In this document: positions 1 to 64,000 of the stretch, piece by piece | Layout of the letters: every line of letters starts with the position of its first letter | Position numbering within the stretch: position 1 is the first letter of the stretch | NCBI GenBank assembly: GCA_947259365.1 | Contig: CAMYMC010000046.1 | Coordinates: 1 to 64,000 of the forward strand | Source: an uncultured Acidimicrobiaceae bacterium | GTDB lineage: Bacteria; Actinomycetota; Acidimicrobiia; Spongiisociales; UBA5794 | Reading direction: 5' to 3' | Length of the DNA: 64,000 bases | Notes under the pieces: model-generated | Databases searched by the model: none | The model's input: only the letters and a program-made list of their open reading frames with translations | Told to the model about the DNA's origin: nothing | Made by a program: the position numbers and the translations under genes

Positions 1-864
1 CATGACCTCGATCTTGCGCATCGTGGCGAACGAGCGGGTGAAGTCGCGCTCGACGAGGATGTGACGGAACCCAAACCCGCAGCAGTCGAAGAACGTCGAG
101 TAGTCCCCGACCTTGGCACCGAGGGCCTGAACGAGGGCGGTCACCGTCGCCGTTCGCTCCCCGCCGTAGATGTCGGGGTCGTAGATCGCGTCCTCTTGGA
201 CGAGCTTGTAGTAGTGACACGCCGGGTGCACCGACGCGGTGATGTCGGAGAAGTCGTAGACCTGGAGGGCGGCGAACCGATCGCGCATGGCGTGGACCCA
301 TTCGGAGTAGTGGACGATCTCCTCGGGCATCACGAGCGGCTTGTCGAGCTTCGCCATGATGTCCCGCACCTGGGCCCGTAGGTCGCCGTGGTGGACGATC
401 TCCTCCCGCACCTCCTTGTAGTGGCCGTACGACGTGCCGCAGTGGATGAGCGGGAAGTAGCCCACCTCGTAGGCCGCCGCGAAGTTCCGCATCGCCACCC
501 CGGCCTGTGCCGCCGCGTTCGAGGTGGCAGACGCGTAGTAGTTCCACGCCGTGCACGACGTCTGGTCGGTCGGGTCGTCGTAGTCGAAGCCGAGCTTGCG
601 GTTGAGCCAGAAGATCGCCGTCGAGTAGCCGGGGATGTGGCCGCATTGACCGCACGACTTGTGATGCCAGGTCATCTCGACGGGGATCTTCTTCGTCCTC
701 CCGTATTTCGTCATGACTTCGACGTAGGGCTCGGGCACGCGCTGGACGATGAGCTCACCGGCGTCTTCGAGCTCGAAGAGCCGCTCCCGGATGTCCTCGG
801 TCGGCGCATCCGCCGGGTCCGGCTTCGGCTTGACCCTGAGCGACTCGATCGGAATGATGCTCAT
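1..864 (-). CDS. hdrB: HdrB-like heterodisulfide reductase subunit B (CCG-domain protein), 3' end off the left edge
   Basis: About 288 residues are visible from an ATG at 864; no stop is reached before base 1. The protein starts MSIIPIESLRVKP and has an N-terminal stretch of about 70 residues before the first cysteine motif (SCGQCGHIPGY). Later come TSCTAWNYY, HPACHYYKL and DCCGFGFRH; the last is the CCG signature that in HdrB binds a non-cubane [4Fe-4S] cluster at the disulfide-reducing site. It starts 19 bases after HdrC and is the last visible gene of a tusA-dsrE-dsrE-hdrC-hdrB unit, so a cytoplasmic sulfur-transfer or disulfide role fits (sHdr-like) better than methanogenesis. HdrA, which would complete the complex, is not in view and may lie to the left. 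The family is clear; the exact substrate is inferred. Confidence 0.85.
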   Translation of the reverse strand, partial: MSIIPIESLRVKPKPDPADAPTEDIRERLFELEDAGELIVQRVPEPYVEVMTKYGRTKKIPVEMTWHHKSCGQCGHIPGYSTAIFWLNRKLGFDYDDPTDQTSCTAWNYYASATSNAAAQAGVAMRNFAAAYEVGYFPLIHCGTSYGHYKEVREEIVHHGDLRAQVRDIMAKLDKPLVMPEEIVHYSEWVHAMRDRFAALQVYDFSDITASVHPACHYYKLVQEDAIYDPDIYGGERTATVTALVQALGAKVGDYSTFFDCCGFGFRHILVERDFTRSFATMRKIEVM

Positions 865-883
865 CCGCCGTCCCTTCGTCGGT

Positions 884-1618
884 TCATATGTCGTATCCCG
901 CCTCCTCGAGCGTCTCTTCCATGACGTCGAGGATGATCATGTGAAGGCCCTCGTCGACCTCGGCGATCATGTCCATGACCCCGGTGTAGTGCCATACGAG
1001 GTAGAGCTCGGTGAGGGTCTTGTCCGAGACCTGCCAGCTCATCGATGTGGTGTGGAGGGTCTCGGGGGGTAGCGCCCTCCGCCACAGGTCGAGCTTCGCG
1101 GACACCTCGGTGACCCCGGGTCCCCAGTCGGGAAAGGCATCGGCCTGGAGCATGTCCGGAGAGACCTGGGTGCCTGTCGTCATGATCTTGTAGACGATGC
1201 GGCTGTAGCCCTCGAGCGCCTCCTTCGACGATGCCAGCCCGTTGCTGACAGCCACCTCGCGCAGGAGGGTGATGATCCCGCCGGGTGAGTTCTGGCGGGG
1301 GCAGCGGTTGCACGAGAAGCATTGGGAGCAGTTCCAGACGTCGTCGTTCATCTGCTCGTAGATCAGCTCGACGTCCTCCCGACCCACGGCCTGGGTGATC
1401 TTGCGGGGGGAGAAGTCGTAGAACCTCGCAGACGGGCAGGCAGCTACGCAGATGCCGCACTCGTAGCACCCGTACATGTAGTCCGGGAACCGGGGGTCGG
1501 CTTTCACCTCCTCCCAGAGGCGGAGCTTCTCTTCGTACGGCACGTCGGTGTAATGCTCCGGAGACAGCGTCGCCCCCGCGTTCGCCGTGAACGTGATCGG
1601 GGGCGCGGCAACCGACAT
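884..1618 (-). CDS. hdrC: HdrC-like heterodisulfide reductase subunit C, 2x[4Fe-4S] ferredoxin-type
   Basis: This 244-residue protein has the HdrC arrangement of two cysteine clusters: CYECGICVAACP (about residues 50-61) and CSQCFSCNRCP (about 97-107). They should ligate two [4Fe-4S] clusters that pass electrons between HdrA and the HdrB catalytic subunit. The region after the second cluster is mostly helical with no membrane span, so the protein is cytoplasmic. Its ATG overlaps the stop of the upstream dsrE-like gene by one base (TGATG), indicating translational coupling, and hdrB follows after 19 bases. The context with TusA and DsrE proteins points to sulfur oxidation or sulfur-carrier chemistry. 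It could also serve a general thiol/disulfide electron-transfer complex; only experiment separates these. Confidence 0.88.
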   Translation of the reverse strand: MSVAAPPITFTANAGATLSPEHYTDVPYEEKLRLWEEVKADPRFPDYMYGCYECGICVAACPSARFYDFSPRKITQAVGREDVELIYEQMNDDVWNCSQCFSCNRCPRQNSPGGIITLLREVAVSNGLASSKEALEGYSRIVYKIMTTGTQVSPDMLQADAFPDWGPGVTEVSAKLDLWRRALPPETLHTTSMSWQVSDKTLTELYLVWHYTGVMDMIAEVDEGLHMIILDVMEETLEEAGYDI

Positions 1619-1989
1619 CAGAAGCTGATCACTGCGTCGGCGCGAGCCGCCATGTCGTTGAAGGCGGCGCCGCCGATCATCTCGACGCCCTCGATGAGGT
1701 CATCCATCTGCAGGTCGACGAGATCGAGCGACGGCTGGCACACGAGGAACCGAACCCCGATGTCCTGCGCCTGCTTGATGAAGCTCTGGAGAGGAGCGCC
1801 GCCGTCCTTCGCAGTCAGCGTGTCCCCGGTGCCCTTCCTCAGCAGCGTGGGGCCGTGCATCGTGAAGTAGATGGCGACCTCCATGTCCATCGCCGCCGCC
1901 GCCGTCGCCAGGTAGAACGGCGTCGCCGACTTGGACGGCTCGTCGTCGCCGTGGGTCTGGACGTAGAGGATGAAGGGGTCCTCATCCAT
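1618..1989 (-). CDS. dsrE: DsrE-family sulfur relay protein
   Basis: A 123-residue cytoplasmic protein with the DsrE/TusD fold pattern: an N-terminal beta strand with ILYVQTHGDDE, a helix with PFYLATAAAAMD, and a C-terminal SLDLVDLQMDD region. A single cysteine (Cys84, in RFLVCQPS) sits where DsrE-family proteins carry the sulfur-accepting residue. These proteins take persulfide sulfur from or pass it to TusA and DsrC/TusE partners. It lies between a larger DsrE-like gene and hdrC; its stop overlaps the hdrC start. The start is an ATG 21 bases after the upstream gene. The family call is firm, but its donor and acceptor are inferred from neighbours. Confidence 0.85.
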   Translation of the reverse strand: MDEDPFILYVQTHGDDEPSKSATPFYLATAAAAMDMEVAIYFTMHGPTLLRKGTGDTLTAKDGGAPLQSFIKQAQDIGVRFLVCQPSLDLVDLQMDDLIEGVEMIGGAAFNDMAARADAVISF

Positions 1990-2010
1990 GGTGCTTCCCT
2001 TCGCCGATCC

Positions 2011-2568
2011 TCAGACGAACAATGCCACATCGGCCTCGGCTGCGAAGTCGAGGAATGCGGTCGCCCCGAGACACGAGGCTCCCTCGATGATCTCGTCCTG
2101 CTTGACGTTCATGACGCCCATCGTCGTGGCGCATGCGTAGAACGTGACGTCGGACTCGAGACAGGTCTCGAACAACTCCTCGAAGTCGGGGATGTTCGAC
2201 TTCTTCATCCAGCGCTTCATGAACCACGTCGACACCCGCTGCATCCCCGGCAGCATGCCGACGATCGTCGGCACCTTGACCGGGACGCCTTCGAACGGCG
2301 GCGGCGCCGCGGCGTTGCCCACGGCCGCGACCTGGAGGTGCTTGCGGCGCTTCGCGTTGACGATGTCGAGCCCATAGAACGTGCAGAACACCCTGGCATC
2401 CCAGCCGAGGGCGCCGGCCGTCGACGCCATGATGAGGATCGGGTAGACCTCGTCGAGCCCGCCTTTCGACGCGACGAGCGCCAGCTTCTTCTGCTCGGGG
2501 ACCGCTTCGGCCCCTGGTGTCACGGCCTCGACGGCCGTGAGGACCGGGTCTCCAGATTGTGCCGTCAT
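2011..2568 (-). CDS. DsrE3-like (DrsE_2 family) sulfur-carrier protein
   Basis: This 185-residue protein belongs to the DsrE/DsrF/DrsH-like (DrsE_2, COG2210) group. Recognisable stretches are LALVASKGGLDEVYP near residue 30, the FYGLDIV segment near 64, PGMQRVSTW, and TFYACATTMGVMNV, which holds the conserved cysteine. DsrE3 proteins are persulfide carriers or sulfurtransferases in thiosulfate/sulfane oxidation clusters, usually beside TusA and Hdr-like genes, exactly the arrangement here. A second family member lies at 45004-45516. Compared with that paralogue it lacks the CLIC pair before SKG and has LVASKG instead, so only one redox cysteine is shared. It starts at an ATG shortly after tusA and is cotranscribed with it. 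Confidence 0.85.
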   Translation of the reverse strand: MTAQSGDPVLTAVEAVTPGAEAVPEQKKLALVASKGGLDEVYPILIMASTAGALGWDARVFCTFYGLDIVNAKRRKHLQVAAVGNAAAPPPFEGVPVKVPTIVGMLPGMQRVSTWFMKRWMKKSNIPDFEELFETCLESDVTFYACATTMGVMNVKQDEIIEGASCLGATAFLDFAAEADVALFV

Positions 2569-2583
2569 CAGAATCCCTTTCCG

Positions 2584-2826
2584 CTACTTGGTTCGCCGGA
2601 ACCAGAACAGGAACTTGTCGTCCTCGGTCGCCTGGGCCACCATCTCGTGACCCGTCTGCCGGACCCACGCCTCCATGTCGGGCGGGGCGCCGGGATCGGT
2701 GGCGATCATGTGCAGGACCTGCCCGACCTCGATCGTCTTGATCGCTTTCGACGTCTTGACGACCGGGATGGGGCACAGAAGGCCCGAGCAGTCGAGGACC
2801 TGATCGGCCTGGACGTCTGTCGTCAC
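2584..2826 (-). CDS. tusA: TusA-family sulfur carrier protein
   Basis: Eighty residues with the TusA signature LDCSGLLCPIPVVKT; the CPxP cysteine is Cys18, with a second cysteine at 13. TusA carries a persulfide on the CPxP cysteine and hands it to DsrE/TusBCD-type or Hdr-like partners in the cytoplasm. I chose the GTG at 2826 because a strong GAGGAGGGAGG ribosome-binding site lies about 7 bases before it; an in-frame ATG at 2850 lies upstream of that site and would give a longer, unconserved N terminus. It is the first gene of the dsrE-dsrE-hdrC-hdrB unit, and an inverted-repeat operator with a divergent ArsR-type regulator lies just upstream. The length is typical for the family. Confidence 0.9.
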   Translation of the reverse strand: MTTDVQADQVLDCSGLLCPIPVVKTSKAIKTIEVGQVLHMIATDPGAPPDMEAWVRQTGHEMVAQATEDDKFLFWFRRTK

Positions 2827-2871
2827 AGCCGGCCTCCCTCCTCGGCGCATCGGGTTGCGCCGGATTGCCGT

Positions 2872-2905
2872 CAGATATTCGTGTACGCAGATATGCGAAT
2901 ATCTG
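2872..2905. promoter_or_regulatory. ArsR-type operator between tusA operon and divergent arsR gene
   Basis: A perfect 10-base inverted repeat, CAGATATTCG (2872-2881) and CGAATATCTG (2896-2905), flanks a 14-base centre that contains a third CAGATAT-like half. AT-rich ATTC...GAAT arms are typical of ArsR/SmtB-family operators, and the region is far lower in GC than its surroundings. It sits 46 bases before the tusA start and about 127 bases before the arsR start, so it probably controls the sulfur operon, with autoregulation possible. Binding is inferred. Confidence 0.7.
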
Positions 2906-3031
2906 TTGGTCCCGGAGTATGCAACGGCGGCGCATGGTTCGTCAAACACTTCGGCCGGCGAGCTCGGCGCGGCGGTCTGCGGAGAGGCGGCGTCGCTTTC
3001 TCTGCCGGAGGACATATGGCATAGTGCATGC

Positions 3032-3349
3032 ATGGCGACGACGAGGGAGGAGCTCCTCCAGCTCCACGCCAGCGTGTGCAAAGGGCTCGCAGATGCGAAG
3101 CGTCTCCTCATCATCAACGCGCTCCGTGATGGCGAGCTCTCGGTAGGAGAGATCTGCGAGAACCTCGGTCTCCCCCAAGCGAACGTCTCCCAGCATCTCG
3201 CCGTGCTGCGCGACAAGGGCCTCGTCCGTCCTCGCCGCAACGGACAGTTCGTCTACTACTCGCTCTCGTCGCGGAAGATCATCGAGGCGATGGACCTCCT
3301 CCGCGAGGTGATGGCCGAACAGCTCGTCGTCGGCACCCCGCCCGGCTAG
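3032..3349 (+). CDS. ArsR-family transcriptional regulator, probable thiol/persulfide sensor of the sulfur operon
   Basis: A 105-residue winged-helix protein. The HTH covers about residues 37-65 (LSVGEICENLGLPQANVSQHL) and the wing is RRNGQFVYYSL. It contains just two cysteines, Cys16 (ASVCKG) and Cys42 (GEICEN). ArsR regulators of sulfur oxidation genes (SqrR/BigR/sHdrR type) sense persulfides through two cysteines, so the pair here could act likewise, although their spacing would have to be compared with those proteins. No metal-binding His/Asp cluster stands out. It is divergent from tusA-dsrE-dsrE-hdrC-hdrB. The ATG at 3032 is chosen from the usual ArsR N terminus; a GGAG lies rather far upstream at 3007-3010. 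Confidence 0.85.
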   Translation: MATTREELLQLHASVCKGLADAKRLLIINALRDGELSVGEICENLGLPQANVSQHLAVLRDKGLVRPRRNGQFVYYSLSSRKIIEAMDLLREVMAEQLVVGTPPG

Positions 3350-3394
3350 CGACACGCACCCCGGCACCGCAGCCTGCGCAGTCGCGCCGCGCCC

Positions 3395-4645
3395 TCAGCC
3401 GTCGCGGATGTGGGTGTAGGCGAGAGGGAAGAGGGCGTAGAACATGGCGGCGTCGAGCAGCTTGGCGAGGTCAACCTGATCCTGCGGCGTGTGGGCGTAC
3501 CGCTCCTCCATCGGCCCGAACCCCAGTGTGGGGATCCCGGCGACGCCCGCGGAGTACGTTCCGTTGGTGCTGAATTGCCACACCTCGACGGGAGGCGGCT
3601 CCCCCCACAGCGCGGCGCACGTGAGTCGGCCGGCGGCGACGAGGGGGTCGTCCTCGGCGAGGAGCCACCCCGGGAAGAACGCGGGGCCGGAAAGCTCCAC
3701 GCCGGTCCACGACGAGATCGTCTGGACGGGAATCGTGGCCGTCGCTCCGAGGGGCTCGACCGCGGCGGCGATGCCGGCGAGGACGCTCTCCGCCGTCTCC
3801 CCGGGGGTGAGGCGGCGGTCGATCGTCGCCTCACACCAGCTGGGAACGGTGTTGGGGGTTCGTGGCGAGGCGATCATCGTCACGACCTGGGTGCCACCGC
3901 CGAGGACCGGGTCGTCGGGCAACGAAGGCGTCATCGCCTCGAGGGCGTCGAGCACGGGACGCATCGCCAGGATCGCGTTCTCGCCGAGCTCCGGCGTGCT
4001 CGCATGCGCTGCGGTGCCGCGCACCCGGACCTTCACCTCGCATCTCCCCCGGTGCCCCCGGCGCAGCGTGAGGTCGGTGGCCTCGGCGATGAGCACGGCG
4101 TCGGGAACGGCGAAGCCGTCGACCTCGACGAGGTTCCGCATGGCGAAGCCCTCGGCGTCCTCCTCGAGCGTGGAGCCCTGGACGACGATCGTGCACTCCC
4201 CCGCCAGGCTCAGCTCCGCGGCCAGCCGGGCGCCGTAGACGATGGCGGCGACGCCGCCCTTGCAGTCGGCGGCGCCCAGCCCGTACATCCGCCCCCCGTC
4301 GACGGTCGGTTGCAGCGGCGGATGGGGCCACTCGTCCTCGTCGGCGATCTCGTTGTGGTCGAGGTGGGCGTCGTAGAGCACCCGGTGGCGGCCGTCGCCC
4401 ACCGTGGCGAGGGCGTCCCCGGCGCTGCTGGCGCGCACGTCGGAGAGCCCGCTCGCTTCCATCTCGGCGAGGGTGTGCTCGACGGCGGGACCTTCCTCGC
4501 CCGTGTAGCTGCGGCGCTCGATGAGGCCGGCGAGGAAGTCGATCTGGGCCTGCGCCACCCCCGGGGCCGCTGCTCGCACCCGCGCTGCCGCCTCGGCCAG
4601 CGGGGGCGGGACGACGAGGTCGTCCGCCCCCGGCACCGCCGTCAC
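3395..4645 (-). CDS. M20-family metallopeptidase/amidohydrolase, YgeY-like
   Basis: A 416-residue zinc hydrolase of the M20 (ArgE/DapE/CPG2) family. Visible metal and catalytic motifs are LYDAHLDHNE (His and Asp), GLGAADCKGG (bridging Asp, then KGG) and STLEEDAEG (catalytic Glu pair); the dimerisation lid starts near GRCEVKVRVRGTAAHAS. M20 enzymes remove acyl or peptide groups from amino acids in the cytoplasm. The GTG at 4645 overlaps the stop of the carbamoyltransferase gene in a GTGA and has GGAG five bases upstream, so the two are translationally coupled. That pairing mirrors ygeW-ygeX-ygeY in E. coli, except that ygeX is absent here. The substrate is not evident; carbamoylated or ureido amino-acid derivatives are one possibility. 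Confidence 0.82.
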   Translation of the reverse strand: MTAVPGADDLVVPPPLAEAAARVRAAAPGVAQAQIDFLAGLIERRSYTGEEGPAVEHTLAEMEASGLSDVRASSAGDALATVGDGRHRVLYDAHLDHNEIADEDEWPHPPLQPTVDGGRMYGLGAADCKGGVAAIVYGARLAAELSLAGECTIVVQGSTLEEDAEGFAMRNLVEVDGFAVPDAVLIAEATDLTLRRGHRGRCEVKVRVRGTAAHASTPELGENAILAMRPVLDALEAMTPSLPDDPVLGGGTQVVTMIASPRTPNTVPSWCEATIDRRLTPGETAESVLAGIAAAVEPLGATATIPVQTISSWTGVELSGPAFFPGWLLAEDDPLVAAGRLTCAALWGEPPPVEVWQFSTNGTYSAGVAGIPTLGFGPMEERYAHTPQDQVDLAKLLDAAMFYALFPLAYTHIRDG

Positions 4646-5634
4646 GTCGCTCCACTCATCGTGAGCGCCATGAGCGCCTTCTGGACGTGGAGGCGGTTCT
4701 CCGCCTGGCGATAGATCACCGACTGCGGGCCGTCGATCACGTCGTCGTCGGCTTCGTGGCCGCGGTCGACCGGCATACAGTGCATGTACGCGGCATGCGG
4801 CTTCGCCAGACTCATCCGCGCCGCGGTGGCGCGCCACGACCGGTTGTCGGCCGCCATGGCCTCCACCTCGGCCGGGTCCTCGGTGACCATGATCGGCCCC
4901 CACGATTTCGGGTACACGAAGTCGGCGTCCTCGAACGCGGCGTCCATGTCGTGGACCTCTTCGAGGGCGACCCCGGCGGCGGTGGCGTTGGCTCTCGCCG
5001 TCTCCATGACCTCCGGCATCAGGTGGTAGCCCTCCGGGTACGCCAGCGTCACGTCCACGCCGAACCGGGGCATGAGCATGACGAGCGACTGGGGGACGCT
5101 GAGCGGCCGCACGTACTTGGGGGCGTAGGTCCAGGAAACGACGAACTTGCGCCCGCGCAGGTCGCGGCCGAACAGCTCGCGCAGCGACATGAGGTCGGCC
5201 ATCGCCTGGCAGGGATGGTCGACGTCGTCCTGCATGCTGATGACCGGAGCGGCGGCGTGCTCCGCCATCTCGTACAGGTACCGCTGCCCGATGGCGGTTC
5301 GCGAATCGCGCACTGCGATGCCGTCGCCGTAGCTGCTCAGCACCATCCCGGTGTCCTTGGCGTTCTCCCCGTGGTCGATCTGCGTCGCCTTCGGCGTCAA
5401 GAAGATCGCGTGACCCCCGAGCTGGGTCATCCCCGTCTCGAACGAGTTCCGCGTCCGGGTGCTCTCCTCGAAGAACAGCATATAGAGCGTCTTCGCCTGC
5501 AGAACGTGGTCGTGGGCGACGCCGTCGCCGTGGTCCTGTTTGAGACGGATCGCGAGGTCGAGGACGGACTCGAGCTCGTCCGTCGACCAGTCCTGGGTGG
5601 AGATGAAGTCCTTCTGGAAGAGCGTCGTGTTCAC
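4642..5634 (-). CDS. Knotted-type carbamoyltransferase (YgeW / N-acylornithine carbamoyltransferase-like)
   Basis: A 330-residue aspartate/ornithine carbamoyltransferase family protein. It keeps the carbamoyl-phosphate site (EESTRTRNSF), the DHPCQAMADL motif and the C-terminal HCMPVDRG...EAENRLHVQKAL segment. The inserted RPLSVPQSLVMLMPRFG stretch followed by VTLAYPEGY resembles the knotted subgroup (YgeW, acetyl- and succinylornithine carbamoyltransferases) rather than ArgF. The second substrate is therefore probably not free ornithine. The start is the GTG at 5634, preceded by GAGG. Its stop overlaps the start of the M20 hydrolase, suggesting that a carbamoylated or acylated amino acid passes between the two enzymes. 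No other arginine gene is nearby, which argues against plain arginine biosynthesis. Confidence 0.82.
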   Translation of the reverse strand: MNTTLFQKDFISTQDWSTDELESVLDLAIRLKQDHGDGVAHDHVLQAKTLYMLFFEESTRTRNSFETGMTQLGGHAIFLTPKATQIDHGENAKDTGMVLSSYGDGIAVRDSRTAIGQRYLYEMAEHAAAPVISMQDDVDHPCQAMADLMSLRELFGRDLRGRKFVVSWTYAPKYVRPLSVPQSLVMLMPRFGVDVTLAYPEGYHLMPEVMETARANATAAGVALEEVHDMDAAFEDADFVYPKSWGPIMVTEDPAEVEAMAADNRSWRATAARMSLAKPHAAYMHCMPVDRGHEADDDVIDGPQSVIYRQAENRLHVQKALMALTMSGAT

Positions 5635-5820
5635 GGCGTCAACCTCGCATCGAGCACACTCGGGGCCGTCCCGGCGACGGCGCGGCCGCCACAACCTAGT
5701 GCCGCCGGACGGGCCCACGGCAGGCCCGATCGTCGCGCAGAGCCGCAGATCGACCGGCGGGGATTGCGCACCCTATCCTCGCGCCATGCTCCAGCCCATC
5801 GACCCCGATCGCGTCGGGCG

Positions 5821-6507
5821 ATGAGCGACCCTCGCCTGGACGTCTCCAACGGGTGCCGGGTCCTCGGCGCCGCAGACCAGGGAGACTTCATCTGGGGCCA
5901 TGTGTCGCTCCGGGACGCCGACGGCCGCGGCACCTGGATGAAGGCAGCGACATGGGGCTTCGAGGAGGTCGGACCCGATCGGGTGATCCTCATCGACGAC
6001 GACGGCGAGGTGCTCGACGGTGACGGCCGGCGCCACATCGAGTTCCCCATCCACACCGAGATCCTCGCCGCCCGCCCGGACGTCGGCAGCGTCGTCCACA
6101 CCCATGCACCGCACGCGGTGGCGCTCGCCGCCACCGGTGCTTTGCTGCGTCCGATCTCCCACGAGGGAACCCTGTTCGTGCCGCCCGACATCGCTCGGTT
6201 CACCGAGACCGGCGACCTCATCATGACCCGCGCCCTGGGCCGTTCCGTCGCCGCCTGCATCGGGGACCGGAACGCGCTGCTTCTCGTGAATCACGGCATC
6301 GTCACGGTCGGCGTCGACGTCGCCAGATCCGTGATGACGGCGCTCCTCCTCGACCGGGCATGCGCGATGCAGCTGCGGGCGATGGCCGCGGGCGAGATGA
6401 CCCACTGGTCGAGCGATGCCGAGGCCCTCTCCAAACGCGGCCGCTGCTATTCCGATGCGCTGCTCGACCAGGCATGGGAGTACCTGGTGCGCGGGCTCGG
6501 AGCGTGA
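5821..6507 (+). CDS. Class II aldolase/adducin-family protein
   Basis: A 228-residue protein of the class II aldolase/adducin fold. The substrate phosphate or carboxylate loop (GDFIWGHVSLRD) is near residue 20, and the zinc histidines are in the motif VVHTHAPHAVALA with a further histidine in LLVNHGIVTVG. The catalytic acidic residue is probably in FPIHTEILAARPD. Family members cleave or decarboxylate phosphorylated sugars or 3-hydroxy acids in the cytoplasm; relatives in aromatic clusters act on carboxylated catechols. No SD is obvious before the ATG at 5821, and a minor out-of-frame ATG at 5786 ends exactly at this start, so translation may be leaderless or coupled. It is divergent from the carbamoyltransferase and convergent with a GntR regulator. 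Confidence 0.8.
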   Translation: MSDPRLDVSNGCRVLGAADQGDFIWGHVSLRDADGRGTWMKAATWGFEEVGPDRVILIDDDGEVLDGDGRRHIEFPIHTEILAARPDVGSVVHTHAPHAVALAATGALLRPISHEGTLFVPPDIARFTETGDLIMTRALGRSVAACIGDRNALLLVNHGIVTVGVDVARSVMTALLLDRACAMQLRAMAAGEMTHWSSDAEALSKRGRCYSDALLDQAWEYLVRGLGA

Positions 6508-6525
6508 CGCGAGCGGCTGCGAGCC

Positions 6526-7272
6526 TCAGACCTGGCCCCAGGCCGCCAGGAGCTCGTTGGTGCGCTCTCGCAGCCCGGTGGCCCGGGTCAGGTGCTCGCC
6601 CAGGATCTGACGGGCCCGAGGCGCGTCCCCTTGGGTGATGGCGTCGGTGATCGCGAGATGCTCGCCGATCGTTCGCGCGTGAGCTTCATGCTCGTCCTCC
6701 TCGAGAGCGCGAACCGTCGCCATCGACAGCGGCCCCCGAAACGACAAGGCCAGCAGCTCGGCTGCGGCGTTGTGGGACGCCCGCGCCAATTCACTGTGGA
6801 ACTCACGCGACAGCTCGGCGTCGAAGCTGCCGTCGTCAAGCGCTGCGGATGCCTCAGCACACAGCTCGCGCAGGGCGGTGATGTCGCCTTCGGTCGCTCG
6901 ACCCGCCGCGAGCGTCACCGTGCTCAGCTCGATCATGAGCCGCGCCTCTGCGATGTCGTCGGGACTGATCGCGGAGAGCATGAGCATGTCCGCCAGGCCC
7001 TGGCGGACGACATCAGGGCTTGGCGACGTCACGAACGTTCCACCGCTCGCACCGACCCGGATCTCCGCCAGGCCCATCGCCTCGAGAACGCGAAGCGCAT
7101 CCCGCACGGTGACCCGGCTCACCTCGAACTGCTCGGCGAGCTCTCGCTCTGACGGAAGTCGCTCTCCGACCTTCAAGGTGCCGTCGGCGATGGCAACACG
7201 GATCTGGGCCACGATGACGCTGGAGATCCTGCCCGACCGGATCGGTGAGAACATTGTGTGGTCCGCCGCCAT
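6526..7272 (-). CDS. GntR/FadR-family regulator with FCD ligand domain (paralogue 1)
   Basis: A 248-residue regulator with an N-terminal winged HTH (GERLPSERELAEQFEVSRVTVRDALRV split over residues about 38-65) and a C-terminal helical FCD domain; LSREFHSELARASHN and later histidines (EHLAITDAI, GEHLTRA) form its usual metal/acid pocket. Regulators of this type release DNA on binding organic acids. Its recognition helix (VSRVTVRDALR) is identical to that of the second GntR gene at 8513-9226, so both probably read the same operator. A copy of that operator (7281-7290) lies immediately before the ATG, suggesting autorepression. It follows the gntR2-MFS pair on the same strand and is convergent with the class II aldolase. 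Confidence 0.92.
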   Translation of the reverse strand: MAADHTMFSPIRSGRISSVIVAQIRVAIADGTLKVGERLPSERELAEQFEVSRVTVRDALRVLEAMGLAEIRVGASGGTFVTSPSPDVVRQGLADMLMLSAISPDDIAEARLMIELSTVTLAAGRATEGDITALRELCAEASAALDDGSFDAELSREFHSELARASHNAAAELLALSFRGPLSMATVRALEEDEHEAHARTIGEHLAITDAITQGDAPRARQILGEHLTRATGLRERTNELLAAWGQV

Positions 7273-7280
7273 GGTGCAAC

Positions 7281-7290
7281 GTTAGACCAT
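7281..7290 (-). promoter_or_regulatory. GntR/FadR-type operator copy 1 (before gntR paralogue 1)
   Basis: On the minus strand this reads ATGGTCTAAC, one of five copies of the ATGGT-N2-RAY core found in this part of the window. It is only 8 bases before the start codon of the GntR gene, so binding would block its transcription or translation initiation. It matches the FadR-subfamily consensus TNGTNNNACNA at all but the last position. Confidence 0.6.
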
Positions 7291-7292
7291 TG

Positions 7293-8516
7293 CTACCGGA
7301 CCCCCGGGGCTTGGAGATCCGGCGCCGGTCGTCGCAGCATCGCCGATGCCACGAGGTAGAGAGCGGGGAACACGAAGGCGGCGATGACGAAGGTCGCCGG
7401 AATCCCGACGATCTCCGCACCGAGCCCGCCCAGTGCCGGCCCGACGAGCTTCCCCACGTCGAGCCCTGCGAGATAGACACTCGACGCGGCTCCACGCCCC
7501 GCATCGGAGGCGGTGGACTCGTCGAGGACGAGCGCAGCGGTCGCAACGCGCAGAAGCCCGCGGGCGAGCCCGATGCCGCCCCACGCAACGGCGACCACGA
7601 GGAAGGTCGACGTCGAGCCGAGCAAGGCGATGGCGGTGCCGCTCACGACGACCGCCGGGGTGAGCACCTTCCGGTACGAGAGCCTGGCGAACACGGGAGC
7701 GGACACGAACCGCACGAGGGCCGCAACCAGCCCGTGGATGCCGAACGCGAAGCCGATCTGGCTCAACGTCAGACCCACGTCGAGCCCGTGGAGCGGGAAG
7801 AACGTCAGCACGACCCCGCTGACGAGGTTGATATAGAGGGTGACGACGAAACCGAGCCATACCCAGCGCGGAACGCGGCGGAAGGACGCGAGCCGGCCCG
7901 CTCCGGTTGCGGGTTCCGGAGCGGCCGCAACGACGACGGCCGTGCGGCGGAGAGCGACGAAGAGCACCATTGCGGCCACCGCGGCGACACCCGCCACCAG
8001 GACGAACGCCTCACCCACGCCGAAGACGTCGGCGACCGGACCCCCGACGAAGCCGGCACAGGCATAGCCGAGCCCCAGACTCCCCGTGTAGAGACCCATG
8101 AGCGTGCCAGCGGCAACCCCGGGCGGCTGTCTCTCCATCACCGCCGCCATGAGGGCCGTCGTCCCGAACGCGAAGGCGGCACCGTTGACGCCGACGAGCA
8201 GCGCGACGAATACCGGAGCCCCCGTCGTCGGGATGAGGACGAACGCCATCGCCGACGCGAGAGCAGCCCCCGCCACCAACACCGGACCCCGCTGCGATGC
8301 GTATGCGGCTCCCGCCCACAGCCTCGTGACGAGCGACGCGGCGCCGTAGACCGCAACGAGGCCCCCGATGAGACCCACGTGGATCGCTCGCGACTCGAGA
8401 TACGGAGAGATGAGGAACGCAAAGGTCCCCTCACCGAGGGTGAGGACGGCGGCTGCGGTGAACACCGGCCACAGCGAGCCGAGGCCCGCCCGCTCGCCCT
8501 CGGGCGAGCCCGTCAC
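7293..8516 (-). CDS. Major facilitator superfamily permease
   Basis: A 407-residue integral membrane protein with about twelve hydrophobic segments, for example FTAAAVLTLGEGTFAFLI at the start and ATFVIAAFVFPALYLVASAM near the end. The central cytoplasmic loop is short and carries PEPATGAGRLASFRRVP. The GTG at 8516 overlaps the stop of gntR2 in a GTGA. Coexpression with a FadR-type regulator inside an aromatic block suggests uptake or export of an organic acid, but the sequence does not reveal the substrate. A clear paralogue lies at 16467-17744: both share LDVGK(L/I)VGP and ARGLLRV stretches in the C-terminal half. Confidence 0.88.
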   Translation of the reverse strand: MTGSPEGERAGLGSLWPVFTAAAVLTLGEGTFAFLISPYLESRAIHVGLIGGLVAVYGAASLVTRLWAGAAYASQRGPVLVAGAALASAMAFVLIPTTGAPVFVALLVGVNGAAFAFGTTALMAAVMERQPPGVAAGTLMGLYTGSLGLGYACAGFVGGPVADVFGVGEAFVLVAGVAAVAAMVLFVALRRTAVVVAAAPEPATGAGRLASFRRVPRWVWLGFVVTLYINLVSGVVLTFFPLHGLDVGLTLSQIGFAFGIHGLVAALVRFVSAPVFARLSYRKVLTPAVVVSGTAIALLGSTSTFLVVAVAWGGIGLARGLLRVATAALVLDESTASDAGRGAASSVYLAGLDVGKLVGPALGGLGAEIVGIPATFVIAAFVFPALYLVASAMLRRPAPDLQAPGVR

Positions 8517-9226
8517 CTCTGGTCGACGGCCCTCGCCGTCCGAGTCAGGTGGGCACGGAGGATGTCCGCCGCGTTCTCCGCCTCGCCGGAGCGCACGGCG
8601 GCGACGATTCGGCGATGCTCTTCCCACCCCTGGACGCCCATCCCCGGATCCGCTGAGTACGCAGTCTCGAGCGAGGCCAGGAGCGGATCGCGGACGGTCT
8701 CCGCGAGCAGGGCGAGGGCGTCGTTGTGGGTGCACGCGGTGAGGGCAGAGTGGAAGGCAGCGGAGAGCTCGAGCGTCGGTTGGCCCGCGGCGAGCGCAGC
8801 GTCGGCCTCGTCGCACAGGGCATCGAGCACCTCGAGGTCGCGCTTGGTCGCCCGGGCGACTACCAGCGGTAGCGAGCCGACCTCGATGAGCAGCCGGGTC
8901 TCGGTCACGTCGCCGGGGTCGAGATCCGAGAGCATCATCATGTCGGTGAGCCGCTCTCCGAATTGACCGGCATCCGGGGCGCGAACGTAGGCCCCGCCGC
9001 GAGCTCCGACTCGGATCTCGATGAGGCCGTTCGCCTCCAGGATGCGCAGTGCGTCCCGCACGGTCACCCTGCTGACGCCGAATTGCTCCGTGAGCTCTCG
9101 CTCCGAGGGCAGGCGGTCGCCCGGAGTCAACGCGCCCGAGTGGAGCGCGGCGCGGATCTGGGTGACGATCTCTTCCGAGATCCGGCCGGTCGAGACCGGA
9201 GCGAAAGAGAGCCTCGATTCGGCCAT
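8513..9226 (-). CDS. GntR/FadR-family regulator with FCD ligand domain (paralogue 2)
   Basis: A 237-residue regulator whose HTH (LPSERELTEQF, then VSRVTVRDALRILEANGL) is almost the same as that of paralogue 1, followed by an FCD domain containing LSAAFHSALTACTHN. It is divergent from the bicupin-pca operon; the 81-base gap between the two starts holds a full operator copy at 9254-9266. The ATG at 9226 is preceded by a GGGGGG ribosome-binding stretch. Its stop overlaps the start of the MFS gene. It is the prime candidate for control of the pca operon and, through the other operator copies, of the transporter and UbiD blocks. The inducer is unknown; an aromatic acid or ring-cleavage product is likely. 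Confidence 0.92.
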   Translation of the reverse strand: MAESRLSFAPVSTGRISEEIVTQIRAALHSGALTPGDRLPSERELTEQFGVSRVTVRDALRILEANGLIEIRVGARGGAYVRAPDAGQFGERLTDMMMLSDLDPGDVTETRLLIEVGSLPLVVARATKRDLEVLDALCDEADAALAAGQPTLELSAAFHSALTACTHNDALALLAETVRDPLLASLETAYSADPGMGVQGWEEHRRIVAAVRSGEAENAADILRAHLTRTARAVDQR

Positions 9227-9253
9227 GCAGACCCCCCGACACCCAACGGTATG

Positions 9254-9266
9254 ATGGTTAGACAAT
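9254..9266 (+). promoter_or_regulatory. GntR/FadR-type operator copy 2 (gntR2 / bicupin-pca divergent promoter)
   Basis: The sequence ATGGTTAGACAAT contains TGGTTAGACAA, a perfect fit to TNGTNNNACNA. It is 28-40 bases from the gntR2 start and 42-54 bases before the bicupin start, suiting control of both directions. Flanking bases (GGTATGATGG ... ACAATATGG) are shared with copy 5 at 25372, so the conserved block is about 22 bases. Confidence 0.72.
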
Positions 9267-9307
9267 ATGGTACCGTCCCGCCGCCGGCAACCGAGGAGAG
9301 CACCACG

Positions 9308-10303
9308 ATGGCGAAAGGCCGAGTCTTCCTGAGAGGGATCGAATCCCAGAAATACGCGCTCGGATCCGTCCGGCGGGGGCAGCTGGACGCCCCCCGGGTG
9401 CGCGACGACAGCGTCGTCGTCGACGACGCCAGCGTCGGCCACTCCGGGGACTCGAAGGACACGCGAACGTGGTGGAGGATCGGACCCGGCGACGACCCAT
9501 TCCTCACCCAGACCCTGCAGGTCCACTTCGTCGAGTTGCCCCCGCACACCGCCAACACCGGCCACGGCCACCAGAACGAGGCCGCGTTCTACATCCTCGA
9601 GGGAAGCGGGTACGAGATCCACGACGGCAAGCGGTACGAGTGGGAAGAGGGCGACCTCGTGATCGTTCACACCGACTCGGTCCACCGCCACTTCAACGAC
9701 TCCGACGAGAAGGCCAAAGCGCTGGTCTTCAAGGCGAAGTCGATGTGGATGTTCCTGGGCCTCCTCCAGCAGGGCAGGCGGGGGCCCGTCGCCGACGAGG
9801 ACCGCTACGGGCCGAGAGTCGACTGGTCCCAGGTGTGGACGCCGGGTGTCGAGGACCGCATCAAGGTGGTCAAGCCGTCGGACACCAAGTGGGAGACCAC
9901 CGCGGACGGCATGGTGAGGGTGATCGTCGGGCCGCAACGCGACGACGTTCGCCTCTTCTCGGTCGATGCGTACGAGCAGGAGATCCCCGCCGGGAGCCGC
10001 TCGGCGAAGCACTGGCACATGGCCGACGAGGTTCTCTACATCCTCGAAGGCGACGGCTACAGCCTCCACTGGGAGGTCGAGGCCGAGATCGACGACCGCT
10101 ACTACGCCCGGATCGCCAACGAACCCACGCGCCACGAGTTCACGACGGGCGACACCGTGTACGTGCCGCACAACACGATCCACCAGCACTTCAGCACGGG
10201 CGAAGGCGCGGTGAAGCTCCTGTCGCTGCAGAACCGCGTCTTCCGGCACCTCGGATACGACAACGTGGCCCACCTCGAGCCTGCTCCGGAATACCAGAGC
10301 TGA
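9308..10303 (+). CDS. Bicupin protein, probable metal-dependent dioxygenase-like enzyme
   Basis: A 331-residue protein with two cupin barrels. Barrel 1 carries the metal motif GHGHQNEAAFYILEGSG (about residues 80-100); barrel 2 carries KHWHMADEVLYILEGDGY (about 235-252), and each has the trailing histidine of the second cupin motif (HTDSVHRHF, HNTIHQHF). Two intact HxH...E...H sites suggest metal binding in both halves, as in gentisate dioxygenase and related bicupins, though the overall sequence does not allow a firm substrate. It is the first gene of the pca operon, with a GAGGAG ribosome-binding site, and is driven by the promoter holding operator copy 2. It may supply or remove an aromatic intermediate upstream of protocatechuate. 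Function beyond the fold is not established. Confidence 0.78.
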   Translation: MAKGRVFLRGIESQKYALGSVRRGQLDAPRVRDDSVVVDDASVGHSGDSKDTRTWWRIGPGDDPFLTQTLQVHFVELPPHTANTGHGHQNEAAFYILEGSGYEIHDGKRYEWEEGDLVIVHTDSVHRHFNDSDEKAKALVFKAKSMWMFLGLLQQGRRGPVADEDRYGPRVDWSQVWTPGVEDRIKVVKPSDTKWETTADGMVRVIVGPQRDDVRLFSVDAYEQEIPAGSRSAKHWHMADEVLYILEGDGYSLHWEVEAEIDDRYYARIANEPTRHEFTTGDTVYVPHNTIHQHFSTGEGAVKLLSLQNRVFRHLGYDNVAHLEPAPEYQS

Positions 10304-10326
10304 CACGCAGCGCAAAGGAGGGCACG

Positions 10327-10695
10327 ATGGCGGACGATCGCTTCGAGACGGGCATGGCGGTGCGCCGTGAGGTGCTGGGGAACGCCCACGTCGACAAGGC
10401 GTTGGGCGACGGCGACGGCATCGACGCCGACTTCCAGCGCTTCATCACCGAGGCCGCCTGGGGCTCGGTGTGGAGCCGGCCCGGACTCGACCGGCGGACG
10501 AGGAGCCTGGTCACGATTGCGATCCTGGCCGCCCTCGGACGCGACGAGCTCGACATCCACCTGCGGGCGTCGCGCAACACCGGCGCGGACACGTCAGAGA
10601 TCGTCGAGACGCTCCTCCATGTCGCCGTCTACGCTGGCGTACCTGCGGCTCACACCGCCATGGTGCGAGCGAAGAGGATCCTCGGCGATGCATGA
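10327..10695 (+). CDS. pcaC: 4-carboxymuconolactone decarboxylase
   Basis: A 122-residue member of the carboxymuconolactone decarboxylase (AhpD-fold) family of the usual PcaC length. The sequence keeps GLDRRTRSLVTIAILAALGR and ELDIHLRASRNTGAD with the conserved helical ETLLHVAVYAGVPAA segment. PcaC converts 4-carboxymuconolactone to 3-oxoadipate enol-lactone in the beta-ketoadipate pathway. It lacks the CxxC of peroxidase AhpD proteins, which supports the decarboxylase reading. A strong AAAGGAGG site lies before the ATG. The stop lies inside the pcaH coding region with an 8-base overlap. Neighbouring pcaB and pcaD supply the reactions before and after it. Confidence 0.92.
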   Translation: MADDRFETGMAVRREVLGNAHVDKALGDGDGIDADFQRFITEAAWGSVWSRPGLDRRTRSLVTIAILAALGRDELDIHLRASRNTGADTSEIVETLLHVAVYAGVPAAHTAMVRAKRILGDA

Positions 10696-11395
10696 GAGCT
10701 ACCTGCCCCGCGACGACGACCATCCCCCGTTTCTCTATGCCGACTACCGCTCGACCGTGAAGCGGTCCCCGGAGATGTCGCCGGTTGCCATCGTGCAGAC
10801 GTTGAGCGAGGTCACGGGCCCCGGACCTGCGGTCTCCGAGCTCACGACCGAAGATGCCGACCTGACCACCAACGCCGGCACCGGCGGCGAGGCGATCGGG
10901 GAGCGGATCATCGTCACCGGCCGCGTCATCGACGAGAACGAGGAACCGGTGCCCGACACGATCATCGAGGTGTGGCAGGCCAATTCGGCGGGACGGTACA
11001 TCCACCAGCGCGACGACCACCCCGCCCCGCTCGACCCCAACTTCATCGGCGTCGGCATCACCAAGACCGGGCCGGACGGCGAGTACCGCTTCACCTCGAT
11101 CCGCCCCGGCGCCTACCCGTGGAAGAACCACCCGAACGCGTGGCGACCGCCGCACATCCACTTCTCCCTCATGGGCCCCGCGCTCGCCACCCGTCTCATC
11201 ACCCAGATGTACTTCCCCGGCGATCCGCTCCACGCCCTCGACCCCATCTTCAACTCGGTGCCGGCTCCGGCACGTGAGCGGCTCGTCGCCGAGTACGACC
11301 ACGACGTCACGATCGAGAACTGGGCGCTCGGCTACCGATGGGACATCGTCTTGCGCGGGAAATCGGCCACCCCCTTCGAGGAGGTCGCTCCGTGA
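10688..11395 (+). CDS. pcaH: Protocatechuate 3,4-dioxygenase beta subunit
   Basis: A 235-residue intradiol dioxygenase subunit. The Fe(III) ligands of PcaH are all present: Tyr104 (GRYIHQ), Tyr143 (GAYPWKNHP), and His156 and His158 (RPPHIHF). The N terminus contains DHPPFLYADYRSTVKRSP, the typical PcaH beta-subunit start. The enzyme opens the protocatechuate ring between the two hydroxyls to give 3-carboxy-cis,cis-muconate. It acts as a hetero-oligomer with PcaG, whose GTG overlaps the pcaH stop by four bases, favouring balanced synthesis. This gene shows that the organism completes aromatic breakdown aerobically by ortho cleavage. Confidence 0.96.
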   Translation: MHESYLPRDDDHPPFLYADYRSTVKRSPEMSPVAIVQTLSEVTGPGPAVSELTTEDADLTTNAGTGGEAIGERIIVTGRVIDENEEPVPDTIIEVWQANSAGRYIHQRDDHPAPLDPNFIGVGITKTGPDGEYRFTSIRPGAYPWKNHPNAWRPPHIHFSLMGPALATRLITQMYFPGDPLHALDPIFNSVPAPARERLVAEYDHDVTIENWALGYRWDIVLRGKSATPFEEVAP

Positions 11396-11967
11396 CCGCG
11401 CGCGGCCAGACCCCGTCCCAGACCGTCGGGCCCTTCTTCCACGACGGCCTCGTCCGTGAAGGGGAAAACGTGCTCTCCCGTCCCGACGCCGAGGGGCGCA
11501 TTCGCATCGAGGGCGTCGTCCTCGACGGGGACCGCAACCCGATCGAGGATGCGCTCATCGAGATCTGGCAAGCCAACGGTCACGGCCGCTACCGGCATCC
11601 TTCCGACGTGCGGGACGTGCCCCTCGTCGACGGATTCACCGGCTTTGGGCGCACGCCCACAGATCCTGCCACGGGCGGCTATTGGTTCGAGACCGTCAAG
11701 CCGGGGCCCGTCCCCGATGCCGAAGGCGAGATGCAAGCGCCCCACATCAGCGTGATCGTCTCCGCCCGGGGCATGCTCAAGCACTCGTTCACGAGGATCT
11801 ACTTCGCCGACGACGACGCCATCGCGAGCGACCCCGTCCTGGCGACGGTGCCCGAGGCCCGGCGCTCGACGCTGCTCGCGACCCCCGCCGCGGGCGGCTC
11901 GGTCCGCACGTATCGATTCGACATCCGGTTCGGCGGCAGCGACGAGACGGTCTTCTTCGACGTCTGA
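11392..11967 (+). CDS. pcaG: Protocatechuate 3,4-dioxygenase alpha subunit
   Basis: A 191-residue intradiol dioxygenase-fold protein that starts at the GTG overlapping the pcaH stop (GTGA). It has the alpha-subunit features TPSQTVGPFFHDGL at the N terminus, IEIWQANGHGRYRHP in the middle and APHISVIVSARGMLKH near the C terminus. In line with PcaG it lacks the complete iron ligand set of PcaH: APHIS has one histidine where PcaH has HIH. It forms the active site interface with PcaH. Its stop overlaps the next gene by one base (TGATG). Confidence 0.95.
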   Translation: MTARGQTPSQTVGPFFHDGLVREGENVLSRPDAEGRIRIEGVVLDGDRNPIEDALIEIWQANGHGRYRHPSDVRDVPLVDGFTGFGRTPTDPATGGYWFETVKPGPVPDAEGEMQAPHISVIVSARGMLKHSFTRIYFADDDAIASDPVLATVPEARRSTLLATPAAGGSVRTYRFDIRFGGSDETVFFDV

Positions 11968-12782
11968 TGGAGCTCCTCTCGCTGCGGGACGCAGTTGCCC
12001 GTCACGTCCACGACGGCGACACCGTGGCGATGGAGGGCTTCACCCATCTCATCCCCTTCGCCGCGGGCCACGAGCTCATACGCCAGCACCGGCGGGACCT
12101 GACCCTGATCCGAATGACCCCCGACATCATCTACGACCAGCTCATCGGGGCGGGATGTGCCCGCAAGCTCGTCTTCTCGTGGGGGGGAAACCCCGGTGTC
12201 GGCTCGCTCCACCGGCTCCGCGACGCCGTCGAGCACGGCTGGCCGGGGTCGATCGAGATCGAGGAGCACAGCCACGCCGCGATGGCGAGCGCGTACGCGG
12301 CAGGGGCGGCCGGCCTGCCCATCGCGCTGCTCAAGGGCTATCACGGCACGGACCTCGTCGAGCACAACCCGAACATCCGCTTCGTCGAGGATCCGTTCAC
12401 GGGGCAGCGTCTCGCTGCGGTGCCCGCACTCCGTCCGGACGTCGCCGTCATCCACGCCCAGCGAGCCGACGAGGATGGCAACGTGCTCATCGAGGGGATC
12501 GTCGGCGTCCAGAAGGAGTCCGTCCTGAGTGCGTCCCGGGCGGTGGTGACGGTCGAGGAGGTCGTCGCCGACCTCGCCGCCCCCAGCCCCAACTCGGTCG
12601 TGCTCCCCGGCTGGACGATCGACGCCGTCGCCGTCGTCCCGGGCGGGTCCCACCCCTCCTATACCCACGGCTACAGCGATCGTGACAACGCCTTCTACAA
12701 GGCATGGGATGCCATCTCGAGAGACCGGGACACCTTTCAGCAGTGGATCCGGGACAACGTCTTGGACGGGGAGAGTCCGTGA
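11967..12782 (+). CDS. pcaI: 3-oxoadipate CoA-transferase subunit A (GctA/CatI-type)
   Basis: A 271-residue family I CoA-transferase alpha subunit. It begins MELLSLRDAVARHVHDGDTVAMEGF and includes HLIPFAAGHELIRQ, GNPGVGSLHRLRDA and the HAQRADEDGNVLIEG stretch typical of GctA/CatI proteins, which are longer than the PcaI of Pseudomonas. With subunit B it transfers CoA from succinyl-CoA to 3-oxoadipate. Stop-start overlaps on both sides (TGATG, GTGA) place it firmly in the pca operon. Sequence alone cannot separate 3-oxoadipate from glutaconate or other dicarboxylate specificity; the pathway context decides. No thiolase (pcaF) is in the operon, so the last step must be provided elsewhere. Confidence 0.88.
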   Translation: MELLSLRDAVARHVHDGDTVAMEGFTHLIPFAAGHELIRQHRRDLTLIRMTPDIIYDQLIGAGCARKLVFSWGGNPGVGSLHRLRDAVEHGWPGSIEIEEHSHAAMASAYAAGAAGLPIALLKGYHGTDLVEHNPNIRFVEDPFTGQRLAAVPALRPDVAVIHAQRADEDGNVLIEGIVGVQKESVLSASRAVVTVEEVVADLAAPSPNSVVLPGWTIDAVAVVPGGSHPSYTHGYSDRDNAFYKAWDAISRDRDTFQQWIRDNVLDGESP

Positions 12783-13549
12783 GCGACCACACGGCGCAGG
12801 AGATGATGGTCGTCGCCGCAGCGAGGGCCCTCCACAACGACGACGTGTGTTTCGTCGGGATCGGGGCACCGTCGGCCGCATGCAACCTGGCGCGGGTGAC
12901 CCACGCTCCCGACATCACCCTCGTCTACGAGTCGGGCACGATCGGCACGAGGCCGACGGTGCTCCCCCTGTCGATCGGCGACGGCGAGCTCTGCGACACG
13001 GCGCTGACGACCGTGTCGGTTCCCGAGATGTTCCAGTACTGGCTCCAGGGAGGACGCATCTCGATCGGGTTCCTCGGCGCCGCCCAGATCGACCGCTTCG
13101 GCAACATCAACACGACCGTGATCGGTGGCTACGCCGCGCCGCGGGTGCGTCTGCCCGGCGGAGGCGGCGCGCCCGAGATCGCCAGCCACTCCGAGAAGGT
13201 CTACGTCATCGCCAACCACTCGACACGGACGATGGTCGAGCAGATCGACTTCGTGACCTCGCTCGGTTTCGGCAGGGACGGCAACGGCCGCCGCCGGCAT
13301 GGCCTGAAGACGCAAGGACCCGCGCTCGTCATCACCGATCTGTGCCTCATGGAACCCGGGGCGGATCACGAGCTCGAGGTCACTTCGCTCCATCCCGGCG
13401 TCACGACCGACCGGGTGCGCGCCGCCACCGGATGGGACATCCGCATCGTGCCCGAGCCGGCGCGCACACCCACCCCGACCGTCGACGAGCTCACCGCCCT
13501 CCGCCACCTCTACGCTGCCACCGATCGAGCCCATGGAGGCGACGCATGA
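12779..13549 (+). CDS. pcaJ: 3-oxoadipate CoA-transferase subunit B (GctB/CatJ-type)
   Basis: A 256-residue family I CoA-transferase beta subunit. The catalytic glutamate should be in LVYESGTIG near residue 45, matching the ESG motif of this group; SIGFLGAAQIDRFGNINTT and the C-terminal ITDLCLMEP and LHPGVT segments are also characteristic. It starts at a GTG that overlaps the stop of subunit A. The two subunits form the active transferase that activates 3-oxoadipate. After its stop there are 90 bases before pcaB with no convincing gene; a 33-codon frame there has no recognisable features. Confidence 0.9.
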   Translation: MSDHTAQEMMVVAAARALHNDDVCFVGIGAPSAACNLARVTHAPDITLVYESGTIGTRPTVLPLSIGDGELCDTALTTVSVPEMFQYWLQGGRISIGFLGAAQIDRFGNINTTVIGGYAAPRVRLPGGGGAPEIASHSEKVYVIANHSTRTMVEQIDFVTSLGFGRDGNGRRRHGLKTQGPALVITDLCLMEPGADHELEVTSLHPGVTTDRVRAATGWDIRIVPEPARTPTPTVDELTALRHLYAATDRAHGGDA

Positions 13550-13639
13550 GCCACCCCGCCCGCCCCGTCACCGGGGATCGCCGCCCGAGGCGGGCCGGCG
13601 GATCGGACCCTTCGCCGCAGGTGGTCCCGGGAACGCATC

Positions 13640-14977
13640 ATGACTGACCTCGCCGGGCACGCCTTCTCCACCCCTCGGATGCGGCGGATCTTCTCCGGGA
13701 CCACCCAGGTGCAGCGGATGCTCGATTTCGAGGCAGCGCTGGCTCGCGCCCAGGCCACCGTCGGGCTCATCCCGACCGAAGCCGCCCACACCATCTCGAA
13801 TGCATGCCGCGCCGAGGAACTCGACCCCGACGCGGTGCTGGCGGAGGGAGCCGATGCCGGGACACCCCTCATCCCGCTCGTGCGCGCCCTCGCCCGGGCC
13901 TGCGGCGACGCCGGTCGCTACGTGCACCACGGTGCCACCACCCAGGATGTGATCGACACCGGGCTCATGCTGCAGGCGCGCGACGGCCTCGACGCCATCA
14001 CGACCGACCTTCTCGGCGCCGCCGGCACGTGCGCAACGCTTGCCACGCGCCACCGCGACGACGTGATGGTGGCGCGCACCCTGCTCCAGCACGCGAACCC
14101 CATCACGTTCGGGCTCAAGGCTGCACAGTGGCTGGCAGCGCTCGACGACGGGGTACGGCGACTTCGCCGGGTGCGGGACGAAGAGATCGCCCTCCAATTC
14201 GGCGGCGCCGCAGGAACCCTCGCGTCCCTCGGCGATCACGGCGACACCGTCGCCGGCCTCCTCGCCGAAGAGCTCGGTCTGCCGTCGGCTCCGCTCCCGT
14301 GGCACACGAGGCGCGATCGGGTCGCCGCCGTCGTTGCTGCGCTCGGCATCACCGCCGGCGCTCTGGCCAAGATCGCGACCGACGTCGTCCTGCTCGCCCA
14401 GCCCGAGGTCGCAGAGGTCTCGGTGCAGGGCCGGGTCGGGGGATCGTCGGCGTTGCCTCACAAGCAGAACCCGACCGATGCGGTCATGGCCGCCGCCGCG
14501 GCCCGCCTCGCCTCGGCCCAGGTGGGCGTCGTCATCGCGGCGATGTCCCACGAGCACGAACGCGCCGCCGGCTCGTGGCAGGCAGAGTGGGCTGTCGTTC
14601 CGGCGGTCTTCCACCACACCGCCGCCGCGGCGAGCCGGGTCCGCTCGTTGCTGGAGTCCCTCGAGGTCGACACCGTGAGGATGCGGGCGAACCTCGAGGT
14701 GACCGGCGACGTGGTGATGGCGGAGTCGCTCGCCGCAGCGCTGGCGGCCCGCATCGGGCCCCAGCCCGCCCGGGAACTGGTGAAGACGCTCGCGGTCCGA
14801 GCGGCCCGGCACGGTGCCGGCTTGCGCGCCGAGGCCGAGGCCGACGACCGAGTCTCGCGCCACCTCTCGGCCGGCGACCTGGACCGCGCCTTCGATCCTG
14901 CCGCGTACCTGGGCAGCGTCTTCCCCTTCATCGACCGTGCGCTCGCCGCCCACGCCGATCTCGCAGACTCCGGGTGA
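13640..14977 (+). CDS. pcaB: 3-carboxy-cis,cis-muconate cycloisomerase
   Basis: A 445-residue member of the fumarase/aspartase superfamily. The signature loop GGSSALPHKQNPTD is near residue 270, and GRYVHHGATTQDVIDTG provides the active-site TTQD region. The N terminus MRRIFSGTTQVQRMLDFEAALARAQA is typical of PcaB. It lactonises 3-carboxymuconate to 4-carboxymuconolactone, the substrate of PcaC. The ATG at 13640 lies 90 bases after pcaJ, and its stop overlaps pcaD (TGATG). Adenylosuccinate lyase is the main alternative in this superfamily, but the operon context and length favour PcaB. Confidence 0.95.
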   Translation: MTDLAGHAFSTPRMRRIFSGTTQVQRMLDFEAALARAQATVGLIPTEAAHTISNACRAEELDPDAVLAEGADAGTPLIPLVRALARACGDAGRYVHHGATTQDVIDTGLMLQARDGLDAITTDLLGAAGTCATLATRHRDDVMVARTLLQHANPITFGLKAAQWLAALDDGVRRLRRVRDEEIALQFGGAAGTLASLGDHGDTVAGLLAEELGLPSAPLPWHTRRDRVAAVVAALGITAGALAKIATDVVLLAQPEVAEVSVQGRVGGSSALPHKQNPTDAVMAAAAARLASAQVGVVIAAMSHEHERAAGSWQAEWAVVPAVFHHTAAAASRVRSLLESLEVDTVRMRANLEVTGDVVMAESLAAALAARIGPQPARELVKTLAVRAARHGAGLRAEAEADDRVSRHLSAGDLDRAFDPAAYLGSVFPFIDRALAAHADLADSG

Positions 14978-15759
14978 TGCCGCATTTCGATCGCCCCCCG
15001 CGGATCCACTACCGCACGGCGGGCCGGGCCGGCGGCGATCTGCTCGTCCTCTCCAACTCGTTGGGAACCGACGTGTCGGTGTGGCGAGATCAGATGGACG
15101 TCCTCGTCGCGCGACATCGCGTATTGCGTTACGACACGAGAGGCCACGGCGACAGTGCCGCGAACGACGAGCCCGTCTCGATCTCCGACCTCGGCGAGGA
15201 CGTCCTCGCCCTCGCCGACGTCATGGAAGGCAAGCGTTTCACGTTCTGCGGGCTCTCGATGGGCGGCCTCATCGGGCTGTGGCTCGCCGTCCACCATCCG
15301 GGCCGGCTCCGGGCCGTCGTCGTGTGCAACACCGCGGCGAAGATCGGCACCGCAGAGCTCTGGGACGCTCGCATCCGCGCCGTCCGCGACGGGGGCATGG
15401 CTGCGATCCGCGACCCGGTCGTCGCCCGGTTCTTCACGGACCGCTTCCCGGACGAGCGACCCGAGATCTTCGCCGAGTTCGCCGCCATGCTCGAAGCGAC
15501 AAGGTCCGCCGGCTACGTCCGTTGCTGCGAGGCGATACGCGACACCGACCTCCGTGCGGAGGTGGGCCGGATCGCCGTCCCGGTTCTCGTCGTCGCGGGG
15601 GCCGAGGACGCCGCAACGCCGCCGGGACAGGCACGGTGGCTTCACGACAACATCCCGGGCAGCGAGCTCGCGGTCATCGATGGCGCGGCTCACCTGTCCA
15701 ACGTGGAGCGGCCCGCTGAGTTCAACGCTGCGGTCACCGAGTTCCTGGGGCGGGTGTGA
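14977..15759 (+). CDS. pcaD: 3-oxoadipate enol-lactonase
   Basis: A 260-residue alpha/beta hydrolase. The nucleophile elbow is GLSMGG (Ser near residue 91), the oxyanion residues are in SNSLGTD, and the acid and histidine are in VVAGAEDAATPP and GAAHLSNVERP. The YDTRGHGDS segment is typical of PcaD. It hydrolyses 3-oxoadipate enol-lactone to 3-oxoadipate, which goes to the PcaIJ transferase. The length matches stand-alone PcaD; in some actinobacteria it is fused with PcaC (PcaL), whereas here the two are separate genes. It is the last gene of the pca operon, 61 bases before a methyltransferase. Confidence 0.94.
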   Translation: MPHFDRPPRIHYRTAGRAGGDLLVLSNSLGTDVSVWRDQMDVLVARHRVLRYDTRGHGDSAANDEPVSISDLGEDVLALADVMEGKRFTFCGLSMGGLIGLWLAVHHPGRLRAVVVCNTAAKIGTAELWDARIRAVRDGGMAAIRDPVVARFFTDRFPDERPEIFAEFAAMLEATRSAGYVRCCEAIRDTDLRAEVGRIAVPVLVVAGAEDAATPPGQARWLHDNIPGSELAVIDGAAHLSNVERPAEFNAAVTEFLGRV

Positions 15760-15820
15760 GCGCTCGTTCGGGTCCGCTGCTCGAACGAGCCCGGATGAGC
15801 CGGCCCGGTAGAGTCGAGCC

Positions 15821-16492
15821 GTGACCGAACCACCCGGATCGTGGGCATCCGCCGAGTACGCCGCGGCGTGGGCCGATGACGACGTGCTCTCCGATCTTCT
15901 CGCGCTTGCGCGCCGGATCACGGCGGCTCTCGTTGCCGATGCCGGCATCGACGTGTCGACCGTCGTCGACCTCGGCTCCGGTCCCGGGTCCTACATCGAG
16001 GTGATCCTGGACGTCATACCGGAGGCGACCGCAGTATGGGTGGACGGCTCGGAGGCGATGCTCGAGATCGCTCGGCGGGAGCTGGCCCGCTTCGCGGGCA
16101 GGGTCGAATTCCGGCTCGGAGATGCCTCGGATCCGGTCCGGCTCGACCTGCCCGAAGCCGAGCTGATCACGACGTCGCGGCTGGTACACCACTTCGATGA
16201 GGCGACCATCAAAGATCTCTACGCCTGGGCGCACCAGACGCTCGTACCGGGCGGCTTCTTCTTCAACCTCGACCACTTCGGTGCCGCGCCCGGGTGGGAA
16301 CAGCGGCTGCGCTCCATCCGACCCGCGTTCGTCGGGGAGCGCAAGCGAGACCTCCCACCGCACCGCCACGACTACCCCCTACGGGAGGTATCGGAGCACC
16401 TCGCCTGGCTGGAGGAAGCCGGGTTCGAACCGCCCGCTGTCGCCTGGAAGACCTTCTACACGGCGCTCATCGCGGCTCGCCGAGGCGGCTGA
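15821..16492 (+). CDS. Class I SAM-dependent methyltransferase
   Basis: A 223-residue Rossmann-fold methyltransferase. Motif I is VVDLGSGPGSYIEV (about residues 48-61), the acidic loop VDGSEAMLEIAR follows, and motif IV/V is ELITTSRLVHHF and LVPGGFFFNLDHF. No N-terminal signal or membrane span is present. The GTG at 15821 is 61 bases after pcaD; it could be the tail of that operon or separately expressed. Substrate cannot be deduced; ubiquinone/menaquinone-type and small-molecule O- or N-methyltransferases all share this pattern. Its 3' end overlaps the end of the opposing MFS gene by 26 bases, which leaves no room for an intergenic terminator. Confidence 0.85.
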   Translation: MTEPPGSWASAEYAAAWADDDVLSDLLALARRITAALVADAGIDVSTVVDLGSGPGSYIEVILDVIPEATAVWVDGSEAMLEIARRELARFAGRVEFRLGDASDPVRLDLPEAELITTSRLVHHFDEATIKDLYAWAHQTLVPGGFFFNLDHFGAAPGWEQRLRSIRPAFVGERKRDLPPHRHDYPLREVSEHLAWLEEAGFEPPAVAWKTFYTALIAARRGG

Positions 16493-17744
16493 CCATCTGA
16501 CGATCGCGGCGCGCCACGCTCACGGCGCGGAGCCCGAAGTACAGCGCGATGAGCGCGATGGGGAGGATGCGGAACATCGCGGCGAGGCCGAACACCTCGG
16601 CGACCATCCCGGCGGCGATGGGGCCCACGATCTTGCCGACATCGAGTCCGCCCTGGACCACGGCCGCGGCGATCCCTGTCTCCTCATCCGTCCCCTCGAC
16701 GGCATCGAACGCGTCGCTCGCCCCGGTCACGCGAAGCAGGCCGCGGGCGACCCCGATCACGGCGAAGAGCGCGATTTGCCACGCCAGCGACGACGCGAAG
16801 GTCGGGATGAGTGTCACCGAGAACACGGCGAGAAGCATGAGCGGGACGGTGAGTCCGGATGCCGGGACGCGACTGAACACCGCCCCGGACGCGAGTCGGA
16901 CCGTAGCCCCGGCGAAGGAGCGAACACTCGAGATGACACCGACGTGGGTGAGGGTCAGGCCGGCGGCGAGCACGATGAGGGGCTGGAACGTGGAGGTGAC
17001 ACTCTGGATGATGTTGATGAACACCATCACGAGCGCCCCGCTCCACACCGCTGCCGGCAGGAGGCGCACCGCGCCCCAAGACAGCCTGGGCTTGTCGACC
17101 GGAGACTGCTGGAGGTCCGGCTCTCGGTCTGCGGCGCTGCGGATCGCGAGCGTGATGGCAACCGCCCCGAGCAGCGGGCCGGCGGCGAGGGCGAAGAACG
17201 CATTGCGGAAGCCGAACGTGTCGGCGAGGTATCCCCCCAGCGCCCCGGCGATGGTATGGCCGAGACCCGTGAATCCCGCATACCACCCCATCGCCGATGC
17301 GGTGCCGAGTCGACCCCGGGGTCGGGACACGACGAGCGCGGCCAGCAAGGTCGTCGTCGAGATCGACCAGCCCACTCCTCCGATTGCAAGCGCCACCGCC
17401 GCGGCCACCGGGTGACTCACCTGGGCCAGGATGAGGTAGCCGGATGCCGACAGGGTGGCTCCGGTGAGCACGAGAGCGCGTACCCGAGCGGCTGCGAACC
17501 GAGCGCCGGCGGGCAGTCTGGTGACGAGCGCGGCCGCGGCGAACGCGGCGACGACGAGGCCGATCGTGCCCGAGCCGAGCCCACGCTCTTCGGACAGGTA
17601 TGGCGCCACGATGATCCTCATGGCCGACTCTGCGGCGGTGAAGAACACCAGCGCGGCGTAGACGGCGGCAACCCCCGCCCGGGATCCGTTGGAGCCTCGG
17701 GCCGGGTCGGCACCACCGGCCGGGTCGCCCCGGCGGTCAGCCAT
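16467..17744 (-). CDS. Major facilitator superfamily permease (paralogue of the 7293-8516 protein)
   Basis: A 425-residue, about 12-TM permease. Recognisable parts are AALVFFTAAESAMRIIVAPYLSE at TM1 and GGLDVGKIVGPIAAGMVAEVFGL near the C terminus, the latter closely resembling the first MFS protein. It starts at an ATG that overlaps the end of the ABC ATPase gene by 8 bases, so it belongs to the transporter transcript. Its 3' end overlaps the methyltransferase by 26 bases in convergent orientation. Having both an ABC importer and an MFS protein in one operon may mean import of a substrate and export of a product, or two related acids. Substrate unknown. Confidence 0.88.
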   Translation of the reverse strand: MADRRGDPAGGADPARGSNGSRAGVAAVYAALVFFTAAESAMRIIVAPYLSEERGLGSGTIGLVVAAFAAAALVTRLPAGARFAAARVRALVLTGATLSASGYLILAQVSHPVAAAVALAIGGVGWSISTTTLLAALVVSRPRGRLGTASAMGWYAGFTGLGHTIAGALGGYLADTFGFRNAFFALAAGPLLGAVAITLAIRSAADREPDLQQSPVDKPRLSWGAVRLLPAAVWSGALVMVFINIIQSVTSTFQPLIVLAAGLTLTHVGVISSVRSFAGATVRLASGAVFSRVPASGLTVPLMLLAVFSVTLIPTFASSLAWQIALFAVIGVARGLLRVTGASDAFDAVEGTDEETGIAAAVVQGGLDVGKIVGPIAAGMVAEVFGLAAMFRILPIALIALYFGLRAVSVARRDRQMVSRLGEPR

Positions 17745-18900
17745 CGGCGGGCAGGAGCGTTGCCTCGCGCTCGTTGAACGTGATCGTGACGTCCGAGCCC
17801 GGCGGGATCGAAATGGACGGATTGCACCGGCAGCGGATCTCGATGCCACCGACCGCCACAACGTGGTCCACGGACTCGCCCAGGAACGCCCGGTTGGTCA
17901 CCTGTCCGTTCCAGACACCGGCGCGAGCCGGGAATGTTCCCTTCTCGATCGCCACCTGCTCCGGTCGCACCGCGACCGTGACCGGATCACCCTTCGAATA
18001 CGGGGCGGACGAGTTCGCGTACAGCGTGCCGGCCGATGTCTCCACGAGGAAGGTGTCTCCGGGCTCCTCGGCGGTGACCCGGCCGGGGAAGAAGTTCGAG
18101 GTGCCGATGAAATCGGCGACGAAGAGCGAAGACGGCGTTTCGTAGATCTGACGAGGCCTGCCGACCTGCTCGATCTTGCCGGCGTTCATGACCGCGACCG
18201 TGTTCGACATGGCGAGCGCCTCCACCTGGTCGTGGGTCACGTAGATCGCCGTGATGCCGAGGCGTCGCTGCAGGTCTTTCAGCTCGAAGCGCATCTCCTC
18301 CCGCAGCTTGGCGTCGAGGTTGGACAGTGGTTCGTCGAGCAACAGCAGCGGTGGCTCCATCACGAGGGCGCGGGCGAGGGCGAGGCGCTGCTGCTGGCCT
18401 CCGGAGAGGTCGGTGGCCTGGCGGTCGACGAGCTCTCCGAGCTGGACGACGCTGAGCACCCGCTCGACCTTCTCTCGGATCTCGGTGCGCGACATCTTCT
18501 GCTTCCGATCGGCGACCTGGAGCGGGAAGGCGACGTTCTGGAACACGTTCATGTGGGGCCAGATCGCGTACGACTGGAACACCATGCCGAGCCCGCGCTC
18601 ATTGGCCTGCACGTTGATTCGGTCTTCGCTCGAGAAGAACGTCGTCCCTCGCACCGCGATGTGCCCGGAGTCGGGTTGCTCCAGCCCTGCGATGCACCGC
18701 AGCGTCGTCGTCTTGCCGCAGCCGCTCGGCCCGAGCAGCGTGAACATCGAGCCCTGCTCGATGGCGAAGGACACCCCTCCGACCGCTCGCACCACCCCTC
18801 CCTTACGGGCCTTGCCCTCGGTGAACGTCTTGACCAGATCACCCACCGCGAGCACCGGCTCGTCGCCGACAGGCAGGTCGCTCGTTTCCGCCACCGTCAT
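17737..18900 (-). CDS. ABC transporter ATP-binding protein, FbpC/PotA type
   Basis: A 387-residue ATPase with Walker A LGPSGCGKTTTLR, Q-loop FQSYAIWPHM, signature DLSGGQQQRLALARAL, Walker B LLLLDEPLSNLD and switch THDQVEALAMS. The C-terminal TOBE domain covers about residues 290-387 (AVRPEQVAIEKGTF). The FbpC/PotA/CysA class partners fused or paired permeases for iron, polyamine, sulfate or small organic solutes. It overlaps the fused permease gene by four bases (ATGA), so it is coupled to it, and the MFS gene follows. The binding protein for this system is probably the lipoprotein at 23160-24395, two genes further upstream on the same strand. Confidence 0.93.
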   Translation of the reverse strand: MTVAETSDLPVGDEPVLAVGDLVKTFTEGKARKGGVVRAVGGVSFAIEQGSMFTLLGPSGCGKTTTLRCIAGLEQPDSGHIAVRGTTFFSSEDRINVQANERGLGMVFQSYAIWPHMNVFQNVAFPLQVADRKQKMSRTEIREKVERVLSVVQLGELVDRQATDLSGGQQQRLALARALVMEPPLLLLDEPLSNLDAKLREEMRFELKDLQRRLGITAIYVTHDQVEALAMSNTVAVMNAGKIEQVGRPRQIYETPSSLFVADFIGTSNFFPGRVTAEEPGDTFLVETSAGTLYANSSAPYSKGDPVTVAVRPEQVAIEKGTFPARAGVWNGQVTNRAFLGESVDHVVAVGGIEIRCRCNPSISIPPGSDVTITFNEREATLLPADG

Positions 18901-20624
18901 CCCTCCTTGACTCCGACGCGGGCGCCGAGCTTCTTCGCGACCGCGACAAGCGCGACGAGCGCCACGACCATGACCACGCCGAGGGCCGCGAGCTCGGTGA
19001 ACTGGCCGTTCTCCCATTGCTCCCAGATGATCACGCTCAGGACCTCGTTTCCGGGGGTGTACAGCAGGATCGAGCTGGAGAGCTCGCGCACCGACACCAT
19101 GACGATGTAGATCCACCCGGCGATGAGGCCGGGCACCAGAAGCGGAAGGTTCACCTTGCGGAACGTCTTCCACCACGACGCCCCGCAAATCTGTGCCGAC
19201 TCCTCCAGCTCACCACCGATCTGGTACATCGACGCGGACGAGTAGCGCATGCCGTAGGGCATGTAGCGGGTGAAGTACGCGATGAACAGGATCCAGATCG
19301 TCCCGAAGATGGGAACCGGCGCCCGCAGGTACACGAAGAGGAGGGCCACACCCATCACGAGCCCCGGGATCACGAGCGGCACCGTCGCCACGTTGTCGAC
19401 GAGCCACCGACCCCGAGCCTTCGTCCGCACGACGATCCAGGAAGCGACGGCGGTCACCAGCATGACGGCCGTCGCCGAGCCGATGCCGAGGGCGAACGAG
19501 TTGCGCAGCGCCCGCAGCGCCTGGGGATTGTCGAAGGTGTAGCGGTAGTTCTCGAGGCTCGAGTTGGAGATCGACTCGAGCGAGGGCACCGAGTAGAACG
19601 GCTGGGTGGAGACGTAGAGGAGCACGAGGACCGGCATCGTCACGGCGATCAGGAAGTACGCCATGAGGAAGAGCTGCGCCGGCACCTTCCATCTACCCAG
19701 CTGGATCGGATGGGGCCGGAACCCCTTGCCGGTCACCGTCTGGAACCGCTTGCCGCGCCGCGACATCCGGGTGTGGAGGTACACGCCGACGGAGGTGATG
19801 AGCAGGAGCGACATGGCATACGCCCCCGCCTGGCCATATTCGGCCGGGAAGCCCTTGAGCGCACTCCAGATGCGGGAGGTGAAGACCCAGATGCCCGAGG
19901 GGATGCCGAGCAGGGCAGGCACCTCGAACGCCTCCAGCGCGCGGATCGCCATGATGAGGATGGAGGCGTAGAGCGCGGGGCGCACGAGCGGCAGCGTGAC
20001 CCGGCGCATGATGGTCGGCAGCTTCGCTCCGCTCATGAGCGCCGACTCCTCCAGCGAGGGATCCATCGACCGGAACGCCGCGACCATGAGCAGGAAGATG
20101 AGCGGGGTCAGGTGGAGGCCCTCGACGAGGATCATCCCCTGGAGGGAGAAGATGTCGAACTTGGGCAGGAACGGCACCCGGTCGAAGATGAGGCGGTTGT
20201 AGATGCCGATGTTGGGACTCGCCAGGAAGATCCACGACACCGTGTGCAGGATCCCCGGAATGATGAGCGGCACGAGGGACGCGGCGAACATCAATCCCTT
20301 GAAGCGAAGATCCGTCCGCACCACGAGGTAGGCGAGCAACGTGCCCAGCGGCACCGCGAGCGCCGTCGAGCCCGCCGCGAAGATCAGCGAGTTCACCACC
20401 ATCGGGGTGAGACCGACCGTGCTGTACGCCGAACGGAAGAACTCGAGCGTCAGAGACTGGCCGTTCCAGAACGTCCCCCAGACGAGGTACCCGACCGGGA
20501 TGACCGCCATGTACGTGATGATGGCGATCACCACCGTGATGGTGAGGTTGCGTCCCGAGAAGATGCGGCGCAGCGAGACGCGCCGCAAGAACGGGACGGC
20601 TACCTGTGCTGATGCCTGGGCCAC
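18897..20624 (-). CDS. ABC transporter permease, fused double-domain FbpB/ThiP type
   Basis: A 575-residue membrane protein containing two BPD permease halves in one chain, each with about six helices and an EAA loop: EESALMSGAKLPTIMRRVTLPL in the first half and EESAQICGASWWKTFRKVNLPL in the second. This architecture is typical of iron, thiamine and 2-aminoethylphosphonate-type ABC importers. The start is a GTG at 20624 with a GGAGG site about 8 bases before it. The gene lies between a cupin and the ATPase and is coupled to the latter by an ATGA overlap. Because the surrounding regulon concerns aromatic acids, an organic anion is a better guess than iron, but this is inference. Confidence 0.93.
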   Translation of the reverse strand: MAQASAQVAVPFLRRVSLRRIFSGRNLTITVVIAIITYMAVIPVGYLVWGTFWNGQSLTLEFFRSAYSTVGLTPMVVNSLIFAAGSTALAVPLGTLLAYLVVRTDLRFKGLMFAASLVPLIIPGILHTVSWIFLASPNIGIYNRLIFDRVPFLPKFDIFSLQGMILVEGLHLTPLIFLLMVAAFRSMDPSLEESALMSGAKLPTIMRRVTLPLVRPALYASILIMAIRALEAFEVPALLGIPSGIWVFTSRIWSALKGFPAEYGQAGAYAMSLLLITSVGVYLHTRMSRRGKRFQTVTGKGFRPHPIQLGRWKVPAQLFLMAYFLIAVTMPVLVLLYVSTQPFYSVPSLESISNSSLENYRYTFDNPQALRALRNSFALGIGSATAVMLVTAVASWIVVRTKARGRWLVDNVATVPLVIPGLVMGVALLFVYLRAPVPIFGTIWILFIAYFTRYMPYGMRYSSASMYQIGGELEESAQICGASWWKTFRKVNLPLLVPGLIAGWIYIVMVSVRELSSSILLYTPGNEVLSVIIWEQWENGQFTELAALGVVMVVALVALVAVAKKLGARVGVKEG

Positions 20625-20660
20625 GGTCCTGCCTCCTCGACGACGGCACCGGGGTGCCGC

Positions 20661-21239
20661 TCAGGGCGCTGGGGCCTCCTCGTAGTCGACGTCGGCGGGA
20701 GCCGCATCAACGGCATAGTCCGTGCCCTCACCGACCTTGGTCTGGCTCGGATGACGCTCGATCATGTGCAGCCGCAGGTGGCGTAGCAAGCCGGTGTCCT
20801 GGACGGCGAGGTAGCGGGCCACCTCGTCGTCGCTGGTGTTGAAGTGCTGGTGCCACGCCCACACCGGCGGCGAGAACAGGCTGCCCTCCGACCAGTCGAC
20901 GCGCTGCTCGGGCTCGCCCTCGTAGTTGACGATCGAGTACCCGGTGCCGCGCACGATGTAGATATAGGCCTCGGTCGTGTGTCGGTGACGGGTCGTGTGA
21001 CCGCCGGGTGCGATCTCGCTGACGTGTGCCTGGATGATGTTGTTGTCGGCAAGGTGAAAGAAGCGGCCGTGGTTGTTGCGCCACGGCCTGTAGGGAAGCT
21101 CCATGGTGCGCAGATCGCCCGGGACGGCGAGCCCGGTCACCGGCGGGTACTGACGGTTGAACTCGTCCCGAGCCGCCATCTCGGACGCCGAGACGTTTCG
21201 CGCGTCGTTTGCGAGAACCTGATAATCCCACTCACCCAT
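20661..21239 (-). CDS. Single-domain cupin protein
   Basis: A 192-residue protein with one cupin barrel. The metal motif is GGHTTRHRHTTEAYIYIVRGTG (HRH with downstream acidic side, about residues 79-100), and the second motif holds PPVWAWHQHFNTS. The N-terminal 60 residues include RDEFNRQYPPVTGLAVPGD and are not recognised. It has its own copy of the GntR-type operator (21292-21303) about 55 bases before the ATG, so it is a member of the regulon and starts the cupin-permease-ATPase-MFS transcript. An AGGAG site lies about 10 bases before the start. Enzyme activity is uncertain; small cupins in such clusters act as decarboxylases, isomerases or ligand-binding proteins. Confidence 0.78.
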   Translation of the reverse strand: MGEWDYQVLANDARNVSASEMAARDEFNRQYPPVTGLAVPGDLRTMELPYRPWRNNHGRFFHLADNNIIQAHVSEIAPGGHTTRHRHTTEAYIYIVRGTGYSIVNYEGEPEQRVDWSEGSLFSPPVWAWHQHFNTSDDEVARYLAVQDTGLLRHLRLHMIERHPSQTKVGEGTDYAVDAAPADVDYEEAPAP

Positions 21240-21291
21240 GAAATGTGCTCCTGTCTCAGAATCCAGGAGAACGTAGCACAGCCCCAGGTGA

Positions 21292-21303
21292 AGGTCTAAC
21301 CAT
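21292..21303 (-). promoter_or_regulatory. GntR/FadR-type operator copy 3 (before the cupin-ABC operon)
   Basis: Read on the minus strand the site contains ATGGTTAGAC, identical to the core of copy 2. It is 53-64 bases ahead of the cupin start and just after the end of the ThDP enzyme gene (21327). It indicates a separate promoter for cupin-permease-ATPase-MFS under the same regulator. Confidence 0.65.
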
Positions 21304-21326
21304 TTGACGAATGGCCGACGACGCCC

Positions 21327-23066
21327 TCAACGGTGAGCTGTCACCACGTCCACGAGGGCCGGTCGGCCTTGCTCCACGACCGTTCTCGTCGCCTCCGCGA
21401 GGCCCGAGGCGAGGTCGTCTCCGGCCTCGTAGGGACCCCAGGCGGCGACGCCGAGCGCCCGGGCGGCCGCCGCGAAGTCCGGGGCGGGCGCGGCGATGTC
21501 CATCCCGATCACGGCGTTCTCGACGGGAGTCCCCCGATGGACCGCCATGCGGATCTGGTGCTCCCAGTCGTTGTAGTAGGCACGGTTGTTGTCCATCACG
21601 ATCAAGAGCGGGATGTCGTACTTCGCTGCGGTCCAGAGGGCACCGAGGTCGAACATGAGATCGCCGTCGGGCTGGATGGTGACGACGAGTCTGCCCGTAC
21701 CGCGATGCCCCAGCGCGACGCCGAGGGCGATGCCGATCTGCGTCGCCGTCCCCAGGCTCCTCCCCGGGTGCCGGTAGGGCGCATCGAAATCCCACTGACG
21801 CAGCGCCGAGCCGTGGGCGGTGCCGGCGGCGAGGACCCAGTCGTGGCTCGCGACCGCCTCTCCCACCTCCGCGACGAGACGCGACGGAGCGACGGGGGTC
21901 TCGTCCCAGCGCTCGCGAACGGTCTCCTCCCAACCCGCGATCACCTCGGCGTGGACGGCAGCCAGCTCAGCCCGACGACGGCGCCGGCCCTCCTCCCCTT
22001 CGGTGTCGGCTCTCACGAGGCGGCGGCACGAGGCGGCGAGCAGCGGCAGCGCCACTCCCGTATCGGCGAGGATGGTGAGCGCGGCGGGGTACCGGTGCGC
22101 GAAGTCGTGGGACCAGGACGACAGGCCCAGATCACCGAACCCGAGCTCGACGATCGCAGCGCCTGCCGGGATCTGCGACGTGACGGACCGCGTCGTGGAC
22201 TCGAGCAGCTGAGTCGGCTTGCCCTGGTCCTTGGTGTCGACGAACAGCACGAGATCGGCATCGGCCAGGACCGTCGAGCCCGTCACGTTCATCGGGTGCC
22301 GGGTGGGGAAGCTGAGACGCGCATTCGTGTCGACGACACCCGCCGGCAGCATCTCCGCGAGCGCGACGAGGGCATCGAAGGCTTCGGCGTCCCGGCCGGC
22401 ATAGCCGGCGACGATGACCGGCCGCTCGCTGCGAACGAGGAGGTCGGCGAGATGGGCAAGCCCATCCGGATCCGGCGCCAGCCGCGACGGCGGCCGGGGC
22501 GGGTGCACCTCGATGCCGTGGGTCGGATCGAGGACGTCCTCCTGGAGGCCGGCGTCGAGCGCGACGTAGACCGGGCCCTGGGGCCCGGTGACTGCGATCT
22601 CGTAGGCGCGACGGATGGCATCCGGGACGGCGGCGACGGATGCCGGTTGGTCGTCCCACTTCGTGAAGTCGCGCACGGCGCTTCCCTGGACGTTGGCAGT
22701 GTGGATCCAGTCGATGTTGGGCCGGCGCCGGCTCGCGTCCTGGGGCCCCGAGCCGCCGAACACGACGATCGGAACCCGGTCCACGTACGCGTAGTAGATG
22801 CCGAGCGCGCCGTGGAGCAAGCCGACGAGATCGTGGAGGATGACGGCCATCGGGTCGCCGGTGGCCTTCGCGTATCCATGGGCAATGCCGACCGCGATCT
22901 TCTCGTGCTGGCACAGGATCATCTCGGGGTCGTTTCCCCCGTGGTTCACCAGTGAGTCGTGGAGACCGCGAAATGAAGAACCGGGGTTGAGCGCGACGTA
23001 TGGGAAACCGCAGGCCTTGATCGCGTCGACCATGAGGTCGGACCCGAAACGCGCCTCGGGGCCCAT
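21327..23066 (-). CDS. ThDP-dependent decarboxylase/acetolactate synthase-like enzyme
   Basis: A 579-residue protein with the three-domain ThDP fold. The activating glutamate is Glu55 (LCQHEKIAVGIAHGYA); the ThDP-Mg motif is PDGD at 466-469 with the matching MDNN ending at 494; the central FAD/nucleotide-like domain has RPVIVAGYAGRD. Benzoylformate and phenylpyruvate decarboxylases, sulfoacetaldehyde acetyltransferase and acetolactate synthase share this layout. The aromatic regulon suggests a 2-oxo acid decarboxylase, yet the residues do not settle it. The ATG at 23066 follows a strong GAGGAGGTGA site. A perfect hairpin separates it from the binding-protein gene, which implies lower expression than the latter. 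Confidence 0.82.
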   Translation of the reverse strand: MGPEARFGSDLMVDAIKACGFPYVALNPGSSFRGLHDSLVNHGGNDPEMILCQHEKIAVGIAHGYAKATGDPMAVILHDLVGLLHGALGIYYAYVDRVPIVVFGGSGPQDASRRRPNIDWIHTANVQGSAVRDFTKWDDQPASVAAVPDAIRRAYEIAVTGPQGPVYVALDAGLQEDVLDPTHGIEVHPPRPPSRLAPDPDGLAHLADLLVRSERPVIVAGYAGRDAEAFDALVALAEMLPAGVVDTNARLSFPTRHPMNVTGSTVLADADLVLFVDTKDQGKPTQLLESTTRSVTSQIPAGAAIVELGFGDLGLSSWSHDFAHRYPAALTILADTGVALPLLAASCRRLVRADTEGEEGRRRRRAELAAVHAEVIAGWEETVRERWDETPVAPSRLVAEVGEAVASHDWVLAAGTAHGSALRQWDFDAPYRHPGRSLGTATQIGIALGVALGHRGTGRLVVTIQPDGDLMFDLGALWTAAKYDIPLLIVMDNNRAYYNDWEHQIRMAVHRGTPVENAVIGMDIAAPAPDFAAAARALGVAAWGPYEAGDDLASGLAEATRTVVEQGRPALVDVVTAHR

Positions 23067-23098
23067 GCTCGTCACCTCCTCGACGGCATCATCGCGAT

Positions 23099-23134
23099 GC
23101 GACCGGGCGGACTGCAATCGGTCCGCCCGGTCGC
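23099..23134 (-). terminator. Hairpin between the binding-protein gene and the ThDP enzyme gene
   Basis: Perfect 14-base arms, GCGACCGGGCGGAC (23099-23112) and GTCCGCCCGGTCGC (23121-23134), enclose an 8-base loop. It follows the stop of the lipoprotein gene by 25 bases. No U-tract follows, so it may act as a partial terminator or mRNA stabiliser giving excess binding protein, a usual arrangement in ABC operons. Confidence 0.7.
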
Positions 23135-23159
23135 GCTTCGCGTCATCTGATGTGGGCCG

Positions 23160-24395
23160 TTACTCCTGGACGTCGAGACCCGCGACGATCTGCTCGTAGA
23201 GCGTCTCCCACTTGTCTCGCTCCTCGTTGAGCGTCACGACGTCGACGCCGAGGATCGTGAATTCGCTGGAAATGCCGCCCTCCACCGTCTGATTCGCAGG
23301 CGTCCGGCCGCCCTCGACGAGCAACGGCTGGGCGTCGGTCAACATGAACTCGGCGAAGAGCAGCGCCGTGGCCGGCGCCCCGGTGTCGGCATGGACCCCG
23401 ATCCCGTTCGGCCGGATCACGAGCGGCTGCACCGGCGGGTCCCACGCAATGGGCGCGCCCTTGCCGCTCTCGCGCACCACCCGGTGGTGATACGCGGACG
23501 TCACGATGTCGAACTCACCGGCGATCAGGAGCTGCGCCATCAGGGTGTGGCCGTCGATCACCTTCGAGGACGATGCCGCGGCCTGGCGGAAGAGGTCGAC
23601 CGCCTCATCCTCGGTGAGCCCCTGCTGGGCGACGAAGTAGTCCTTGACCAGCGTCGCGAACCAGTCGAAATCACCGAGCTCCATGGCGAGCCGGCCCGAG
23701 TAGTTGGTGAAGACCTCTTCCCACGTGGTGGGAATCTCGTCGGCGCCGAGCAGATCCGTGTTCCACGCGGCCGTGAAGACGTTCATGTACACACCCGCCC
23801 ACGTCGGGAACACCGCAGCCGGGACGATGTCGTCCGTGATCGGGCTGACGAGGGGCAACAGCAGCCCTTGGTCGTCGAGGACCGCCATCTCGGGTCCGTT
23901 GATGAGCACCACGTCCGCGCCGGCGAAGTTGGCGTCGGCCTCCTGCAGCGTGCGCTGGAGCACCGTCGAGGACGAGGCCCGGTAGAGATCGACGTCGAGG
24001 TCGGTCAGGTCCTCGAACGCCTCGATCACCGGGAGCGAGTCGTCCAGGTTGAGTGACGTGTAGAAGAGGATGCCCTCGTCCTCCTCTTGTGCGAGCTCGA
24101 TGAGGCGCGTCCTGCGAGCGTCGGCGTCGAGACCGTCGAGACCGGTGTAGATCTCTTGCAGCCTCGCTCCGCCCGGGCTCTCCGGAGGCGGGGCCTCCGT
24201 CGTCGCCGGTGCCGCGGTGGTTGTGGTCTCGCCCGTGTCGGCCGCCGTCGTTCCCGGGGCCGCCGTCGTGGCCGGCGCCGCCGTCGTCGGCGCCGCCGTC
24301 GTCTCAGCCGTCGGCGGGTCGCTGCACGCCGCCGCCACCACGGCGAACGCGGCAAGGAGCACGAGGCTGGCTCGGAGTCGTCGTGCGTGTCTCAA
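23160..24395 (-). CDS. ABC transporter substrate-binding lipoprotein, Fbp/iron-type fold
   Basis: A 411-residue exported lipoprotein. The signal peptide ends in VVAAACSDP with the lipobox cysteine at residue 24, followed by a TTAAP-rich linker of about 40 residues and a type-II periplasmic-binding-protein domain (GILFYTSLNLDDSLPVIEAFE, EIPTTWEEVF, AYHHRVVRES). The TTG at 24395 is preferred because GGGAGGA lies just before it and gives an ideal signal peptide; the in-frame ATG at 24443 sits inside operator copy 4 and would put the site in the coding region. Tyrosine-type iron ligands are not evident, so an organic anion is likely. It supplies ligand to the permease at 18897-20624. Confidence 0.87.
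   Translation of the reverse strand: MRHARRLRASLVLLAAFAVVAAACSDPPTAETTAAPTTAAPATTAAPGTTAADTGETTTTAAPATTEAPPPESPGGARLQEIYTGLDGLDADARRTRLIELAQEEDEGILFYTSLNLDDSLPVIEAFEDLTDLDVDLYRASSSTVLQRTLQEADANFAGADVVLINGPEMAVLDDQGLLLPLVSPITDDIVPAAVFPTWAGVYMNVFTAAWNTDLLGADEIPTTWEEVFTNYSGRLAMELGDFDWFATLVKDYFVAQQGLTEDEAVDLFRQAAASSSKVIDGHTLMAQLLIAGEFDIVTSAYHHRVVRESGKGAPIAWDPPVQPLVIRPNGIGVHADTGAPATALLFAEFMLTDAQPLLVEGGRTPANQTVEGGISSEFTILGVDVVTLNEERDKWETLYEQIVAGLDVQE
24181..24315 (-). repeat. In-gene repeat encoding a TTAAP-type lipoprotein linker
   Basis: Imperfect short repeats of GCCGTCGTC and GCCGG units on the plus strand encode runs such as TTAAPTTAAPATTAAP after the lipobox cysteine. It is an extended, probably glycosylatable spacer tethering the binding protein to the membrane. 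A second binding protein at 34983 has the same kind of linker. Confidence 0.8.
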
Positions 24396-24431
24396 GATCT
24401 TCCTCCCAGTCGTCGCCGCCCAAGGGACTAA

Positions 24432-24443
24432 TGATCTAACCAT
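24432..24443 (-). promoter_or_regulatory. GntR/FadR-type operator copy 4 (divergent binding-protein / dehydrogenase promoter)
   Basis: On the minus strand the site reads ATGGTTAGATCA, one base different from the core of copies 2 and 3. It lies 37-48 bases before the binding-protein TTG start and 32-43 bases before the dehydrogenase start on the other strand. Either or both directions could be controlled. Confidence 0.6.
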
Positions 24444-24474
24444 TGGACACAGTTTGTCAACTAGAGTCGCCGAG

Positions 24475-25293
24475 ATGCCCGATCGCGTCGAAACCGTGGG
24501 CCTCGTCGGTGTGGGCCGTATGGGCCGATGGATGGGGCACTACCTGGTCGAATCCGGCTGGGATCTCGTGGCCTACGACCCCGATCCGGAGGGCGTGCAC
24601 ACCCTCGTGGCGAGGGGCGCCGACGCGGCGCACGATGTGGGAGAGGTCGCCCGGCGGTCCGACCTCGTGCTGGTGGTCGTCGTCGACGACGAGCAGGTGC
24701 ACGAGGTCATCGATGGTCCCGCCGGCGTGTTCGCCGAGGCACGCGACGGAACCGTCACCGCGATCTCGGCCTCGATCTCTCCCGAGACGAGCCGGAGCCT
24801 CGCTCGGCGTGGTGTCCAACACGGCGTCGCCGTCATCGATGCCGCCCTCGTCGGAGGGGAGCGGGGGGCCGAGGAGGGTCGGCTCTACGTGCTCTGCGGC
24901 GGAGACGCCGCCGCAATCGACGCGGCTCGGCCGGCGCTCTCCGCCTTCTCGCGAGCCGTCCACCGCGTCGGTGACTCGGGCGCGGGGATGGTCGCCAAGA
25001 TCGTCAACAACCTCATGCTCTGGGCCTGCGTGCGCGCAGACTACGAAGCCCAGCTCCTCGGTCGGGCGCTCGGCGTCGAACCTGCGGCGCTGCGGGCCGC
25101 ACTCGCCCAGGAGGGGAGCGGCGCCAACAGACCGATGGCCGAATGGGGTGAGCACCGCTTGCGCTGGCCGCACAAGGACCTCGAGCAGGCCCTGGCCATC
25201 GCAGACGCGCTCGACGTCGAGATGCCGTTCTTCGCCGGGCTCCCGAGCCTCATGGAGGCGCTCACCGTCGAGGACCTCCGCGCCCTGCTCTGA
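24475..25293 (+). CDS. NAD(P)-dependent 3-hydroxyisobutyrate dehydrogenase-family protein
   Basis: A 272-residue beta-hydroxyacid dehydrogenase family protein. The N-terminal Rossmann motif is VGLVGVGRMGRWMG; the catalytic lysine is in GAGMVAKIVNNLMLW (about residues 165-179), and the substrate loop is DAALVGGERGAEEG in place of the usual DAPVSGG. The replaced substrate loop suggests an atypical substrate or imine reductase-like chemistry. The ATG at 24475 has no clear SD and may be near-leaderless. It is divergent from the binding-protein gene around operator copy 4. A second family member is at 46709-47584. Confidence 0.82.
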   Translation: MPDRVETVGLVGVGRMGRWMGHYLVESGWDLVAYDPDPEGVHTLVARGADAAHDVGEVARRSDLVLVVVVDDEQVHEVIDGPAGVFAEARDGTVTAISASISPETSRSLARRGVQHGVAVIDAALVGGERGAEEGRLYVLCGGDAAAIDAARPALSAFSRAVHRVGDSGAGMVAKIVNNLMLWACVRADYEAQLLGRALGVEPAALRAALAQEGSGANRPMAEWGEHRLRWPHKDLEQALAIADALDVEMPFFAGLPSLMEALTVEDLRALL

Positions 25294-25371
25294 GCCGGCG
25301 GGCAGCCGGCCGCCTCTGCTCGAGCCGGCACTCGGGCTCCCCCTCTCAGCCGAGCACCCCCTTACGGTATT

Positions 25372-25383
25372 ATGGTAAGACAA
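25372..25383 (+). promoter_or_regulatory. GntR/FadR-type operator copy 5 (before the ubiX-ubiD operon)
   Basis: The sequence ATGGTAAGACAA contains TGGTAAGACAA, a perfect TNGTNNNACNA match. It shares GGTAT-N-ATGGT-N-AGACAATATG with copy 2, the longest identity among the five. It is 70-81 bases before the ubiX ATG and within 80 bases of the end of the dehydrogenase gene, so it should regulate the UbiX/UbiD/CoA-transferase transcript. Confidence 0.7.
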
Positions 25384-25452
25384 TATGACGGAAGGCTGGG
25401 ACAAACGCAGCGACTCGACGATGCGGCGCATCGTTCGCGACGCCAGCCACCC

Positions 25453-26040
25453 ATGAGGCGGCTCATCGTCGCGATCACGGGTGCGACCGGCGCGGTCTTC
25501 GGCATGCGCATCCTCGAAACGCTCGCCGGGAACGACGTCGAGACGCACCTCGTCGCCAGCGACTGGGGCGAGCGCACTCTCGAGCACGAAACGGGTCGCT
25601 CGATCTCGGAGGTCCGCGACCTGGCGACCGTGTGGTACGACCACCGCAACATGGGCGCCGCGATCTCGTCCGGCTCCTTCGTGACGGAGGGAATGGTGGT
25701 GGCGCCTTGTTCCATGCGAAGCCTCGCAGCCATCGCCAACGGCGGCGGGAACCACCTGGTCCACAGGGCGGCGGACGTGGTGCTGAAGGAGCGCCGCCCC
25801 CTGGTCCTCGTCGTGAGGGAGACGCCGCTCAATGACCTCCATCTGGAGAACATGCTCAAGCTGTCGCGGATCGGCGTGACCGTCTTTCCCCCCGTACCCG
25901 CCTTCTACAACCACCCGCGTACGCTTGACGACATGGTCGACCACCTCGTCGCCCGTGTCCTCGACCAATTCCGGATCGACACCGGCCTCGGGCGGCGGTG
26001 GAGCGGAGAAATAAGCGGGCCGACGCCCGATACGGACTGA
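25453..26040 (+). CDS. ubiX: UbiX-family flavin prenyltransferase
   Basis: A 195-residue flavoprotein with the UbiX N terminus MRRLIVAITGATGAVFGMRILE, the VVAPCSMRSLAAIANG segment and the ERRPLVLVVRETPLNDLHLENMLKL segment. UbiX prenylates reduced FMN to prenyl-FMN, the cofactor that UbiD decarboxylases require. The start is the ATG at 25453, matching family length. It is the first gene of an operon with two UbiD proteins and a CoA-transferase, and is 30 bases ahead of the first ubiD. A dedicated UbiX suggests high demand for the cofactor on induction. Confidence 0.93.
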   Translation: MRRLIVAITGATGAVFGMRILETLAGNDVETHLVASDWGERTLEHETGRSISEVRDLATVWYDHRNMGAAISSGSFVTEGMVVAPCSMRSLAAIANGGGNHLVHRAADVVLKERRPLVLVVRETPLNDLHLENMLKLSRIGVTVFPPVPAFYNHPRTLDDMVDHLVARVLDQFRIDTGLGRRWSGEISGPTPDTD

Positions 26041-26070
26041 CCCAGCGCGCACCACTGGAGGAAGGATGCG

Positions 26071-27621
26071 ATGACTGCGAACAAGAACATCACCAGCCTG
26101 CGATCGACCCTCGACTGGCTGCGAGACGAGGGCGATCTCCTCGAGACGGAGAGGGAGGTGGACCCCGATCTCGAGATCACGGGCCTCCAGAAGCACCTCG
26201 ACGGCGGGCCGCCGATCCTCTTCCACCACGTCAAGGGCAAGCCGCACGCCAGAGCGGTGACGAACCTGTTCAGCGACATCACGGTGATCGAGAAGATGTT
26301 CGGCTACGACGGCCCCACCCACCGCACCCGGACCCTCGCCCGCCAGATCGCGAACCCGATTCCTCCCCGGGTGATCCCCTCCGAGGAAGCGCCGTGTCAC
26401 GAGGTCGTGATCACAGACGACCTCGACGTCAACAAGTGGATCACAGCCATTCGGCACACCGCCCTCGAGACCGAGCTGACGGTCGGTTCCGGGATTTCCT
26501 GCGTGGTCGGCGACTACTTCGACGGCGGCAGCCATGTCGGATACAACCGGATGAACTTCCGATGGGGCAACGTCGGCACGTTCCAGATCTCGCCCGGGTC
26601 CCACATGTGGCAGATCATGACCGAGCACTATCGCGACGACGAGCCCATACCCCTGACGATGTGCTTCGGCGTGCCCCCGGCGACGACGCTCGTCGCCGGA
26701 GGTGGTTTCGACTACGCGCTCCTCCCGAAGGGATGCGACGAGCTCGGCATCGCCGGGGCCGCCCAGGGAGTGCCGGTCGACATCGTCAAGTGCCGGACCG
26801 TCGACGCCTACGCCATCGCCGAATCGGAGTACGTCCTCGAGGGCTACCTCCACCCTCGGGACAAGCGCTTCGAGACGAAGGAGTCGGAGGACGCCGGCGT
26901 TCAGGGCAAGTACTTCTTCCACCCGGAGTGGGCCGGGTACATGGGGAAGGCATACAAGGCGCCGACATTCCACGTCACCGCGATCACCATGCGCGACCCG
27001 AAGAGCCGGCCGATCATCTTCCCGCTCGGCGTGCACACCTCCGACGATGCGAACATCGACACGACCGTGCGCGAAGCGGCCATCTTCGGACTGTGCGAGC
27101 GGCTCCAGCCCGGCATCGTCCAGGACGTGCACATCCCCTACGCGATGACCGACTGGGGCGGATGCATCATCCAGGTGAAGAAACGGAACCGCATCGAGGA
27201 AGGCTGGCAGCGCAACTTCCTGTCGGCGATCCTCTCGTGCTCGCAGGGCATGCGCCTCGCCATCGCCGTCAGCGACGACGTCGACATCTACTCGATGGAC
27301 GACATCATCTGGTGTCTCACCACGCGGGTGAACCCCCGAGCGGACATTCTGAACCCGATCCCCGGCGGCATCGGCCAGACCTTCATGCCGACCGAGCGCA
27401 TGACCGCCGGCGACAAACAGTGGACCGCGTCCAACACCGAATTCGAGGGGGGCATGGGCATCGACGCGACGGTCCCGTTCGGCTACGAGCAGGACTTCCA
27501 TCGGCCGGTGTACCCGGTGGATCTCGTCAAGCCCGAGGACTTCTTCGACGGGGACGCCCTCGAGAAGGCCCGGGCCCGGATGAAGGGATGGGTCCTCTCC
27601 CTCGCAAGGACGGGCCGCTGA
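26071..27621 (+). CDS. ubiD: UbiD-family prenyl-FMN-dependent decarboxylase
   Basis: A 516-residue UbiD protein. It shows the split-barrel core: VGYNRMNFRWGNVGTFQISPGSHM for the FMN region, and ESEYVLEGYLHP for the acidic residues of the Arg-Glu-Glu catalytic network. The C-terminal segment AVSDDVDIYSMDDIIWCLTTRVNP is the conserved lid/oligomerisation region. UbiD enzymes reversibly (de)carboxylate aromatic and alpha,beta-unsaturated acids in the cytoplasm. With a CaiB CoA-transferase next to it, an acyl-CoA substrate such as phthaloyl-CoA or a free aromatic acid is possible. It is clearly different from the second ubiD at 30081, which points to two subunits or two substrates. Confidence 0.93.
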   Translation: MTANKNITSLRSTLDWLRDEGDLLETEREVDPDLEITGLQKHLDGGPPILFHHVKGKPHARAVTNLFSDITVIEKMFGYDGPTHRTRTLARQIANPIPPRVIPSEEAPCHEVVITDDLDVNKWITAIRHTALETELTVGSGISCVVGDYFDGGSHVGYNRMNFRWGNVGTFQISPGSHMWQIMTEHYRDDEPIPLTMCFGVPPATTLVAGGGFDYALLPKGCDELGIAGAAQGVPVDIVKCRTVDAYAIAESEYVLEGYLHPRDKRFETKESEDAGVQGKYFFHPEWAGYMGKAYKAPTFHVTAITMRDPKSRPIIFPLGVHTSDDANIDTTVREAAIFGLCERLQPGIVQDVHIPYAMTDWGGCIIQVKKRNRIEEGWQRNFLSAILSCSQGMRLAIAVSDDVDIYSMDDIIWCLTTRVNPRADILNPIPGGIGQTFMPTERMTAGDKQWTASNTEFEGGMGIDATVPFGYEQDFHRPVYPVDLVKPEDFFDGDALEKARARMKGWVLSLARTGR

Positions 27622-27644
27622 CACGGAGGCCGGGGAGGCCGCGC

Positions 27645-30035
27645 ATGGCTCTGCTCAGCTCGTGCCGGGTTCTCGACCTGACGGACGAGTCCGGATGGGT
27701 CGCGGGACGCGTGCTCGCCGACCTCGGCGCCGTCGTCGTCAAAGTCGATCCTCCCGACGTCGATCGCTCGACCACCCGGTGGAGCGCGTACAACGCCACG
27801 AAGCAGCAGCTACAGCTCGACATGACGACACCGGAGGGGAGGGAGTACCTCGATTCGCTGCTGACCCGGACCGACATCCTGCTCGAGACGGCTCGTCCAG
27901 GAGACACGTCCTACGGCGACGCGCTCGATCCCGACCGGATCGCGACGCTGTGCCCCGGGTTGGTCCACGTCTCCCTGACGCCGTTCGGGCGGGCGGGGCC
28001 GAAGAGCCGGTGGCTGGCATCGGACCTCGAGCTCATGGCGGCGGGAGGGGCCATGTGGCTCGCCGGTGAGCCTGACCGCGAGCCGATGCGGGTGTCCGAG
28101 CCTCAATCGCCGGGATGGGCGGGTGCGGCCGGAGCCCTCGGGGCACTGGTCGCGCTCTTCGAGCGTGGGGTCTCCGGCGTCGGCCAGCACGTCGACGTCT
28201 CGGCGCAGGCAGCCGTGATCCCGGCGCTGGCGCACGCCCCGACCTTCTTCGACCTGCTCGGAGAGATCCCAACGAGGGCCGGTGCCTTCGTAACGGGCCG
28301 ATCGGTGGCTGGAGCGCGGTTCCGGGCCTTCTGGCAGTGCGCCGACGGCTTCATCAACTTCATCCTCTACGGAGGCCCGGCCGGACGGAGGACGAATCTT
28401 CGTTTGGTGGAGTGGATGATGGACCGCGGTCACGATCCTGGTCCCCTGGCTTCAGTCGACTGGGAGGACTTCACGCCGACGGACCTGACCCAGGATGCGG
28501 TGGATGTCCTGGAGGCACCGATCGCCAAGTTCTTCATCGGTATCACCAAGCGGGAGTTCCTCGAAGAGGCTGCCCGCCGCGAGATCCTCGGCTATCCGGT
28601 GTCGACGATGGCCGACATCGCCGCCGACCCTCAATTGGAAGCCCGCGAGTACTGGCACGAGCTCCCGACGGGCGAGCACGGAGCCGCCGAGCGCCACTGC
28701 GGCGCCTTCGTCAGGGTCGACGGCGAGCGCCTGCGCGTCGGGCCCGGCAGACGCCTCAGTCGGTCCGAGGCCCTCGAGCTCTTGTCCGCGCCGGGAACGG
28801 GCGTCCCGGCGTCTTCTATCGAGCCGGCCTCGTCGGCGCTGGGCGGCGTGAACGTCGTCGTCTTCGGCGGTTACGCCGCCGGGCCTCACATCGGCAAGAT
28901 GCTCGCGAACTTCGGCGCCACCGTCGTGCACGTCGAGTCGCGCTCCCGGCCGGACGGGTTCCGCTTGGAGTATCCGCCGTTCAAGGACCGCCGACCCGGC
29001 ATCAACCGCGGCGGATGCTTCGCCTACTTCAACGACTCCAAGCTCGGCGTCACGCTGGATCTGAAGAACCCCGCGGGCAAAGACCTCGCCCGAAGGCTCC
29101 TCGCCTGGACGGACATCGTTGTGGAGAACATGCGGCCGGGCGTCATGGATCGGCTCGGCCTCGGCTACGAGGCCGGGCGCGCGCTGAATCCCGGCCTGAT
29201 CATGATCTCGACCTGCAACATGGGCCGGACCGGTCCGCGGGCGCACACGCCCGGATTCGGGTCACAGCTCTCGGCGCTCGCCGGGTTCTGCGGGCTCACC
29301 GGGGAGCCGGGAGGTCCGCCGATGCTGCTCTACGGGCCGTATATCGACTTCATCGCGTCGACACTGGGCGCAGCGGCCGTGCTCGGCGCCCTGGAGCGAA
29401 GACGTGTGACCGGTGGCGGCGCCTGGGTCGACATGGCCCAGTACGAGGCCGGGCTGCTCTTCATGGCGGGAGCGCTCCTCGATCACGAGCGCCACGGCGT
29501 CGTGGCGAGCCGACGTGGCAACAGGAGCGATCGTGCGTTCCCCCACGGTGCGTTTCGATGCGACGACGGTGCCTGGGTGGCCCTCTCGTGCTGGAGTGAC
29601 GGGCAGCTCGCCCGCCTCGCCGAGACGATCGGGGAACCCGGTCTGACGGGACACCGTGACCCCGCCGCCGTCGGGAAACGAGCCGGACGGGAGGCGATCG
29701 ACGATGCCATCGCGAAGTGGGCATCCGACCGGGATGCGGACGATGTCGCATCGACCCTCCAGCAAGCCGGCGTGCCGGCATCGGTGGTTGCCACCGTCAC
29801 CGACCTCTTCGCCGACCGGCAGCTGGCCCACCGCGGCACCTGGCGCCGGATGCCCCACCCGGAGATCGGACCCATCACCTGCTACTTCCCCCCTTTCGAT
29901 CTCTCGAGGACCCCCGGCGAGGTGACCCGAGCTGCGCCGCTCCTCGGTGAGCACAACGACGACGTCTTCCGCGACGTGCTGGGGCTGAGCGACGACGAGT
30001 ACGCGGACTGTGCGAGGGCGGGCGCGTTCGATTGA
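27645..30035 (+). CDS. Tandem-fused CaiB/BaiF (class III) CoA-transferase
   Basis: A 796-residue protein made of two class III CoA-transferase domains of about 390 residues each. Domain 1 starts SSCRVLDLTDESGWVAGRVLADLGA; domain 2 starts GGVNVVVFGGYAAGPHIGKML. The catalytic aspartate that forms the aspartyl-CoA ester is present in domain 2 (Asp568, YIDFIAST), whereas the aligned stretch of domain 1 is QSPGWAGAAGALG, with no acidic residue. So one half is probably structural. Class III enzymes normally dimerise as interlocked rings, so the fusion could make a pseudo-heterodimer like the two-subunit phthalate CoA-transferase. The ATG at 27645 has a GGGGAGG site. It is flanked by the two ubiD genes. 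Confidence 0.9.
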   Translation: MALLSSCRVLDLTDESGWVAGRVLADLGAVVVKVDPPDVDRSTTRWSAYNATKQQLQLDMTTPEGREYLDSLLTRTDILLETARPGDTSYGDALDPDRIATLCPGLVHVSLTPFGRAGPKSRWLASDLELMAAGGAMWLAGEPDREPMRVSEPQSPGWAGAAGALGALVALFERGVSGVGQHVDVSAQAAVIPALAHAPTFFDLLGEIPTRAGAFVTGRSVAGARFRAFWQCADGFINFILYGGPAGRRTNLRLVEWMMDRGHDPGPLASVDWEDFTPTDLTQDAVDVLEAPIAKFFIGITKREFLEEAARREILGYPVSTMADIAADPQLEAREYWHELPTGEHGAAERHCGAFVRVDGERLRVGPGRRLSRSEALELLSAPGTGVPASSIEPASSALGGVNVVVFGGYAAGPHIGKMLANFGATVVHVESRSRPDGFRLEYPPFKDRRPGINRGGCFAYFNDSKLGVTLDLKNPAGKDLARRLLAWTDIVVENMRPGVMDRLGLGYEAGRALNPGLIMISTCNMGRTGPRAHTPGFGSQLSALAGFCGLTGEPGGPPMLLYGPYIDFIASTLGAAAVLGALERRRVTGGGAWVDMAQYEAGLLFMAGALLDHERHGVVASRRGNRSDRAFPHGAFRCDDGAWVALSCWSDGQLARLAETIGEPGLTGHRDPAAVGKRAGREAIDDAIAKWASDRDADDVASTLQQAGVPASVVATVTDLFADRQLAHRGTWRRMPHPEIGPITCYFPPFDLSRTPGEVTRAAPLLGEHNDDVFRDVLGLSDDEYADCARAGAFD

Positions 30036-30080
30036 CGGAGAACGGCGACACACCACACACCGGAGAGCGGAGATGATGAC

Positions 30081-31559
30081 ATGAACGACGAGACGGTCGC
30101 AGCCGGCCCGGCCCGGGGAGGCATTCGGTACCAGGACCTCAGGGGATGGCTCGCCGCGGCCGACAAGCTCGGCGAGGTCAGGGTCGTCAAGGGGGCGACG
30201 TGGCAGGAGGAGATCGGCAGCGCTGCCGAAGTGGTCCAGCACTCGGAGACCGCGCCCGCGGTGCTCTTCGAGGACATCCCCGATTCGATCCCGGGCTCGA
30301 GAGTCCTCGTGAACTTCTTCGCCGCCAAGCGGATGAACATGACGCTCGGCTTCCCGCTCGAGCTCACGAAGCTGGAACTGACGAACGCGTTCCACGAGCG
30401 CCACATGGCGGACCTCGACCTCGTGCCGTACGAGGTCGTGGAGGACGGGCCCGTGCTGGAGAACGTGATCGAGGGTGACGACGTCGACATCACGAGGTTC
30501 CCGGCGCCCCAGTGGCACGAGGCCGACGGTGGCCGCTACATCGGCACCGGGAGCTTCAACGTGACTCGCGACCCCGACTCGGGCTGGATCAACCTGGGGA
30601 CCTACCGGGTGATGATCCATGACGAGCGGTCGGTGGGGTTCTACATCTCACCCGGCAAGCATGGGCGGATCCACCGCGACAAGTACGAGGCGCAGGGTGA
30701 GCCGATGCCGGCCCTGGTGATCGCGGGCGGCGACCCGGCCACGTTCCTCATGGCGTGCTCGGAGATTCCACCTGGGATCTGCGAGTACGACGTCGTCGGC
30801 GGTCTGCGAGGGGAACCGGTCAACGTCGTCCTCGGCCGGCACACCGGTCTGCCGATGCCGGCCAACGCCGAGCTCGTGCTCGAGGGGTTCATCGAACCCG
30901 GCCGGCGCGTCCTCGAAGGCCCCTTCGGGGAGTGGACGGGCTACTACGCGAGCGACATCCGCCCCGAGCCGGTGATGGACGTCAAGGCGGTCTACTACCG
31001 CAACGACCCGATCCTGCTCGGCTGCCCACCACAGCGCCCTCCCGACGAGCTCGCCAGGTACCGGGCAGTGACCCGGTCCGCGATGCTCAAAGAGAACATC
31101 GCTCGCGCCGGTGTTCCCGACGTCACGGCGGCGTGGGCCCACGAGGTGGGAACGGCGAGGATGCTCCTCGCAGTCGCCATCGAGCAGCGCTACGCCGGCC
31201 ACGCCAGGCAGGCCGGTCACATCGCGGCGCAATGCCACGTCGGCGCGTACGCCGGCAAGTGGGTGATCGTCGTCGACGACGACATCGACGTCTCGAATCT
31301 CGAGGAGGTCATCTGGGCCGCCCTCACCCGCAGCGATCCCGCCACGTCGCTGGACGTGATCACCGAAGCGTGGAGCACGCCGTTGGACCCGAGGATCCCG
31401 CCCGAGCAGAAGGCGAGGGGAGAGTTCACCAACTCGAGGCTCATCATCGACGCATGCCGTCCGTACCGCTGGCGCGAGGAGTTCCCCAAGGTGAACGCAC
31501 CCGATCGGGAAACCGCGCAAGCGGCCCGGCGGAAGTGGGGATACCTCCTGGAAGGCTGA
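30081..31559 (+). CDS. ubiD: UbiD-family prenyl-FMN-dependent decarboxylase (second copy)
   Basis: A 492-residue UbiD protein with the typical NLGTYRVMIHDERSVGFYISPGKH motif around the prenyl-FMN/Mn site, LPMPANAELVLEGFIEPG for the catalytic acidic pair, and AKWVIVVDDDIDVSNLEEVIWA-like C-terminal region (visible as GKWVIVVDDDIDVSN). It is of the more canonical UbiD length and pattern than the one at 26071. The start is an ATG 45 bases after the CoA-transferase gene. Last gene of the ubiX operon, followed by a hairpin at 31580-31605. Substrate unknown; aromatic carboxylate or its CoA thioester is likely from context. Confidence 0.93.
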   Translation: MNDETVAAGPARGGIRYQDLRGWLAAADKLGEVRVVKGATWQEEIGSAAEVVQHSETAPAVLFEDIPDSIPGSRVLVNFFAAKRMNMTLGFPLELTKLELTNAFHERHMADLDLVPYEVVEDGPVLENVIEGDDVDITRFPAPQWHEADGGRYIGTGSFNVTRDPDSGWINLGTYRVMIHDERSVGFYISPGKHGRIHRDKYEAQGEPMPALVIAGGDPATFLMACSEIPPGICEYDVVGGLRGEPVNVVLGRHTGLPMPANAELVLEGFIEPGRRVLEGPFGEWTGYYASDIRPEPVMDVKAVYYRNDPILLGCPPQRPPDELARYRAVTRSAMLKENIARAGVPDVTAAWAHEVGTARMLLAVAIEQRYAGHARQAGHIAAQCHVGAYAGKWVIVVDDDIDVSNLEEVIWAALTRSDPATSLDVITEAWSTPLDPRIPPEQKARGEFTNSRLIIDACRPYRWREEFPKVNAPDRETAQAARRKWGYLLEG

Positions 31560-31579
31560 CCCTGGTTGGCCGTCCTTGC

Positions 31580-31605
31580 CGGAGGCTGCCGCGGGGCCTC
31601 CCGGT
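31580..31605 (+). terminator. Probable terminator after the second ubiD gene
   Basis: CCGGAGGC and GCCTCCCGG arms (one bulged base) flank a GC-rich loop and are followed by TTTGG. It lies 20 bases after the stop, between convergent transcripts, so it could also serve the liv operon. A second, weaker CCGGG stem follows near 31636. Confidence 0.5.
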
Positions 31606-31673
31606 TTGGCGCGGCAACCCACCTCCTCACCACCGGGCCGAAGCCGGGAATGACGGCGCGGTCGAATCCGACG

Positions 31674-32687
31674 CTAATCGGGAGCCGCGGACGCTTGCGA
31701 GACACGTCGCTTGGTGACGACGTCACGAGCGGTCGGAATCACGCCGCGCGCAAGGAAGAGGAACAGCAACAAGACGAGGGCTCCGTAGACGACCAACCGC
31801 AGCTGGCCGAACTCGATGAGGACCTCGTCGACGATGGTGAACGTGACCGCTCCCAGGATCGGCCCGAAGAGCGTGCCGATGCCGCCGAAGGCCAGCATCA
31901 CGATGACAACGACGTCGACCTGGGCGAATCCGAAGGTGGTCGGGCTGATCCTGCCCTCGGTGAACGCATACGTGGCACCTGCCAGCCCCAGCATCGCGGC
32001 GCCGACCAGCGCCCCATAGATGCGGTAGCGAGCGACGTCGACCCCGGCCAGCTCGGCGGCGAGCTCGTCGTCGCGGAGGGCACGCCACGCCCAGCCGACG
32101 TGGGAGCGCCGGAGCAGCCCGTGCACGACCAGGAACACGAGCGCGAGAACGAGCATCACGTAGTACGGCGGGATTCGCCTTCTGATGAATGAGTCGGCCC
32201 CCGATTCGATGAGGAAGCCGTTCTCTCCGCCCGTGAGCGATCCGAGGCCCAACAGCAGCGCATCGAAGGTGAGGGTGAAGATGAGCGTGATGATGCCGGT
32301 GAAGATGACCCCGAGCGAGCGGCGCACCGCGATGAGGCTGAGCAACCCGCCGGTCACACAGGACACGAGCGTCGCCAACAGGATGCTCACGACGACCGGC
32401 AAGCCGACGGTGTCGGCCAGGATGGCACCGCCGTAGCCACCGATCCCGGCGAGCGCGCCGACGCAGAGGAAGAGCTGGCCGGTGCTGCCGAAGATCACAT
32501 TGAAGCCGATCGCGTAACAGGCAAAGGCGAGCCCGAGCACGGCGACGCCCATGAGCACCCCTGAATGGTCGAGCCAGAGAGGAACGACGGCGAGGACGGC
32601 CCCCACCGCGACGACGGGGATCGACAGGGTGCGAACGGACCTCGCCGCGCGTGTCCAGGCAGCACCCGCGGTGCCGCGTTCGCTCAT
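31674..32687 (-). CDS. livM: Branched-chain-type ABC transporter permease, LivM family
   Basis: A 337-residue membrane protein with about nine hydrophobic segments and the LivM motif GRALRDDELAAE-like region (here WAWRALRDDELAAELAG), then YRIYGALVGAAMLGLAGATYA and FGGIGTLFGPILGA, all conserved in the family. It forms the translocation path with LivH. The start ATG at 32687 overlaps the livH stop (ATGA). It is the last gene of the livK-G-F-H-M operon. The neighbouring N-methyl-glycine dehydrogenase-like gene suggests an amine or betaine-type substrate, but liv-type transporters also carry aromatic acids and amides. Confidence 0.93.
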   Translation of the reverse strand: MSERGTAGAAWTRAARSVRTLSIPVVAVGAVLAVVPLWLDHSGVLMGVAVLGLAFACYAIGFNVIFGSTGQLFLCVGALAGIGGYGGAILADTVGLPVVVSILLATLVSCVTGGLLSLIAVRRSLGVIFTGIITLIFTLTFDALLLGLGSLTGGENGFLIESGADSFIRRRIPPYYVMLVLALVFLVVHGLLRRSHVGWAWRALRDDELAAELAGVDVARYRIYGALVGAAMLGLAGATYAFTEGRISPTTFGFAQVDVVVIVMLAFGGIGTLFGPILGAVTFTIVDEVLIEFGQLRLVVYGALVLLLFLFLARGVIPTARDVVTKRRVSQASAAPD

Positions 32688-33541
32688 TCCTCGACCCCCA
32701 ACAAGCCCGAGGGCCGCATCAGGATGGTCACCGCGGCCGCGAGGAGGAGGATGACGAGGGACATGAAGGTCCCGATCACGTCGGCGGCGATGACGTTGAC
32801 GATTCCGAGGATGATGCCCGCGAGGAGCGCTCCCGAGACGCTGCCGAGGCCGCCGACGACGGTGACGATGAGGGCGAGCACGGTGATTCCGAACCCGGCT
32901 TGCACGTCCACCGAGACGACCATGGACCGGGTCACGGCCACCAGCGCGGCGAGAACGCCGCTGAGCACGAGGATCAGCCGGAGCATCCGCGCCGGGTCGA
33001 TCCCGACGAGTCGGGCCCCTTCCTCGTCCTCGATGACCGACCGCACCGCTCGACCCAGGGCGGTGAATCTGAAGAAGGAGAAGAGCGCGGCAAACGCCAC
33101 GAGCGTGATCGCCGACGCCAGCAGGCTTCCCCGCCGCATCGGAACGCCCAGGATCTCGATGGCGCCACCTCCGATGAAGAGGCTCAAGGACCGACCCGGG
33201 TAACGCCAGTTCAAGAAGCCGTCGACGATGAAGGCCACACCGAGCGTGAGGAGCAGGCTCAACAGCACCCGGGCCTCCCCCTGGAGGCGGTAGACCGGGC
33301 GCAGAATCGTCAGATCGAGGAACAACCCGACCACTCCGCCGACGAGGAGCGCGAGCCCGGCCGCGGGCAGGACGGGCAGACCGGCGTCCATTCCGAACGC
33401 CAACGCGACGGCGGAGATGACCGCGATCTGCCCGTGGGCCAGGTTGAGCACACCTCCGAGGCCGTAGACCAGGGTGAGCCCGGCGGCCCACAGGCCGAGC
33501 TGGATGCCGAAGACGATCCCGTCGAGGACGTTGGCGATCAT
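32684..33541 (-). CDS. livH: Branched-chain-type ABC transporter permease, LivH family
   Basis: A 285-residue membrane protein with the LivH N terminus GIVFGIQLGLWAAGLTLVYGL, the NLAHGQ motif (VLNLAHGQIAVI) and the VVGGLGSVSGALLAGI signature near the C terminus. These are standard for the permease that pairs with LivM in HAAT-family importers. The ATG at 33541 overlaps the livF stop in ATGA. Eight or so transmembrane helices are visible. No unusual residues were seen. Confidence 0.95.
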   Translation of the reverse strand: MIANVLDGIVFGIQLGLWAAGLTLVYGLGGVLNLAHGQIAVISAVALAFGMDAGLPVLPAAGLALLVGGVVGLFLDLTILRPVYRLQGEARVLLSLLLTLGVAFIVDGFLNWRYPGRSLSLFIGGGAIEILGVPMRRGSLLASAITLVAFAALFSFFRFTALGRAVRSVIEDEEGARLVGIDPARMLRLILVLSGVLAALVAVTRSMVVSVDVQAGFGITVLALIVTVVGGLGSVSGALLAGIILGIVNVIAADVIGTFMSLVILLLAAAVTILMRPSGLLGVEE

Positions 33542-34236
33542 GTGATCCCCAGGTAGGCGCGGCGCACGTCGGGATCGTCGGCGAGCTCGGCAGAGGTCCC
33601 TTGGGTGCGAATGCGACCGTTCTCGAGCACGTAGCCGCGGTCGCTGAACGCCATGGCCAGCGGTACCTGCTGCTCGGCAACCAACACCGTCAGCCCCCGA
33701 TCCCGCAGCGCACTCAGCGCCTCGTACGCCTCGGCGGCCAGCTTCGGGGCGAGTCCGGTGGTGGGTTCGTCGAGCACGATGAGCCTGGGATCGGCCATCA
33801 GTGCCCGACCCACGGCCAGCATCTGCTGTTCGCCCCCGCTCATCGTCCCCGCTCTCTGGCGTCGCCGCTCGGCGAGCCGGGGGAACAGGTCCATCACGAG
33901 CTCCGTCGTCCCCGGATCGGGACGGCCGGGATACGCCCCGAGCGCCAGGTTCTCCTGGACCGTCATCCGGGGAAAGAGCCGGCGCTCGGCGGGGACGAAA
34001 CTGATCCCGAGGCGCACGATGCGCTGTGCCGGTACCCCGGTGATGCCCGCCCCCTCGTATCGCACTTCGCCGGACGACGGAGCGAGCAGGCCGACCACGG
34101 AGCGGAACAACGTCGTCTTCCCGGCACCGTTCGAGCCGATGATCATCACCGCCTCACCGGGATCGACGTGGAACGAGACGTCCTCGACGACGTCGTTGCC
34201 CTCGTAACCGGCGGCGAGCCCGGTGACCTCAAGCAT
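33538..34236 (-). CDS. livF: Branched-chain-type ABC transporter ATPase, LivF family
   Basis: A 232-residue ATPase with Walker A IGSNGAGKTTLFR, signature TMSGGEQQMLAVGRAL, Walker B RLIVLDEPTTGL and the late histidine region replaced by VLVAEQQVPLA as in LivF. The Q-loop is in GISFVPAERRLFPRMTV, typical of the LivF branch. It overlaps livG by 8 bases at its start and livH by four bases at its stop. It forms the nucleotide-binding heterodimer with LivG. Confidence 0.95.
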   Translation of the reverse strand: MLEVTGLAAGYEGNDVVEDVSFHVDPGEAVMIIGSNGAGKTTLFRSVVGLLAPSSGEVRYEGAGITGVPAQRIVRLGISFVPAERRLFPRMTVQENLALGAYPGRPDPGTTELVMDLFPRLAERRRQRAGTMSGGEQQMLAVGRALMADPRLIVLDEPTTGLAPKLAAEAYEALSALRDRGLTVLVAEQQVPLAMAFSDRGYVLENGRIRTQGTSAELADDPDVRRAYLGIT

Positions 34237-34972
34237 CGACGACGCCGTCCGTACCCAGATACGCTTCGATCACCGATTCGTCCCGCATGACCATCGCGGG
34301 CTGTCCCTCTGCCAGGACCCGCCCGAAGTCGAGCACGAGGACGCGTTCGGCCAAGTTCACGACCGCCTGCATGACGTGTTCCACCCAGACGATGGTCACG
34401 CCGAGCTGATCGCGGATCGTTCGCACCATCTCGATCGATGAGCGCAGCTCGGCATCGTTGAGACCGGCCATCACCTCGTCGAGGAGGAGGAGGCGGGGCC
34501 GACCAGACAGCGCCCGCGCCAGCTCGAGGAAGCGCTGCTCGTGGAGGTTGAGGTTTCCGACGTGGTCGTCACGCCGATCGTCGAGACCGACGAGCGCGAG
34601 CATCTCGTTGCCGATCTGTAGCGCGACGTCTTCGTCGTGCCCACCGGTCGCCAGGCCGAACATGGCGCCGACGGCCGCGTTCTCCAGCACGGACATCGTC
34701 GGAAACGGGCGCGGGGTCTGTTGCACCATGGCGACGCCGAGCTTGCGCATCCGATGGCTCGATTGGCCTGTGACGTTCGTCCCGTCGACGTGGATCGTGC
34801 CCCGGGTCGGCGCTTCGAGGCCGACGATCAGGCCGAGCAGTGTGCTCTTCCCGGCGCCGTTGGGGCCGACGACGGCGAGAATCTCGCCCTCGTCGGCCCC
34901 CAGCGTCACCCCGTCGACGGCGGGCAAGCCGCCGTACGACTTCCCGACCTCGTTCAGCTCGAGAAGGGGCAC
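34229..34972 (-). CDS. livG: Branched-chain-type ABC transporter ATPase, LivG family
   Basis: A 247-residue ATPase starting VPLLELNEVGKSYGGLPAVDGVTL, with Walker A VGPNGAGKSTLLG, Q-loop VQQTPRPFPTMSV and Walker B RLLLLDEVMAGLND. The ABC signature is NLNLHEQRFLELARAL, in which the usual LSxGE core is changed to NLHEQ; similar changes occur in some LivG proteins, so activity is still expected. The GTG at 34972 gives the family length; a longer in-frame extension would overlap livK. It starts 11 bases after livK. Translation may depend on coupling because the SD is weak. Confidence 0.9.
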   Translation of the reverse strand: MPLLELNEVGKSYGGLPAVDGVTLGADEGEILAVVGPNGAGKSTLLGLIVGLEAPTRGTIHVDGTNVTGQSSHRMRKLGVAMVQQTPRPFPTMSVLENAAVGAMFGLATGGHDEDVALQIGNEMLALVGLDDRRDDHVGNLNLHEQRFLELARALSGRPRLLLLDEVMAGLNDAELRSSIEMVRTIRDQLGVTIVWVEHVMQAVVNLAERVLVLDFGRVLAEGQPAMVMRDESVIEAYLGTDGVVDA

Positions 34973-34982
34973 CTCGTCGCGA

Positions 34983-36299
34983 TTAGGGGACGTACGGCTC
35001 GAGCGCTTCGGCCTGGACCAGCAGGTCGAACCACCAGTCACCGGCGTCGTTCACGCCTTCCGGAGCGGGCCCCTCGTTGACGGTGGTGAAGATCGGGCGG
35101 GCCTCGGCCAGCTCACCCCACTCGGTCCACTCCAACGTGTAGGCGTGTCCCGGCACCTCGAAGGAGTTGGCATGCATGTACTCGGCAATCGCCGTCGGGT
35201 CGTCGCCGACCGCGCCCACCGCCTCGGCGACCATCATCACGATGCCGTATCCGGCGACGGCGTCATCCGACATGAACTGGTTGTCCGAGAACGCCAGGTA
35301 ACGCTTCGCCAGATCCTGGTAGGCGTCGCTGAAGTAGTCGGCGCAGCCGAAGTCGGAGTAGCGCCCGATCGCGAGCTGCTGCAGGCCGCCGACCACCAGA
35401 TCAGGCGGCGTCCAGGCGCCGGTGACCGGCACGTTGCCCGCCAGGTCTGCCGACAGCGTGACGATCGATGCATTGCCCGGCGGGTGGCCGGTCGCCATGA
35501 TCATCTCGGCACCGGCATCAGCCACGGCCCGGACGAACGGCGTGAAGTCGGTCGTCGGGGGGACCGGTGCGACCTGGATCTCGCCGATGTCGACACCAGA
35601 GCCCGCGAACGTGTTCTCCACCGCCGACTTGACGGCCTGTCCCCAGGCGTAGTCGGCAACGATCACGCCGACATTGGTGATGCCCTGCTGCTGGGCGTAC
35701 TGAAGCACGGGCCCGGCCACCATGGGTGCCGCCGGCAGACACGTACGGAAGGTGTAGCGGCTGTCCGCCGTGAGCGCGGCCTGGGTGCCCGACTTCACGA
35801 GGAAGTACGGCACCTGCAGCGTCTCGGCCACCGCCGCCACCGGGGCGCCGACACCGCTCGAGATGGTGCCGCCGATGGCGACCACGCCGTCCTCGACGAG
35901 TCGCTCGAAGCGGTCGGCGCCGATGTCGGCGTCGTTCTCCGAGTCCTGCTCGAGAAGCTCGAGCATGCGGCCGCCGACGCCGCCGGCAGCGTTGATCTCA
36001 TCCACCGCCAGCCGCATTCCGTCGCGCACGTTCACGCCCCACGGGGTGAAGGTCGACGTCAGATCGGTCAGCATGCCGATCTTGATCGGGGACGTGTCGA
36101 CCGGTGCAGCTGTCGTCGCCGGAGCGGCCGTCGTCGCCGGAGCCTCCGTCGTCGCCGGAGCTGCGGTGGTCGCCGGGGCCGCCGTCGTCGCCGGCGCCGC
36201 CGTCGTCGGTGTGGCATCATCGTCGTCCCCGCAGGCCGCCACCACCAGGGCAAACGCCAGCATCACGCCCAGCACCTTGAACTTCGAACGTCTTCGCAT
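34983..36299 (-). CDS. livK: Branched-chain-type ABC transporter substrate-binding lipoprotein, LivK family
   Basis: A 438-residue exported protein. Signal peptide MRRRSKFKVLGVMLAFALVV ends with AACGDDDD, lipobox Cys23, then about 45 residues of TTAAP-type linker and a type-I periplasmic-binding domain (IKIGMLTDLTSTFTPWG, GGVGGRMLELLEQDSE, VKSGTQAALTADSRYTFR). The ATG at 36299 has a GGGAGGGAG site. It is the first gene of the liv operon and is divergent from the dimethylglycine dehydrogenase-like gene. Ligand specificity cannot be read from the sequence; the pairing with an N-methyl amine oxidase suggests a methylated amine or amino acid. Confidence 0.93.
   Translation of the reverse strand: MRRRSKFKVLGVMLAFALVVAACGDDDDATPTTAAPATTAAPATTAAPATTEAPATTAAPATTAAPVDTSPIKIGMLTDLTSTFTPWGVNVRDGMRLAVDEINAAGGVGGRMLELLEQDSENDADIGADRFERLVEDGVVAIGGTISSGVGAPVAAVAETLQVPYFLVKSGTQAALTADSRYTFRTCLPAAPMVAGPVLQYAQQQGITNVGVIVADYAWGQAVKSAVENTFAGSGVDIGEIQVAPVPPTTDFTPFVRAVADAGAEMIMATGHPPGNASIVTLSADLAGNVPVTGAWTPPDLVVGGLQQLAIGRYSDFGCADYFSDAYQDLAKRYLAFSDNQFMSDDAVAGYGIVMMVAEAVGAVGDDPTAIAEYMHANSFEVPGHAYTLEWTEWGELAEARPIFTTVNEGPAPEGVNDAGDWWFDLLVQAEALEPYVP
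36109..36214 (-). repeat. In-gene repeat encoding a TTAAP/ATTEAP lipoprotein linker
   Basis: Six to seven tandem 15-base units of the GCCGTCGTCGCCGGA type encode ATTAAP or ATTEAP pentapeptide-like repeats just after the LivK lipobox. The unit is nearly the same as in the binding protein at 23160, suggesting a clade-wide linker style. It is a coding repeat, not an array. Confidence 0.85.
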
Positions 36300-36435
36300 T
36301 TCTCCCTCCCGAATGTCCCGGGCAGTGCGTGACTGCTCGTATCTGTCTTCACACGCCGGGCCAGCCTTCCGACCGACCGACGGCGTGGCGCAGCATACCG
36401 CCGGGCCTTCCGACATTGCCGGGCTGGGCGTTGGA

Positions 36436-36464
36436 GCGGGGAAGACCGGCGCTAGCTTCCCCGC
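36436..36464. promoter_or_regulatory. Perfect inverted repeat before the dehydrogenase-GcvT fusion gene
   Basis: GCGGGGAAG (36436-36444) and CTTCCCCGC (36456-36464) form perfect 9-base arms around an 11-base centre. The element ends 13 bases before the ATG, directly ahead of the GGGAGGTGA ribosome-binding site, so it could be an operator or an mRNA hairpin controlling ribosome access. Upstream, two direct copies of a CGCCGGGCC...CCTTCCGAC block lie at about 36354 and 36400. Confidence 0.5.
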
Positions 36465-36476
36465 TAGGGAGGTGAC

Positions 36477-38966
36477 ATGTCGACGGAGGAGACCGCAGAA
36501 GCTCCGGGACCGTCTCCGGACCTCCCGGAGCGGGCCCACGTCGTCATCGTCGGCGGCGGCGTCATCGGCTCGAGCATCGCCTACCACCTTGCACAGCTCG
36601 GATGGTCCGACGTGGTATTGCTCGAACGCGACCGGCTGACGTCGGGAACCACCTGGCACGCCGCCGGCCTGGTCGCCACCTTCGGCTCGATGTCCGAGAC
36701 CTCCACCGAGATGCGGCTCTACACCCGGGACCTCTACGGCCGTCTCGAAGCCGAGACCGGCTTCGCCACCGGGTTCTCCCCGATCGGGTTCGTCGAGCTG
36801 GCCACCGAACCGGATCGACTCGAGGAGTACCGGAGGGTGGCGGCGTTCAACCGGTACTGCGGAGTCGACGTCGAGGAGGTCTCCCCATCCGAGGTCGCGG
36901 CGCTGTTCCCGGCGGCGAGGACGGACGACGTGCTCGCCGGTTTCTACGTCGCCGGTGACGGCCGCGTCAACCCGGTCGACGTCACCATGTCCCTGGCCCG
37001 GGGGGCTCGCAGCGGAGGGGTACGGATCGTCGAAAGCGTCCCGGTGACGGGGTTCCTGGTGGACCGGAGCGCCGTCGTCGGGGTGACGACGGACCACGGC
37101 GACATCGAGGCCGAGTACGTCGTCAACTGCGCGGGGATGTGGGCCCGCCAGCTCGGGGAGATTGCCGGCGTCGCCATCCCCCTCCAGGCCGCCGAGCACT
37201 ACTACCTGCTCACCGAGCCGATCGGCGGGGTATCGAGGGACTGGCCGGTGATCGAGGACCCCGCTTCGTACGGGTACTACCGGGAGGAGTCGGGTGGGCT
37301 CATGGTGGGGCTCTTCGAACCGGTGGCGGCGCCGTGGATGGTCGACGGCATCCCGGGCACGTTCTCGTTCGGTGAGCTGACCCCGGATTGGGACCGCATG
37401 GCACCGTACGTCGAGACGGCGCTGGGTCGTGTCCCGATCGCGCTGGAGACCGGGATCCGCAAGCTCTTCTGCGGTCCGGAGAGCTTCACGCCCGATCTGC
37501 AGCCGGTCGTCGGCGAGGCGCCGGAGCTGAAGAACTACTTCGTCGTCGCCGGGCTCAATTCGGTCGGGATCACGACGGGGGGTGGCCTGGGACGGATCGT
37601 TGCGCACTGGATCGCCGACGGCGACCCCGGTGTCGACGTGACCGGGTTCGACATCGACCGGCTCAGGCGGTACCAAGCCGATCCCGACTACCTGCGGGAG
37701 CGCACCGTCGAGAGCCTCGGGCTCGTGTACCGCTGCCACTACCCGACGCGGGCGATGGAGACGGCGCGAGAGGTGAAGCTGTCCCCACTCCACGACCGAC
37801 TGGCCCGGCGTGGCGCGTTCTTCAGGGAGGTGAGCGGCTGGGAGGCCCCTGATTGGTACGCCCCACCCGGTGAAGACCCGGTGGTCGAGCGGCTGTCGTG
37901 GGGGCGCCAGAACTGGTTCCCCTACTGGAGGGCGGAGCACGAGGCCGCACGCACCGGCGTCATCGTGATGGACATGTCGTTCATGTCGAAGTTCACCGTC
38001 GATGGTGCTGGAGCGGGTCCGCTGCTCGAGCGCCTGTCCGCCAACCGCGTCGACGGTGATCCCGGCGTCATCACGTACACGCAGTGGCTCAACGATCGAG
38101 GGACGATCGAGGCCGACCTCACCGTCACCAAGCTCGACGACGCCAGGTTCTGGGTCGTGGCGACCGACACCGCCCACCGCCACGTCGAGACGCGGCTGCG
38201 GCGCACCGCCGACGTCAATGGTGGCGGCGTCACGATCACCGACGTCACCGACCGGTACGCCCAGATCAACGTGCAAGGCCCCCGTTCGAGAGAGCTGCTG
38301 CAGATGGTCGCCGACGCCGACGTCTCCGGGGAGGCGTTTCCGTTCCGGGCCGCTCGGGAGATCGCGATCGGCTCCGGCGGTGTCCTGTGCGTGCGCATCA
38401 CATACGTCGGCGAGCTCGGGTACGAGCTGTACGTCCCGGCGCCGGAGGCCGCAGACGTCTACGACCGGATCGTCGCAGCGGGGCGGAGCATCGGCCTCGT
38501 CCACGCCGGGCTGAGGGCGCTCGGCAGCCTGCGCATGGAGAAGGGCTACCGGGACTACGGCCACGACATCGACAACACCGACACCGTGTTCGAGGCAGGC
38601 CTCGGCTTCGCCGTTGACCTCTCGAAGCCGGACTTCGTCGGACGCGACGCCGTGGTCGAGCAGATGGCGTCGCGGCCACCGCAGCGACGCCTCGTCCAGG
38701 TCCTCGTGCAGGATCCGGAGCCGCTGATGCATCACGGTGAGGTCGTGCACGGCAACGGGTCGCCGGTCGGGTACGTCCGCGCCGCCTCCTACGGCTTCAC
38801 CCTCGGCGGTGCCGTCGGTCTCGCCATGATCGACCCCGGCGAGCCGGTGACCCGCGAGCTTCTCGCGGACGCGGAATGGGAGGTCGACATCGCCGGGGCC
38901 CGCCACCCCGTCATCGTCTCGATCCGTCCGCTCTACGACCCCACATCCGGGCGGGTGAGGGCGTGA
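36477..38966 (+). CDS. Dimethylglycine/sarcosine dehydrogenase-like FAD oxidase-GcvT fusion
   Basis: An 829-residue fusion. Residues about 20-400 form a DAO-type FAD domain with VVIVGGGVIGSSIAYHLA and GTTWHAAGLVATFGS, the latter containing His61, the residue that carries covalent FAD in dimethylglycine and sarcosine dehydrogenases. Residues about 430-829 form an aminomethyltransferase (GcvT) domain (YTQWLNDRGTIEADLTV, GELGYELYVP, EKGYRDYGHDID) that takes the released C1 unit onto tetrahydrofolate. The enzyme would oxidatively demethylate an N-methylated glycine derivative or similar amine. The ATG follows a GGGAGGTGA site and a perfect inverted repeat. It is divergent from livK, so the liv transporter probably imports its substrate. 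Confidence 0.9.
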   Translation: MSTEETAEAPGPSPDLPERAHVVIVGGGVIGSSIAYHLAQLGWSDVVLLERDRLTSGTTWHAAGLVATFGSMSETSTEMRLYTRDLYGRLEAETGFATGFSPIGFVELATEPDRLEEYRRVAAFNRYCGVDVEEVSPSEVAALFPAARTDDVLAGFYVAGDGRVNPVDVTMSLARGARSGGVRIVESVPVTGFLVDRSAVVGVTTDHGDIEAEYVVNCAGMWARQLGEIAGVAIPLQAAEHYYLLTEPIGGVSRDWPVIEDPASYGYYREESGGLMVGLFEPVAAPWMVDGIPGTFSFGELTPDWDRMAPYVETALGRVPIALETGIRKLFCGPESFTPDLQPVVGEAPELKNYFVVAGLNSVGITTGGGLGRIVAHWIADGDPGVDVTGFDIDRLRRYQADPDYLRERTVESLGLVYRCHYPTRAMETAREVKLSPLHDRLARRGAFFREVSGWEAPDWYAPPGEDPVVERLSWGRQNWFPYWRAEHEAARTGVIVMDMSFMSKFTVDGAGAGPLLERLSANRVDGDPGVITYTQWLNDRGTIEADLTVTKLDDARFWVVATDTAHRHVETRLRRTADVNGGGVTITDVTDRYAQINVQGPRSRELLQMVADADVSGEAFPFRAAREIAIGSGGVLCVRITYVGELGYELYVPAPEAADVYDRIVAAGRSIGLVHAGLRALGSLRMEKGYRDYGHDIDNTDTVFEAGLGFAVDLSKPDFVGRDAVVEQMASRPPQRRLVQVLVQDPEPLMHHGEVVHGNGSPVGYVRAASYGFTLGGAVGLAMIDPGEPVTRELLADAEWEVDIAGARHPVIVSIRPLYDPTSGRVRA

Positions 38967-38993
38967 TCCGGCGGCGGCGTCACCGGCGCCGCG

Positions 38994-41639
38994 TCACCCG
39001 ATCGCCAGCATCGGCACGTTGCGGTGCCCGTTCCTCAAGCCTTCGAGGTCGAAGGCCACCTCTCCGCCGACCTGACGGTCGAGCAAGGCCGTCGCCTGCG
39101 CCACGGTGAGTGGCTCGGCGAAGAAGAACCCCTGGCCGACCTCGCACCCGAGCTCTCGCACCCGGTCGAGCTGCGCCGCCGTCTCGATTCCCTCGACGAC
39201 GGTGTCGAGCCCGAGCTGGCGGCTGAGGCCGACGATCGTCGACACGAACGGGGACGCGTCGTCCTCGTCGGTGAGGCCCTCGACGAAGAGCCGGTCGATC
39301 TTCAGGATGTCGACCGGAAGGGTGTGGAGCCAGCCCAGCGAGGAGTAGCCGGTACCGAAGTCGTCGATGGCGAGGCGGACCCCGAGGGCTTTCAGCTCCC
39401 GAAGCCGTGCCGGGTCCGCGTGCATCATGGCCGTCTCGGTGATCTCGACGACGAGCGCGCCGGGGTCGACGCGTTCCTCCAAGAGGGCTCGGCCTACGGC
39501 CTCCACGATACGCGGATCCTCGAGCTGCTTCGCGGAGAGGTTGAACGTGACCTCGAAGTCGTCCGAGTAGCCGAGCATACGCTGCCACTCTTTGCACTGG
39601 TGCACCGATGCCCGCAACGCCCATCTCCCGATGGAGTGGATGAGACCGGTCTGCTCGGCGAAGGGGATGAACGCCCCCGGCGTGATCCACCCCTTCCGGG
39701 CATGCTGCCAGCGGAGGAGAGATTCGAAGCCGATGACGCGCCCGGTGGCCAGCTCGACGATCGGCTGGTAACGGAGGTCGAGCTGCTCGCGATCGATGGC
39801 GGCGTCGAGGTCGGCGCGGAGCTGGAGCTGCGCGACCACCTCCTGGTGCATCGTCGACTCGAACACCCGGAACCTGCCCTTGCCGGCGCGCTTGGCTGCG
39901 TACATCGCAGCGTCGGCATCCCGGAGTACCTGGTCGGCCGTGTCCCCGTGCGTGGCGAGCGCGATCCCCATGCTGGCGTTGGTCCCGATCTCCCTGCCCC
40001 CGATCGAGAACGTCATTCCAAGCCCGGTGAGCACCCGCTCGGCCACAGTGATGGCATCGTCGGGGCCGGAGAGGTCTTCGAGGAGCACCCCGAACTCGTC
40101 CCCACCGAGGCGGGCGATGGTGTCCTCCGGCCGGCAGCTGTGGCGCATCCGGTCGGCAACGGCCTTCAGCAGCTCGTCACCGGCGGCGTGACCGAGGCTG
40201 TCGTTGACGTCTTTGAAGTCGTCGACGTCCACGAAGAGGACGCCGACCTTGTGACCGGTGCGCCTTGTTCGCTGGATGGCGTGGAAGACCTGCTCGCCGA
40301 ACAGGGTCCGATTGGCGAGCCCCGTGAGTCCGTCGTGGAGCGCCTGGTGACGGAGCTCTTCCTTGAGCTCGGTCAGTTCCACGAGCGAGTCCTCGAGACG
40401 CCCGTTCTCGACGGCGACACCGACGTGGCCGGCAAGCGAGCCGAGGAGCTCGAGGTCGTCCTTCGCAAACGCACCAGCCTCACCGGCGGGGTTGGCGACG
40501 ACGATGATCCCGGCGAGTCGTTCACCGGCCTGGATCGGCGCGACCATCGCCACGGTGATCCGCAAACGCCGCTCCCCGGCCGACGACAGCATCGGCGTGA
40601 GAGGGCGGTGCAGGAACGCCTCGCCCGATTCCGCCCTGTCCCACACGTCGTGCCAGCGCCGGACGTCGGCCGGCTCCATCGCCGCCACGTGGTCGTCCGG
40701 GCCCACGATCGTCCGGTACGCGCGGCCGTCGGAGCCGAGATCGAGGACGATCTCGCAGAACTGCGCGTCGAACATCCCCCCGGCGTGCCGGGCGGAGGCA
40801 ACGAGGGCCGACTCGACGTGCGGCGACTCGTGCAACGCCCGCATCGCCTCGTAGAGCGCCTTGAGCCGCACCCGCTCGTGCCGGGACGCGACGTACGACC
40901 GGTACACGATGTAGAGCGCGGCGGCGGGGACGAGGCCGACGACGCCGGCCGCCGGGGCGACGAACACGGCATGGACGATGACCACACCGAGCCCGGTGTT
41001 GAGCAGCGTGGCCGCAGCTGAGAACCCGAACGCCTCGAGCCGCTCCCGTGGCGTGAGACGCGGTCCGGTCGACCGGTTGACGAGGTCCTCCGCCGCCTGA
41101 CGCACGGTCAACGCCGCCAGCGCCGCCGCCGTGGCGAGAAGCCATCCCGCCGAGCCGAGCAGATCGCTTCCCGCCGGAGCGAGGGCGATGGCAAGCACCG
41201 CGACGACCGCCTGGAGAAGCTGACCCCCCACGATTCCCAGCCGTACCTCGAGCCGCCGGTTCCGGACCGTCGCCGCGAACGCAACGGCGCCGGCTCCCCG
41301 TGCTGCGAGGAAGGCGGTCGGCGGGAGTGTGAGCAACCCGACGACGAGCGGAACGGCCGTCATCGACACCGTGTGCACGTCGCGACCCTGCCGGAGCCTG
41401 ACGACGAGGTGCTCGGCAACGAGGAAGGCAATGGCGAAGACCCAGAACGGGGCCGAGGGCCCGATGGGGACCGGCCATTCCTGCAGGGCCCAGGCGAGAC
41501 CGCACGCCGCTCCCACCCCGCCGAGTGCGAGCACGACGTGGGCGAGGAGAGGAAGCGCGGAACGCGACGAGCGAGGACGGCGGACGTGGCGGCGCGCCCG
41601 GCGGGGCGCCGAACTCGATCTGCCCGCAACGCCGGTCAC
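38994..41639 (-). CDS. Membrane GAF-GGDEF-EAL cyclic-di-GMP signalling protein
   Basis: An 881-residue protein. Residues about 28-250 hold six to eight hydrophobic segments of a MASE-like sensor; about 270-420 form a GAF domain; 430-595 a GGDEF domain with intact GGDEF at 512-516 and an I-site RPED five residues before it; 600-860 an EAL domain with ESLLRW (639-644) in place of EALLR, and IDDFGTGYSSL. Both synthase and phosphodiesterase sites look intact, so it may be bifunctional with product inhibition. The start is a GTG at 41639 with GGAGAGG nine bases before it. A long nested hairpin lies immediately upstream. No obvious functional link with its neighbours. Confidence 0.93.
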   Translation of the reverse strand: MTGVAGRSSSAPRRARRHVRRPRSSRSALPLLAHVVLALGGVGAACGLAWALQEWPVPIGPSAPFWVFAIAFLVAEHLVVRLRQGRDVHTVSMTAVPLVVGLLTLPPTAFLAARGAGAVAFAATVRNRRLEVRLGIVGGQLLQAVVAVLAIALAPAGSDLLGSAGWLLATAAALAALTVRQAAEDLVNRSTGPRLTPRERLEAFGFSAAATLLNTGLGVVIVHAVFVAPAAGVVGLVPAAALYIVYRSYVASRHERVRLKALYEAMRALHESPHVESALVASARHAGGMFDAQFCEIVLDLGSDGRAYRTIVGPDDHVAAMEPADVRRWHDVWDRAESGEAFLHRPLTPMLSSAGERRLRITVAMVAPIQAGERLAGIIVVANPAGEAGAFAKDDLELLGSLAGHVGVAVENGRLEDSLVELTELKEELRHQALHDGLTGLANRTLFGEQVFHAIQRTRRTGHKVGVLFVDVDDFKDVNDSLGHAAGDELLKAVADRMRHSCRPEDTIARLGGDEFGVLLEDLSGPDDAITVAERVLTGLGMTFSIGGREIGTNASMGIALATHGDTADQVLRDADAAMYAAKRAGKGRFRVFESTMHQEVVAQLQLRADLDAAIDREQLDLRYQPIVELATGRVIGFESLLRWQHARKGWITPGAFIPFAEQTGLIHSIGRWALRASVHQCKEWQRMLGYSDDFEVTFNLSAKQLEDPRIVEAVGRALLEERVDPGALVVEITETAMMHADPARLRELKALGVRLAIDDFGTGYSSLGWLHTLPVDILKIDRLFVEGLTDEDDASPFVSTIVGLSRQLGLDTVVEGIETAAQLDRVRELGCEVGQGFFFAEPLTVAQATALLDRQVGGEVAFDLEGLRNGHRNVPMLAIG

Positions 41640-41655
41640 GTGCGGCCTCTCCGCT

Positions 41656-41703
41656 CGACGGAACTCCTGGTTGTTCTTCGAAAGAAGGCGGCGTTCCGTC
41701 GAG
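41656..41703 (-). promoter_or_regulatory. Nested hairpin in the 5' leader of the GGDEF-EAL gene
   Basis: Perfect 11-base outer arms CTCGACGGAAC (41654-41664 on the plus strand) and GTTCCGTCGAG (41693-41703) enclose an inner TTCTT-CGA-AAGAA stem. The structure ends about 15 bases before the GTG start on the minus strand and abuts the ribosome-binding site. It does not match the GEMM c-di-GMP riboswitch core, so I call it only a structured leader or operator. Confidence 0.5.
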
Positions 41704-41805
41704 GAGCAAATGTGGGGCGCACACGGGGACTAGTCCGCCCCACCGTGTTCCGAGACGGGCCCCGACGGGACCGGACCACCCGGACATGAGACCCCCGAAC
41801 CCAGG

Positions 41806-41849
41806 GCCATATGGCTCTATGCAGTCTCATGCCTCTATTAGAAACTGCA
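41806..41849. promoter_or_regulatory. Candidate operator/promoter region of the PocR-SQR operon
   Basis: A perfect palindrome GCCATATGGC (41806-41815) is followed by TGCAGT (41820-41825) and ACTGCA (41844-41849), an inverted repeat with 18 bases between, and by two CTCTAT direct repeats. The segment is markedly AT-richer than the genes around it. It lies 58-101 bases before the regulator's ATG, so it may be a site for the regulator itself. Confidence 0.5.
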
Positions 41850-41906
41850 CAAGAAGGCAGAGAACTGTATGAGCTGGCAGATGATGCGCAGGAAGGATGC
41901 CTTGGC

Positions 41907-42701
41907 ATGGCCGTGTATCTGACGACACGCGAGGTCCAGGACCTCCTCAAGGTCGATCGCTCGACGGTCTACCGGATGGCCGAGGACGGCAGGCTCCCCG
42001 GCGTCAAGGTGGGCCGGCAGTGGCGGTTCCCCGCCGACCGGATCGACGCCATGCTCGGCGTCACCCCGACCGCCACCGGCCCTCCGCCGGCGACGGCGCC
42101 CGCACCCGGACCCAGCCTGCGCGGCGACCTGAGCGAATTGCTGCCGCTCGACGCGATCGAGGCCATGGCCGAGCTCCTCGGCGACCTCATGGGTGCGATG
42201 GTCGTCGTGACCGACATGGAAGGACGGCCGCTCACCGGGGTCGCCAACCCCTGCGGGCTCTACGGTGCGTTCGAGAGCAACCCCGCCGTGCTGGCGAAGT
42301 GCATCGAGGGCTGGCGGGACTACGCCACCGACCTCGACCTGGAACCGCGGTTTCGGCCCAGCCACTTCGGCTTCCTCTGCGCTCGCGGCTTCATCAGGGT
42401 CGGCACCGAGCTCAGGGGCATGGTCATCGTCGGTGGTTTCGCCCCCGAGCAGTGGCCGCCGGAGCCGGACCGGGTCGGCGAGATCGCGGCCGACCTCGGT
42501 GTCGCCGAGTCCGAATACCGGCTGCACATCGACGAGGTGTTCCACGCCGACGAGGCGCATCTCCAGATGATCCGCTCCCTCCTCCCTCGCATCAGCATCC
42601 TCGTCTCCCACATGGCGACGGCGCGCGACGAGCTCGTCTCCAAGCTCATCGCCATCGCCGAGCTCGCCCACGCCCACACACCCACAAGGAGCACACCGTG
42701 A
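41907..42701 (+). CDS. Regulator with excisionase/MerR-type HTH and PocR sensory domain
   Basis: A 264-residue protein. Residues 1-50 are a helix-turn-helix of the excisionase-type DNA-binding family (YLTTREVQDLLKVDRSTVYR, GVKVGRQWRFPADRID). A Pro/Ala linker leads to a PocR domain at about 70-215 (LPLDAIEAMAELLGDLMGAMVVV, ANPCGLYGAF, KCIEGWRDYA, FLCARGF), which has conserved cysteines at the putative ligand site. PocR domains sense small metabolites, possibly through metal or thiol chemistry. The ATG at 41907 has AGGAAGGA about 8 bases before it. Its stop overlaps the SQR start (GTGA), so it is cotranscribed with and probably controls the sulfur module. Confidence 0.85.
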   Translation: MAVYLTTREVQDLLKVDRSTVYRMAEDGRLPGVKVGRQWRFPADRIDAMLGVTPTATGPPPATAPAPGPSLRGDLSELLPLDAIEAMAELLGDLMGAMVVVTDMEGRPLTGVANPCGLYGAFESNPAVLAKCIEGWRDYATDLDLEPRFRPSHFGFLCARGFIRVGTELRGMVIVGGFAPEQWPPEPDRVGEIAADLGVAESEYRLHIDEVFHADEAHLQMIRSLLPRISILVSHMATARDELVSKLIAIAELAHAHTPTRSTP

Positions 42702-43936
42702 AGCACCTCGTCGTCCTCGGGGCCGGCACCGCCGGCACGATGACGGTCAACAAGCTCCGGCCCCGCCTCGACCCCGCCGAGTGGCGGATCACGGTCGTCG
42801 ACCAGGACGAGACCCACCTCTACCAGCCGGGCCTGCTCTTCATCCCCTTCGGGATCTACGACGCCGGCGACGTCGTCAAGACTCGCCGGGAGTTCGTGCC
42901 CCGCGGCGTCGAGCTCGTCGTCGCCGGCATCGACAGGATCGACCCGGATGAGAGTCGGGTCATCTTCGAAGACGGCAGGACCCTCGACTACGACTACCTC
43001 GTCATCGCCACCGGGACGCATCCGAGACCGGACCAGACACCGGGGCTGACGGATGAGGCCCTCCACGACACCATCCACGACTTCTACACCCTCGAAGGCG
43101 CCGTGGCACTCGCCGAGGCCCTCGAGACGTGGGACGGCGGCAGGCTCGTCGTCAACATCATGGAGATGCCGATCAAGTGCCCGGTTGCGCCGCTCGAGTT
43201 CGTGTTCCTCGCCGACTGGTTCTTCCACGAGCGGGGCATGCGGGACCGGGTGGAGCTCGTATTCGCCACTCCCCTCTCCGAGGCGTTCACCAAACCGATC
43301 GCGGCGCGGCACCTCGCCCACCTCCTCGATGAGAAGAAGATCGCCGTCGAGACCGACTTCTACGTCGAGCAGGTCGACCCCGAGCGCAACGTCCTCGTCT
43401 CCTACGACGAGCGCGAACTCGGCTACGACCTGCTCGTCACGGTCCCGGTCAACATGGGCGCCGAGTACATCGCCCGCTCCGGCCTCGGCGACGAGCTCAA
43501 CCACGTCCCGGTCGACAAGCACACGTTCCTGTCGCGGGACTACGACAACGTGTTCGCGCTCGGCGACGCCGCCGACCTGCCCACGTCGAAGGCCGGCTCG
43601 GTGGTGCATTTCTCCGTCGACGTCTTCACCGACAACTTCCTGCGCCACGTCGAGAGCCTCCCGATGCTCGAGAGATTCGACGGGCATGCCAACTGCTTCA
43701 TCGAGTCGGGCTTCGGCAAGGGCCTGCTCATCGACTTCAACTACGACACCGAGCCGCTGCCCGGCAAGTACCCCCTGCCCGGCATCGGTCCGTTCTCCCT
43801 ACTCGAGGAGACCGAGGTCAACCACTGGGGCAAGCTCCTCTTCCGCTGGACGTACTGGCACGTCCTCCTCGAGGGCAGGCCTCTCCCGCTGCCGTCCCGG
43901 ATGCTGATGGCCGGCAAGAGAAGGGTGGAGCCGTGA
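42698..43936 (+). CDS. Sulfide:quinone oxidoreductase-like FAD protein
   Basis: A 412-residue flavoprotein of the SQR/FCSD family. FAD site LVVLGAGTAGTMTVNKLR near the N terminus, LVIATGTHPRPDQTPG in the middle, and FALGDAADLPTSKAGS near residue 290. Two cysteines, Cys161 (EMPIKCPVAPLEF) and Cys333 (HANCFIES), match the essential redox pair of SQR; the third cysteine of classic SQR is missing. The C-terminal part (LLFRWTYWHVLLEGRPLPLP) is amphipathic, suited to membrane and quinone contact. It would pass sulfide electrons to quinone and make persulfide for the TusE and DsrE proteins encoded behind it. GTG start overlapping the regulator stop. Confidence 0.87.
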   Translation: MKHLVVLGAGTAGTMTVNKLRPRLDPAEWRITVVDQDETHLYQPGLLFIPFGIYDAGDVVKTRREFVPRGVELVVAGIDRIDPDESRVIFEDGRTLDYDYLVIATGTHPRPDQTPGLTDEALHDTIHDFYTLEGAVALAEALETWDGGRLVVNIMEMPIKCPVAPLEFVFLADWFFHERGMRDRVELVFATPLSEAFTKPIAARHLAHLLDEKKIAVETDFYVEQVDPERNVLVSYDERELGYDLLVTVPVNMGAEYIARSGLGDELNHVPVDKHTFLSRDYDNVFALGDAADLPTSKAGSVVHFSVDVFTDNFLRHVESLPMLERFDGHANCFIESGFGKGLLIDFNYDTEPLPGKYPLPGIGPFSLLEETEVNHWGKLLFRWTYWHVLLEGRPLPLPSRMLMAGKRRVEP

Positions 43937-44652
43937 CCACCGCCACGACGTCGCTCCACGACATCGAGGCGAAGATCGACGCCGTCGGTGCCCGCCTCGA
44001 CGCTCTCACCGGGCTCGTCGAAGCGCAGGCCCGCCGACAGGCGAGATGGGACGAGCTCGGACGCGATCTCACGCCGGTGGCCGGCGCCGCGTTCGAGCGG
44101 CTGGCGGTCGAACTCGACGACCTGGGGGACGACGTCGACGGCGAGCGGCTGGCGTCGCTGGCACGCCGCTTCGTCAGGAGCACCGCGGAGATCGAAGGGG
44201 TCCTCGATCAGCTGGAGCGGCTCTCGTCGCTCGCCGGAGACCTGGCGGAACTGGGACCGGCCGTGTTTCTCGCCGCCGCCGATCGCCTCGACGAGCTGGA
44301 GCGGCGCGGCTACTTCGAGTTCGTCCGCGGCGGTCTCGGGGTTCTCGACCGGGTCGTGACATCGTTCGGCGAGGAGGACATCGACCAGCTCGGCGACAAC
44401 ATCGTCCACATCCTCCACACCGTGAAGGAGATGACCCAGCCCGAGGTGATGCGCATGCTGCAGCGCACCGCCCGGGTCGTGCGCGAGGAGCCCGACGCCG
44501 AGGCGCCGACGTTGCGCCAGCTGCTCCGAGACCTACGCGATCCCGCAGTCAAACGCGGCCTCCACCGCATGCTGACCGCGATGCGGTCGCTGTCCGAGGC
44601 CGAGAGCGATCCGGAACCACCAGATCACACCCCGAACGAAAGGAGGCCTTGA
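43933..44652 (+). CDS. DUF1641-domain protein
   Basis: A 239-residue mostly helical, acidic protein with the DUF1641 core DNIVHILHTVKEMTQPEVMRML and LLRDLRDPAVKRGLHRMLTAM near the C terminus. The N-terminal 100 residues have coiled-coil character (LHDIEAKIDAVGARLDALTGLVEAQ). DUF1641 proteins are commonly encoded next to SQR-like oxidoreductases and DsrE/DsrC genes, but no activity is known; a scaffold or accessory role is plausible. It starts with a GTG overlapping the SQR stop and ends directly before the TusE/DsrC-like gene. No cysteine or metal motif is visible. Confidence 0.83.
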   Translation: MTTATTSLHDIEAKIDAVGARLDALTGLVEAQARRQARWDELGRDLTPVAGAAFERLAVELDDLGDDVDGERLASLARRFVRSTAEIEGVLDQLERLSSLAGDLAELGPAVFLAAADRLDELERRGYFEFVRGGLGVLDRVVTSFGEEDIDQLGDNIVHILHTVKEMTQPEVMRMLQRTARVVREEPDAEAPTLRQLLRDLRDPAVKRGLHRMLTAMRSLSEAESDPEPPDHTPNERRP

Positions 44653-44970
44653 ATGGCCACCGCAACACTGAGCGGATACGAGATCCACGTCGACGAAGAG
44701 GGGTTCATGACGGACCCCGCCGAGTGGAGCGAGGAGCTCGCCGGCTTCCTGGCCCATCAGATCGGCATCGACGAGCTGACCGAGGACCACTGGAAGGTCA
44801 TCCGGTTCCTCAGGGAGGACCATGCGACGGAGGGCACGACCGCCACCCTGCGTCGGGTCTCCACCCTGGGCGGGATCCCGGTCAAGCAGCTCTACGCGCT
44901 GTTCCCCAAGAAGCCCGCCAAGAAGATGGCGTACATCGCCGGCCTTCCCAAGCCGAAGGGCTGCGTCTGA
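44653..44970 (+). CDS. TusE/DsrC-family sulfur acceptor protein
   Basis: A 105-residue protein with the DsrC/TusE pattern: VDEEGFMTDPAEWSEELAGFLA near the N terminus, LTEDHWKVIRFLREDHA, then the flexible C-terminal arm ending GLPKPKGCV. The penultimate cysteine (Cys104) is the conserved persulfide carrier. The second cysteine of dissimilatory DsrC, eleven residues earlier, is replaced by alanine, so this is TusE-like and cannot form the DsrC trisulfide ring. It sits between the DUF1641 gene and a DsrE3-like gene and would accept sulfur from the DsrE or SQR partner. An AAAGGAGG site lies before the ATG. Confidence 0.9.
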   Translation: MATATLSGYEIHVDEEGFMTDPAEWSEELAGFLAHQIGIDELTEDHWKVIRFLREDHATEGTTATLRRVSTLGGIPVKQLYALFPKKPAKKMAYIAGLPKPKGCV

Positions 44971-45003
44971 ACGACACCGGCGAGGCCGGAGCAAAGGAGT
45001 GAC

Positions 45004-45516
45004 ATGACGACGGACACGATGGAGATGCCGGTTCCCGCGTTTGCCGCGGACGAGGACACCGATCGCAAGATCTGCCTCATCTGCTCGAAGGGCACGCTCG
45101 ACATGGCATACCCCGGGCTGGTGCTCGCCAACGGCGCGCTCCAGGAGGGCATCGAGACCCACATCTTCTTCACGTTCTGGGGCCTGGACATGATCACGAA
45201 GAAGCGGATGAGTCACCTCAAGGCGACCCCGGTCGGCAACACGGCGATGCACATGCCCCAGGCGGCGGCGCCGCTGCCGGGCATGACTGCGATGGCGACC
45301 CGGATGCTGAAGAAGGAGATCGACGAGCTCGGCATCCCGGAAGTGCCCGAGTTCCTGCAGCAGATCGCCGACGCCGGCGGCCACCTGTGGGCCTGCAAGA
45401 TGTCTGCGGACATGATGGACGTGAGCCAGGACGACCTCTTCGAGGAGGTCGAGGACATCATCGACGTCAGTGAGTTCATGGACCTGAGCGCGGACGCGCA
45501 GGTCATCTTCATCTGA
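45004..45516 (+). CDS. DsrE3-like (DrsE_2 family) sulfur-carrier protein
   Basis: A 170-residue protein of the DsrE/DsrF/DrsH-like group, paralogous to the protein at 2011-2568. It has RKICLICSKGTLDMAYPGLV near the N terminus (Cys24 and Cys27), TFWGLDMITKKRM, PGMTAMATRMLKKEI and LWACKMSADMMDVSQ with the family cysteine near residue 131. The CxxC at 24-27 is absent from the paralogue and could give it thiol-disulfide activity. It is the last gene of the regulator-SQR-DUF1641-TusE-DsrE operon and is followed by a perfect terminator hairpin. A GCAAAGGAGTGAC site precedes the ATG. Confidence 0.87.
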   Translation: MTTDTMEMPVPAFAADEDTDRKICLICSKGTLDMAYPGLVLANGALQEGIETHIFFTFWGLDMITKKRMSHLKATPVGNTAMHMPQAAAPLPGMTAMATRMLKKEIDELGIPEVPEFLQQIADAGGHLWACKMSADMMDVSQDDLFEEVEDIIDVSEFMDLSADAQVIFI

Positions 45517-45530
45517 CCTCCCGCGAGCCG

Positions 45531-45567
45531 CCCCGGCCTCCGGGTATTGGCAGCCCGGAGGCCGGGG
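45531..45567. terminator. Bidirectional terminator between the sulfur operon and the hydratase operon
   Basis: Perfect 14-base arms, CCCCGGCCTCCGGG (45531-45544) and CCCGGAGGCCGGGG (45554-45567), enclose a nine-base loop; GAGC and GCTC outside extend the stem with a small bulge. It lies midway between the converging genes ending at 45516 and 45595. No U-tract is present, as is common in high-GC actinobacteria. Confidence 0.85.
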
Positions 45568-45594
45568 CTCGCCGCGTCTGGAGCCCCGTAGCCG

Positions 45595-46305
45595 CTAGGC
45601 CATCCAGACCGAGATGGGAGCGAGGGGCTCCAGGGCGAACTCGTAGAGGCGGCCCCGGACGAGCGGCACCGGCGGCACCACCGAGCCGGTGATGACGACG
45701 TCGCCGCTCCTCAGCTGCTCTCCGTTCGCCGCGAGCGTGTCCGCGACGGCGGTGAGGATCCGGCCGTGATCGCCGGTCAGCGCCGTGAGATCGGCGACGG
45801 TGGCAAGCGGCCCACCGTCCACCGAGATGCGGGCGAGCAACCCGGTCGTGTCGAGACCCGACCGGCTCGCGTCGGGTGCGCCGAGGACGAGCCCTGCATG
45901 GAAGATGTCGCCGGCGAGGATCTCCTCGACCGCGCCGGCGTCGATCGGCGCCAGGTCGACGTCGGCGAGCTCGATGGCGGCACCCACCGCCGACACCGCG
46001 GCGCGTGCTTCGTCTGGGGCCGCATCGGGCCCGAGGTCGGAGCCCATCCAGACGGCGACCTCGAACTCGATGACCCCCGCGGTCCAGTCGCCGGTCGCAA
46101 TCGTCGCGCCGGATTCGACGAGCGTGGCGTCGGTGAGGTAGCCGACGAGCGGCGCCGAGATCTCCATGAGCACCAGGGACGCCGGAGCACCGAAGGCGAC
46201 CTTCCAGCCGAGACGGCTCGCGCCTCTATCGAGGTCATCGCGCCGCCCTGCGAGCTGGCGGGTCATGCCGGCGACGACCCGGGGGTCCTCCCACGGCCGG
46301 GTCAC
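45595..46305 (-). CDS. 2-keto-4-pentenoate hydratase/FAH-family protein
   Basis: A 236-residue protein of the 2-oxopent-4-enoate hydratase (MhpD/FAH-like) fold. Recognisable features are RLGWKVAFGAPAS near residue 34, VIEFEVAVWMGSDLGPDA with the metal-binding acidic residues, EILAGDIFHAGLVLGAP, and the C-terminal VVITGSVVPPVPLVRGRLYEF (GSV.P motif). Family members hydrate 2-hydroxypentadienoates in meta-cleavage pathways or decarboxylate oxalocrotonate. No other meta-pathway gene is nearby, so its substrate is uncertain. Starts with a GTG overlapping the cupin stop; last gene of a three-gene operon. Confidence 0.8.
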   Translation of the reverse strand: MTRPWEDPRVVAGMTRQLAGRRDDLDRGASRLGWKVAFGAPASLVLMEISAPLVGYLTDATLVESGATIATGDWTAGVIEFEVAVWMGSDLGPDAAPDEARAAVSAVGAAIELADVDLAPIDAGAVEEILAGDIFHAGLVLGAPDASRSGLDTTGLLARISVDGGPLATVADLTALTGDHGRILTAVADTLAANGEQLRSGDVVITGSVVPPVPLVRGRLYEFALEPLAPISVWMA

Positions 46306-46712
46306 ATCCCGGTCCCCGTCTCCGCCACCTCGTATCCCGAGGCCTCGAGCGACCCGCACCCGCTCCAGCCCCAGACGAGCACCACGTCCCCATCCCCCGT
46401 GTTGTCGAAACCGTGCCACCGTCCCCGCGGCGTCCACACGACGTCTCCCTTCGTCGCCGGCTCGGTGCCGTCGTCGGTGTAGATGCGGCCGGAGCCGGCC
46501 AGCACGACGAAGAACTCGTCCGCGTTGCGATGGAGGTGCCGGTCGTGGCGGGCGCCGGGGGGCAGCACCGTCCAACCGAGAAGGAAGTCCTCGGTGCCGG
46601 CGGACGCCTCGTCGATGAGGAACTGCACCTGCATCCCGATCCAGCCATCGTCCTCGCGCAACCCGTCCACCACGGGCACGGTGCCGAGGCTCGTCCGGAA
46701 CCGAGCGGTCAC
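46302..46712 (-). CDS. Small cupin-domain protein
   Basis: A 136-residue single cupin. Motif 1 is GARHDRHLHRNADEFFVVLAGSGRIY (metal His-x-His and Glu); motif 2 is GDVVWTPRGRWHGFDNTG with the last histidine ligand. The GTG at 46712 overlaps the stop of the dehydrogenase and is chosen because it gives full cupin length; its own stop overlaps the hydratase start. Coupled expression suggests a shared pathway with the dehydrogenase and the hydratase. Activity cannot be assigned from sequence. Confidence 0.75.
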   Translation of the reverse strand: MTARFRTSLGTVPVVDGLREDDGWIGMQVQFLIDEASAGTEDFLLGWTVLPPGARHDRHLHRNADEFFVVLAGSGRIYTDDGTEPATKGDVVWTPRGRWHGFDNTGDGDVVLVWGWSGCGSLEASGYEVAETGTGM

Positions 46713-47584
46713 GACAGGCCTCCCATCATCCGGTAGACGTCGAAGACGGTGACGAAGTCCCGGTGGTCGATGCCCAGGCCCCGGCACGCATTCAGCAACT
46801 CGTTGGCGGCGGCGCCGAGCGGAGCGGCGGAGCCCTGACGGCGGGCGACTTCGAGGGCGAGGACCATGTCCTTCTGCTGGAGCGTGACGTCGGCGAGGGG
46901 CGTCTCGGGCATGTCGAGGATGAACGGCCCCCGGTACCCCATCACCGGCGACGCCACCACGCTCTTGAGCATGGCATCGACGGCCACGGCCCGATCGACG
47001 CCGCCCTTCTCGGCGAGCGCCACCGACTCGCAGAAGGCGACCATCTCGACGATGAGCGTGAGGTTGATCGCCACCTTCATCTGGGCGGCGGTGCCCGAGG
47101 GGCCGATGTAGCTCACCCTGGACCCGATGTCGTACAGCACCGGCTCCACCCTCTCGTACGCAGCACGGTCACCACCCACCATGGTCGATGCCGACCCCTG
47201 GCCGACGGTGATCGGGCTGCCCGAGATCGGCGCGTCGACCATGACGAGGCCGTTCCCGGCGAACACGGACGCGACCTCTCTGCTCACGTCGGGGTCGATC
47301 GTGCTCATGTCCAGGTACACGGCGTCGGGTGCGAGTCCCGCCACGATGCCGTCGTCGCCGAGGGCGACCGCACGCACCGCGGCGCCGTCGGTGACGATCG
47401 AGAACACGATCTCGGAAGCGGCCGCGACGTCGCGCGGCGACGTCCCCCATGCCATGCCGCGCTCCAGTAGCGGCTCCGCCTTCGCCTCGGTCCGGTTCCA
47501 GCCGGTGACGCGATGCCCCGCGTCGAGAAGCCGGGGCACGATCACGCTGCCCATGTCGCCGAGACCGATCCAGCCGATGTCCAT
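46709..47584 (-). CDS. 3-hydroxyisobutyrate dehydrogenase-family NAD(P)-dependent oxidoreductase
   Basis: A 291-residue beta-hydroxyacid dehydrogenase. N-terminal nucleotide site IGWIGLGDMGSVIVPRLL, STID loop (DMSTIDPDVSRE), substrate loop DAPISGSPITVGQGS matching the family DAPVSGG, and catalytic lysine in AAQMKVAINLTLIVEM. These features are complete, unlike the paralogue at 24475, so standard reduction/oxidation of a 3-hydroxy acid or tartronate semialdehyde-like substrate is expected. It is the first gene of the dehydrogenase-cupin-hydratase operon. The ATG at 47584 fits the family start. Confidence 0.88.
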   Translation of the reverse strand: MDIGWIGLGDMGSVIVPRLLDAGHRVTGWNRTEAKAEPLLERGMAWGTSPRDVAAASEIVFSIVTDGAAVRAVALGDDGIVAGLAPDAVYLDMSTIDPDVSREVASVFAGNGLVMVDAPISGSPITVGQGSASTMVGGDRAAYERVEPVLYDIGSRVSYIGPSGTAAQMKVAINLTLIVEMVAFCESVALAEKGGVDRAVAVDAMLKSVVASPVMGYRGPFILDMPETPLADVTLQQKDMVLALEVARRQGSAAPLGAAANELLNACRGLGIDHRDFVTVFDVYRMMGGLS

Positions 47585-47661
47585 CGCCCTCCACTTCCGA
47601 CCGCCGTCATCCTATGGCGCGCCCTGCCCCGGGCACGGGCCGGGTCCTTCGCCCGTTGGTG

Positions 47662-48081
47662 CTATCCGGAGTCGGCGCCGATGGAATCGACAAAGCCGGC
47701 GAGGGCGCGCTCGAGCAGGGCGCGGGCCTCCTTCACGACCGGGTCGAGCCCGGGGGCATCGGCGACGCGAGACATCACCTCGGGGTCGAGGATCGACACA
47801 ACCGTCGATCCGTTGGAGCGGTACACGACGACGTTGCACGGCAGGAGCAAGCCGATCGACTCATCGACACCGAGCGCCTCGTTGGCGAGCGCCGGGTTGC
47901 AGGCGCCGAGGATCTTGTAGGGCTCGCGCTCGACCCCGAGCTTGGCCGCCAGCGTCGCCTTGACGTCGATCTCGGTGAGGATGCCGAAGCCCTCTTCGGC
48001 GAGCGCGGCACGCATCGCATGCTCGGCCGCTTCGACCGAGGCGTCGACCTCGACCGTGAGTCCGTACGGTGTTTCCGTCAT
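47662..48081 (-). CDS. DUF302-family protein
   Basis: A 139-residue protein of the DUF302 fold: YGLTVEVDASVEAAEHAMRAAL, GFGILTEIDVKATLAAKLG, YKILGACNPALANEAL, IGLLLPCNVVVYR and TVVSILDPEVMSRVA, which is nearly the whole domain. No signal peptide. DUF302 proteins bind small molecules or metals, but have no established enzymatic role; the two conserved cysteines (GACNP, LPCNV) are typical and may be redox active. The ATG at 48081 has a GGGAGGA site. It is divergent from trpB2 across a 166-base gap and is separated by 77 bases from the dehydrogenase downstream. Confidence 0.87.
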   Translation of the reverse strand: MTETPYGLTVEVDASVEAAEHAMRAALAEEGFGILTEIDVKATLAAKLGVEREPYKILGACNPALANEALGVDESIGLLLPCNVVVYRSNGSTVVSILDPEVMSRVADAPGLDPVVKEARALLERALAGFVDSIGADSG

Positions 48082-48247
48082 CTCCGAATCCTCCCGCATT
48101 GCGGCACGTACATCCCGACGATACGTCCTCGCAAGCGCGGCGGCGGCCGAACCCCCGACGGCACCCCCGCACCGGGTCGAGCAGCCGCGGTGACCGCTGC
48201 CTACACTCGGCGCGTGACCACGCGGGTCGTCGGGTGAAGGAGGGACC

Positions 48248-49615
48248 ATGCCTGATCACGTTCGTATCACGCTCGATGAGTCGGAGCTGCCCACCCAGTG
48301 GTACAACCTCATCCCCGACCTGCCGGTTCCGCCACCACCGGTGCTGCACCCGGGAACGCACGAGCCGGTCGGCCCTGACGACCTCGCGCCACTGTTCCCG
48401 ATGGCGCTCATCGGCCAGGAGGTGACCACCGACAGCTACGTGGACATCCCGGGCGCCGTGCTCGACATCTACAGGATGTGGCGGTCGACCCCGCTGCACC
48501 GGGCCCGCCGTCTCGAGCAGCACCTCGATACGCCGGCGCGGATCTACTACAAGTACGAAGGCGTCAGCCCGGCCGGCTCGCACAAGCCCAACACATCCGT
48601 CCCCCAGGCGTACTACAACGCCCAGGAGGGCGTGAAGAAGCTCACGACCGAGACAGGCGCCGGGCAGTGGGGCTCGGCGCTGGCACTGGCGACCGCGCTC
48701 TTCGGCCTCGAATGCGAGGTGTGGCAGGTGGCGGCCTCGTTCATACAGAAGCCGTACCGGAAGACGATGATGGAGGTGTGGGGCGCCAAGGTGCACTCAA
48801 GCCCATCCGAGGTCACCAACGCCGGGCGACAGATCCGTGCCGAGAGCCCGGACAGCCCGGGGAGCCTCGGCATCGCCATCTCCGAGGCGGTGGAGGTCGC
48901 CGCCGGCGACCCCGACACCAAGTACTCGCTCGGGAGCGTCCTCAACCACGTCCTGTTGCATCAGACGGTCATCGGCCAGGAGGCGCTGGCGCAGCTCGCC
49001 AAGATCGGGGAGACACCCGACCTCCTCGTCGGCTGCACCGGCGGCGGCTCGAACTTCTCGGGGCTGTCGTTCCCGTTCCTGCGGGAGAAGCTGGCCGGCA
49101 ACATGAACCCGACGATCCGCTGCGTCGAGCCGGCGGCATGCCCGTCGCTGACGAGGGGCGAGTACCGGTACGACTTCGGCGACACCATCGGCATGACCCC
49201 GCTGGTGAAGATGCACACCCTGGGCCACGGGTTCGTCCCGGACCCGATCCACGCCGGCGGGCTCCGCTATCACGGGATGGCGCCGCTCGTGTCGCATCTG
49301 TACGAGATCGGGCTCGTCGAGGCCGAGGCGATCCACCAGAACGAGTGCTTCCAGGCTGCCGTCACCTTCGCCCGCACGGAGGGAATCCTCCCCGCCCCGG
49401 AGCCGACCCATGCCATCGCGGCGGCGATCCGGGAGGCGAACCGGTGCAGGGAGACGGGTGAGGAGAAGGTCGTCCTCATCGCCGTGTGCGGCCACGGCCA
49501 TTTCGACCTCACGGCGTACGAGACCTACCTCTCCGGCCAGCTCGTCGACTACGAGTACCCGGAGGAGAAGGTCGCCGAGGCCATGAAGGCGGTCCCGGTG
49601 GTCGCCGGAGCCTGA
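48248..49615 (+). CDS. trpB2: Tryptophan synthase beta chain-like protein, TrpB2 type
   Basis: A 455-residue PLP enzyme. The lysine that binds PLP is in [11 protein letters not shown] (about residue 118), the phosphate loop is [10 protein letters not shown], and the long N-terminal extension ([21 protein letters not shown]) is diagnostic of the TrpB2 class. TrpB2 proteins make tryptophan from indole and serine without TrpA or act on related beta-replacements. No trpA or other trp gene is adjacent. Its position beside the indolepyruvate/indoleacetate-like operon is suggestive of indole salvage, though the two are convergent rather than cotranscribed. Start at an ATG after GAAGGAGG. Confidence 0.93.
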
Positions 49616-49627
49616 GCTCCAGACATT

Positions 49628-49658
49628 CGACGGTGCGGCGCCCCACGCCGCACCGTCG
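49628..49658. terminator. Bidirectional terminator between trpB2 and the thiolase gene
   Basis: Perfect 13-base arms, CGACGGTGCGGCG (49628-49640) and CGCCGCACCGTCG (49646-49658), with a CCCCA loop. It lies 12 bases after trpB2 and 48 bases beyond the 3' end of the opposing thiolase gene, so it can stop both transcripts. Confidence 0.85.
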
Positions 49659-49706
49659 TCGCGTCGCGACCCGGTGTCGGAACACGCCGGGCCCCCACGG
49701 TGGCGG

Positions 49707-50900
49707 CTACGCGACCTCGAGCACGACGGCCATGGCGCTGTCGCCACCGGCGCATCCCGAGAAGAGCCCATAGCCGCCGCCGGAGGCGATGAGCTCCTCG
49801 ATGAGCTCGATGATCGCCCTCAACCCCATCGGCGCCTGGGGGTGGCCCCAGATGAGCGGCGATCCGTTGTTGTTCACGCTCTCCGGCGCCAGGCCCATCT
49901 CCCGGCAGAAGAACACGTCAGCGACCGCGAACGGGTTGTGGGTCTTGACTGCAGCACAGTCGGCGATCCCGATGCCGGCCCGTTCGAGGGCGTGACGCGC
50001 CGCCGGCACGATGGCCTTCGGCATCATCCCCTTCTCGACGCGGGCTTCGCCGTAGCTCACGATCCGGATCTCGACGCCCGGGTTGTGCGCGAGCTCCCGA
50101 GCCCGCTCCCGAGTCGCCACGATGATGCCGGCGTTCCCGTCGGCGGGATGCGTCTGGGACCCGTACGTGACGGATCCACCGTCGATGACCGGACGAAGGG
50201 CAGCGAGGCCCTCCGCCGTCGTCTCGTAGACGCCCTCATCGGCCTCGAGGGTCCCCAGCGACTTCTTCCCCCTCTTCAGCGCGACGGGGACCATGTACGC
50301 CTTCTGGAACGCGCGGTCCCCGGCGACCGCTTTCTCGTACTGCTCGTAGCGGATCAGCGTGAGCTCGTCCTGCTCCTCGCGGGTGATGCCGGACTCGCGG
50401 GCGAGGTTCTCCGCGGTGGCGATCATCGCCAGACCGGCGTGGGGATCCTTGTTCATGTTCCCGAGGACCGGATCCTCCGAGGTCCCCATGCCGCCGGGCC
50501 CGTGCGGGTCCGGGTAGTAGACGTGGGGGCCGTTGGACGTGCGGTCACATGCCGCCGTGAGCACGCAAGACCGCTGACCGACCTCGACCTCGACCGCGGC
50601 TGCGGCGAGTGCCCGCGCCGAGGTGGCGCACGCCTGTGACACCGTCGGGCCGGTGATGTCGGAGGCACCGAGCATTCCGGCGAGCCAGGGTGCGCCATAG
50701 AACGAGTAGGCCTGCTGGACGGTGATACCGAGCACGATCCCGTCGAACGAGGCCGGGTCGATGTCCCGGTCCTCGAGGAACGAGCGCCCCACGTCGCCGG
50801 CGAGCCGGATCGAGTGGTAGCCGCTGAGGCTTCCCTGCCAGCGGCTGAACGGCGTCGACCAGTAGCCGCCGTAGGGGATGAAGGATTTCTCGAGAGCCAT
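49707..50900 (-). CDS. Thiolase-family acyl-CoA acetyltransferase
   Basis: A 397-residue thiolase-fold protein. The nucleophilic cysteine is in VSQACATSARALAAA (about residue 90), the histidine in KTHNPFAVAD, and the second cysteine in FSGCAGGDSAMAV; all three catalytic positions are therefore filled. A middle Asn/His region reads NMNKDPHAGLAMIATAE. It would cleave a 3-oxoacyl-CoA to acetyl-CoA and a shortened acyl-CoA. It is the last gene of the eleven-gene catabolic operon; the ATG at 50900 is four bases after the preceding gene. In the indoleacetate-type scheme it would release acetyl-CoA from a 3-oxo-aryl-propanoyl-CoA. Confidence 0.9.
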   Translation of the reverse strand: MALEKSFIPYGGYWSTPFSRWQGSLSGYHSIRLAGDVGRSFLEDRDIDPASFDGIVLGITVQQAYSFYGAPWLAGMLGASDITGPTVSQACATSARALAAAAVEVEVGQRSCVLTAACDRTSNGPHVYYPDPHGPGGMGTSEDPVLGNMNKDPHAGLAMIATAENLARESGITREEQDELTLIRYEQYEKAVAGDRAFQKAYMVPVALKRGKKSLGTLEADEGVYETTAEGLAALRPVIDGGSVTYGSQTHPADGNAGIIVATRERARELAHNPGVEIRIVSYGEARVEKGMMPKAIVPAARHALERAGIGIADCAAVKTHNPFAVADVFFCREMGLAPESVNNNGSPLIWGHPQAPMGLRAIIELIEELIASGGGYGLFSGCAGGDSAMAVVLEVA

Positions 50901-50904
50901 GGTC

Positions 50905-52905
50905 CTAGCCTTTCCCACTGCCGGTTACGAATGCTGTGATCCTCTCCCGGGCCGCGTCCGTGCACGCCGTGGCGCCGAACGCGGCGTAGCCAACCTCCAG
51001 CGCCGCCGTCAGCGTCGCGGCCGCAGCCGCCTTGAGGATCGCACCCTCGATGAGGGCGATGACCTCTTCGTCGAGCGACCCCTCGTCGAGGATGGGCTGT
51101 GGAACGTCCTCGAAGCCGACCACGTCGACGGGCCCGTCCGGGATCGCCTCCACCTTCCCGACGAGCTCATGGACGCGGGCGACAGCGGCGCGGCAGAGCG
51201 ACGCGTGCTCGGGGGCCAGAGCGTCGACGATGCCGAGTCGCCCGGCCTCGCCGGCCGCGAGCTCTTCGCCCTCGCGGATCATCCGGTGGAACACCGGGGC
51301 GGCGGCCGGCCAGCGGCGGTACGGCACGACGAGGGCGCCGATCCCGGGAGCGATCCCGAGCGTCGTCTCGGGGAAGCGGAGCAGGGCATCCTCGACGGCG
51401 ACGATGCCGTGGCATCGCAGCGCGAGCTCGAGGCCTCCACCGAGGGCCATCCCGTTGAGCGCGGCGACGACCGGCTTGTCCATTCCGTCGAGGTGGACGA
51501 GGAGCCGGGAGCAGTCGCGGGCATACTGGGCGGCGGCCGCGGCGTCACCGAGCATCGAAGGGAAGCGACCGATGTCGGCGCCGGCGCAAAAGGCGCGGGG
51601 GCCGTAGCCGGTGATGACGAAGCCGGCGACGCCCGGGTCGTCCTCGTGGGAGCGGATCGCGGCGAGGAGCTCGTCGGTGACGTCGTCGTCGAGCGCGTTG
51701 AGCGCCTCGGGACGTCTGATCGTCAGCACCCGCACGTCGTCGATCTCGTCGACGAGCACGTAACGCGAGAACCGCCCGTACTCGGCCAGAGCCTGCATCG
51801 GCATCGGCATCCCGGACCGCTCGTCCGAGAACCGGCCCAGGATCCTGCTCGCCTCGCCCTCGCCGACGTCCGTGAGCAGGCGGAACGGGCCCTTTCTGAA
51901 CCCGAGGGCGAGCCGGCATCCGAGCTCGAGGTCGGCATCCTCGCCGATCCCCCGGTCGACGACGTCCATCGCCTGGGAGAAGAGCACGCCGAGCAACCGG
52001 TCACGCACCGCCGCCCGTGTCTCGGCGTCGACATCGACGTGCTCGCCCGGCCCGAGGGTGTTCCAGGTCTCGACGGAGCGGAACACCGGCGCCGGGCGGT
52101 AGTGCTCGCCCTCTTCCTCCATCTGCAGCGTGTTCGTCTCGACGATGATCGGGTTGCCCTGGGCCATGTTGAGGACGAAGAACGGGCCGGCGTGGACGAA
52201 CTCGCCGGCCACCTCGTCGATCTCCGCCGCCGAGGCGCGGGCGAGGAGCAGACCGGCTTCGTTGCACCAGTTGTCGAAGATCCTGTCGAGCATGAAGCAC
52301 ACCGCGTCGGACGTCTCGAGGGGAACCTTGCCGGTGGCGCACAGCATCCAGCGGAGGTCGTCGAGGGTCCTCCGGTCGACGCCGTCCCACGCCACGACCT
52401 CCACGACCGGGTTGCGGAACGCCGGGGCGAAGAAGTGGGTGACGGTCGCTCGCTCTGGGCGTTCGAGACCGGCGAAGATCCGTTCCGCCGGGAGCGAGCT
52501 CGTGTTCGACGTCACGAGGCAATCGGCGCCGACGATGCCCTCGATGCGGGCGAAGATGTCGCGTTTCAGCTCGAGGTTCTCGGTGGCGGCCTCGATCACC
52601 CAGTCGCAGCCGGCGAGGACGCCGTAGTCCAGGGTCGTCTCCAGGCCCGCCTTCACGGCGTCGGCGAGGTCTGCGGTGAGCTTGTTCCGGGCGAGGCCCT
52701 TGGCGACGTAGGCCTCGATCCTCGCCCGGGCGGAGTCGAGCGCCTCCTCGACGACGTCGACGAGGACCACCTCGAGGCCGGGGATCGCGCTCGCCAGGTA
52801 GTAGGCGATGTCGGGGCCGATGGTTCCGGCGCCGACGACGCCGACACGGGACGGCAGCGGCCGGCTGGGCGCCTCGAGCATCGGGTTGGCGCGGGTCGCG
52901 CTCAC
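50905..52905 (-). CDS. 3-hydroxyacyl-CoA dehydrogenase/enoyl-CoA hydratase fusion
   Basis: A 666-residue bifunctional beta-oxidation protein with the dehydrogenase first. The NAD site is RVGVVGAGTIGPDIAYYLAS near residue 20, and the dehydrogenase C-terminal domain follows to about 385. The crotonase domain lies at about 400-580 with RAFCAGADIGRF, GMALGGGLELALRC (first Glu) and RFPETTLGIAPGIG (second Glu); both catalytic acids are present. Classical FadB has the opposite domain order. A fused hydratase-dehydrogenase is also one of the indoleacetate-induced proteins described in Azoarcus. The GTG at 52905 has a GGAGGAGGA site and starts 8 bases after the molybdenum subunit stop. Confidence 0.92.
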   Translation of the reverse strand: MSATRANPMLEAPSRPLPSRVGVVGAGTIGPDIAYYLASAIPGLEVVLVDVVEEALDSARARIEAYVAKGLARNKLTADLADAVKAGLETTLDYGVLAGCDWVIEAATENLELKRDIFARIEGIVGADCLVTSNTSSLPAERIFAGLERPERATVTHFFAPAFRNPVVEVVAWDGVDRRTLDDLRWMLCATGKVPLETSDAVCFMLDRIFDNWCNEAGLLLARASAAEIDEVAGEFVHAGPFFVLNMAQGNPIIVETNTLQMEEEGEHYRPAPVFRSVETWNTLGPGEHVDVDAETRAAVRDRLLGVLFSQAMDVVDRGIGEDADLELGCRLALGFRKGPFRLLTDVGEGEASRILGRFSDERSGMPMPMQALAEYGRFSRYVLVDEIDDVRVLTIRRPEALNALDDDVTDELLAAIRSHEDDPGVAGFVITGYGPRAFCAGADIGRFPSMLGDAAAAAQYARDCSRLLVHLDGMDKPVVAALNGMALGGGLELALRCHGIVAVEDALLRFPETTLGIAPGIGALVVPYRRWPAAAPVFHRMIREGEELAAGEAGRLGIVDALAPEHASLCRAAVARVHELVGKVEAIPDGPVDVVGFEDVPQPILDEGSLDEEVIALIEGAILKAAAAATLTAALEVGYAAFGATACTDAARERITAFVTGSGKG

Positions 52906-52912
52906 GACGACG

Positions 52913-55336
52913 TCATCCTCCTCCGGCGCCGGCCACGGCGGTCTCTTTCTCCCGCAGGGCGCGGATGATCTTCTCCGGAGTGATGGGCAGGTCGAGGATG
53001 CGAACACCGATCGCGTCGAAGATGGCGTTGCCGACTGCCGGAGCGGTGGCCACGATCCCGGGCTCGCCCGCTCCCTTCGCCCCGAAGGGGCCGTACGGGT
53101 CGTCGGTCTCGACGAACTCGAGCTCGATGGGGAAGTCGAGGTCCGCCGCCGACGGCATCTTGTAGTCGGTGAACCCGGCGTTGAGGATGCGACCCTCTTC
53201 GGTCTTGATCTCCTCGTAGAGGGCGTAGCCCACCCCCTGGGCGATGCCGCCGTACATCTGGCCCCGCAGCGCCTGGGGGCTGAGCACGCGCCCCACGTCG
53301 GTCACCGCGACGAGCCGGAGGATGCGGACCTCCCCGGTGTCGACGTCGACCTCGACCTCGACGCCCTGGACCCCGAACGTGTAACTGGCGGACATGTTCC
53401 CGATGCCCCTGTCCCAGTCGGGAAGCTCGGTGGGCGGCTCGTAGAAGGCCTCCTCGGTGAAGATCGTGCCGACACCGCCCTCCTTCGTGAAGTGGACGGC
53501 CCGGAGGAAGCGGCCGAGGTCGATCTGGAGCCACGGCTCATCGGGCGCATCGACGACGAAGAGCCGTCCGCCCTGAAGGTCGAACCGGTCACGGGTCACC
53601 GACGTGTAATCGAATCCGGCCGGGCTCACGTCCTCGCCCCGGTCGCGGAGCCGGGCCAGGTTCCGCTCGACCTCGGCCGGGTACACCTTCTCGGCGTGCT
53701 CGAAGATCCGCGCCCTCAGCTTCTCGCAGGCCATCACGGCGGCGTTGCCGGCCATGAACGCGCCGCGGCTCGCGTGGGTTCCGACGTCCCACGGGCTCGT
53801 CGCCGTGTCCGTCTCGTTGATGTGGACGTTCTCGGGCTCGACGCCGAGGGCCTCGGCGACCATCAACGTCAGGGCCGAATGGAGGCCCTGGCCCATCTCG
53901 ACACCGCCGTAGGCGACGTTGACGTGGCCGAAGTCGTCGAGCTTGAGGATGATCCCGCTGCCGTCCGAGGCGTAGATCTTGCCGCCCCCGCCGACGTTGA
54001 TGAGCGAGGCCATGCCGACGCCGCGTGCCGTGCGCCGCTCCGGTCCGCGGGCCTCCTTCCAGTCGATGCGAGCCGCGGTCCGGTCCAGGCACTCGGTCAG
54101 CCCACAGGTCGCGAGCTTCAGTCCCATCGGGGTCACGTCGCCGGGCTGGTTGCTGTTGAGGAGCCGCATCTCGTAGGGATCGATCCCCGCCGCGGCGGCG
54201 AGGTCGTCGAGGCTGCTCTCGATCGGCCACGTGATCTCGGGGTTCCCGTAGCCCCGCATCGCCTGGCAGTACGTGTTGTTCGTGTAGACGATCCTCGAAT
54301 CGAACCTCACCGCCGGCACCCGGTACAGCGACGTCGCCGCCACCAGCATGACGTTCGGGTACGTCGCCCCCCACGACGTGTACGCACCGTTGTCCTGGAC
54401 GACGTCGACCTCGCGGAACGTGAAGCGCCCTTCCGCATCGCAGCCCTGGCGGATGAACATCGACGCCGACTGCCGGGGAGAGAGATAGGCGAACTCCTGC
54501 TCGCGGTCGTAGAGAATGCGCACCGGCTTGCCCGTCGTCCAGGCGAGGAGGATGGAGATGTACTCGTAGGCGTGGGTGTCGAGTCCGGTCCCAAACGCGC
54601 CGCCGACCGCCGGCACGACGACGCGCACGTTGCGGCCCTCCAGGCCGAGCGCAGCGAGAATGCTGTTGAAGTCCCGCTGGGCGAGGAACGGGATCTGCGT
54701 CTTCGTCGTGATCGTCAGGTTGCCGTTGCGGTCGAACTCGGCGATGCAGCCCGACGTGCCCAGCGCCGCCTGCTGGATACGGGGAACCGTGTAGGTGCCT
54801 TCGACGACGTGGGCAGTGCGCTCCTTCGCCGCGTCGAGGTCGCCGGATGCGTGGCGGCACGGCAGCGGAACGACGTTCGACGTGCGGGGGCGTCCCGCGG
54901 CGTCGGTCTCGTGGATGAGGACGGCGCCCTCGGCAAGGGCCTCCTCGGGAGTGAACACACTCGGCAGCGGCTCGTACTCGACCTCGATGAGATCGACGGC
55001 CTCGCGGGCGATGTCGGGGTCGATGGCGGCGACGGCGGCGACCTCGTCGCGGAACTGGCGGACCTTGCCCTTCTTGAGCACGAGGTTGTCGCGCATGAAG
55101 CCGTACCGGACCTCGGGGACGTCGTCGGCGGTGATGACAGACCGCACTCCGGAGAGGGCCCGCGCCCTCGAGGTGTCGATGTGGACGATGCGGGCGTGGG
55201 CGTGCTCGCTGAACTTGATGGCGCCGTGGAGCATGCCGGCGACGGTGATGTCGTGGATGTAGCGCGCCGTGCCGGCGAGCTTGTCGGCCCCTTCGGGTCG
55301 CTGCGCTTCGGTGCCGACGTGGCGGTACTTGCTCAC
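52913..55336 (-). CDS. Xanthine dehydrogenase-family molybdopterin-binding large subunit
   Basis: An 807-residue molybdenum hydroxylase subunit. Visible are the N-terminal DKLAGTARYIHDI segment, VVPAVGGAFGTGLDTHAYE, QAMRGYGNPEITWP, and the active-site glutamate at 758 in AKGAGEPGIVATAPAVGN. It would hydroxylate a ring carbon next to nitrogen, or a CoA thioester ring, using water. Its GTG overlaps the small-subunit stop. Together with the two genes upstream it makes the L-S-M trimer. Because the FAD subunit lacks the extra [4Fe-4S] loop of 4-hydroxybenzoyl-CoA reductase, a hydroxylase such as indoleacetate dehydrogenase is the better reading; this remains inference. Confidence 0.9.
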   Translation of the reverse strand: MSKYRHVGTEAQRPEGADKLAGTARYIHDITVAGMLHGAIKFSEHAHARIVHIDTSRARALSGVRSVITADDVPEVRYGFMRDNLVLKKGKVRQFRDEVAAVAAIDPDIAREAVDLIEVEYEPLPSVFTPEEALAEGAVLIHETDAAGRPRTSNVVPLPCRHASGDLDAAKERTAHVVEGTYTVPRIQQAALGTSGCIAEFDRNGNLTITTKTQIPFLAQRDFNSILAALGLEGRNVRVVVPAVGGAFGTGLDTHAYEYISILLAWTTGKPVRILYDREQEFAYLSPRQSASMFIRQGCDAEGRFTFREVDVVQDNGAYTSWGATYPNVMLVAATSLYRVPAVRFDSRIVYTNNTYCQAMRGYGNPEITWPIESSLDDLAAAAGIDPYEMRLLNSNQPGDVTPMGLKLATCGLTECLDRTAARIDWKEARGPERRTARGVGMASLINVGGGGKIYASDGSGIILKLDDFGHVNVAYGGVEMGQGLHSALTLMVAEALGVEPENVHINETDTATSPWDVGTHASRGAFMAGNAAVMACEKLRARIFEHAEKVYPAEVERNLARLRDRGEDVSPAGFDYTSVTRDRFDLQGGRLFVVDAPDEPWLQIDLGRFLRAVHFTKEGGVGTIFTEEAFYEPPTELPDWDRGIGNMSASYTFGVQGVEVEVDVDTGEVRILRLVAVTDVGRVLSPQALRGQMYGGIAQGVGYALYEEIKTEEGRILNAGFTDYKMPSAADLDFPIELEFVETDDPYGPFGAKGAGEPGIVATAPAVGNAIFDAIGVRILDLPITPEKIIRALREKETAVAGAGGG

Positions 55337-55815
55337 GCGGGTCTCTCCATCATCAACTCTGCGGCCGCCCGGACCGACTCGACGATCTGAACGTAGCCGG
55401 TGCACCGGCACAAGTTGCCCGTCAGGGCGTATCTGATCTCCTCCTCGCTCGGATCGGGGTTCTCGGCGAGCAGAGCGACGCTGGCCATGATCATGCCCGG
55501 CGTACAGAAGCCGCACTGGGTGCCGCCGAACTCGAGGTATGCCGTCTGCACCGGAGACAGCTCACCGCCCGGCTCGAAGAGGCCCTCGACGGTCGTCACG
55601 CTGGTCCCGTCGGCCTCGCACACCGGATAGAGGCACGACACGACGGCGGCGTCGTCGACGAGGACGGTGCAGGCACCACACTCACCCTCTCCGCAACCCT
55701 CCTTGGTGCCCATCTCCCCGAGCACGTCTCGCAGGACGTCGAGCAGCGTCCGGTGCACGTCGACCTCGACGGCCACATCGTGCCCGTTGAGCCGGAACGC
55801 GACCTCCTCTCTCAT
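55333..55815 (-). CDS. Xanthine dehydrogenase-family [2Fe-2S] subunit
   Basis: A 160-residue electron-transfer subunit with all eight cysteine ligands: Cys41, 46, 49 and 61 ([17 protein letters not shown]) for the plant-type cluster and Cys101, 104, 136, 138 ([19 protein letters not shown]) for the second cluster. It moves electrons from the molybdenum site to the FAD subunit. The ATG at 55815 overlaps the FAD-subunit stop and the stop overlaps the large-subunit start. Length and motifs are canonical. Confidence 0.95.
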
Positions 55816-56672
55816 AGCACCCCCTCGCCGGGAGCGGCCCGCAGCCGCTCGAGGGCACGGCGGAGGAGCACACCGGTGAGGTGCCGCCGGTAGTCCGCAG
55901 TGGACCGCACATCGGTGATCGGCGAGATCTCGTCGGCCGCAGCCGTCGAAACCCGGGCGATGGTCGCATCGTCGAGGGGGGAGCCGACGAGCAGCCCCTC
56001 GGTGTCGCGCAGCCGCTTCGGAACCGGTGCGACCGCTCCGGCGGCGAGACGGGCCCGCACACACGACCCTTCTTCCATCTCGACGAGGGCGGCGACCGAG
56101 ACGGTGGCGACGTCCATCTTGACCCTGGCTTTGCGCAGGTACACCGAGCGCACGTCGCCGGCGCGAGGAGGCAGGAGAATCGCGGTCATGACCTCGCCGG
56201 GCGCCAGAGCCGTCTCCCCCGGCCCGACGAAGAACTCCTCGAGTGCCATCTCGCGGGCGCCGGCGCGGTCACGCAACTCCACGACCGCGTCGTAGACGAG
56301 CAGCGGCGGCGCCGCGTCGGCGCCGGGAGAGGCGTTGCACAGGTTCCCGCCCAGGGTCGCCATGTTGCGGATCTGGCGGCTCCCGAAGGGGCGCATCGAG
56401 TCGATGAGGGCCGGGTAACCGGCGGCAACCGCCGGCTCGGCCTGCAGCTCCGTCAAGGTGACGGACGATCCGATCCGGAGTCGGGCGCCGTTGTCGATGC
56501 CTCCCAACTCCGCGACGTGCCGCAGCGAGATGAGCGCAGCGGGGGCGGCGGCGCGCTTGTGGATCTGGACCATGAGATCGGTCCCGCCGGCGACGAAGCG
56601 CGCCCCGGGCGTGGCGGCGGCGATGTCGAGAGCCTCGGCGAGGGAGCGGGGACGGTGGTAGTCGTAGCTCAC
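55812..56672 (-). CDS. Xanthine dehydrogenase-family FAD-binding subunit
   Basis: A 286-residue CoxM-type subunit with the FAD motifs ARFVAGGTDLMVQIH near residue 24 and NMATLGGNLCNASPGADAAPP near residue 103. The 40-residue cysteine-rich insertion that binds a [4Fe-4S] cluster in 4-hydroxybenzoyl-CoA reductase is missing, which argues for an oxidative hydroxylase. The GTG at 56672 overlaps the stop of the CoA-transferase, and the stop overlaps the [2Fe-2S] subunit. It would pass electrons to NAD+ or another acceptor. Confidence 0.93.
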   Translation of the reverse strand: MSYDYHRPRSLAEALDIAAATPGARFVAGGTDLMVQIHKRAAAPAALISLRHVAELGGIDNGARLRIGSSVTLTELQAEPAVAAGYPALIDSMRPFGSRQIRNMATLGGNLCNASPGADAAPPLLVYDAVVELRDRAGAREMALEEFFVGPGETALAPGEVMTAILLPPRAGDVRSVYLRKARVKMDVATVSVAALVEMEEGSCVRARLAAGAVAPVPKRLRDTEGLLVGSPLDDATIARVSTAAADEISPITDVRSTADYRRHLTGVLLRRALERLRAAPGEGVL

Positions 56673-57880
56673 GCGATCACCTCCGCGTCGCGCAGCTCCG
56701 CGAGCTCCCCGGCCCCGTAGCCGGCCTCGGCGAGGACGGACTCGGTGTGCTCACCGTAGGCCGGGGCGAAGGGGAGATCGCCGCCGCGCCTGTCGAGATG
56801 CTCGACGGGGACCGCCGGCGGCGGCAGCCGGACCACGGTGCCGTCGGGGGCGACGGTGCGCAGCGCCGTCTCGGCCACGAACGGGAGCTCGGGGACTCCC
56901 TCGACCGCGCTGATCGGCGAGTGGGGCACCGAGGCCGCGACGAGCGTTGCGGCGACGTCGCCGGTCGGGTACCGGCTCGTGATGGCGGCGATCCTGGTGT
57001 GGAGCTCCTCGCTCGCCGCCCGGCGGCCCTCGTTGGTGGCGTAGTGCGCCTCGTCGAGCTCGGCGAACATGGGCTGGTCGATGAGGCGGCCCCATTGCGC
57101 ATCGCTGCCGACGGCGGCGTAGATGTAGCCGTCCGCGGTCGGGTAGGCGTTCACCGGGAAGAACTGGCGATGCTCGTTGCCGTTGCGGCGCAGCTCCTCC
57201 GCAGGGCTGCCCATGTCGAGCAGCGGGGTGAACGTGTGCAGCCACGAGGCAGCTCCATGGGCGAGGGAGACGTCGATCATCTTCCCGTGCCCGGAGCGTT
57301 CCCGCTCCAGCATCGCCAGCGCCACCTGGGCGAAGACTTCGTCCCCTGCCTTGAGATCGGCGATCGGCGGCCCGCACTGCATCGGCGGGCCCCCGCGCTC
57401 GCCGGTCAGGTCCATGTAACCGACGAGGGCCTGGGTGACCGGGTCGTAGCCCGGAACGTCCGGGTAACGGGTCCCCATCGCCGAAACGGAGCACCAGATG
57501 AGGTCCGCTCGCACCGAGCGCAGCGTCGGGTAGTCGATGCCGAGCGGGACGTGGCGCGACGGCATGGTGTTGGTGCAGAAGACGTCCGCGTCGAGCTCGC
57601 GGATGAGCCGGTGGAGTGCCTCCCTCCCTCGCGGGTCCTTGAGGTTGAGAGCGATCGCCTCCTTCCCGACGTTCGGGGCGACGTAGTAGCTGTGACGGTC
57701 CTCACCGGCGACGGGCCGGCCGATGTAGCGGTTCGGGTCGCCCTTCGAGGCCCGGCCCGGCACGGGGGTCGACTCGATCCGGATGACCCGCCAGCCGAGG
57801 TGCACGAACCGCAGCGTCCCGTACGGCAGGCTCAGCGCCTGCTCGAGGCTGAGGACGATCGGGCGATCCGGCGAGCTCAT
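56669..57880 (-). CDS. CaiB/BaiF (class III) CoA-transferase
   Basis: A 403-residue single-domain class III CoA-transferase. The N terminus includes LSLPYGTLRFVHLGWRVIRIES; the catalytic aspartate is in GPPIADLKAGDEVFAQVAL (about residue 173). Class III enzymes move CoA between organic acids through an aspartyl-CoA ester. In the indoleacetate pathway a CoA-transferase of this class activates (2-aminophenyl)succinate, so the same position would be fitting here. The ATG at 57880 is 4 bases after the mutase stop. It overlaps the FAD-subunit gene by four bases. Donor and acceptor acids cannot be read from the sequence. Confidence 0.9.
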   Translation of the reverse strand: MSSPDRPIVLSLEQALSLPYGTLRFVHLGWRVIRIESTPVPGRASKGDPNRYIGRPVAGEDRHSYYVAPNVGKEAIALNLKDPRGREALHRLIRELDADVFCTNTMPSRHVPLGIDYPTLRSVRADLIWCSVSAMGTRYPDVPGYDPVTQALVGYMDLTGERGGPPMQCGPPIADLKAGDEVFAQVALAMLERERSGHGKMIDVSLAHGAASWLHTFTPLLDMGSPAEELRRNGNEHRQFFPVNAYPTADGYIYAAVGSDAQWGRLIDQPMFAELDEAHYATNEGRRAASEELHTRIAAITSRYPTGDVAATLVAASVPHSPISAVEGVPELPFVAETALRTVAPDGTVVRLPPPAVPVEHLDRRGGDLPFAPAYGEHTESVLAEAGYGAGELAELRDAEVIA

Positions 57881-57884
57881 CGGC

Positions 57885-59489
57885 TCAGAAGCGGACGGGT
57901 TCGCGGTAGCTCCCGTAGACCTTGCGGAGGGCACCGCACACCTCGCCGACCGTTGCGTACGCTTCGACGGCGTCGAGGGTCTCGGGCATGACGTTGCGTC
58001 CCTCCCGTGCCGCCGCCTCGACCGCATCGAGCGCCGCCGTGACCGATGCCTCGTCCCGCCCGGTTCGGACCTCGCGAAGCCGCTCGACCTGGCGCGCCGC
58101 CTCCTCCTCGCGGTACCCGTGGAACTCGATGGCGCGCTCGTCCTCGTCGTCGCGGAAGATGTTCACCCCCACCTTCTTCACCTGCCCCGTCTCGACGAGG
58201 AGCTCGCGCTCGTAGGCCTGCCGGCTGACCTCGGCCTGGACCCGGCCCTCGGCGACGCCCTTGACGATGCCGCCCTCGCCGTCGAGCTTGTCCATGACGC
58301 GAACGATCTCGTCCTCCATCTCGTTCGTCATCGTCTCGACGAAGTACGACCCGGCGAGAGGGTCGACCGTGTCGGCGAGCCCCACCTCGTGGACGAGGAG
58401 TTGCATCGTCCGCAGCGAGATCTTCGCCGCGTGTTCGGTCGGGATCGTGTAGGCCTCGTCGTAGCTGCACAGCGCCATCGTCTGGGCACCGCTCAGGGCG
58501 CTGGCGAGCGCGTAATACGCGCCCCGCATGATGTTGTTCTCGGGCTGTTCGATCGTGAGCCCGGCGCCACCGCCGCCGGCGATCATCCGCAGCTGCATCG
58601 CCTTCGCATCCGTCGCCCCGTACTGCTCCTTGAGGACCTTCGCCCACAACCGGCGACCGGCCCGGAACTTGCACACCTGCTCCCACAGGTTCCCGTACAC
58701 GTCGAAGTTGAACGTGATGCCCCTGGCCACGCTGTCGACGTCGAGGCCCCGATCGAGGGCGTGGTCGAGGTACGCCCTGGCGATGGCGAGACCGTAGGCC
58801 ATCTCCTGGACCGGGCTCGCCCCGGACTCCCGGATGTGGTAGCCGCAGACGCTGACCGGGCTGTACGTCGGGACGTTGCGGGCGCAGAACTCCATCGTGT
58901 CGCCGACGAGCTTGATCGACGGCTCGACCGGGAAGATCCAGGTCCCCCGGCCGATGAACTCTTTGAGGATGTCGTTTTGCGCCGTGCCGCGCAGCGTGGC
59001 GAGGTCGAAGCCCCGTTTGCGGGCCATGGCGAAGTACATCGCCATGATCGGCACCGCCGCCCCGTTGATCGTGAGCGACACGGTGATCTCGTTGAGGGGG
59101 ATGTCGGCAAATGCCTCTTCCATGTCGGCGAGGGTGTCGACCGCCATCCCGACCCTGCCCACCTCGCCGTCTGCCATCGGGTCGTCGGAATCGAGCCCGC
59201 ACTGCGTCGGCAGGTCGAACGCGACGTTGAGCCCGGTGTTGCCCTTCTCGATGAGGTAGAGGAACCGCTCGTGGGTCTCGGCCGCGGTGCCGAACCCGGA
59301 GTATTGGCGCATGGTGAAGGGACGGGACCGGTACATGTGGGGGTGGATCCCGCGGGTGAACGGGTACTCGCCCGGCGCGCCGATGCCGCCGGTGCCCCCG
59401 GAACGCTCCAGATCCTCGGCGGTGTAGACGGGCTGGATCTCGAGGCCCGATTCCCACGTGACCCGCTCCGGCTGGTGCTTCGTGCTCAT
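57885..59489 (-). CDS. B12-dependent acyl-CoA mutase, large (catalytic) subunit with divergent active-site loop
   Basis: A 534-residue protein of the methylmalonyl-CoA mutase large-subunit family, split from its B12 domain. Tyr63 (MRQYSGFG), Gln171 (TAQNDILKEF), Arg181 (IGRGTWIFP) and His218 (CGYHIRESG) correspond to MCM residues that hold the substrate carboxylate and act at the radical centre. However, the LRxHxQTxG loop of known mutases is LRMIAGGGGAG here (residues 300-310), so the His and Gln are missing and replaced by glycines, enlarging the acyl pocket. That fits a dicarboxylic acyl-CoA with a bulky side chain. It overlaps the B12 subunit by 4 bases. Probable substrate is (2-aminophenyl)succinyl-CoA-like, by inference. 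Confidence 0.88.
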   Translation of the reverse strand: MSTKHQPERVTWESGLEIQPVYTAEDLERSGGTGGIGAPGEYPFTRGIHPHMYRSRPFTMRQYSGFGTAAETHERFLYLIEKGNTGLNVAFDLPTQCGLDSDDPMADGEVGRVGMAVDTLADMEEAFADIPLNEITVSLTINGAAVPIMAMYFAMARKRGFDLATLRGTAQNDILKEFIGRGTWIFPVEPSIKLVGDTMEFCARNVPTYSPVSVCGYHIRESGASPVQEMAYGLAIARAYLDHALDRGLDVDSVARGITFNFDVYGNLWEQVCKFRAGRRLWAKVLKEQYGATDAKAMQLRMIAGGGGAGLTIEQPENNIMRGAYYALASALSGAQTMALCSYDEAYTIPTEHAAKISLRTMQLLVHEVGLADTVDPLAGSYFVETMTNEMEDEIVRVMDKLDGEGGIVKGVAEGRVQAEVSRQAYERELLVETGQVKKVGVNIFRDDEDERAIEFHGYREEEAARQVERLREVRTGRDEASVTAALDAVEAAAREGRNVMPETLDAVEAYATVGEVCGALRKVYGSYREPVRF

Positions 59490-59890
59490 GTCGTCACCGT
59501 GCTTTCGAGAAACTCCACGATGGCGTCGAACGACGTGCCCGTCGGGAACACGCCGGCGACGCCGATCTCTCGCATCGCCTCCTCGTCCGAGGGTGGGATG
59601 TTGCCGCCGACGATCACGGTAGCGTCCCCGGCGCCGTTGGCTCGCAGCTCCTCGACGACGCGCCTCGTCAGCGGGATGTGGGCGCCGGAGAGCACCGAGA
59701 GACCCACGACGTCGACGTCTTCTTCCACCGCCGCGGCCGCGATCTCGCCCGGCGAGCGGCGGAGCCCCGTGTAGACGACCTCCATGCCCGCGTCCATGAG
59801 CGCCCTCGCCACGATCTTCGCCCCGACGTCGTGCCCGTCGAGACCCGGCTTGGCGACGAGCACCTTGATGGGACGGGTGCGCCCCGTCAT
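59486..59890 (-). CDS. B12-binding subunit of acyl-CoA mutase
   Basis: A 134-residue cobalamin-binding domain with the base-off/His-on signature DGHDVGAK (DxHxxG), LSVLSGAH and IVGGNIPPSDEEA. It supplies adenosylcobalamin to the large subunit encoded directly downstream. Split mutases with this layout include 2-hydroxyisobutyryl-CoA mutase and the indoleacetate-pathway mutase. Its start overlaps the acyl-CoA dehydrogenase stop and its own stop overlaps the large-subunit start, ensuring coupled synthesis. No MeaB/ArgK-type chaperone gene is in view. Confidence 0.93.
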   Translation of the reverse strand: MTGRTRPIKVLVAKPGLDGHDVGAKIVARALMDAGMEVVYTGLRRSPGEIAAAAVEEDVDVVGLSVLSGAHIPLTRRVVEELRANGAGDATVIVGGNIPPSDEEAMREIGVAGVFPTGTSFDAIVEFLESTVTT

Positions 59891-61005
59891 CGGGTCAGAC
59901 CTCTGGCGATGTTGATCCGGAGCAGCTCGGAGGTCCCTCCTCCGATGATCGTGAAGCGAACGTCACGGAGGTACCGCTCCACCGGGTATTCGGCGGCATA
60001 CCCGTAGCTCGCCATGATCCGCGCTGCCCGGTCGCAGACCTCCATCGCCACCTCGGATGCGAACAGCTTTGCCATCGCCGCCTCGTCGGTGCTCTCCTTC
60101 CCGCGCTCGGAGCGCCACGCAGCCCAGTACGTCAGCTGGCGGGCCGCCTCGAGTTTCGTCCGCATCTCGGCGAGATGGGCCTGGATCGCCTGGAACTTGG
60201 CGATCGGCTTGCCGAACTGCACCCGCTCCTTGGCGTAGGCGAGGGAGTCCTCGAAGGCCGCCCGACCCACCCCGAGGGCGAGGGCTGCGGTCATGAGCCT
60301 GATCTCGGCGAGGATCTCGAACAGGCTGGCCACCCCTTCGCCTTGCCCGCCGAGCATGCAGGTCGCCGGAGTCCCGTCGAAGAACACCTCCGACGTGAGC
60401 GAGGCCTTGATGCCCATCTTCTCGATCGACCGGCCGACGCTGAGGCCATCGGCCCCCTTCTCGACGAGGAAGATGCTGAGCTCCTTCTCGCCGGTACGGG
60501 CGAACACCGTGAACATGTCGGCGACCGGCGCCGAGGTGATCCACGTCTTCTGGCCGCTGAGGCGCCAGGTGTCGCCGTCGCGCTCGGCGGACGTCGTCAT
60601 CGAGAAGAGGTCGCTGCCGGCATCGGGCTCGGTCATGCAGATCGTCCCGATGACGTCTCCTCGAAGCGCCGGGGCGAGAAGCCGGTCCCGCAGCTCGCCT
60701 TCCGCGAAGCGGTGCACGAAGAACGTGCCCATCAGCGACTGCATGGTGCACGCAGCCGCAACCGCCAGCGAGCCACGGGCCAGCTCCTCGACGGCGACGA
60801 GGTACGACGTGACGTCGGCACCGCCGCCGAGAGGCTCGGGGTACCTCATACCGAAGAACCCGAGCCGACCGACCCCGGCGAACAGCTCGGCGGGGAACCG
60901 GGGATCCTTGTCGAGATCGTCCGCGACGGGACGGATCTCGTTGTCGGTGAACTCGCGGAAGAGCTTGCGGACGGCGTCCTGGTCTGCGGTCAGCGCGAAG
61001 TCCAT
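59887..61005 (-). CDS. Acyl-CoA dehydrogenase lacking the usual C-terminal catalytic glutamate
   Basis: A 372-residue FAD acyl-CoA dehydrogenase. The flavin/substrate segments ICMTEPDAGSDLFSMTT and QKTWITSAPVADMFTVFARTG are intact, as is the C-terminal RIMASYGYAAEYPVERYLRD. At the place where medium-chain enzymes have the catalytic Glu (IYEGT), the sequence is IIGGGTSE, with Gly356. Some family members use a base elsewhere; if not, a decarboxylating or non-oxidative role is possible. In the indoleacetate-type route an acyl-CoA dehydrogenase acts on the product of the mutase, whose gene is adjacent. The ATG at 61005 is 3 bases beyond the IorB stop. Confidence 0.9.
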   Translation of the reverse strand: MDFALTADQDAVRKLFREFTDNEIRPVADDLDKDPRFPAELFAGVGRLGFFGMRYPEPLGGGADVTSYLVAVEELARGSLAVAAACTMQSLMGTFFVHRFAEGELRDRLLAPALRGDVIGTICMTEPDAGSDLFSMTTSAERDGDTWRLSGQKTWITSAPVADMFTVFARTGEKELSIFLVEKGADGLSVGRSIEKMGIKASLTSEVFFDGTPATCMLGGQGEGVASLFEILAEIRLMTAALALGVGRAAFEDSLAYAKERVQFGKPIAKFQAIQAHLAEMRTKLEAARQLTYWAAWRSERGKESTDEAAMAKLFASEVAMEVCDRAARIMASYGYAAEYPVERYLRDVRFTIIGGGTSELLRINIARGLTR

Positions 61006-61008
61006 GGC

Positions 61009-61653
61009 TCAGTCCCTCCCCGCCGGCGTCGTCGCCGTCCCGGCGCCGACGACGCCTGCGTGATCCCTGCCCAGGCCTGCCCCTCGCGCGAATGCGGCCT
61101 TGCGCACCGCGACGTCGATCGACGAGTCGGCGCCGGCGACGGCGCCGAGCAGAGCGTCGGTCGGGATGGGGCTGGCTTCGAGACCGGCGAGCGCGCCGAG
61201 CATCACCGTGTTCGTGAGCCTGCGATCACCCGCAGCGGCAGCGGCAGCGGTGGCGTCGAGCACATAGACCCGGCGCGCCACGGCGGCGATCGCCTCGACG
61301 ATGCCGTCGAGGTCGGGGTAATCGCCCCCTGCCAGGGTGAGGCTCGTCGGGACGATGGGCGTCCGGTTCACGAGCACCGTCGCCCGCGGCGACATCTTCG
61401 GGACCACCCGCTGCGCCTCGAGCGGCTCGAGGCCGACGACGACGTCGGCGCTCGCCGGCGGGATGAACGCCGTCCTCATGTCGCCGATCCGCACCGTGGC
61501 TTCGACGCTCCCTCCCCGCTGCGAGAGCCCGTAGATCTGACCGACCCGGACCCCGAGCCCGGCCGCGGCCGCGGCCGCGCCGAGGGCGTGGGCGAGGCGG
61601 AGCACGCCCTGGCCGCCGACACCGGCGACGACGACGTCGCAGCTCGCACTCAT
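61009..61653 (-). CDS. iorB: Indolepyruvate:ferredoxin oxidoreductase beta subunit-like (IorB)
   Basis: A 214-residue member of the pyruvate:ferredoxin oxidoreductase gamma (POR catalytic) family with VVVAGVGGQGVLRLAHALG at the N terminus and IYGLSQRGGSVEATVRIG, both diagnostic of IorB. It pairs with IorA in oxidative decarboxylation of arylpyruvates to aryl-acetyl-CoA. The final 30 residues are Ala/Gly-rich and less conserved. Its ATG overlaps the IorA stop (ATGA). Indolepyruvate, phenylpyruvate and hydroxyphenylpyruvate are the usual substrates; the operon context favours indolepyruvate. Confidence 0.92.
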   Translation of the reverse strand: MSASCDVVVAGVGGQGVLRLAHALGAAAAAAGLGVRVGQIYGLSQRGGSVEATVRIGDMRTAFIPPASADVVVGLEPLEAQRVVPKMSPRATVLVNRTPIVPTSLTLAGGDYPDLDGIVEAIAAVARRVYVLDATAAAAAAGDRRLTNTVMLGALAGLEASPIPTDALLGAVAGADSSIDVAVRKAAFARGAGLGRDHAGVVGAGTATTPAGRD

Positions 61654-64000
61654 CGCACCACCGCGGGCTCGATGACGGGGACGATGGCGCCGTTGGGGCA
61701 GAACTGGGCGCACACACCGCAGGCGACACAGAGCCCGGCGTCGATCTCGACCGCGCCGCGGTCGACGTAGAAGGCGGGGCAACCGAAGAGGTCGAGACAG
61801 GCGCTGCAGTTCCCGCACAGCCCGCAGATCATGCAGCGGGCGGCCTCGGCACGGGCCTCGTCCTCGGTGAGCGTCGCGACGACCTCCTCGAAGCCGCCCA
61901 TCCGCGTCCCCGGATCGAGCTCCACCGGCCGGCGGCGCCCCTCGGTCCGGTCCCGGCGCACCCCCGGTCGTCCCGGCGGCGGCCGGGTCGGGACCACCGG
62001 AGGCGGCATCCTGACGTCGGCGGCGGCGGGCCCCCGCAGGCTCCGGTCGAGCCCCCATGCGGCGCGGAGCCCGCCCGCGATGGCCCCCGTGACACTGCCA
62101 CCGGCGCCGAGCACGTCCCCCGCGGCGTAGACGCCGGCGTGGGAGGTGCGGCCGGTCCCGGGGTCGACGACGAGGCCGTCGGTCCAATCCAGCTCGACGG
62201 TGCCGTCCGCAGCGACCCTCTGCGGGGCCTGACCCACGGCGAGCACGACGAGTTCGGCCGCGACGAGCCGATCCGTTCCGGCGCGGGCCTCGTAGCTCGC
62301 CGGGTCGGTGCGGGCCGGGTCGTGATGGTGGACCTCGACCAGCTCGGCACCGCCGGCAACGAGGCGGGTGGCCCGGGTCCGGCACAGGAGATCGACGCCC
62401 TCGTCCTCCGCCGCCTCGATCTCGCCGGAGATGGCCGGCATCTCGTCCCGTGCCTCGAGGCACGAGATGATGACGTGTTCCGCGCCGCGACGCAGCGCCG
62501 TCCTCGCCGCGTCGATGGCCGCGTTCCCCCCACCGACGACGAGGACCGTCCCCGCAGCCGTGTCCGGTTCCTGCAGGTACGCCAGCGCCTGGACGACGGC
62601 GGGGCCTTCCCCCTCGATGGGAAGGGTGAGCGGGTCCGCGGCGCCGAGCGCGATCACGACCCCGTCGTGGCCATCGACGAGCTCGCCGAGCCGCAGATCG
62701 GCACCGAGGTGGCGGCCGCCCTCGAAAGAGACCCCGAGCCCGAGGATTCTCTCGGTGTCCCGTCGCAGCACCTCTCGGGGAAGGCGGTACTCGGGGACCC
62801 CGGTGAGCAGCAAACCGCCCGGCTCGGCATTGGCGTCGTAGAGGTGGACGTCGTAGCCCCGCATGGCGAGGTCGTGGGCGGCGGCCAGCCCGGCGGGGCC
62901 GGCACCGACGACGGCTGCCGACCTGCCGTGCGCCGGCTCCGGCTCGGGGGTGTGGGGGTACTCGTCCTGGGATGCCGCCCAGTCCATGACGAACCGCTTG
63001 AGGTCGTTGATCGCAACCGGTTCGTCGAGGCCGCCGCGCACACAGACGTCCTCGCATGGCTTGTGGCAGACCCGGCACACCGACTCGGCGAGGGGCAGCC
63101 CGTCGAGGATGAGCTCGAGGGCGTCTGCGTACCGTCCGGCAGCGATATGAGCGGCATAGCCCTGGATGCAGAGGAAGAGCGGGCACCGGGTCGCACACGG
63201 TGCAACGTCGGGGCGGGACGCTCGGTCGCCGTCCAGCTCGAGTGAGCGCGCCCTCACCATGGCCCGTTCGAAATCTTCGACGACGCCCTGGCCGCATCGC
63301 TGCCCGCAGCTCGACCGGCCGCAGTAGCGGCACCGCTCGTGGTCGATCGTATAGGTGGTGACCCGCGGCGCCGCTGCGGGGGCACGCCGGACGGTACGGG
63401 CCTCGAAGACGGGGCAGATCCGCTGCGAGATCACCACGCTGAGCCCGTCGCGCTCCTTCGCTCGCTCGAAGGCGGCAACGGTGGCGGCGAGGTCGTTGGG
63501 GTCGACGGTTTCGACGTGGGGGGCGCCGAGCGCCCGCACCACGGCCTCGATGTCGACCGTGCGCTGCACCTGCCCGTCCTCGACCGGGGCACCGGGCCGC
63601 TCCTGGAACCCGGTCATCGCCGTGACCTCGTTGTCCATGATCACGGCGACCATGTTCACGTTCTCCTTGACGGCGTTGAGCAGCGCCGGCATCCCGGAAT
63701 GGAAGAACGTCGAGTCGCCGAGGAACCCGAGGGTCTGCCGCCCGCTGGTGCGCGCCACGCCGGCGGCGAGGGTGAACCCGGCGCCCATCGCCAGCAACGC
63801 ATCACCGGCCCGCAGCGGCGGCGCAACGCCGAGCGAATAGCAGCCGATGTCGTTGAAGTACAGGGCCTCGTCGCCGAAGACACTCCGGGCCGCAAAGAAC
63901 GCCGGGCGGTGGGGACAGGCGGCGCACAGCGTCGGCGGCCGGTTCGGCAGCGACGGCGCCTCGGCCACGACTTCGGCAGGCGCCCCGATGCCGACGAGGT
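61650..64000 (-). CDS. iorA: IorA-like 2-oxoacid oxidoreductase fused to GltD-like FAD/NAD(P) domain and ferredoxin domains; 5' end off the right edge
   Basis: About 782 residues are visible. The first part is the IorA ThDP domain: RPPTLCAACPHRPAFF, then GDSTFFHSGMPALLNAV with VIMDNEVTAMTGFQ for ThDP-Mg. A cysteine-rich linker (CRYCGRSSCGQRCGQ) follows. The second part resembles GltD/NfnB/PadH: CATRCPLFLCIQGY and CRVCHKPCEDVC for Fe-S clusters, VVGAGPAGLAAAHDLA for FAD, VVGGGNAAIDAARTAL for NAD(P). The C terminus has CMICGLCGNCSACLDLFGC and CVACGVCAQFCP, further clusters. This would link arylpyruvate oxidation to NAD(P)+ within one polypeptide, comparable to the FAD subunit of phenylglyoxylate:NAD oxidoreductase. 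The N-terminal IorA domain lies beyond the window. Confidence 0.9.
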   Translation of the reverse strand, partial: LVGIGAPAEVVAEAPSLPNRPPTLCAACPHRPAFFAARSVFGDEALYFNDIGCYSLGVAPPLRAGDALLAMGAGFTLAAGVARTSGRQTLGFLGDSTFFHSGMPALLNAVKENVNMVAVIMDNEVTAMTGFQERPGAPVEDGQVQRTVDIEAVVRALGAPHVETVDPNDLAATVAAFERAKERDGLSVVISQRICPVFEARTVRRAPAAAPRVTTYTIDHERCRYCGRSSCGQRCGQGVVEDFERAMVRARSLELDGDRASRPDVAPCATRCPLFLCIQGYAAHIAAGRYADALELILDGLPLAESVCRVCHKPCEDVCVRGGLDEPVAINDLKRFVMDWAASQDEYPHTPEPEPAHGRSAAVVGAGPAGLAAAHDLAMRGYDVHLYDANAEPGGLLLTGVPEYRLPREVLRRDTERILGLGVSFEGGRHLGADLRLGELVDGHDGVVIALGAADPLTLPIEGEGPAVVQALAYLQEPDTAAGTVLVVGGGNAAIDAARTALRRGAEHVIISCLEARDEMPAISGEIEAAEDEGVDLLCRTRATRLVAGGAELVEVHHHDPARTDPASYEARAGTDRLVAAELVVLAVGQAPQRVAADGTVELDWTDGLVVDPGTGRTSHAGVYAAGDVLGAGGSVTGAIAGGLRAAWGLDRSLRGPAAADVRMPPPVVPTRPPPGRPGVRRDRTEGRRRPVELDPGTRMGGFEEVVATLTEDEARAEAARCMICGLCGNCSACLDLFGCPAFYVDRGAVEIDAGLCVACGVCAQFCPNGAIVPVIEPAVVR

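Follow-up and report, generated by a model that had tools for sequence, protein, structure and literature searches.

The window, by which we mean the whole stretch of 64,000 nucleotides that was analyzed, starts at a contig end, and its first 3,349 positions hold a leftward operon of sulfur-carrier and Hdr-like genes beside a divergent regulator gene. The features of this part are:

1..864, minus strand: hdrB, read as sHdrB1; the 288 N-terminal of 394 aa, open at the window edge; NCBIfam HdrB 79.8 bits (below cut-off)
884..1618, minus strand: hdrC, read as sHdrC1 from synteny, a 4Fe-4S dicluster protein; NCBIfam HdrC 84.9 bits (below cut-off)
1618..1989, minus strand: dsrE, DsrE-family sulfurtransferase; PF02635, 69 bits
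2011..2568, minus strand: DsrE2/E3-type sulfurtransferase; PF13686, 127 bits
2584..2826, minus strand: tusA, sulfur carrier; PF01206, CPxP motif; GTG start at 2826, an upstream ATG being possible
2872..2905, no strand: putative operator, an inverted repeat
2916..2945, minus strand: sigma-70-like promoter of the tusA operon; TTGACG, 18 nt, CATACT
3032..3349, plus strand: arsR, divergent, predicted ArsR/SmtB repressor; PF01022

The earlier note had called a tusA-dsrE3-dsrE-hdrC-hdrB set here, and Pfam matches together with synteny recover all five genes as an sHdr-type operon. The E3 label is not settled, because the DsrE2/3-type protein reaches only 152.7 bits against the NCBIfam SulfCarrDsrE2 model, whose cut-off is 210. 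All NCBIfam Hdr models also score below cut-off, which we count against our main reading. Relatives keep both the order and the sequence of the tusA-dsrE-hdr genes, indicating that the arrangement is not a product of chance. An Rfam search of the window gave no match. Upstream of tusA, a search for sigma-70-like promoters found one where shuffled sequences led us to expect 0.1; ten bases separate its end from the inverted repeat, which lies just downstream of the −10 box. The repeat is the sole site in the genome with at most one mismatch, and six genomes can be aligned over it at the corresponding position, bearing out the dedicated operator that had been proposed. One further site, with two mismatches, lies on contig C26; a control pattern also gave two matches.

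The operon continues on another contig of the same genome (C22, locus L003), which overlaps the window by 99 exact bases and carries the remainder of sHdrB1 at L003 1-420. A homologue at locus L028, 92% identical, runs unbroken across the join between the window's contig (C46) and C22; that the operon is read over two contigs nonetheless counts against our main reading. C22 encodes HdrA, a conserved protein termed hyp, a fused HdrC-HdrB (HdrB3), EtfBA, a 702-aa membrane Fe-S protein, three LbpA, two lipoate ligases, LipS1, and LipS2. The hdrA and lbpA/lipoate genes that had been predicted to lie leftward are thus present, as is the second hdrC/hdrB pair, in its fused form. The three LbpA proteins are GcvH-like and have a lipoyl-type lysine in motifs read by eye (E-S-S-K, E-S-A-K, and E-A-E-K), a residue that we take to be the equivalent of the lipoyl lysine of GcvH. 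The sLpl/LipS1/LipS2 lipoate-assembly genes score under the curated cut-offs: LipS1 falls just short (227.2 bits against 230), and LipS2, its gene broken by the contig end, is partial at 22 bits. The hyp subunit is modeled by AlphaFold with a mean pLDDT of 85, yet no PDB fold matched it at E ≤ 0.001.

Under the published rule, a type II system unites shdrC1B1AHB3 and etfAB in one cluster, while type I is defined by the absence of EtfAB. Here shdrC1, B1, A, H (hyp), and the fused B3 are syntenic across the 99-base contig overlap, and etfAB (L003 3579-5317) lies in the same cluster. By sequence, then, the operon encodes the full type II (EtfAB-linked) sHdr system, in a form already described, in a member of the Acidimicrobiia. 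The earlier note had presented the gene set as known from other phyla and occurring here in an actinobacterium; an sHdr system is indeed present, but in its type II form with EtfAB, and the Actinobacteria are established hosts of this arrangement (PMC6067878), so its occurrence here is not new. The 'Group III' type II sHdr-LbpA systems of Actinobacteria and Firmicutes (PMC6067878, PMC11582611) share C1, B1, A, hyp, fused B3, and EtfAB with this operon, as well as two to three LbpA and TusA/DsrE carriers in one cluster. Nothing here breaks that definition; an unassigned protein and a zinc-finger-like protein lie between the gene for the membrane protein and lbpA. In its accessible part, the description of Sulfobacillus hdr gene cluster II (PMC4378227) likewise places EtfAB beside a long 'hdrC' with six TM helices and two CCG domains, and does not name that protein as EtfD/EMO. 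A comparable Hdr-Etf-TusA-DsrE-LbpA cluster, trd_0160-0142, occurs in Thermomicrobium roseum (PMC6776052); unlike the operon here, tusA has no ArsR gene nearer than 1.5 kb in the Thermomicrobium relatives compared.

The 702-aa membrane protein, which we call sEMO, belongs by sequence to the EtfD/EMO family, an assignment new here. Its match to M. smegmatis EtfD (9ojn) has an E-value of 1.6e-84, marking the two as homologues, and it retains the heme His pair along with three Arg, two Phe, and the full eight Cys of clusters D3 and D4. We compared its relatives among the best 80 matches of the genome scan, so the counts cover close relatives. Among the matches listed, the heme b His pair and the eight Cys of cubane clusters D3 and D4 are each found in 52/52 sEMO and the quinone-site Phe pair in 50/52. 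The ligands of the linear [3Fe-4S] cluster D1, present in 28/28 EtfD, are all gone in the 54/54 readable type II sEMO among the matches listed. The base for these numbers was 58 open frames, six of which fell short of 560 aa and were not counted among the 52; on re-examination L122 and L111 agreed on the loss of D1 and bring the total to 54, and the other four end before D1. Mycobacterial EtfD (9ojn, PMC13083937) thus has in common with sEMO the heme b His, the quinone-site Phe pair, the two cubane clusters, and most ligands of noncubane D2, while sEMO lacks every D1 ligand and has Asp at the equivalent of C712. FadF and DgcB, which are EtfD homologues, are also said to be D1-less, and electron entry at D2 has been proposed (EMBO J 2026, PMC13083937); the likeness to sEMO is by description, and they differ in use, serving fatty acid and dimethylglycine oxidation. 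In a tree that took 26 of the 63 HdrB3 rows, chosen at random, sEMO and EtfD formed separate groups (SH-aLRT 99 and 100). Eleven named repeats of class loci were dropped to leave 89 loci, of which 44 were excluded for a missing etfA or flank; among the matches listed, sEMO comes immediately after etfA in 44 of the 45 testable loci, and it is present in the 45th (L067) as well. A D1-less relative at L172, in another acidimicrobiian, shares its cluster with EtfAB, HdrA, and what looks like a [NiFe] hydrogenase, indicating that this type of protein is not confined to sulfur metabolism, a point that we count against our main reading. In the open-licence literature we found no paper that assigns this membrane protein to EtfD/EMO and no biochemistry for sEMO or type II sHdr, which for sEMO we likewise count against that reading.

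These features suggest how the operon may work. TusA and the two DsrE-type proteins would deliver protein-bound sulfane sulfur to sHdrC1B1A-hyp-HdrB3, which with LbpA, lipoylated by the operon-borne ligase, LipS1, and LipS2, would oxidize it to sulfite in the cytoplasm, by analogy with Hyphomicrobium. The b-FAD motif region of EtfB reads DELDGQVAM, against DGDTAQVGP in bifurcating proteins, and its DxDT core occurs in 0/65 among the matches listed; from these residues we read EtfAB as non-bifurcating. Electrons would most likely leave through EtfAB to the adjoining sEMO, acting as an Etf:menaquinone oxidoreductase, and pass along D2-D3-D4-heme b-menaquinone, with entry at D2 because D1 is absent. 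The divergent ArsR would repress the operon from its single operator, perhaps sensing its signal via Cys16. Electron route and repression included, we think it probable that the window holds the 5′ part of a ~16-kb type II sHdr-LbpA operon in an uncultured acidimicrobiian.

The electrons might instead go mainly to NAD+, at sHdrA or a lipoamide-type step, leaving EtfAB-sEMO as a side branch or for LbpA re-oxidation only. PMC11323534 states that the Hdr complex of Sulfolobaceae reduces NAD(P)+, and type I systems by definition lack EtfAB; we nevertheless regard this route as unlikely, since etfBA-sEMO lies within the type II operon, sEMO comes after etfA in 45/45 testable loci among the matches listed, and sHdrA, a short protein of 353 aa, aligns only to the central part of the long HdrA2 model. 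An anaerobic bifurcating HdrABC of the methanogen or FlxABCD kind has HdrA/B/C homology in its favor and seems to us extremely improbable: LbpA and TusA/DsrE are present, the EtfB motif is non-bifurcating, and the ORFs read on L003 include no Mvh gene nor any of the methyl-CoM and Flx (FlxABCD) genes that the earlier note had tied to a non-sulfur role. We reject it on gene content and the EtfB motif. No match to SoxZ, the sulfite-oxidase dimer domain, AprA, DoxD, or RuBisCO was found in the 94% complete genome (the SoxZ control matched in no genome), so we can name no sulfur source and no sulfite sink and count this against our main reading. The same result, for SoxZ, AprA, sulfite oxidase, and RuBisCO, suits an operon that oxidizes thiols or organic sulfur in starvation with little or no sulfite formed, serving persistence rather than lithotrophy. 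According to PMC6776052, the homologous 19-gene cluster of T. roseum is up 45-fold in persistence, and its authors proposed that thiols are oxidized and that the electrons may travel by way of ETF. Because the carrier set and LbpA fit the sulfite-forming Hyphomicrobium pathway, and almost every host of an hdr-like locus in PMC6067878 lives by oxidation of sulfur compounds or mineral sulfides or is capable of it, we hold this to be a minority possibility.

The earlier description of the regulator as a divergent, two-cysteine ArsR protein stands; its likening to sHdrR-controlled systems does not. Of its cysteines, C16 lies in helix 1 and C42 in helix 3, whereas the sensing positions of sHdrR/SqrR/HlyU, in helices 2 and 5, are occupied by N29 and A95, opposite HlyU C30/C96 (chosen by their 66-residue spacing, the same as that of sHdrR Cys50/Cys116). 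sHdrR (PMC12423496) is likewise an ArsR-family protein near shdr genes, but its two cysteines have no equivalents here. That divergent position, the two cysteines, and the one conserved operator would suit a genuine sensor of sulfane sulfur that works like sHdrR, by bridging two cysteines, a reading that we nonetheless consider quite improbable: the helix-2 position is Cys in 0/38 ArsR rows, C42 is absent in 12 of the 24 rows having C16 (counted by eye), and PMC12423496 itself gives a caution that many shdr-linked ArsR are without the pair. We therefore reject identity with sHdrR at the sensing site.

For the acceptor of the Hdr-like sulfur pathway, the open-licence literature, in its accessible parts, gives NAD(P)+ or leaves the matter open ('possibly via ETF'). 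The 2026 EtfD cryo-EM structure allows sEMO to be checked residue by residue as an Etf-to-menaquinone carrier, and the needed residues are present, save those of one outer cluster, which is missing from other EtfD homologues too. Among the matches listed, the evidence is evenly poised on a joint reading in which type II sHdr systems of at least eight phyla (going by the MAG labels) would share a monophyletic, dedicated, D1-less Etf:menaquinone oxidoreductase that couples sulfane oxidation to the quinone pool, not NAD+, with the same module also paired with an Hdr-hydrogenase cluster and the ArsR of one lineage sensing by a single helix-1 cysteine. The acceptor can now be assayed directly in cultured hosts, Ferrithrix and Thermomicrobium among them, and its identity bears on how much energy widespread uncultured actinobacteria and Chloroflexota gain from oxidizing sulfur.

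The positions that the earlier note gave for the five genes on the minus strand, and for arsR diverging from them, are confirmed. HdrC and HdrB reach 84.9 and 79.8 bits with NCBIfam models, both below cut-off; despite these scores, synteny fixes the assignments, as the order tusA, dsrE, hdrC, hdrB, hdrA, hyp, hdrCB is repeated in 20 fetched neighbourhoods, to each contig's limit. The HdrB1 protein occurs in 23 of 395 same-class genomes searched, including the source genome. Window position 1 is base 1 of contig C46, and an hdrB search also matched, at 100%, the opening 99 bases of contig C22 (locus L003, 13,073 bases) of the same genome, the C46/C22 overlap being exact. A relative (L028) supports this join, since its uninterrupted 394-aa HdrB (92% identity) is directly followed by hdrA. 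The hdrA, lbpA and lipoate genes predicted to the left are indeed present on C22, and the second hdrC/hdrB sought there exists as the fusion hdrCB (HdrB3).

Operon continuation on contig C22 (L003 coordinates)
413-1474, hdrA
1471-2253, hyp, conserved, helical sHdr-cluster protein
2250-3542, hdrCB/HdrB3
3579-4352, etfB
4349-5317, etfA
5325-7433, sEMO
ends 7947, small conserved protein, first of two between sEMO and lbpA
7944-8222, small conserved zinc-finger-like protein (two CxxC...HxxxxH-like motifs, weak zf-Di19 match)
about 8230-8661, lbpA
8658-9107, lbpA
9109-10125, lipoate ligase
10139-10594, lbpA
about 10591-11610, LipS1
about 11604-12746, ligase
12743 to contig end, LipS2

Pfam, NCBIfam and PDB fold searches with hyp gave no match, and a search of the genome for the rest of LipS2 found no further piece. 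The sEMO-lbpA interval (7426-8222) holds both small conserved proteins. Elsewhere, window positions 18897-27618 encode ABC transporter parts, a cupin, a thiamine-diphosphate enzyme and a UbiD-family decarboxylase.

The cluster contains shdrC1B1AHB3 and etfAB, the type II definition of the 2024 SoxT paper; Cao et al. 2018 (PMC6067878) describe a 'Group III' (Actinobacteria, Firmicutes) in which Hdr-like genes are linked with EtfBA, as are two or three LbpA. Named genomes among the best 80 HdrB1 matches listed include Acidimicrobiia MAGs, Ferrithrix thermotolerans, Thermomicrobium, Alicyclobacillus and Sulfobacillus, alongside MAGs of Chloroflexota, Gemmatimonadota, Neomarinimicrobiota, SAR324 and Euryarchaeota. 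Given this composition and these known bearers, the operon is a further example of the described type II sHdr systems, and the kind itself is not new. Type II sHdr genes also occur in MAGs that carry the labels Euryarchaeota, Neomarinimicrobiota and SAR324 (L124, L126, L128 and L078); sEMO is among them at L124, L128 and L078.

The 702-aa membrane protein sEMO, whose gene adjoins etfA, matches M. smegmatis EtfD (9ojn; E 1.6e-84). By the cofactor residues reported in the EMBO J 2026 paper (PMC13083937), sEMO keeps heme ligands H89/H264, three Arg (one of which, R169, is R in only 8 of 52 relatives), Phe96/Phe253, all eight D3/D4 cysteines, and the His and four of five Cys of D2. At the four ligand places of D1, the linear [3Fe-4S] cluster, it has D465, N500, D537 and S540. 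None of 52 aligned type II proteins has a D1 Cys at these positions, L122 and L111 share this state, and Asp replaces the fifth D2 Cys in all 46 that reach it. Sixty class genomes gave 29 homologue loci; three of these (L143-L145; 47-58% identity to sEMO) are D1-less, whereas the other 26 (36-40%) keep all D1 ligands, which, with the source genome's own EtfD (C21) and 9ojn, are intact in 28 of 28 EtfD. HdrB3 is mixed at D1, its third D1 position being Asp or Gly and never Cys. In a quick tree, for which the tool gave a long-branch warning, sEMO, EtfD and HdrB3 each fall on one side of a branch (SH-aLRT 99, 100 and 100). FadF and DgcB, too, are without D1 according to the EMBO J authors (PMC13083937), who infer that Etf can pass electrons to D2; hence the electron wire need not fail through D1 loss.

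A D1-less sEMO relative also occurs at L172 (3903-14047), in a genome of the same order (G054) absent from the listed HdrB1-bearing genomes, where its companions are EtfAB, a long HdrA, a soluble protein resembling HdrCB and, judged from ORFs by reading, putative MvhD-like and cytoplasmic [NiFe] hydrogenase-like proteins. This cluster could perhaps carry electrons from H2 to menaquinone via Hdr and Etf.

The ArsR model is confident (mean pLDDT 90), with five helices, the first bearing C16 and the third C42. Its proposed identity as an sHdrR-type two-cysteine regulator is not supported at the sensing site, for N29 and A95 align opposite the HlyU cysteine pair, spaced 66 residues. Counted by eye over 38 ArsR rows from the vicinity of type II genes, a helix-1 Cys stands in 24 (one of the other 14 is truncated at helix 1), a helix-3 Cys in 12 and the canonical helix-2 Cys in none. 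The helix-1 Cys is absent from the source genome's alignable ArsR paralogues (L138 and L142 are unalignable, L141 gave only a junk alignment). Of 73 testable loci, 26 have an ArsR gene no more than 1.5 kb from tusA, divergent in 12 and on the same strand in 14, which marks it as a lineage feature. The suggested dedicated operator is upheld, being alignable in six genomes and having no second site with at most one mismatch elsewhere in the genome. At two mismatches the window holds two overlapping sites (0.01 expected), with a pattern derived from an alignment including the same site. The operator begins 10 bases beyond the -10 box of the sole promoter-like site, a position usual for a repressor site.

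At the place where bifurcating EtfB has its b-FAD motif (eLife 2022), EtfB here reads DELDGQVAM; the D-x-D-T core occurs in none of 65 type II EtfB rows, and the closest EtfB of solved structure is 1o94_C, catalogued as an Etf beta-subunit. What the sequence shows directly is the gene content and the residues; the direction of flow, the substrate and the control are inferred. Searches of the 94% complete genome for SoxZ, AprA, sulfite oxidase, DoxD and RuBisCO gave no match, the SoxZ control matching in no genome. This pattern suggests that the host is a heterotroph using sulfur as an additional electron source.

Follow-up and report, generated by a model that had tools for sequence, protein, structure and literature searches.

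Background

2-Oxoacid:ferredoxin oxidoreductases depend on low-potential ferredoxin. In the PadEFGHI enzyme a subunit of its own carries the flavin part that reduces NAD+, and in the pyruvate:NADP+ oxidoreductase (PNO) of Euglena a 2-oxoacid oxidoreductase and a pyridine-nucleotide reductase are present in one chain. Phenylglyoxylate:NAD+ oxidoreductase is a named enzyme (PMC5109826). The decarboxylating benzylmalonyl-CoA dehydrogenase IaaF, which takes part in the degradation of indoleacetate, is characterized by a GGG motif that replaces YEG (PMC8360864).

The locus described here encodes an IorA protein that contains a GltD-like flavoprotein and is followed by IorB and genes of an indoleacetate (iaa) type pathway. 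Judged from sequence data, the fusion is real, conserved and functionally coherent. The gene is read, with a probability of about 0.7, as the large subunit of a CoA-acylating arylpyruvate:NAD+ oxidoreductase that would not need ferredoxin and would most likely act on indolepyruvate. A full-text literature search, with most subscription journals outside its reach, found no published description of an IorA-GltD fusion.

Methods

The window, that is, the whole stretch of DNA analysed, comprised 64,000 nucleotides (positions 1-64000 of contig C46, which runs on to 96025) from a genome of 3.34 Mb in 50 contigs that is 94% complete. Domains and protein families were assigned with Pfam and NCBIfam models. 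Related loci, 78 in number, came from one scan that covered 84,980 species genomes, and fused proteins were called by parsing the ORFs of those loci. Two profiles were built, one from the ferredoxin domains of unfused IorA proteins and the other from the ferredoxins at the C-terminus of GltD-like proteins that are likewise unfused. An AlphaFold2 model, without cofactors, was generated from 42 sequences for homologue L006 (Acidimicrobiales, 66% identical); its mean pLDDT was 86.4 and its pTM 0.78.

Table 1. Features of the fusion gene and its operon (window coordinates, except where contig C46 is named).
Feature	Position	Strand	Residues	Remarks
IorA-GltD fusion gene, whole	C46:61650-65039	-	1-1129	1129 aa, ATG start at 65039, no internal stop (ORF read on full contig)
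IorA-GltD fusion gene, part in window	61650..64000	-	347/348-1129	782 aa + stop; ORF open at window edge
ThDP-binding domain, TPP_enzyme_C	63432..63851	-	397-536	Pfam
Seam with fusion-specific C570, C573, C582, C624	63168..63332	-		Cys in 33/33 fused proteins; extra [4Fe-4S] proposed
Fer4_20, GltD/NfnB-type N-terminal Fe-S domain	62967..63227	-	605-691	Pfam
FAD + NAD(P) domains of GltD-like block, Pyr_redox_2	62073..62918	-	708-989	Pfam
Nucleotide-specificity motif C-L-E	62454..62462	-	860-862	Alignment with relatives; Y-R-R in NADP(H)-binding relatives
C-terminal ferredoxin domain, IorA type	61683..61835	-	1069-1119	Eight conserved Cys for two [4Fe-4S] (predicted)
IorB	61009..61653	-		214 aa; next gene, ATG overlaps fusion-gene stop codon
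IaaF-like acyl-CoA dehydrogenase	59887..61005	-		GGG motif (IIGGGTSEL)
IaaH-like B12-binding mutase subunit	59486..59890	-		
IaaG-like acyl-CoA mutase large subunit	57885..59489	-		
Family III CoA-transferase, IaaL-like	56669..57880	-		
Molybdenum hydroxylase FAD subunit, XdhB-like	55812..56672	-		
Molybdenum hydroxylase 2Fe-2S subunit, XdhC-like	55333..55812	-		
Molybdenum hydroxylase large subunit	52913..55336	-		Xanthine-dehydrogenase type
3-Hydroxyacyl-CoA dehydrogenase / enoyl-CoA hydratase fusion	50905..53007	-		Beta-oxidation; start approximate
Thiolase	49707..50918	-		

Domain organization of the fusion protein

The domain order and cofactor motifs were read directly from the ORF. On the full contig, the residues encoded outside the window supply the rest of the IorA body, with POR_N at residues 27-191 (Pfam). 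The original prediction that a complete GltD-like flavoprotein with its own Fe-S domain lies within an IorA chain was borne out by the Fer4_20 and Pyr_redox_2 domains and by a match to the GltD-like model NF009410 (NCBIfam; residues 611-1120, 368 bits). Of the GltD/NfnB type, Fer4_20, the FAD-binding GxGxxG (GAGPAGL at 712) and the second Rossmann motif GGGNxAxD (GGGNAAID at 836) are present, and of IorA, the ThDP domain, the cysteines of the catalytic [4Fe-4S] cluster and the C-terminal dicluster (Fer4 at residues 1097-1119; Pfam). The IOR_alpha model TIGR03336 (NCBIfam) gave 617.8 bits, with its best stretch at residues 16-574; that this falls short of the cut-off of 650.9 is probably due to the insertion, which divides the match. 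IorB matched Pfam POR with 103 bits and IOR_beta with 157 bits, under the cut-off of 205.8 for the latter.

The last domain of every fused protein scored 33-65 bits with the unfused-IorA profile versus 10-24 bits with the unfused-GltD-like profile. The C-terminal dicluster is therefore IorA's own, and the GltD block lies inside IorA, between the ThDP part and the C-terminal ferredoxin, where it had been predicted to be inserted. With the leader of the ferredoxin region included, the window's clade scored about equally on both profiles, and the leader itself (FxEVVxxLTExxAxxEAxRCxxC) is GltD-like in this clade, which corrects the original prediction in this detail. Despite this leader, derivation of the C-terminal ferredoxin from the GltD-like partner was ruled out by the last-domain scores.

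Homologues and distribution

Parsing of the 78 loci yielded 32 further full-length fused proteins of about 1111-1249 aa, from independent assemblies and with the same in-frame domain order. Fused loci were distributed among Acidimicrobiia, Gemmatimonadota, Planctomycetota, Acidobacteriota, Myxococcota, Pseudomonadota, Bacteroidota and KSB1; those listed are metagenome-assembled genomes throughout, and IorB adjoins nearly all of the 33 fused genes. The fused form was absent from the named plasmid records searched. The window's genome also carries an unfused IorA, at C19:85885. GltD-like modules additionally occur in other large proteins (L133 and L143, 1139 and 930 aa) of the genome of L071 (CP070689).

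An assembly or sequencing artefact that joined iorA to a gltD gene is suggested by the rarity of the full fusion in the window's class, where it was found in 1 of 296 sampled genomes (the window's own) and most genomes carry the parts as separate genes, with an unfused IorA and separate GltD-like genes. The probability of such an artefact is nevertheless close to nil. The same in-frame order recurs in the 32 independent loci from many phyla, and a relative of the same family (G338) encodes the C-terminal half at 60% identity (query residues 781-1123). The artefact was thus ruled out, and the fusion is neither a chance event nor a joined frameshift; the homologues also dispose of the objection that the two parts might always be separate genes in relatives.

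Proposed electron path

The cysteines of the catalytic cluster are invariant or nearly so in the fused proteins, as they are in unfused IorA. Of the four seam cysteines, C570, C573 and C582 lie just ahead of the GltD block and C624 lies within it; all four positions are Cys in both sequence clades, and the position of C624 is occupied by D, N, E, R, K or L in 33/33 unfused GltD modules. Together they are probably the ligands of an additional [4Fe-4S] cluster, which would connect the two parts at the seam. A ligand set made up of the seam stretch alone, C-x2-C-x4-C-x3-C, was ruled out, since C578 is not conserved (12/26).

In the proposed mechanism, IorB and the IorA body would decarboxylate a 2-oxo acid on ThDP to give arylacetyl-CoA and CO2, and the electrons would leave through the catalytic [4Fe-4S] cluster (C372, C375, C400, C542). 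Two electrons would then pass, one at a time, from the catalytic cluster to the seam cluster, the GltD-type cluster(s) and the FAD, from which a hydride would be given to NAD+ in place of soluble ferredoxin. The C-terminal dicluster may be part of this path or a second exit, and could still be able to reduce external ferredoxin. The presence of the inserted module speaks for NAD+ over ferredoxin as the acceptor.

Nucleotide acceptor and bifurcation

An acidic residue at the nucleotide-specificity position favours NAD. In alignments, Y-R-R follows the second Rossmann strand in the solved NADP-binding relatives of the GltD-like block, as it does in most unfused GltD modules, and the fusion protein has C-L-E in its place. 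The motif is CLE, CIE, CVE or FPE in 26 of the 33 fused proteins, and the remaining 7 have YRR. CLE also occurs in the separate GltD encoded next to an unfused IorA in the L054 iaa cluster. NAD+ is thus the likelier acceptor, given an acidic residue and a motif without arginine, and the predicted single-chain, NAD(P)+-linked arylpyruvate oxidoreductase, a likely function in view of the domain set and motifs, can be narrowed accordingly to an NAD+-linked one. Use of NADP+, or of both nucleotides, by the same one-chain enzyme would agree with the fact that GltD-like modules are mostly NADPH enzymes, and the Y-R-R kept in the minority of fused proteins suggests that some relatives do use NADP+. 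For the protein in the window this is distinctly improbable, because in NfnB two conserved Arg bind the extra phosphate of NADP+ (PMC6405883) and both are missing here, and because the acidic residue is common to most fused relatives.

With NAD+ as acceptor, 2-oxoacid oxidation runs downhill by itself, so that no coupling is required, confurcation is unneeded and reversal, which would be uphill with NADH, is unlikely to be physiological. The original prediction had allowed for confurcation and for reverse operation, and neither was upheld. A module coupling arylpyruvate oxidation to both ferredoxin and NAD(P)+, or an enzyme running backwards as a reductive carboxylase, is very improbable, even though the block is homologous to NfnB, two exits (the C-terminal ferredoxin and NAD) can be imagined, and the NfnB Arg at FAD N5 (R of Y/F-R-L-P; PMC6405883) is kept, in a stretch that GltD relatives generally keep too. 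No NfnA-like partner with a [2Fe-2S] cluster and second FAD, and no ETF-like partner, was found among the operon genes, which leaves the cluster without a second flavin partner. Among solved structures, the inserted block is moreover closest in both sequence and fold to the GltD domains of NfnABC and StnABC (9n5u, 9bov, 8oh5), whose chains ranked first in Foldseek with the L006 model, ahead of NfnB-type and GltD chains, and the GltD-like domain of StnC has been reported to have lost bifurcation (PMC10482914).

Operon and substrate

Downstream of the fusion gene the order is IorB, acyl-CoA dehydrogenase, mutase pair, CoA-transferase, molybdenum hydroxylase, 3HCDH/ECH and thiolase. Neighbouring genes overlap at their start and stop codons or come close to doing so, and co-transcription is predicted. 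Upstream are a RidA-like gene, a PaaK-like ligase and transporter genes including a periplasmic binding protein. In the iaa pathway, ring hydroxylation and opening are the roles of a molybdenum hydroxylase and a hydantoinase. The combination of a GGG-motif IaaF, the mutase, the CoA-transferase and the molybdenum hydroxylase points to an iaa-type pathway, and the operon looks like one for the breakdown of indole compounds such as tryptophan and the plant hormone auxin. The GGG motif was present in every locus with an IaaF-like gene near fused or unfused relatives. The enzyme would feed indoleacetyl-CoA into the pathway of its own operon, made up of the molybdenum hydroxylase, a candidate hydantoinase encoded elsewhere, the CoA-transferase, the B12 mutase, the decarboxylating dehydrogenase and beta-oxidation.

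Indolepyruvate is proposed as the substrate from this operon context. Phenylpyruvate or 4-hydroxyphenylpyruvate might be used in its stead, or the operon might handle another aromatic acid through the same mutase chemistry, in either case with the redox mechanism unchanged. IorAB enzymes do take several arylpyruvates (PMC5109826, PMC9765128), the PaaK-like ligase lies upstream, and hydantoinase genes are absent beside IorB in the window's cluster and in L005. Such a substrate is still considered unlikely, because the GGG-motif IaaF marks indoleacetate clusters (PMC8360864), and because most related loci have, between IorB and IaaF, a hydantoinase A gene and another whose size fits hydantoinase B. 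G338, which has the same operon as the window, carries hydantoinase genes at that place. The window's genome also has a candidate hydantoinase pair on contig C6, whose A subunit is 77% identical to one near the fusion in L041; a search of this genome for an orthologue of the main type (about 56% or more to L012) gave none, its best match being 41%.

The window's own cluster has neither an aminotransferase nor a hydantoinase gene. In the iaa cluster of a distant fused clade, a class I/II aminotransferase (L036:15806-16831, + strand) fits an arylpyruvate substrate derived from an amino acid. In L003, a PaaK-like ligase (7469-8887, + strand) and apparent branched-chain-type ABC transporter genes, extending to about 14456, are divergent from the fusion gene and possibly serve indoleacetate uptake and activation. 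Near the end of the indole operon in the window, a PALP-family protein (48248-49615, + strand) is TrpB2-like (tryptophan synthase beta-like) by eye. Farther along, adjoining DsrC-like and DsrE-like genes (44653-44970 and 45004-45516, + strand), downstream of a Pyr_redox_2 protein (41897-43936), form a possible sulfur-relay cluster.

Evolution and significance

In the tree of IorA bodies the fused proteins are spread over more than one clade, with two changes (AU p = 0.00075): a group of 7 stands apart, and the main 26 are sister to 12 unfused IorA proteins, several of them in iaa clusters. In the tree of GltD modules, those from all 33 fused proteins fall on one side of a branch versus the 33 unfused modules sampled, with a support of 86 that is moderate and not conclusive. 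The two trees thus disagree, and either two fusions or one fusion with losses would account for them. A split counterpart of the fusion was observed in the Planctomycetota iaa cluster of L054, where gltD (7638-9455) and iorA (9505-11382) are separate neighbours and the gltD product has a Cys-rich ferredoxin-like stretch at its start.

The window's genome encodes a heme-copper oxidase and so has a respiratory sink for NADH. A link between the fusion and oxygen was rejected as a discriminating feature, since almost every genome with an iaa IorA, whether fused or unfused, has a heme-copper oxidase. It is tentatively suggested, as a possibility below even odds, that these proteins form a class of one-chain arylpyruvate:NAD+ oxidoreductases whose seam [4Fe-4S] cluster is specific to the fusion, and that this class had two separate origins from ferredoxin-dependent IorA within the same pathway and lets aerobes run a pathway known from anaerobes. 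The architecture would illustrate how 2-oxoacid oxidoreductase chemistry could plug directly into NAD+ in oxygen-respiring organisms, and it yields direct, assayable predictions for the acceptor and the seam cluster. It further suggests that an operon for indole and auxin degradation, headed by an entry enzyme from the tryptophan side, is present in widespread uncultured bacteria.

Comparison with known systems

The fusion protein shares with IorAB (TIGR03336 / TIGR03334) a full IorA body, the C-terminal dicluster ferredoxin, the conserved catalytic-cluster cysteines and an adjacent IorB, and differs in about 500 inserted residues that contribute Fe-S, FAD and NAD(P) sites and in its acceptor, probably NAD+. 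PadEFGHI of Azoarcus evansii likewise couples a 2-oxoacid oxidoreductase to NAD+, but it belongs to another subfamily, has another substrate and uses a separate flavin subunit where the fusion has a built-in module. Euglena PNO, unlike the fusion, is of the PFOR type with a C-terminal cytochrome-P450-reductase-like FMN/FAD part, uses NADP+ and is eukaryotic. The GltD-like modules of NfnABC and StnABC are similar plug-in Fe-S/FAD/NAD(P) units, but they are joined to other redox domains and a bifurcating core, carry Y-R-R and take no part in ThDP chemistry. The iaa operon of Aromatoleum aromaticum has the same IaaF with GGG, mutase pair and CoA-transferase (PMC8360864), whereas the operon in the window is headed by a putative arylpyruvate oxidoreductase with a built-in NAD module.
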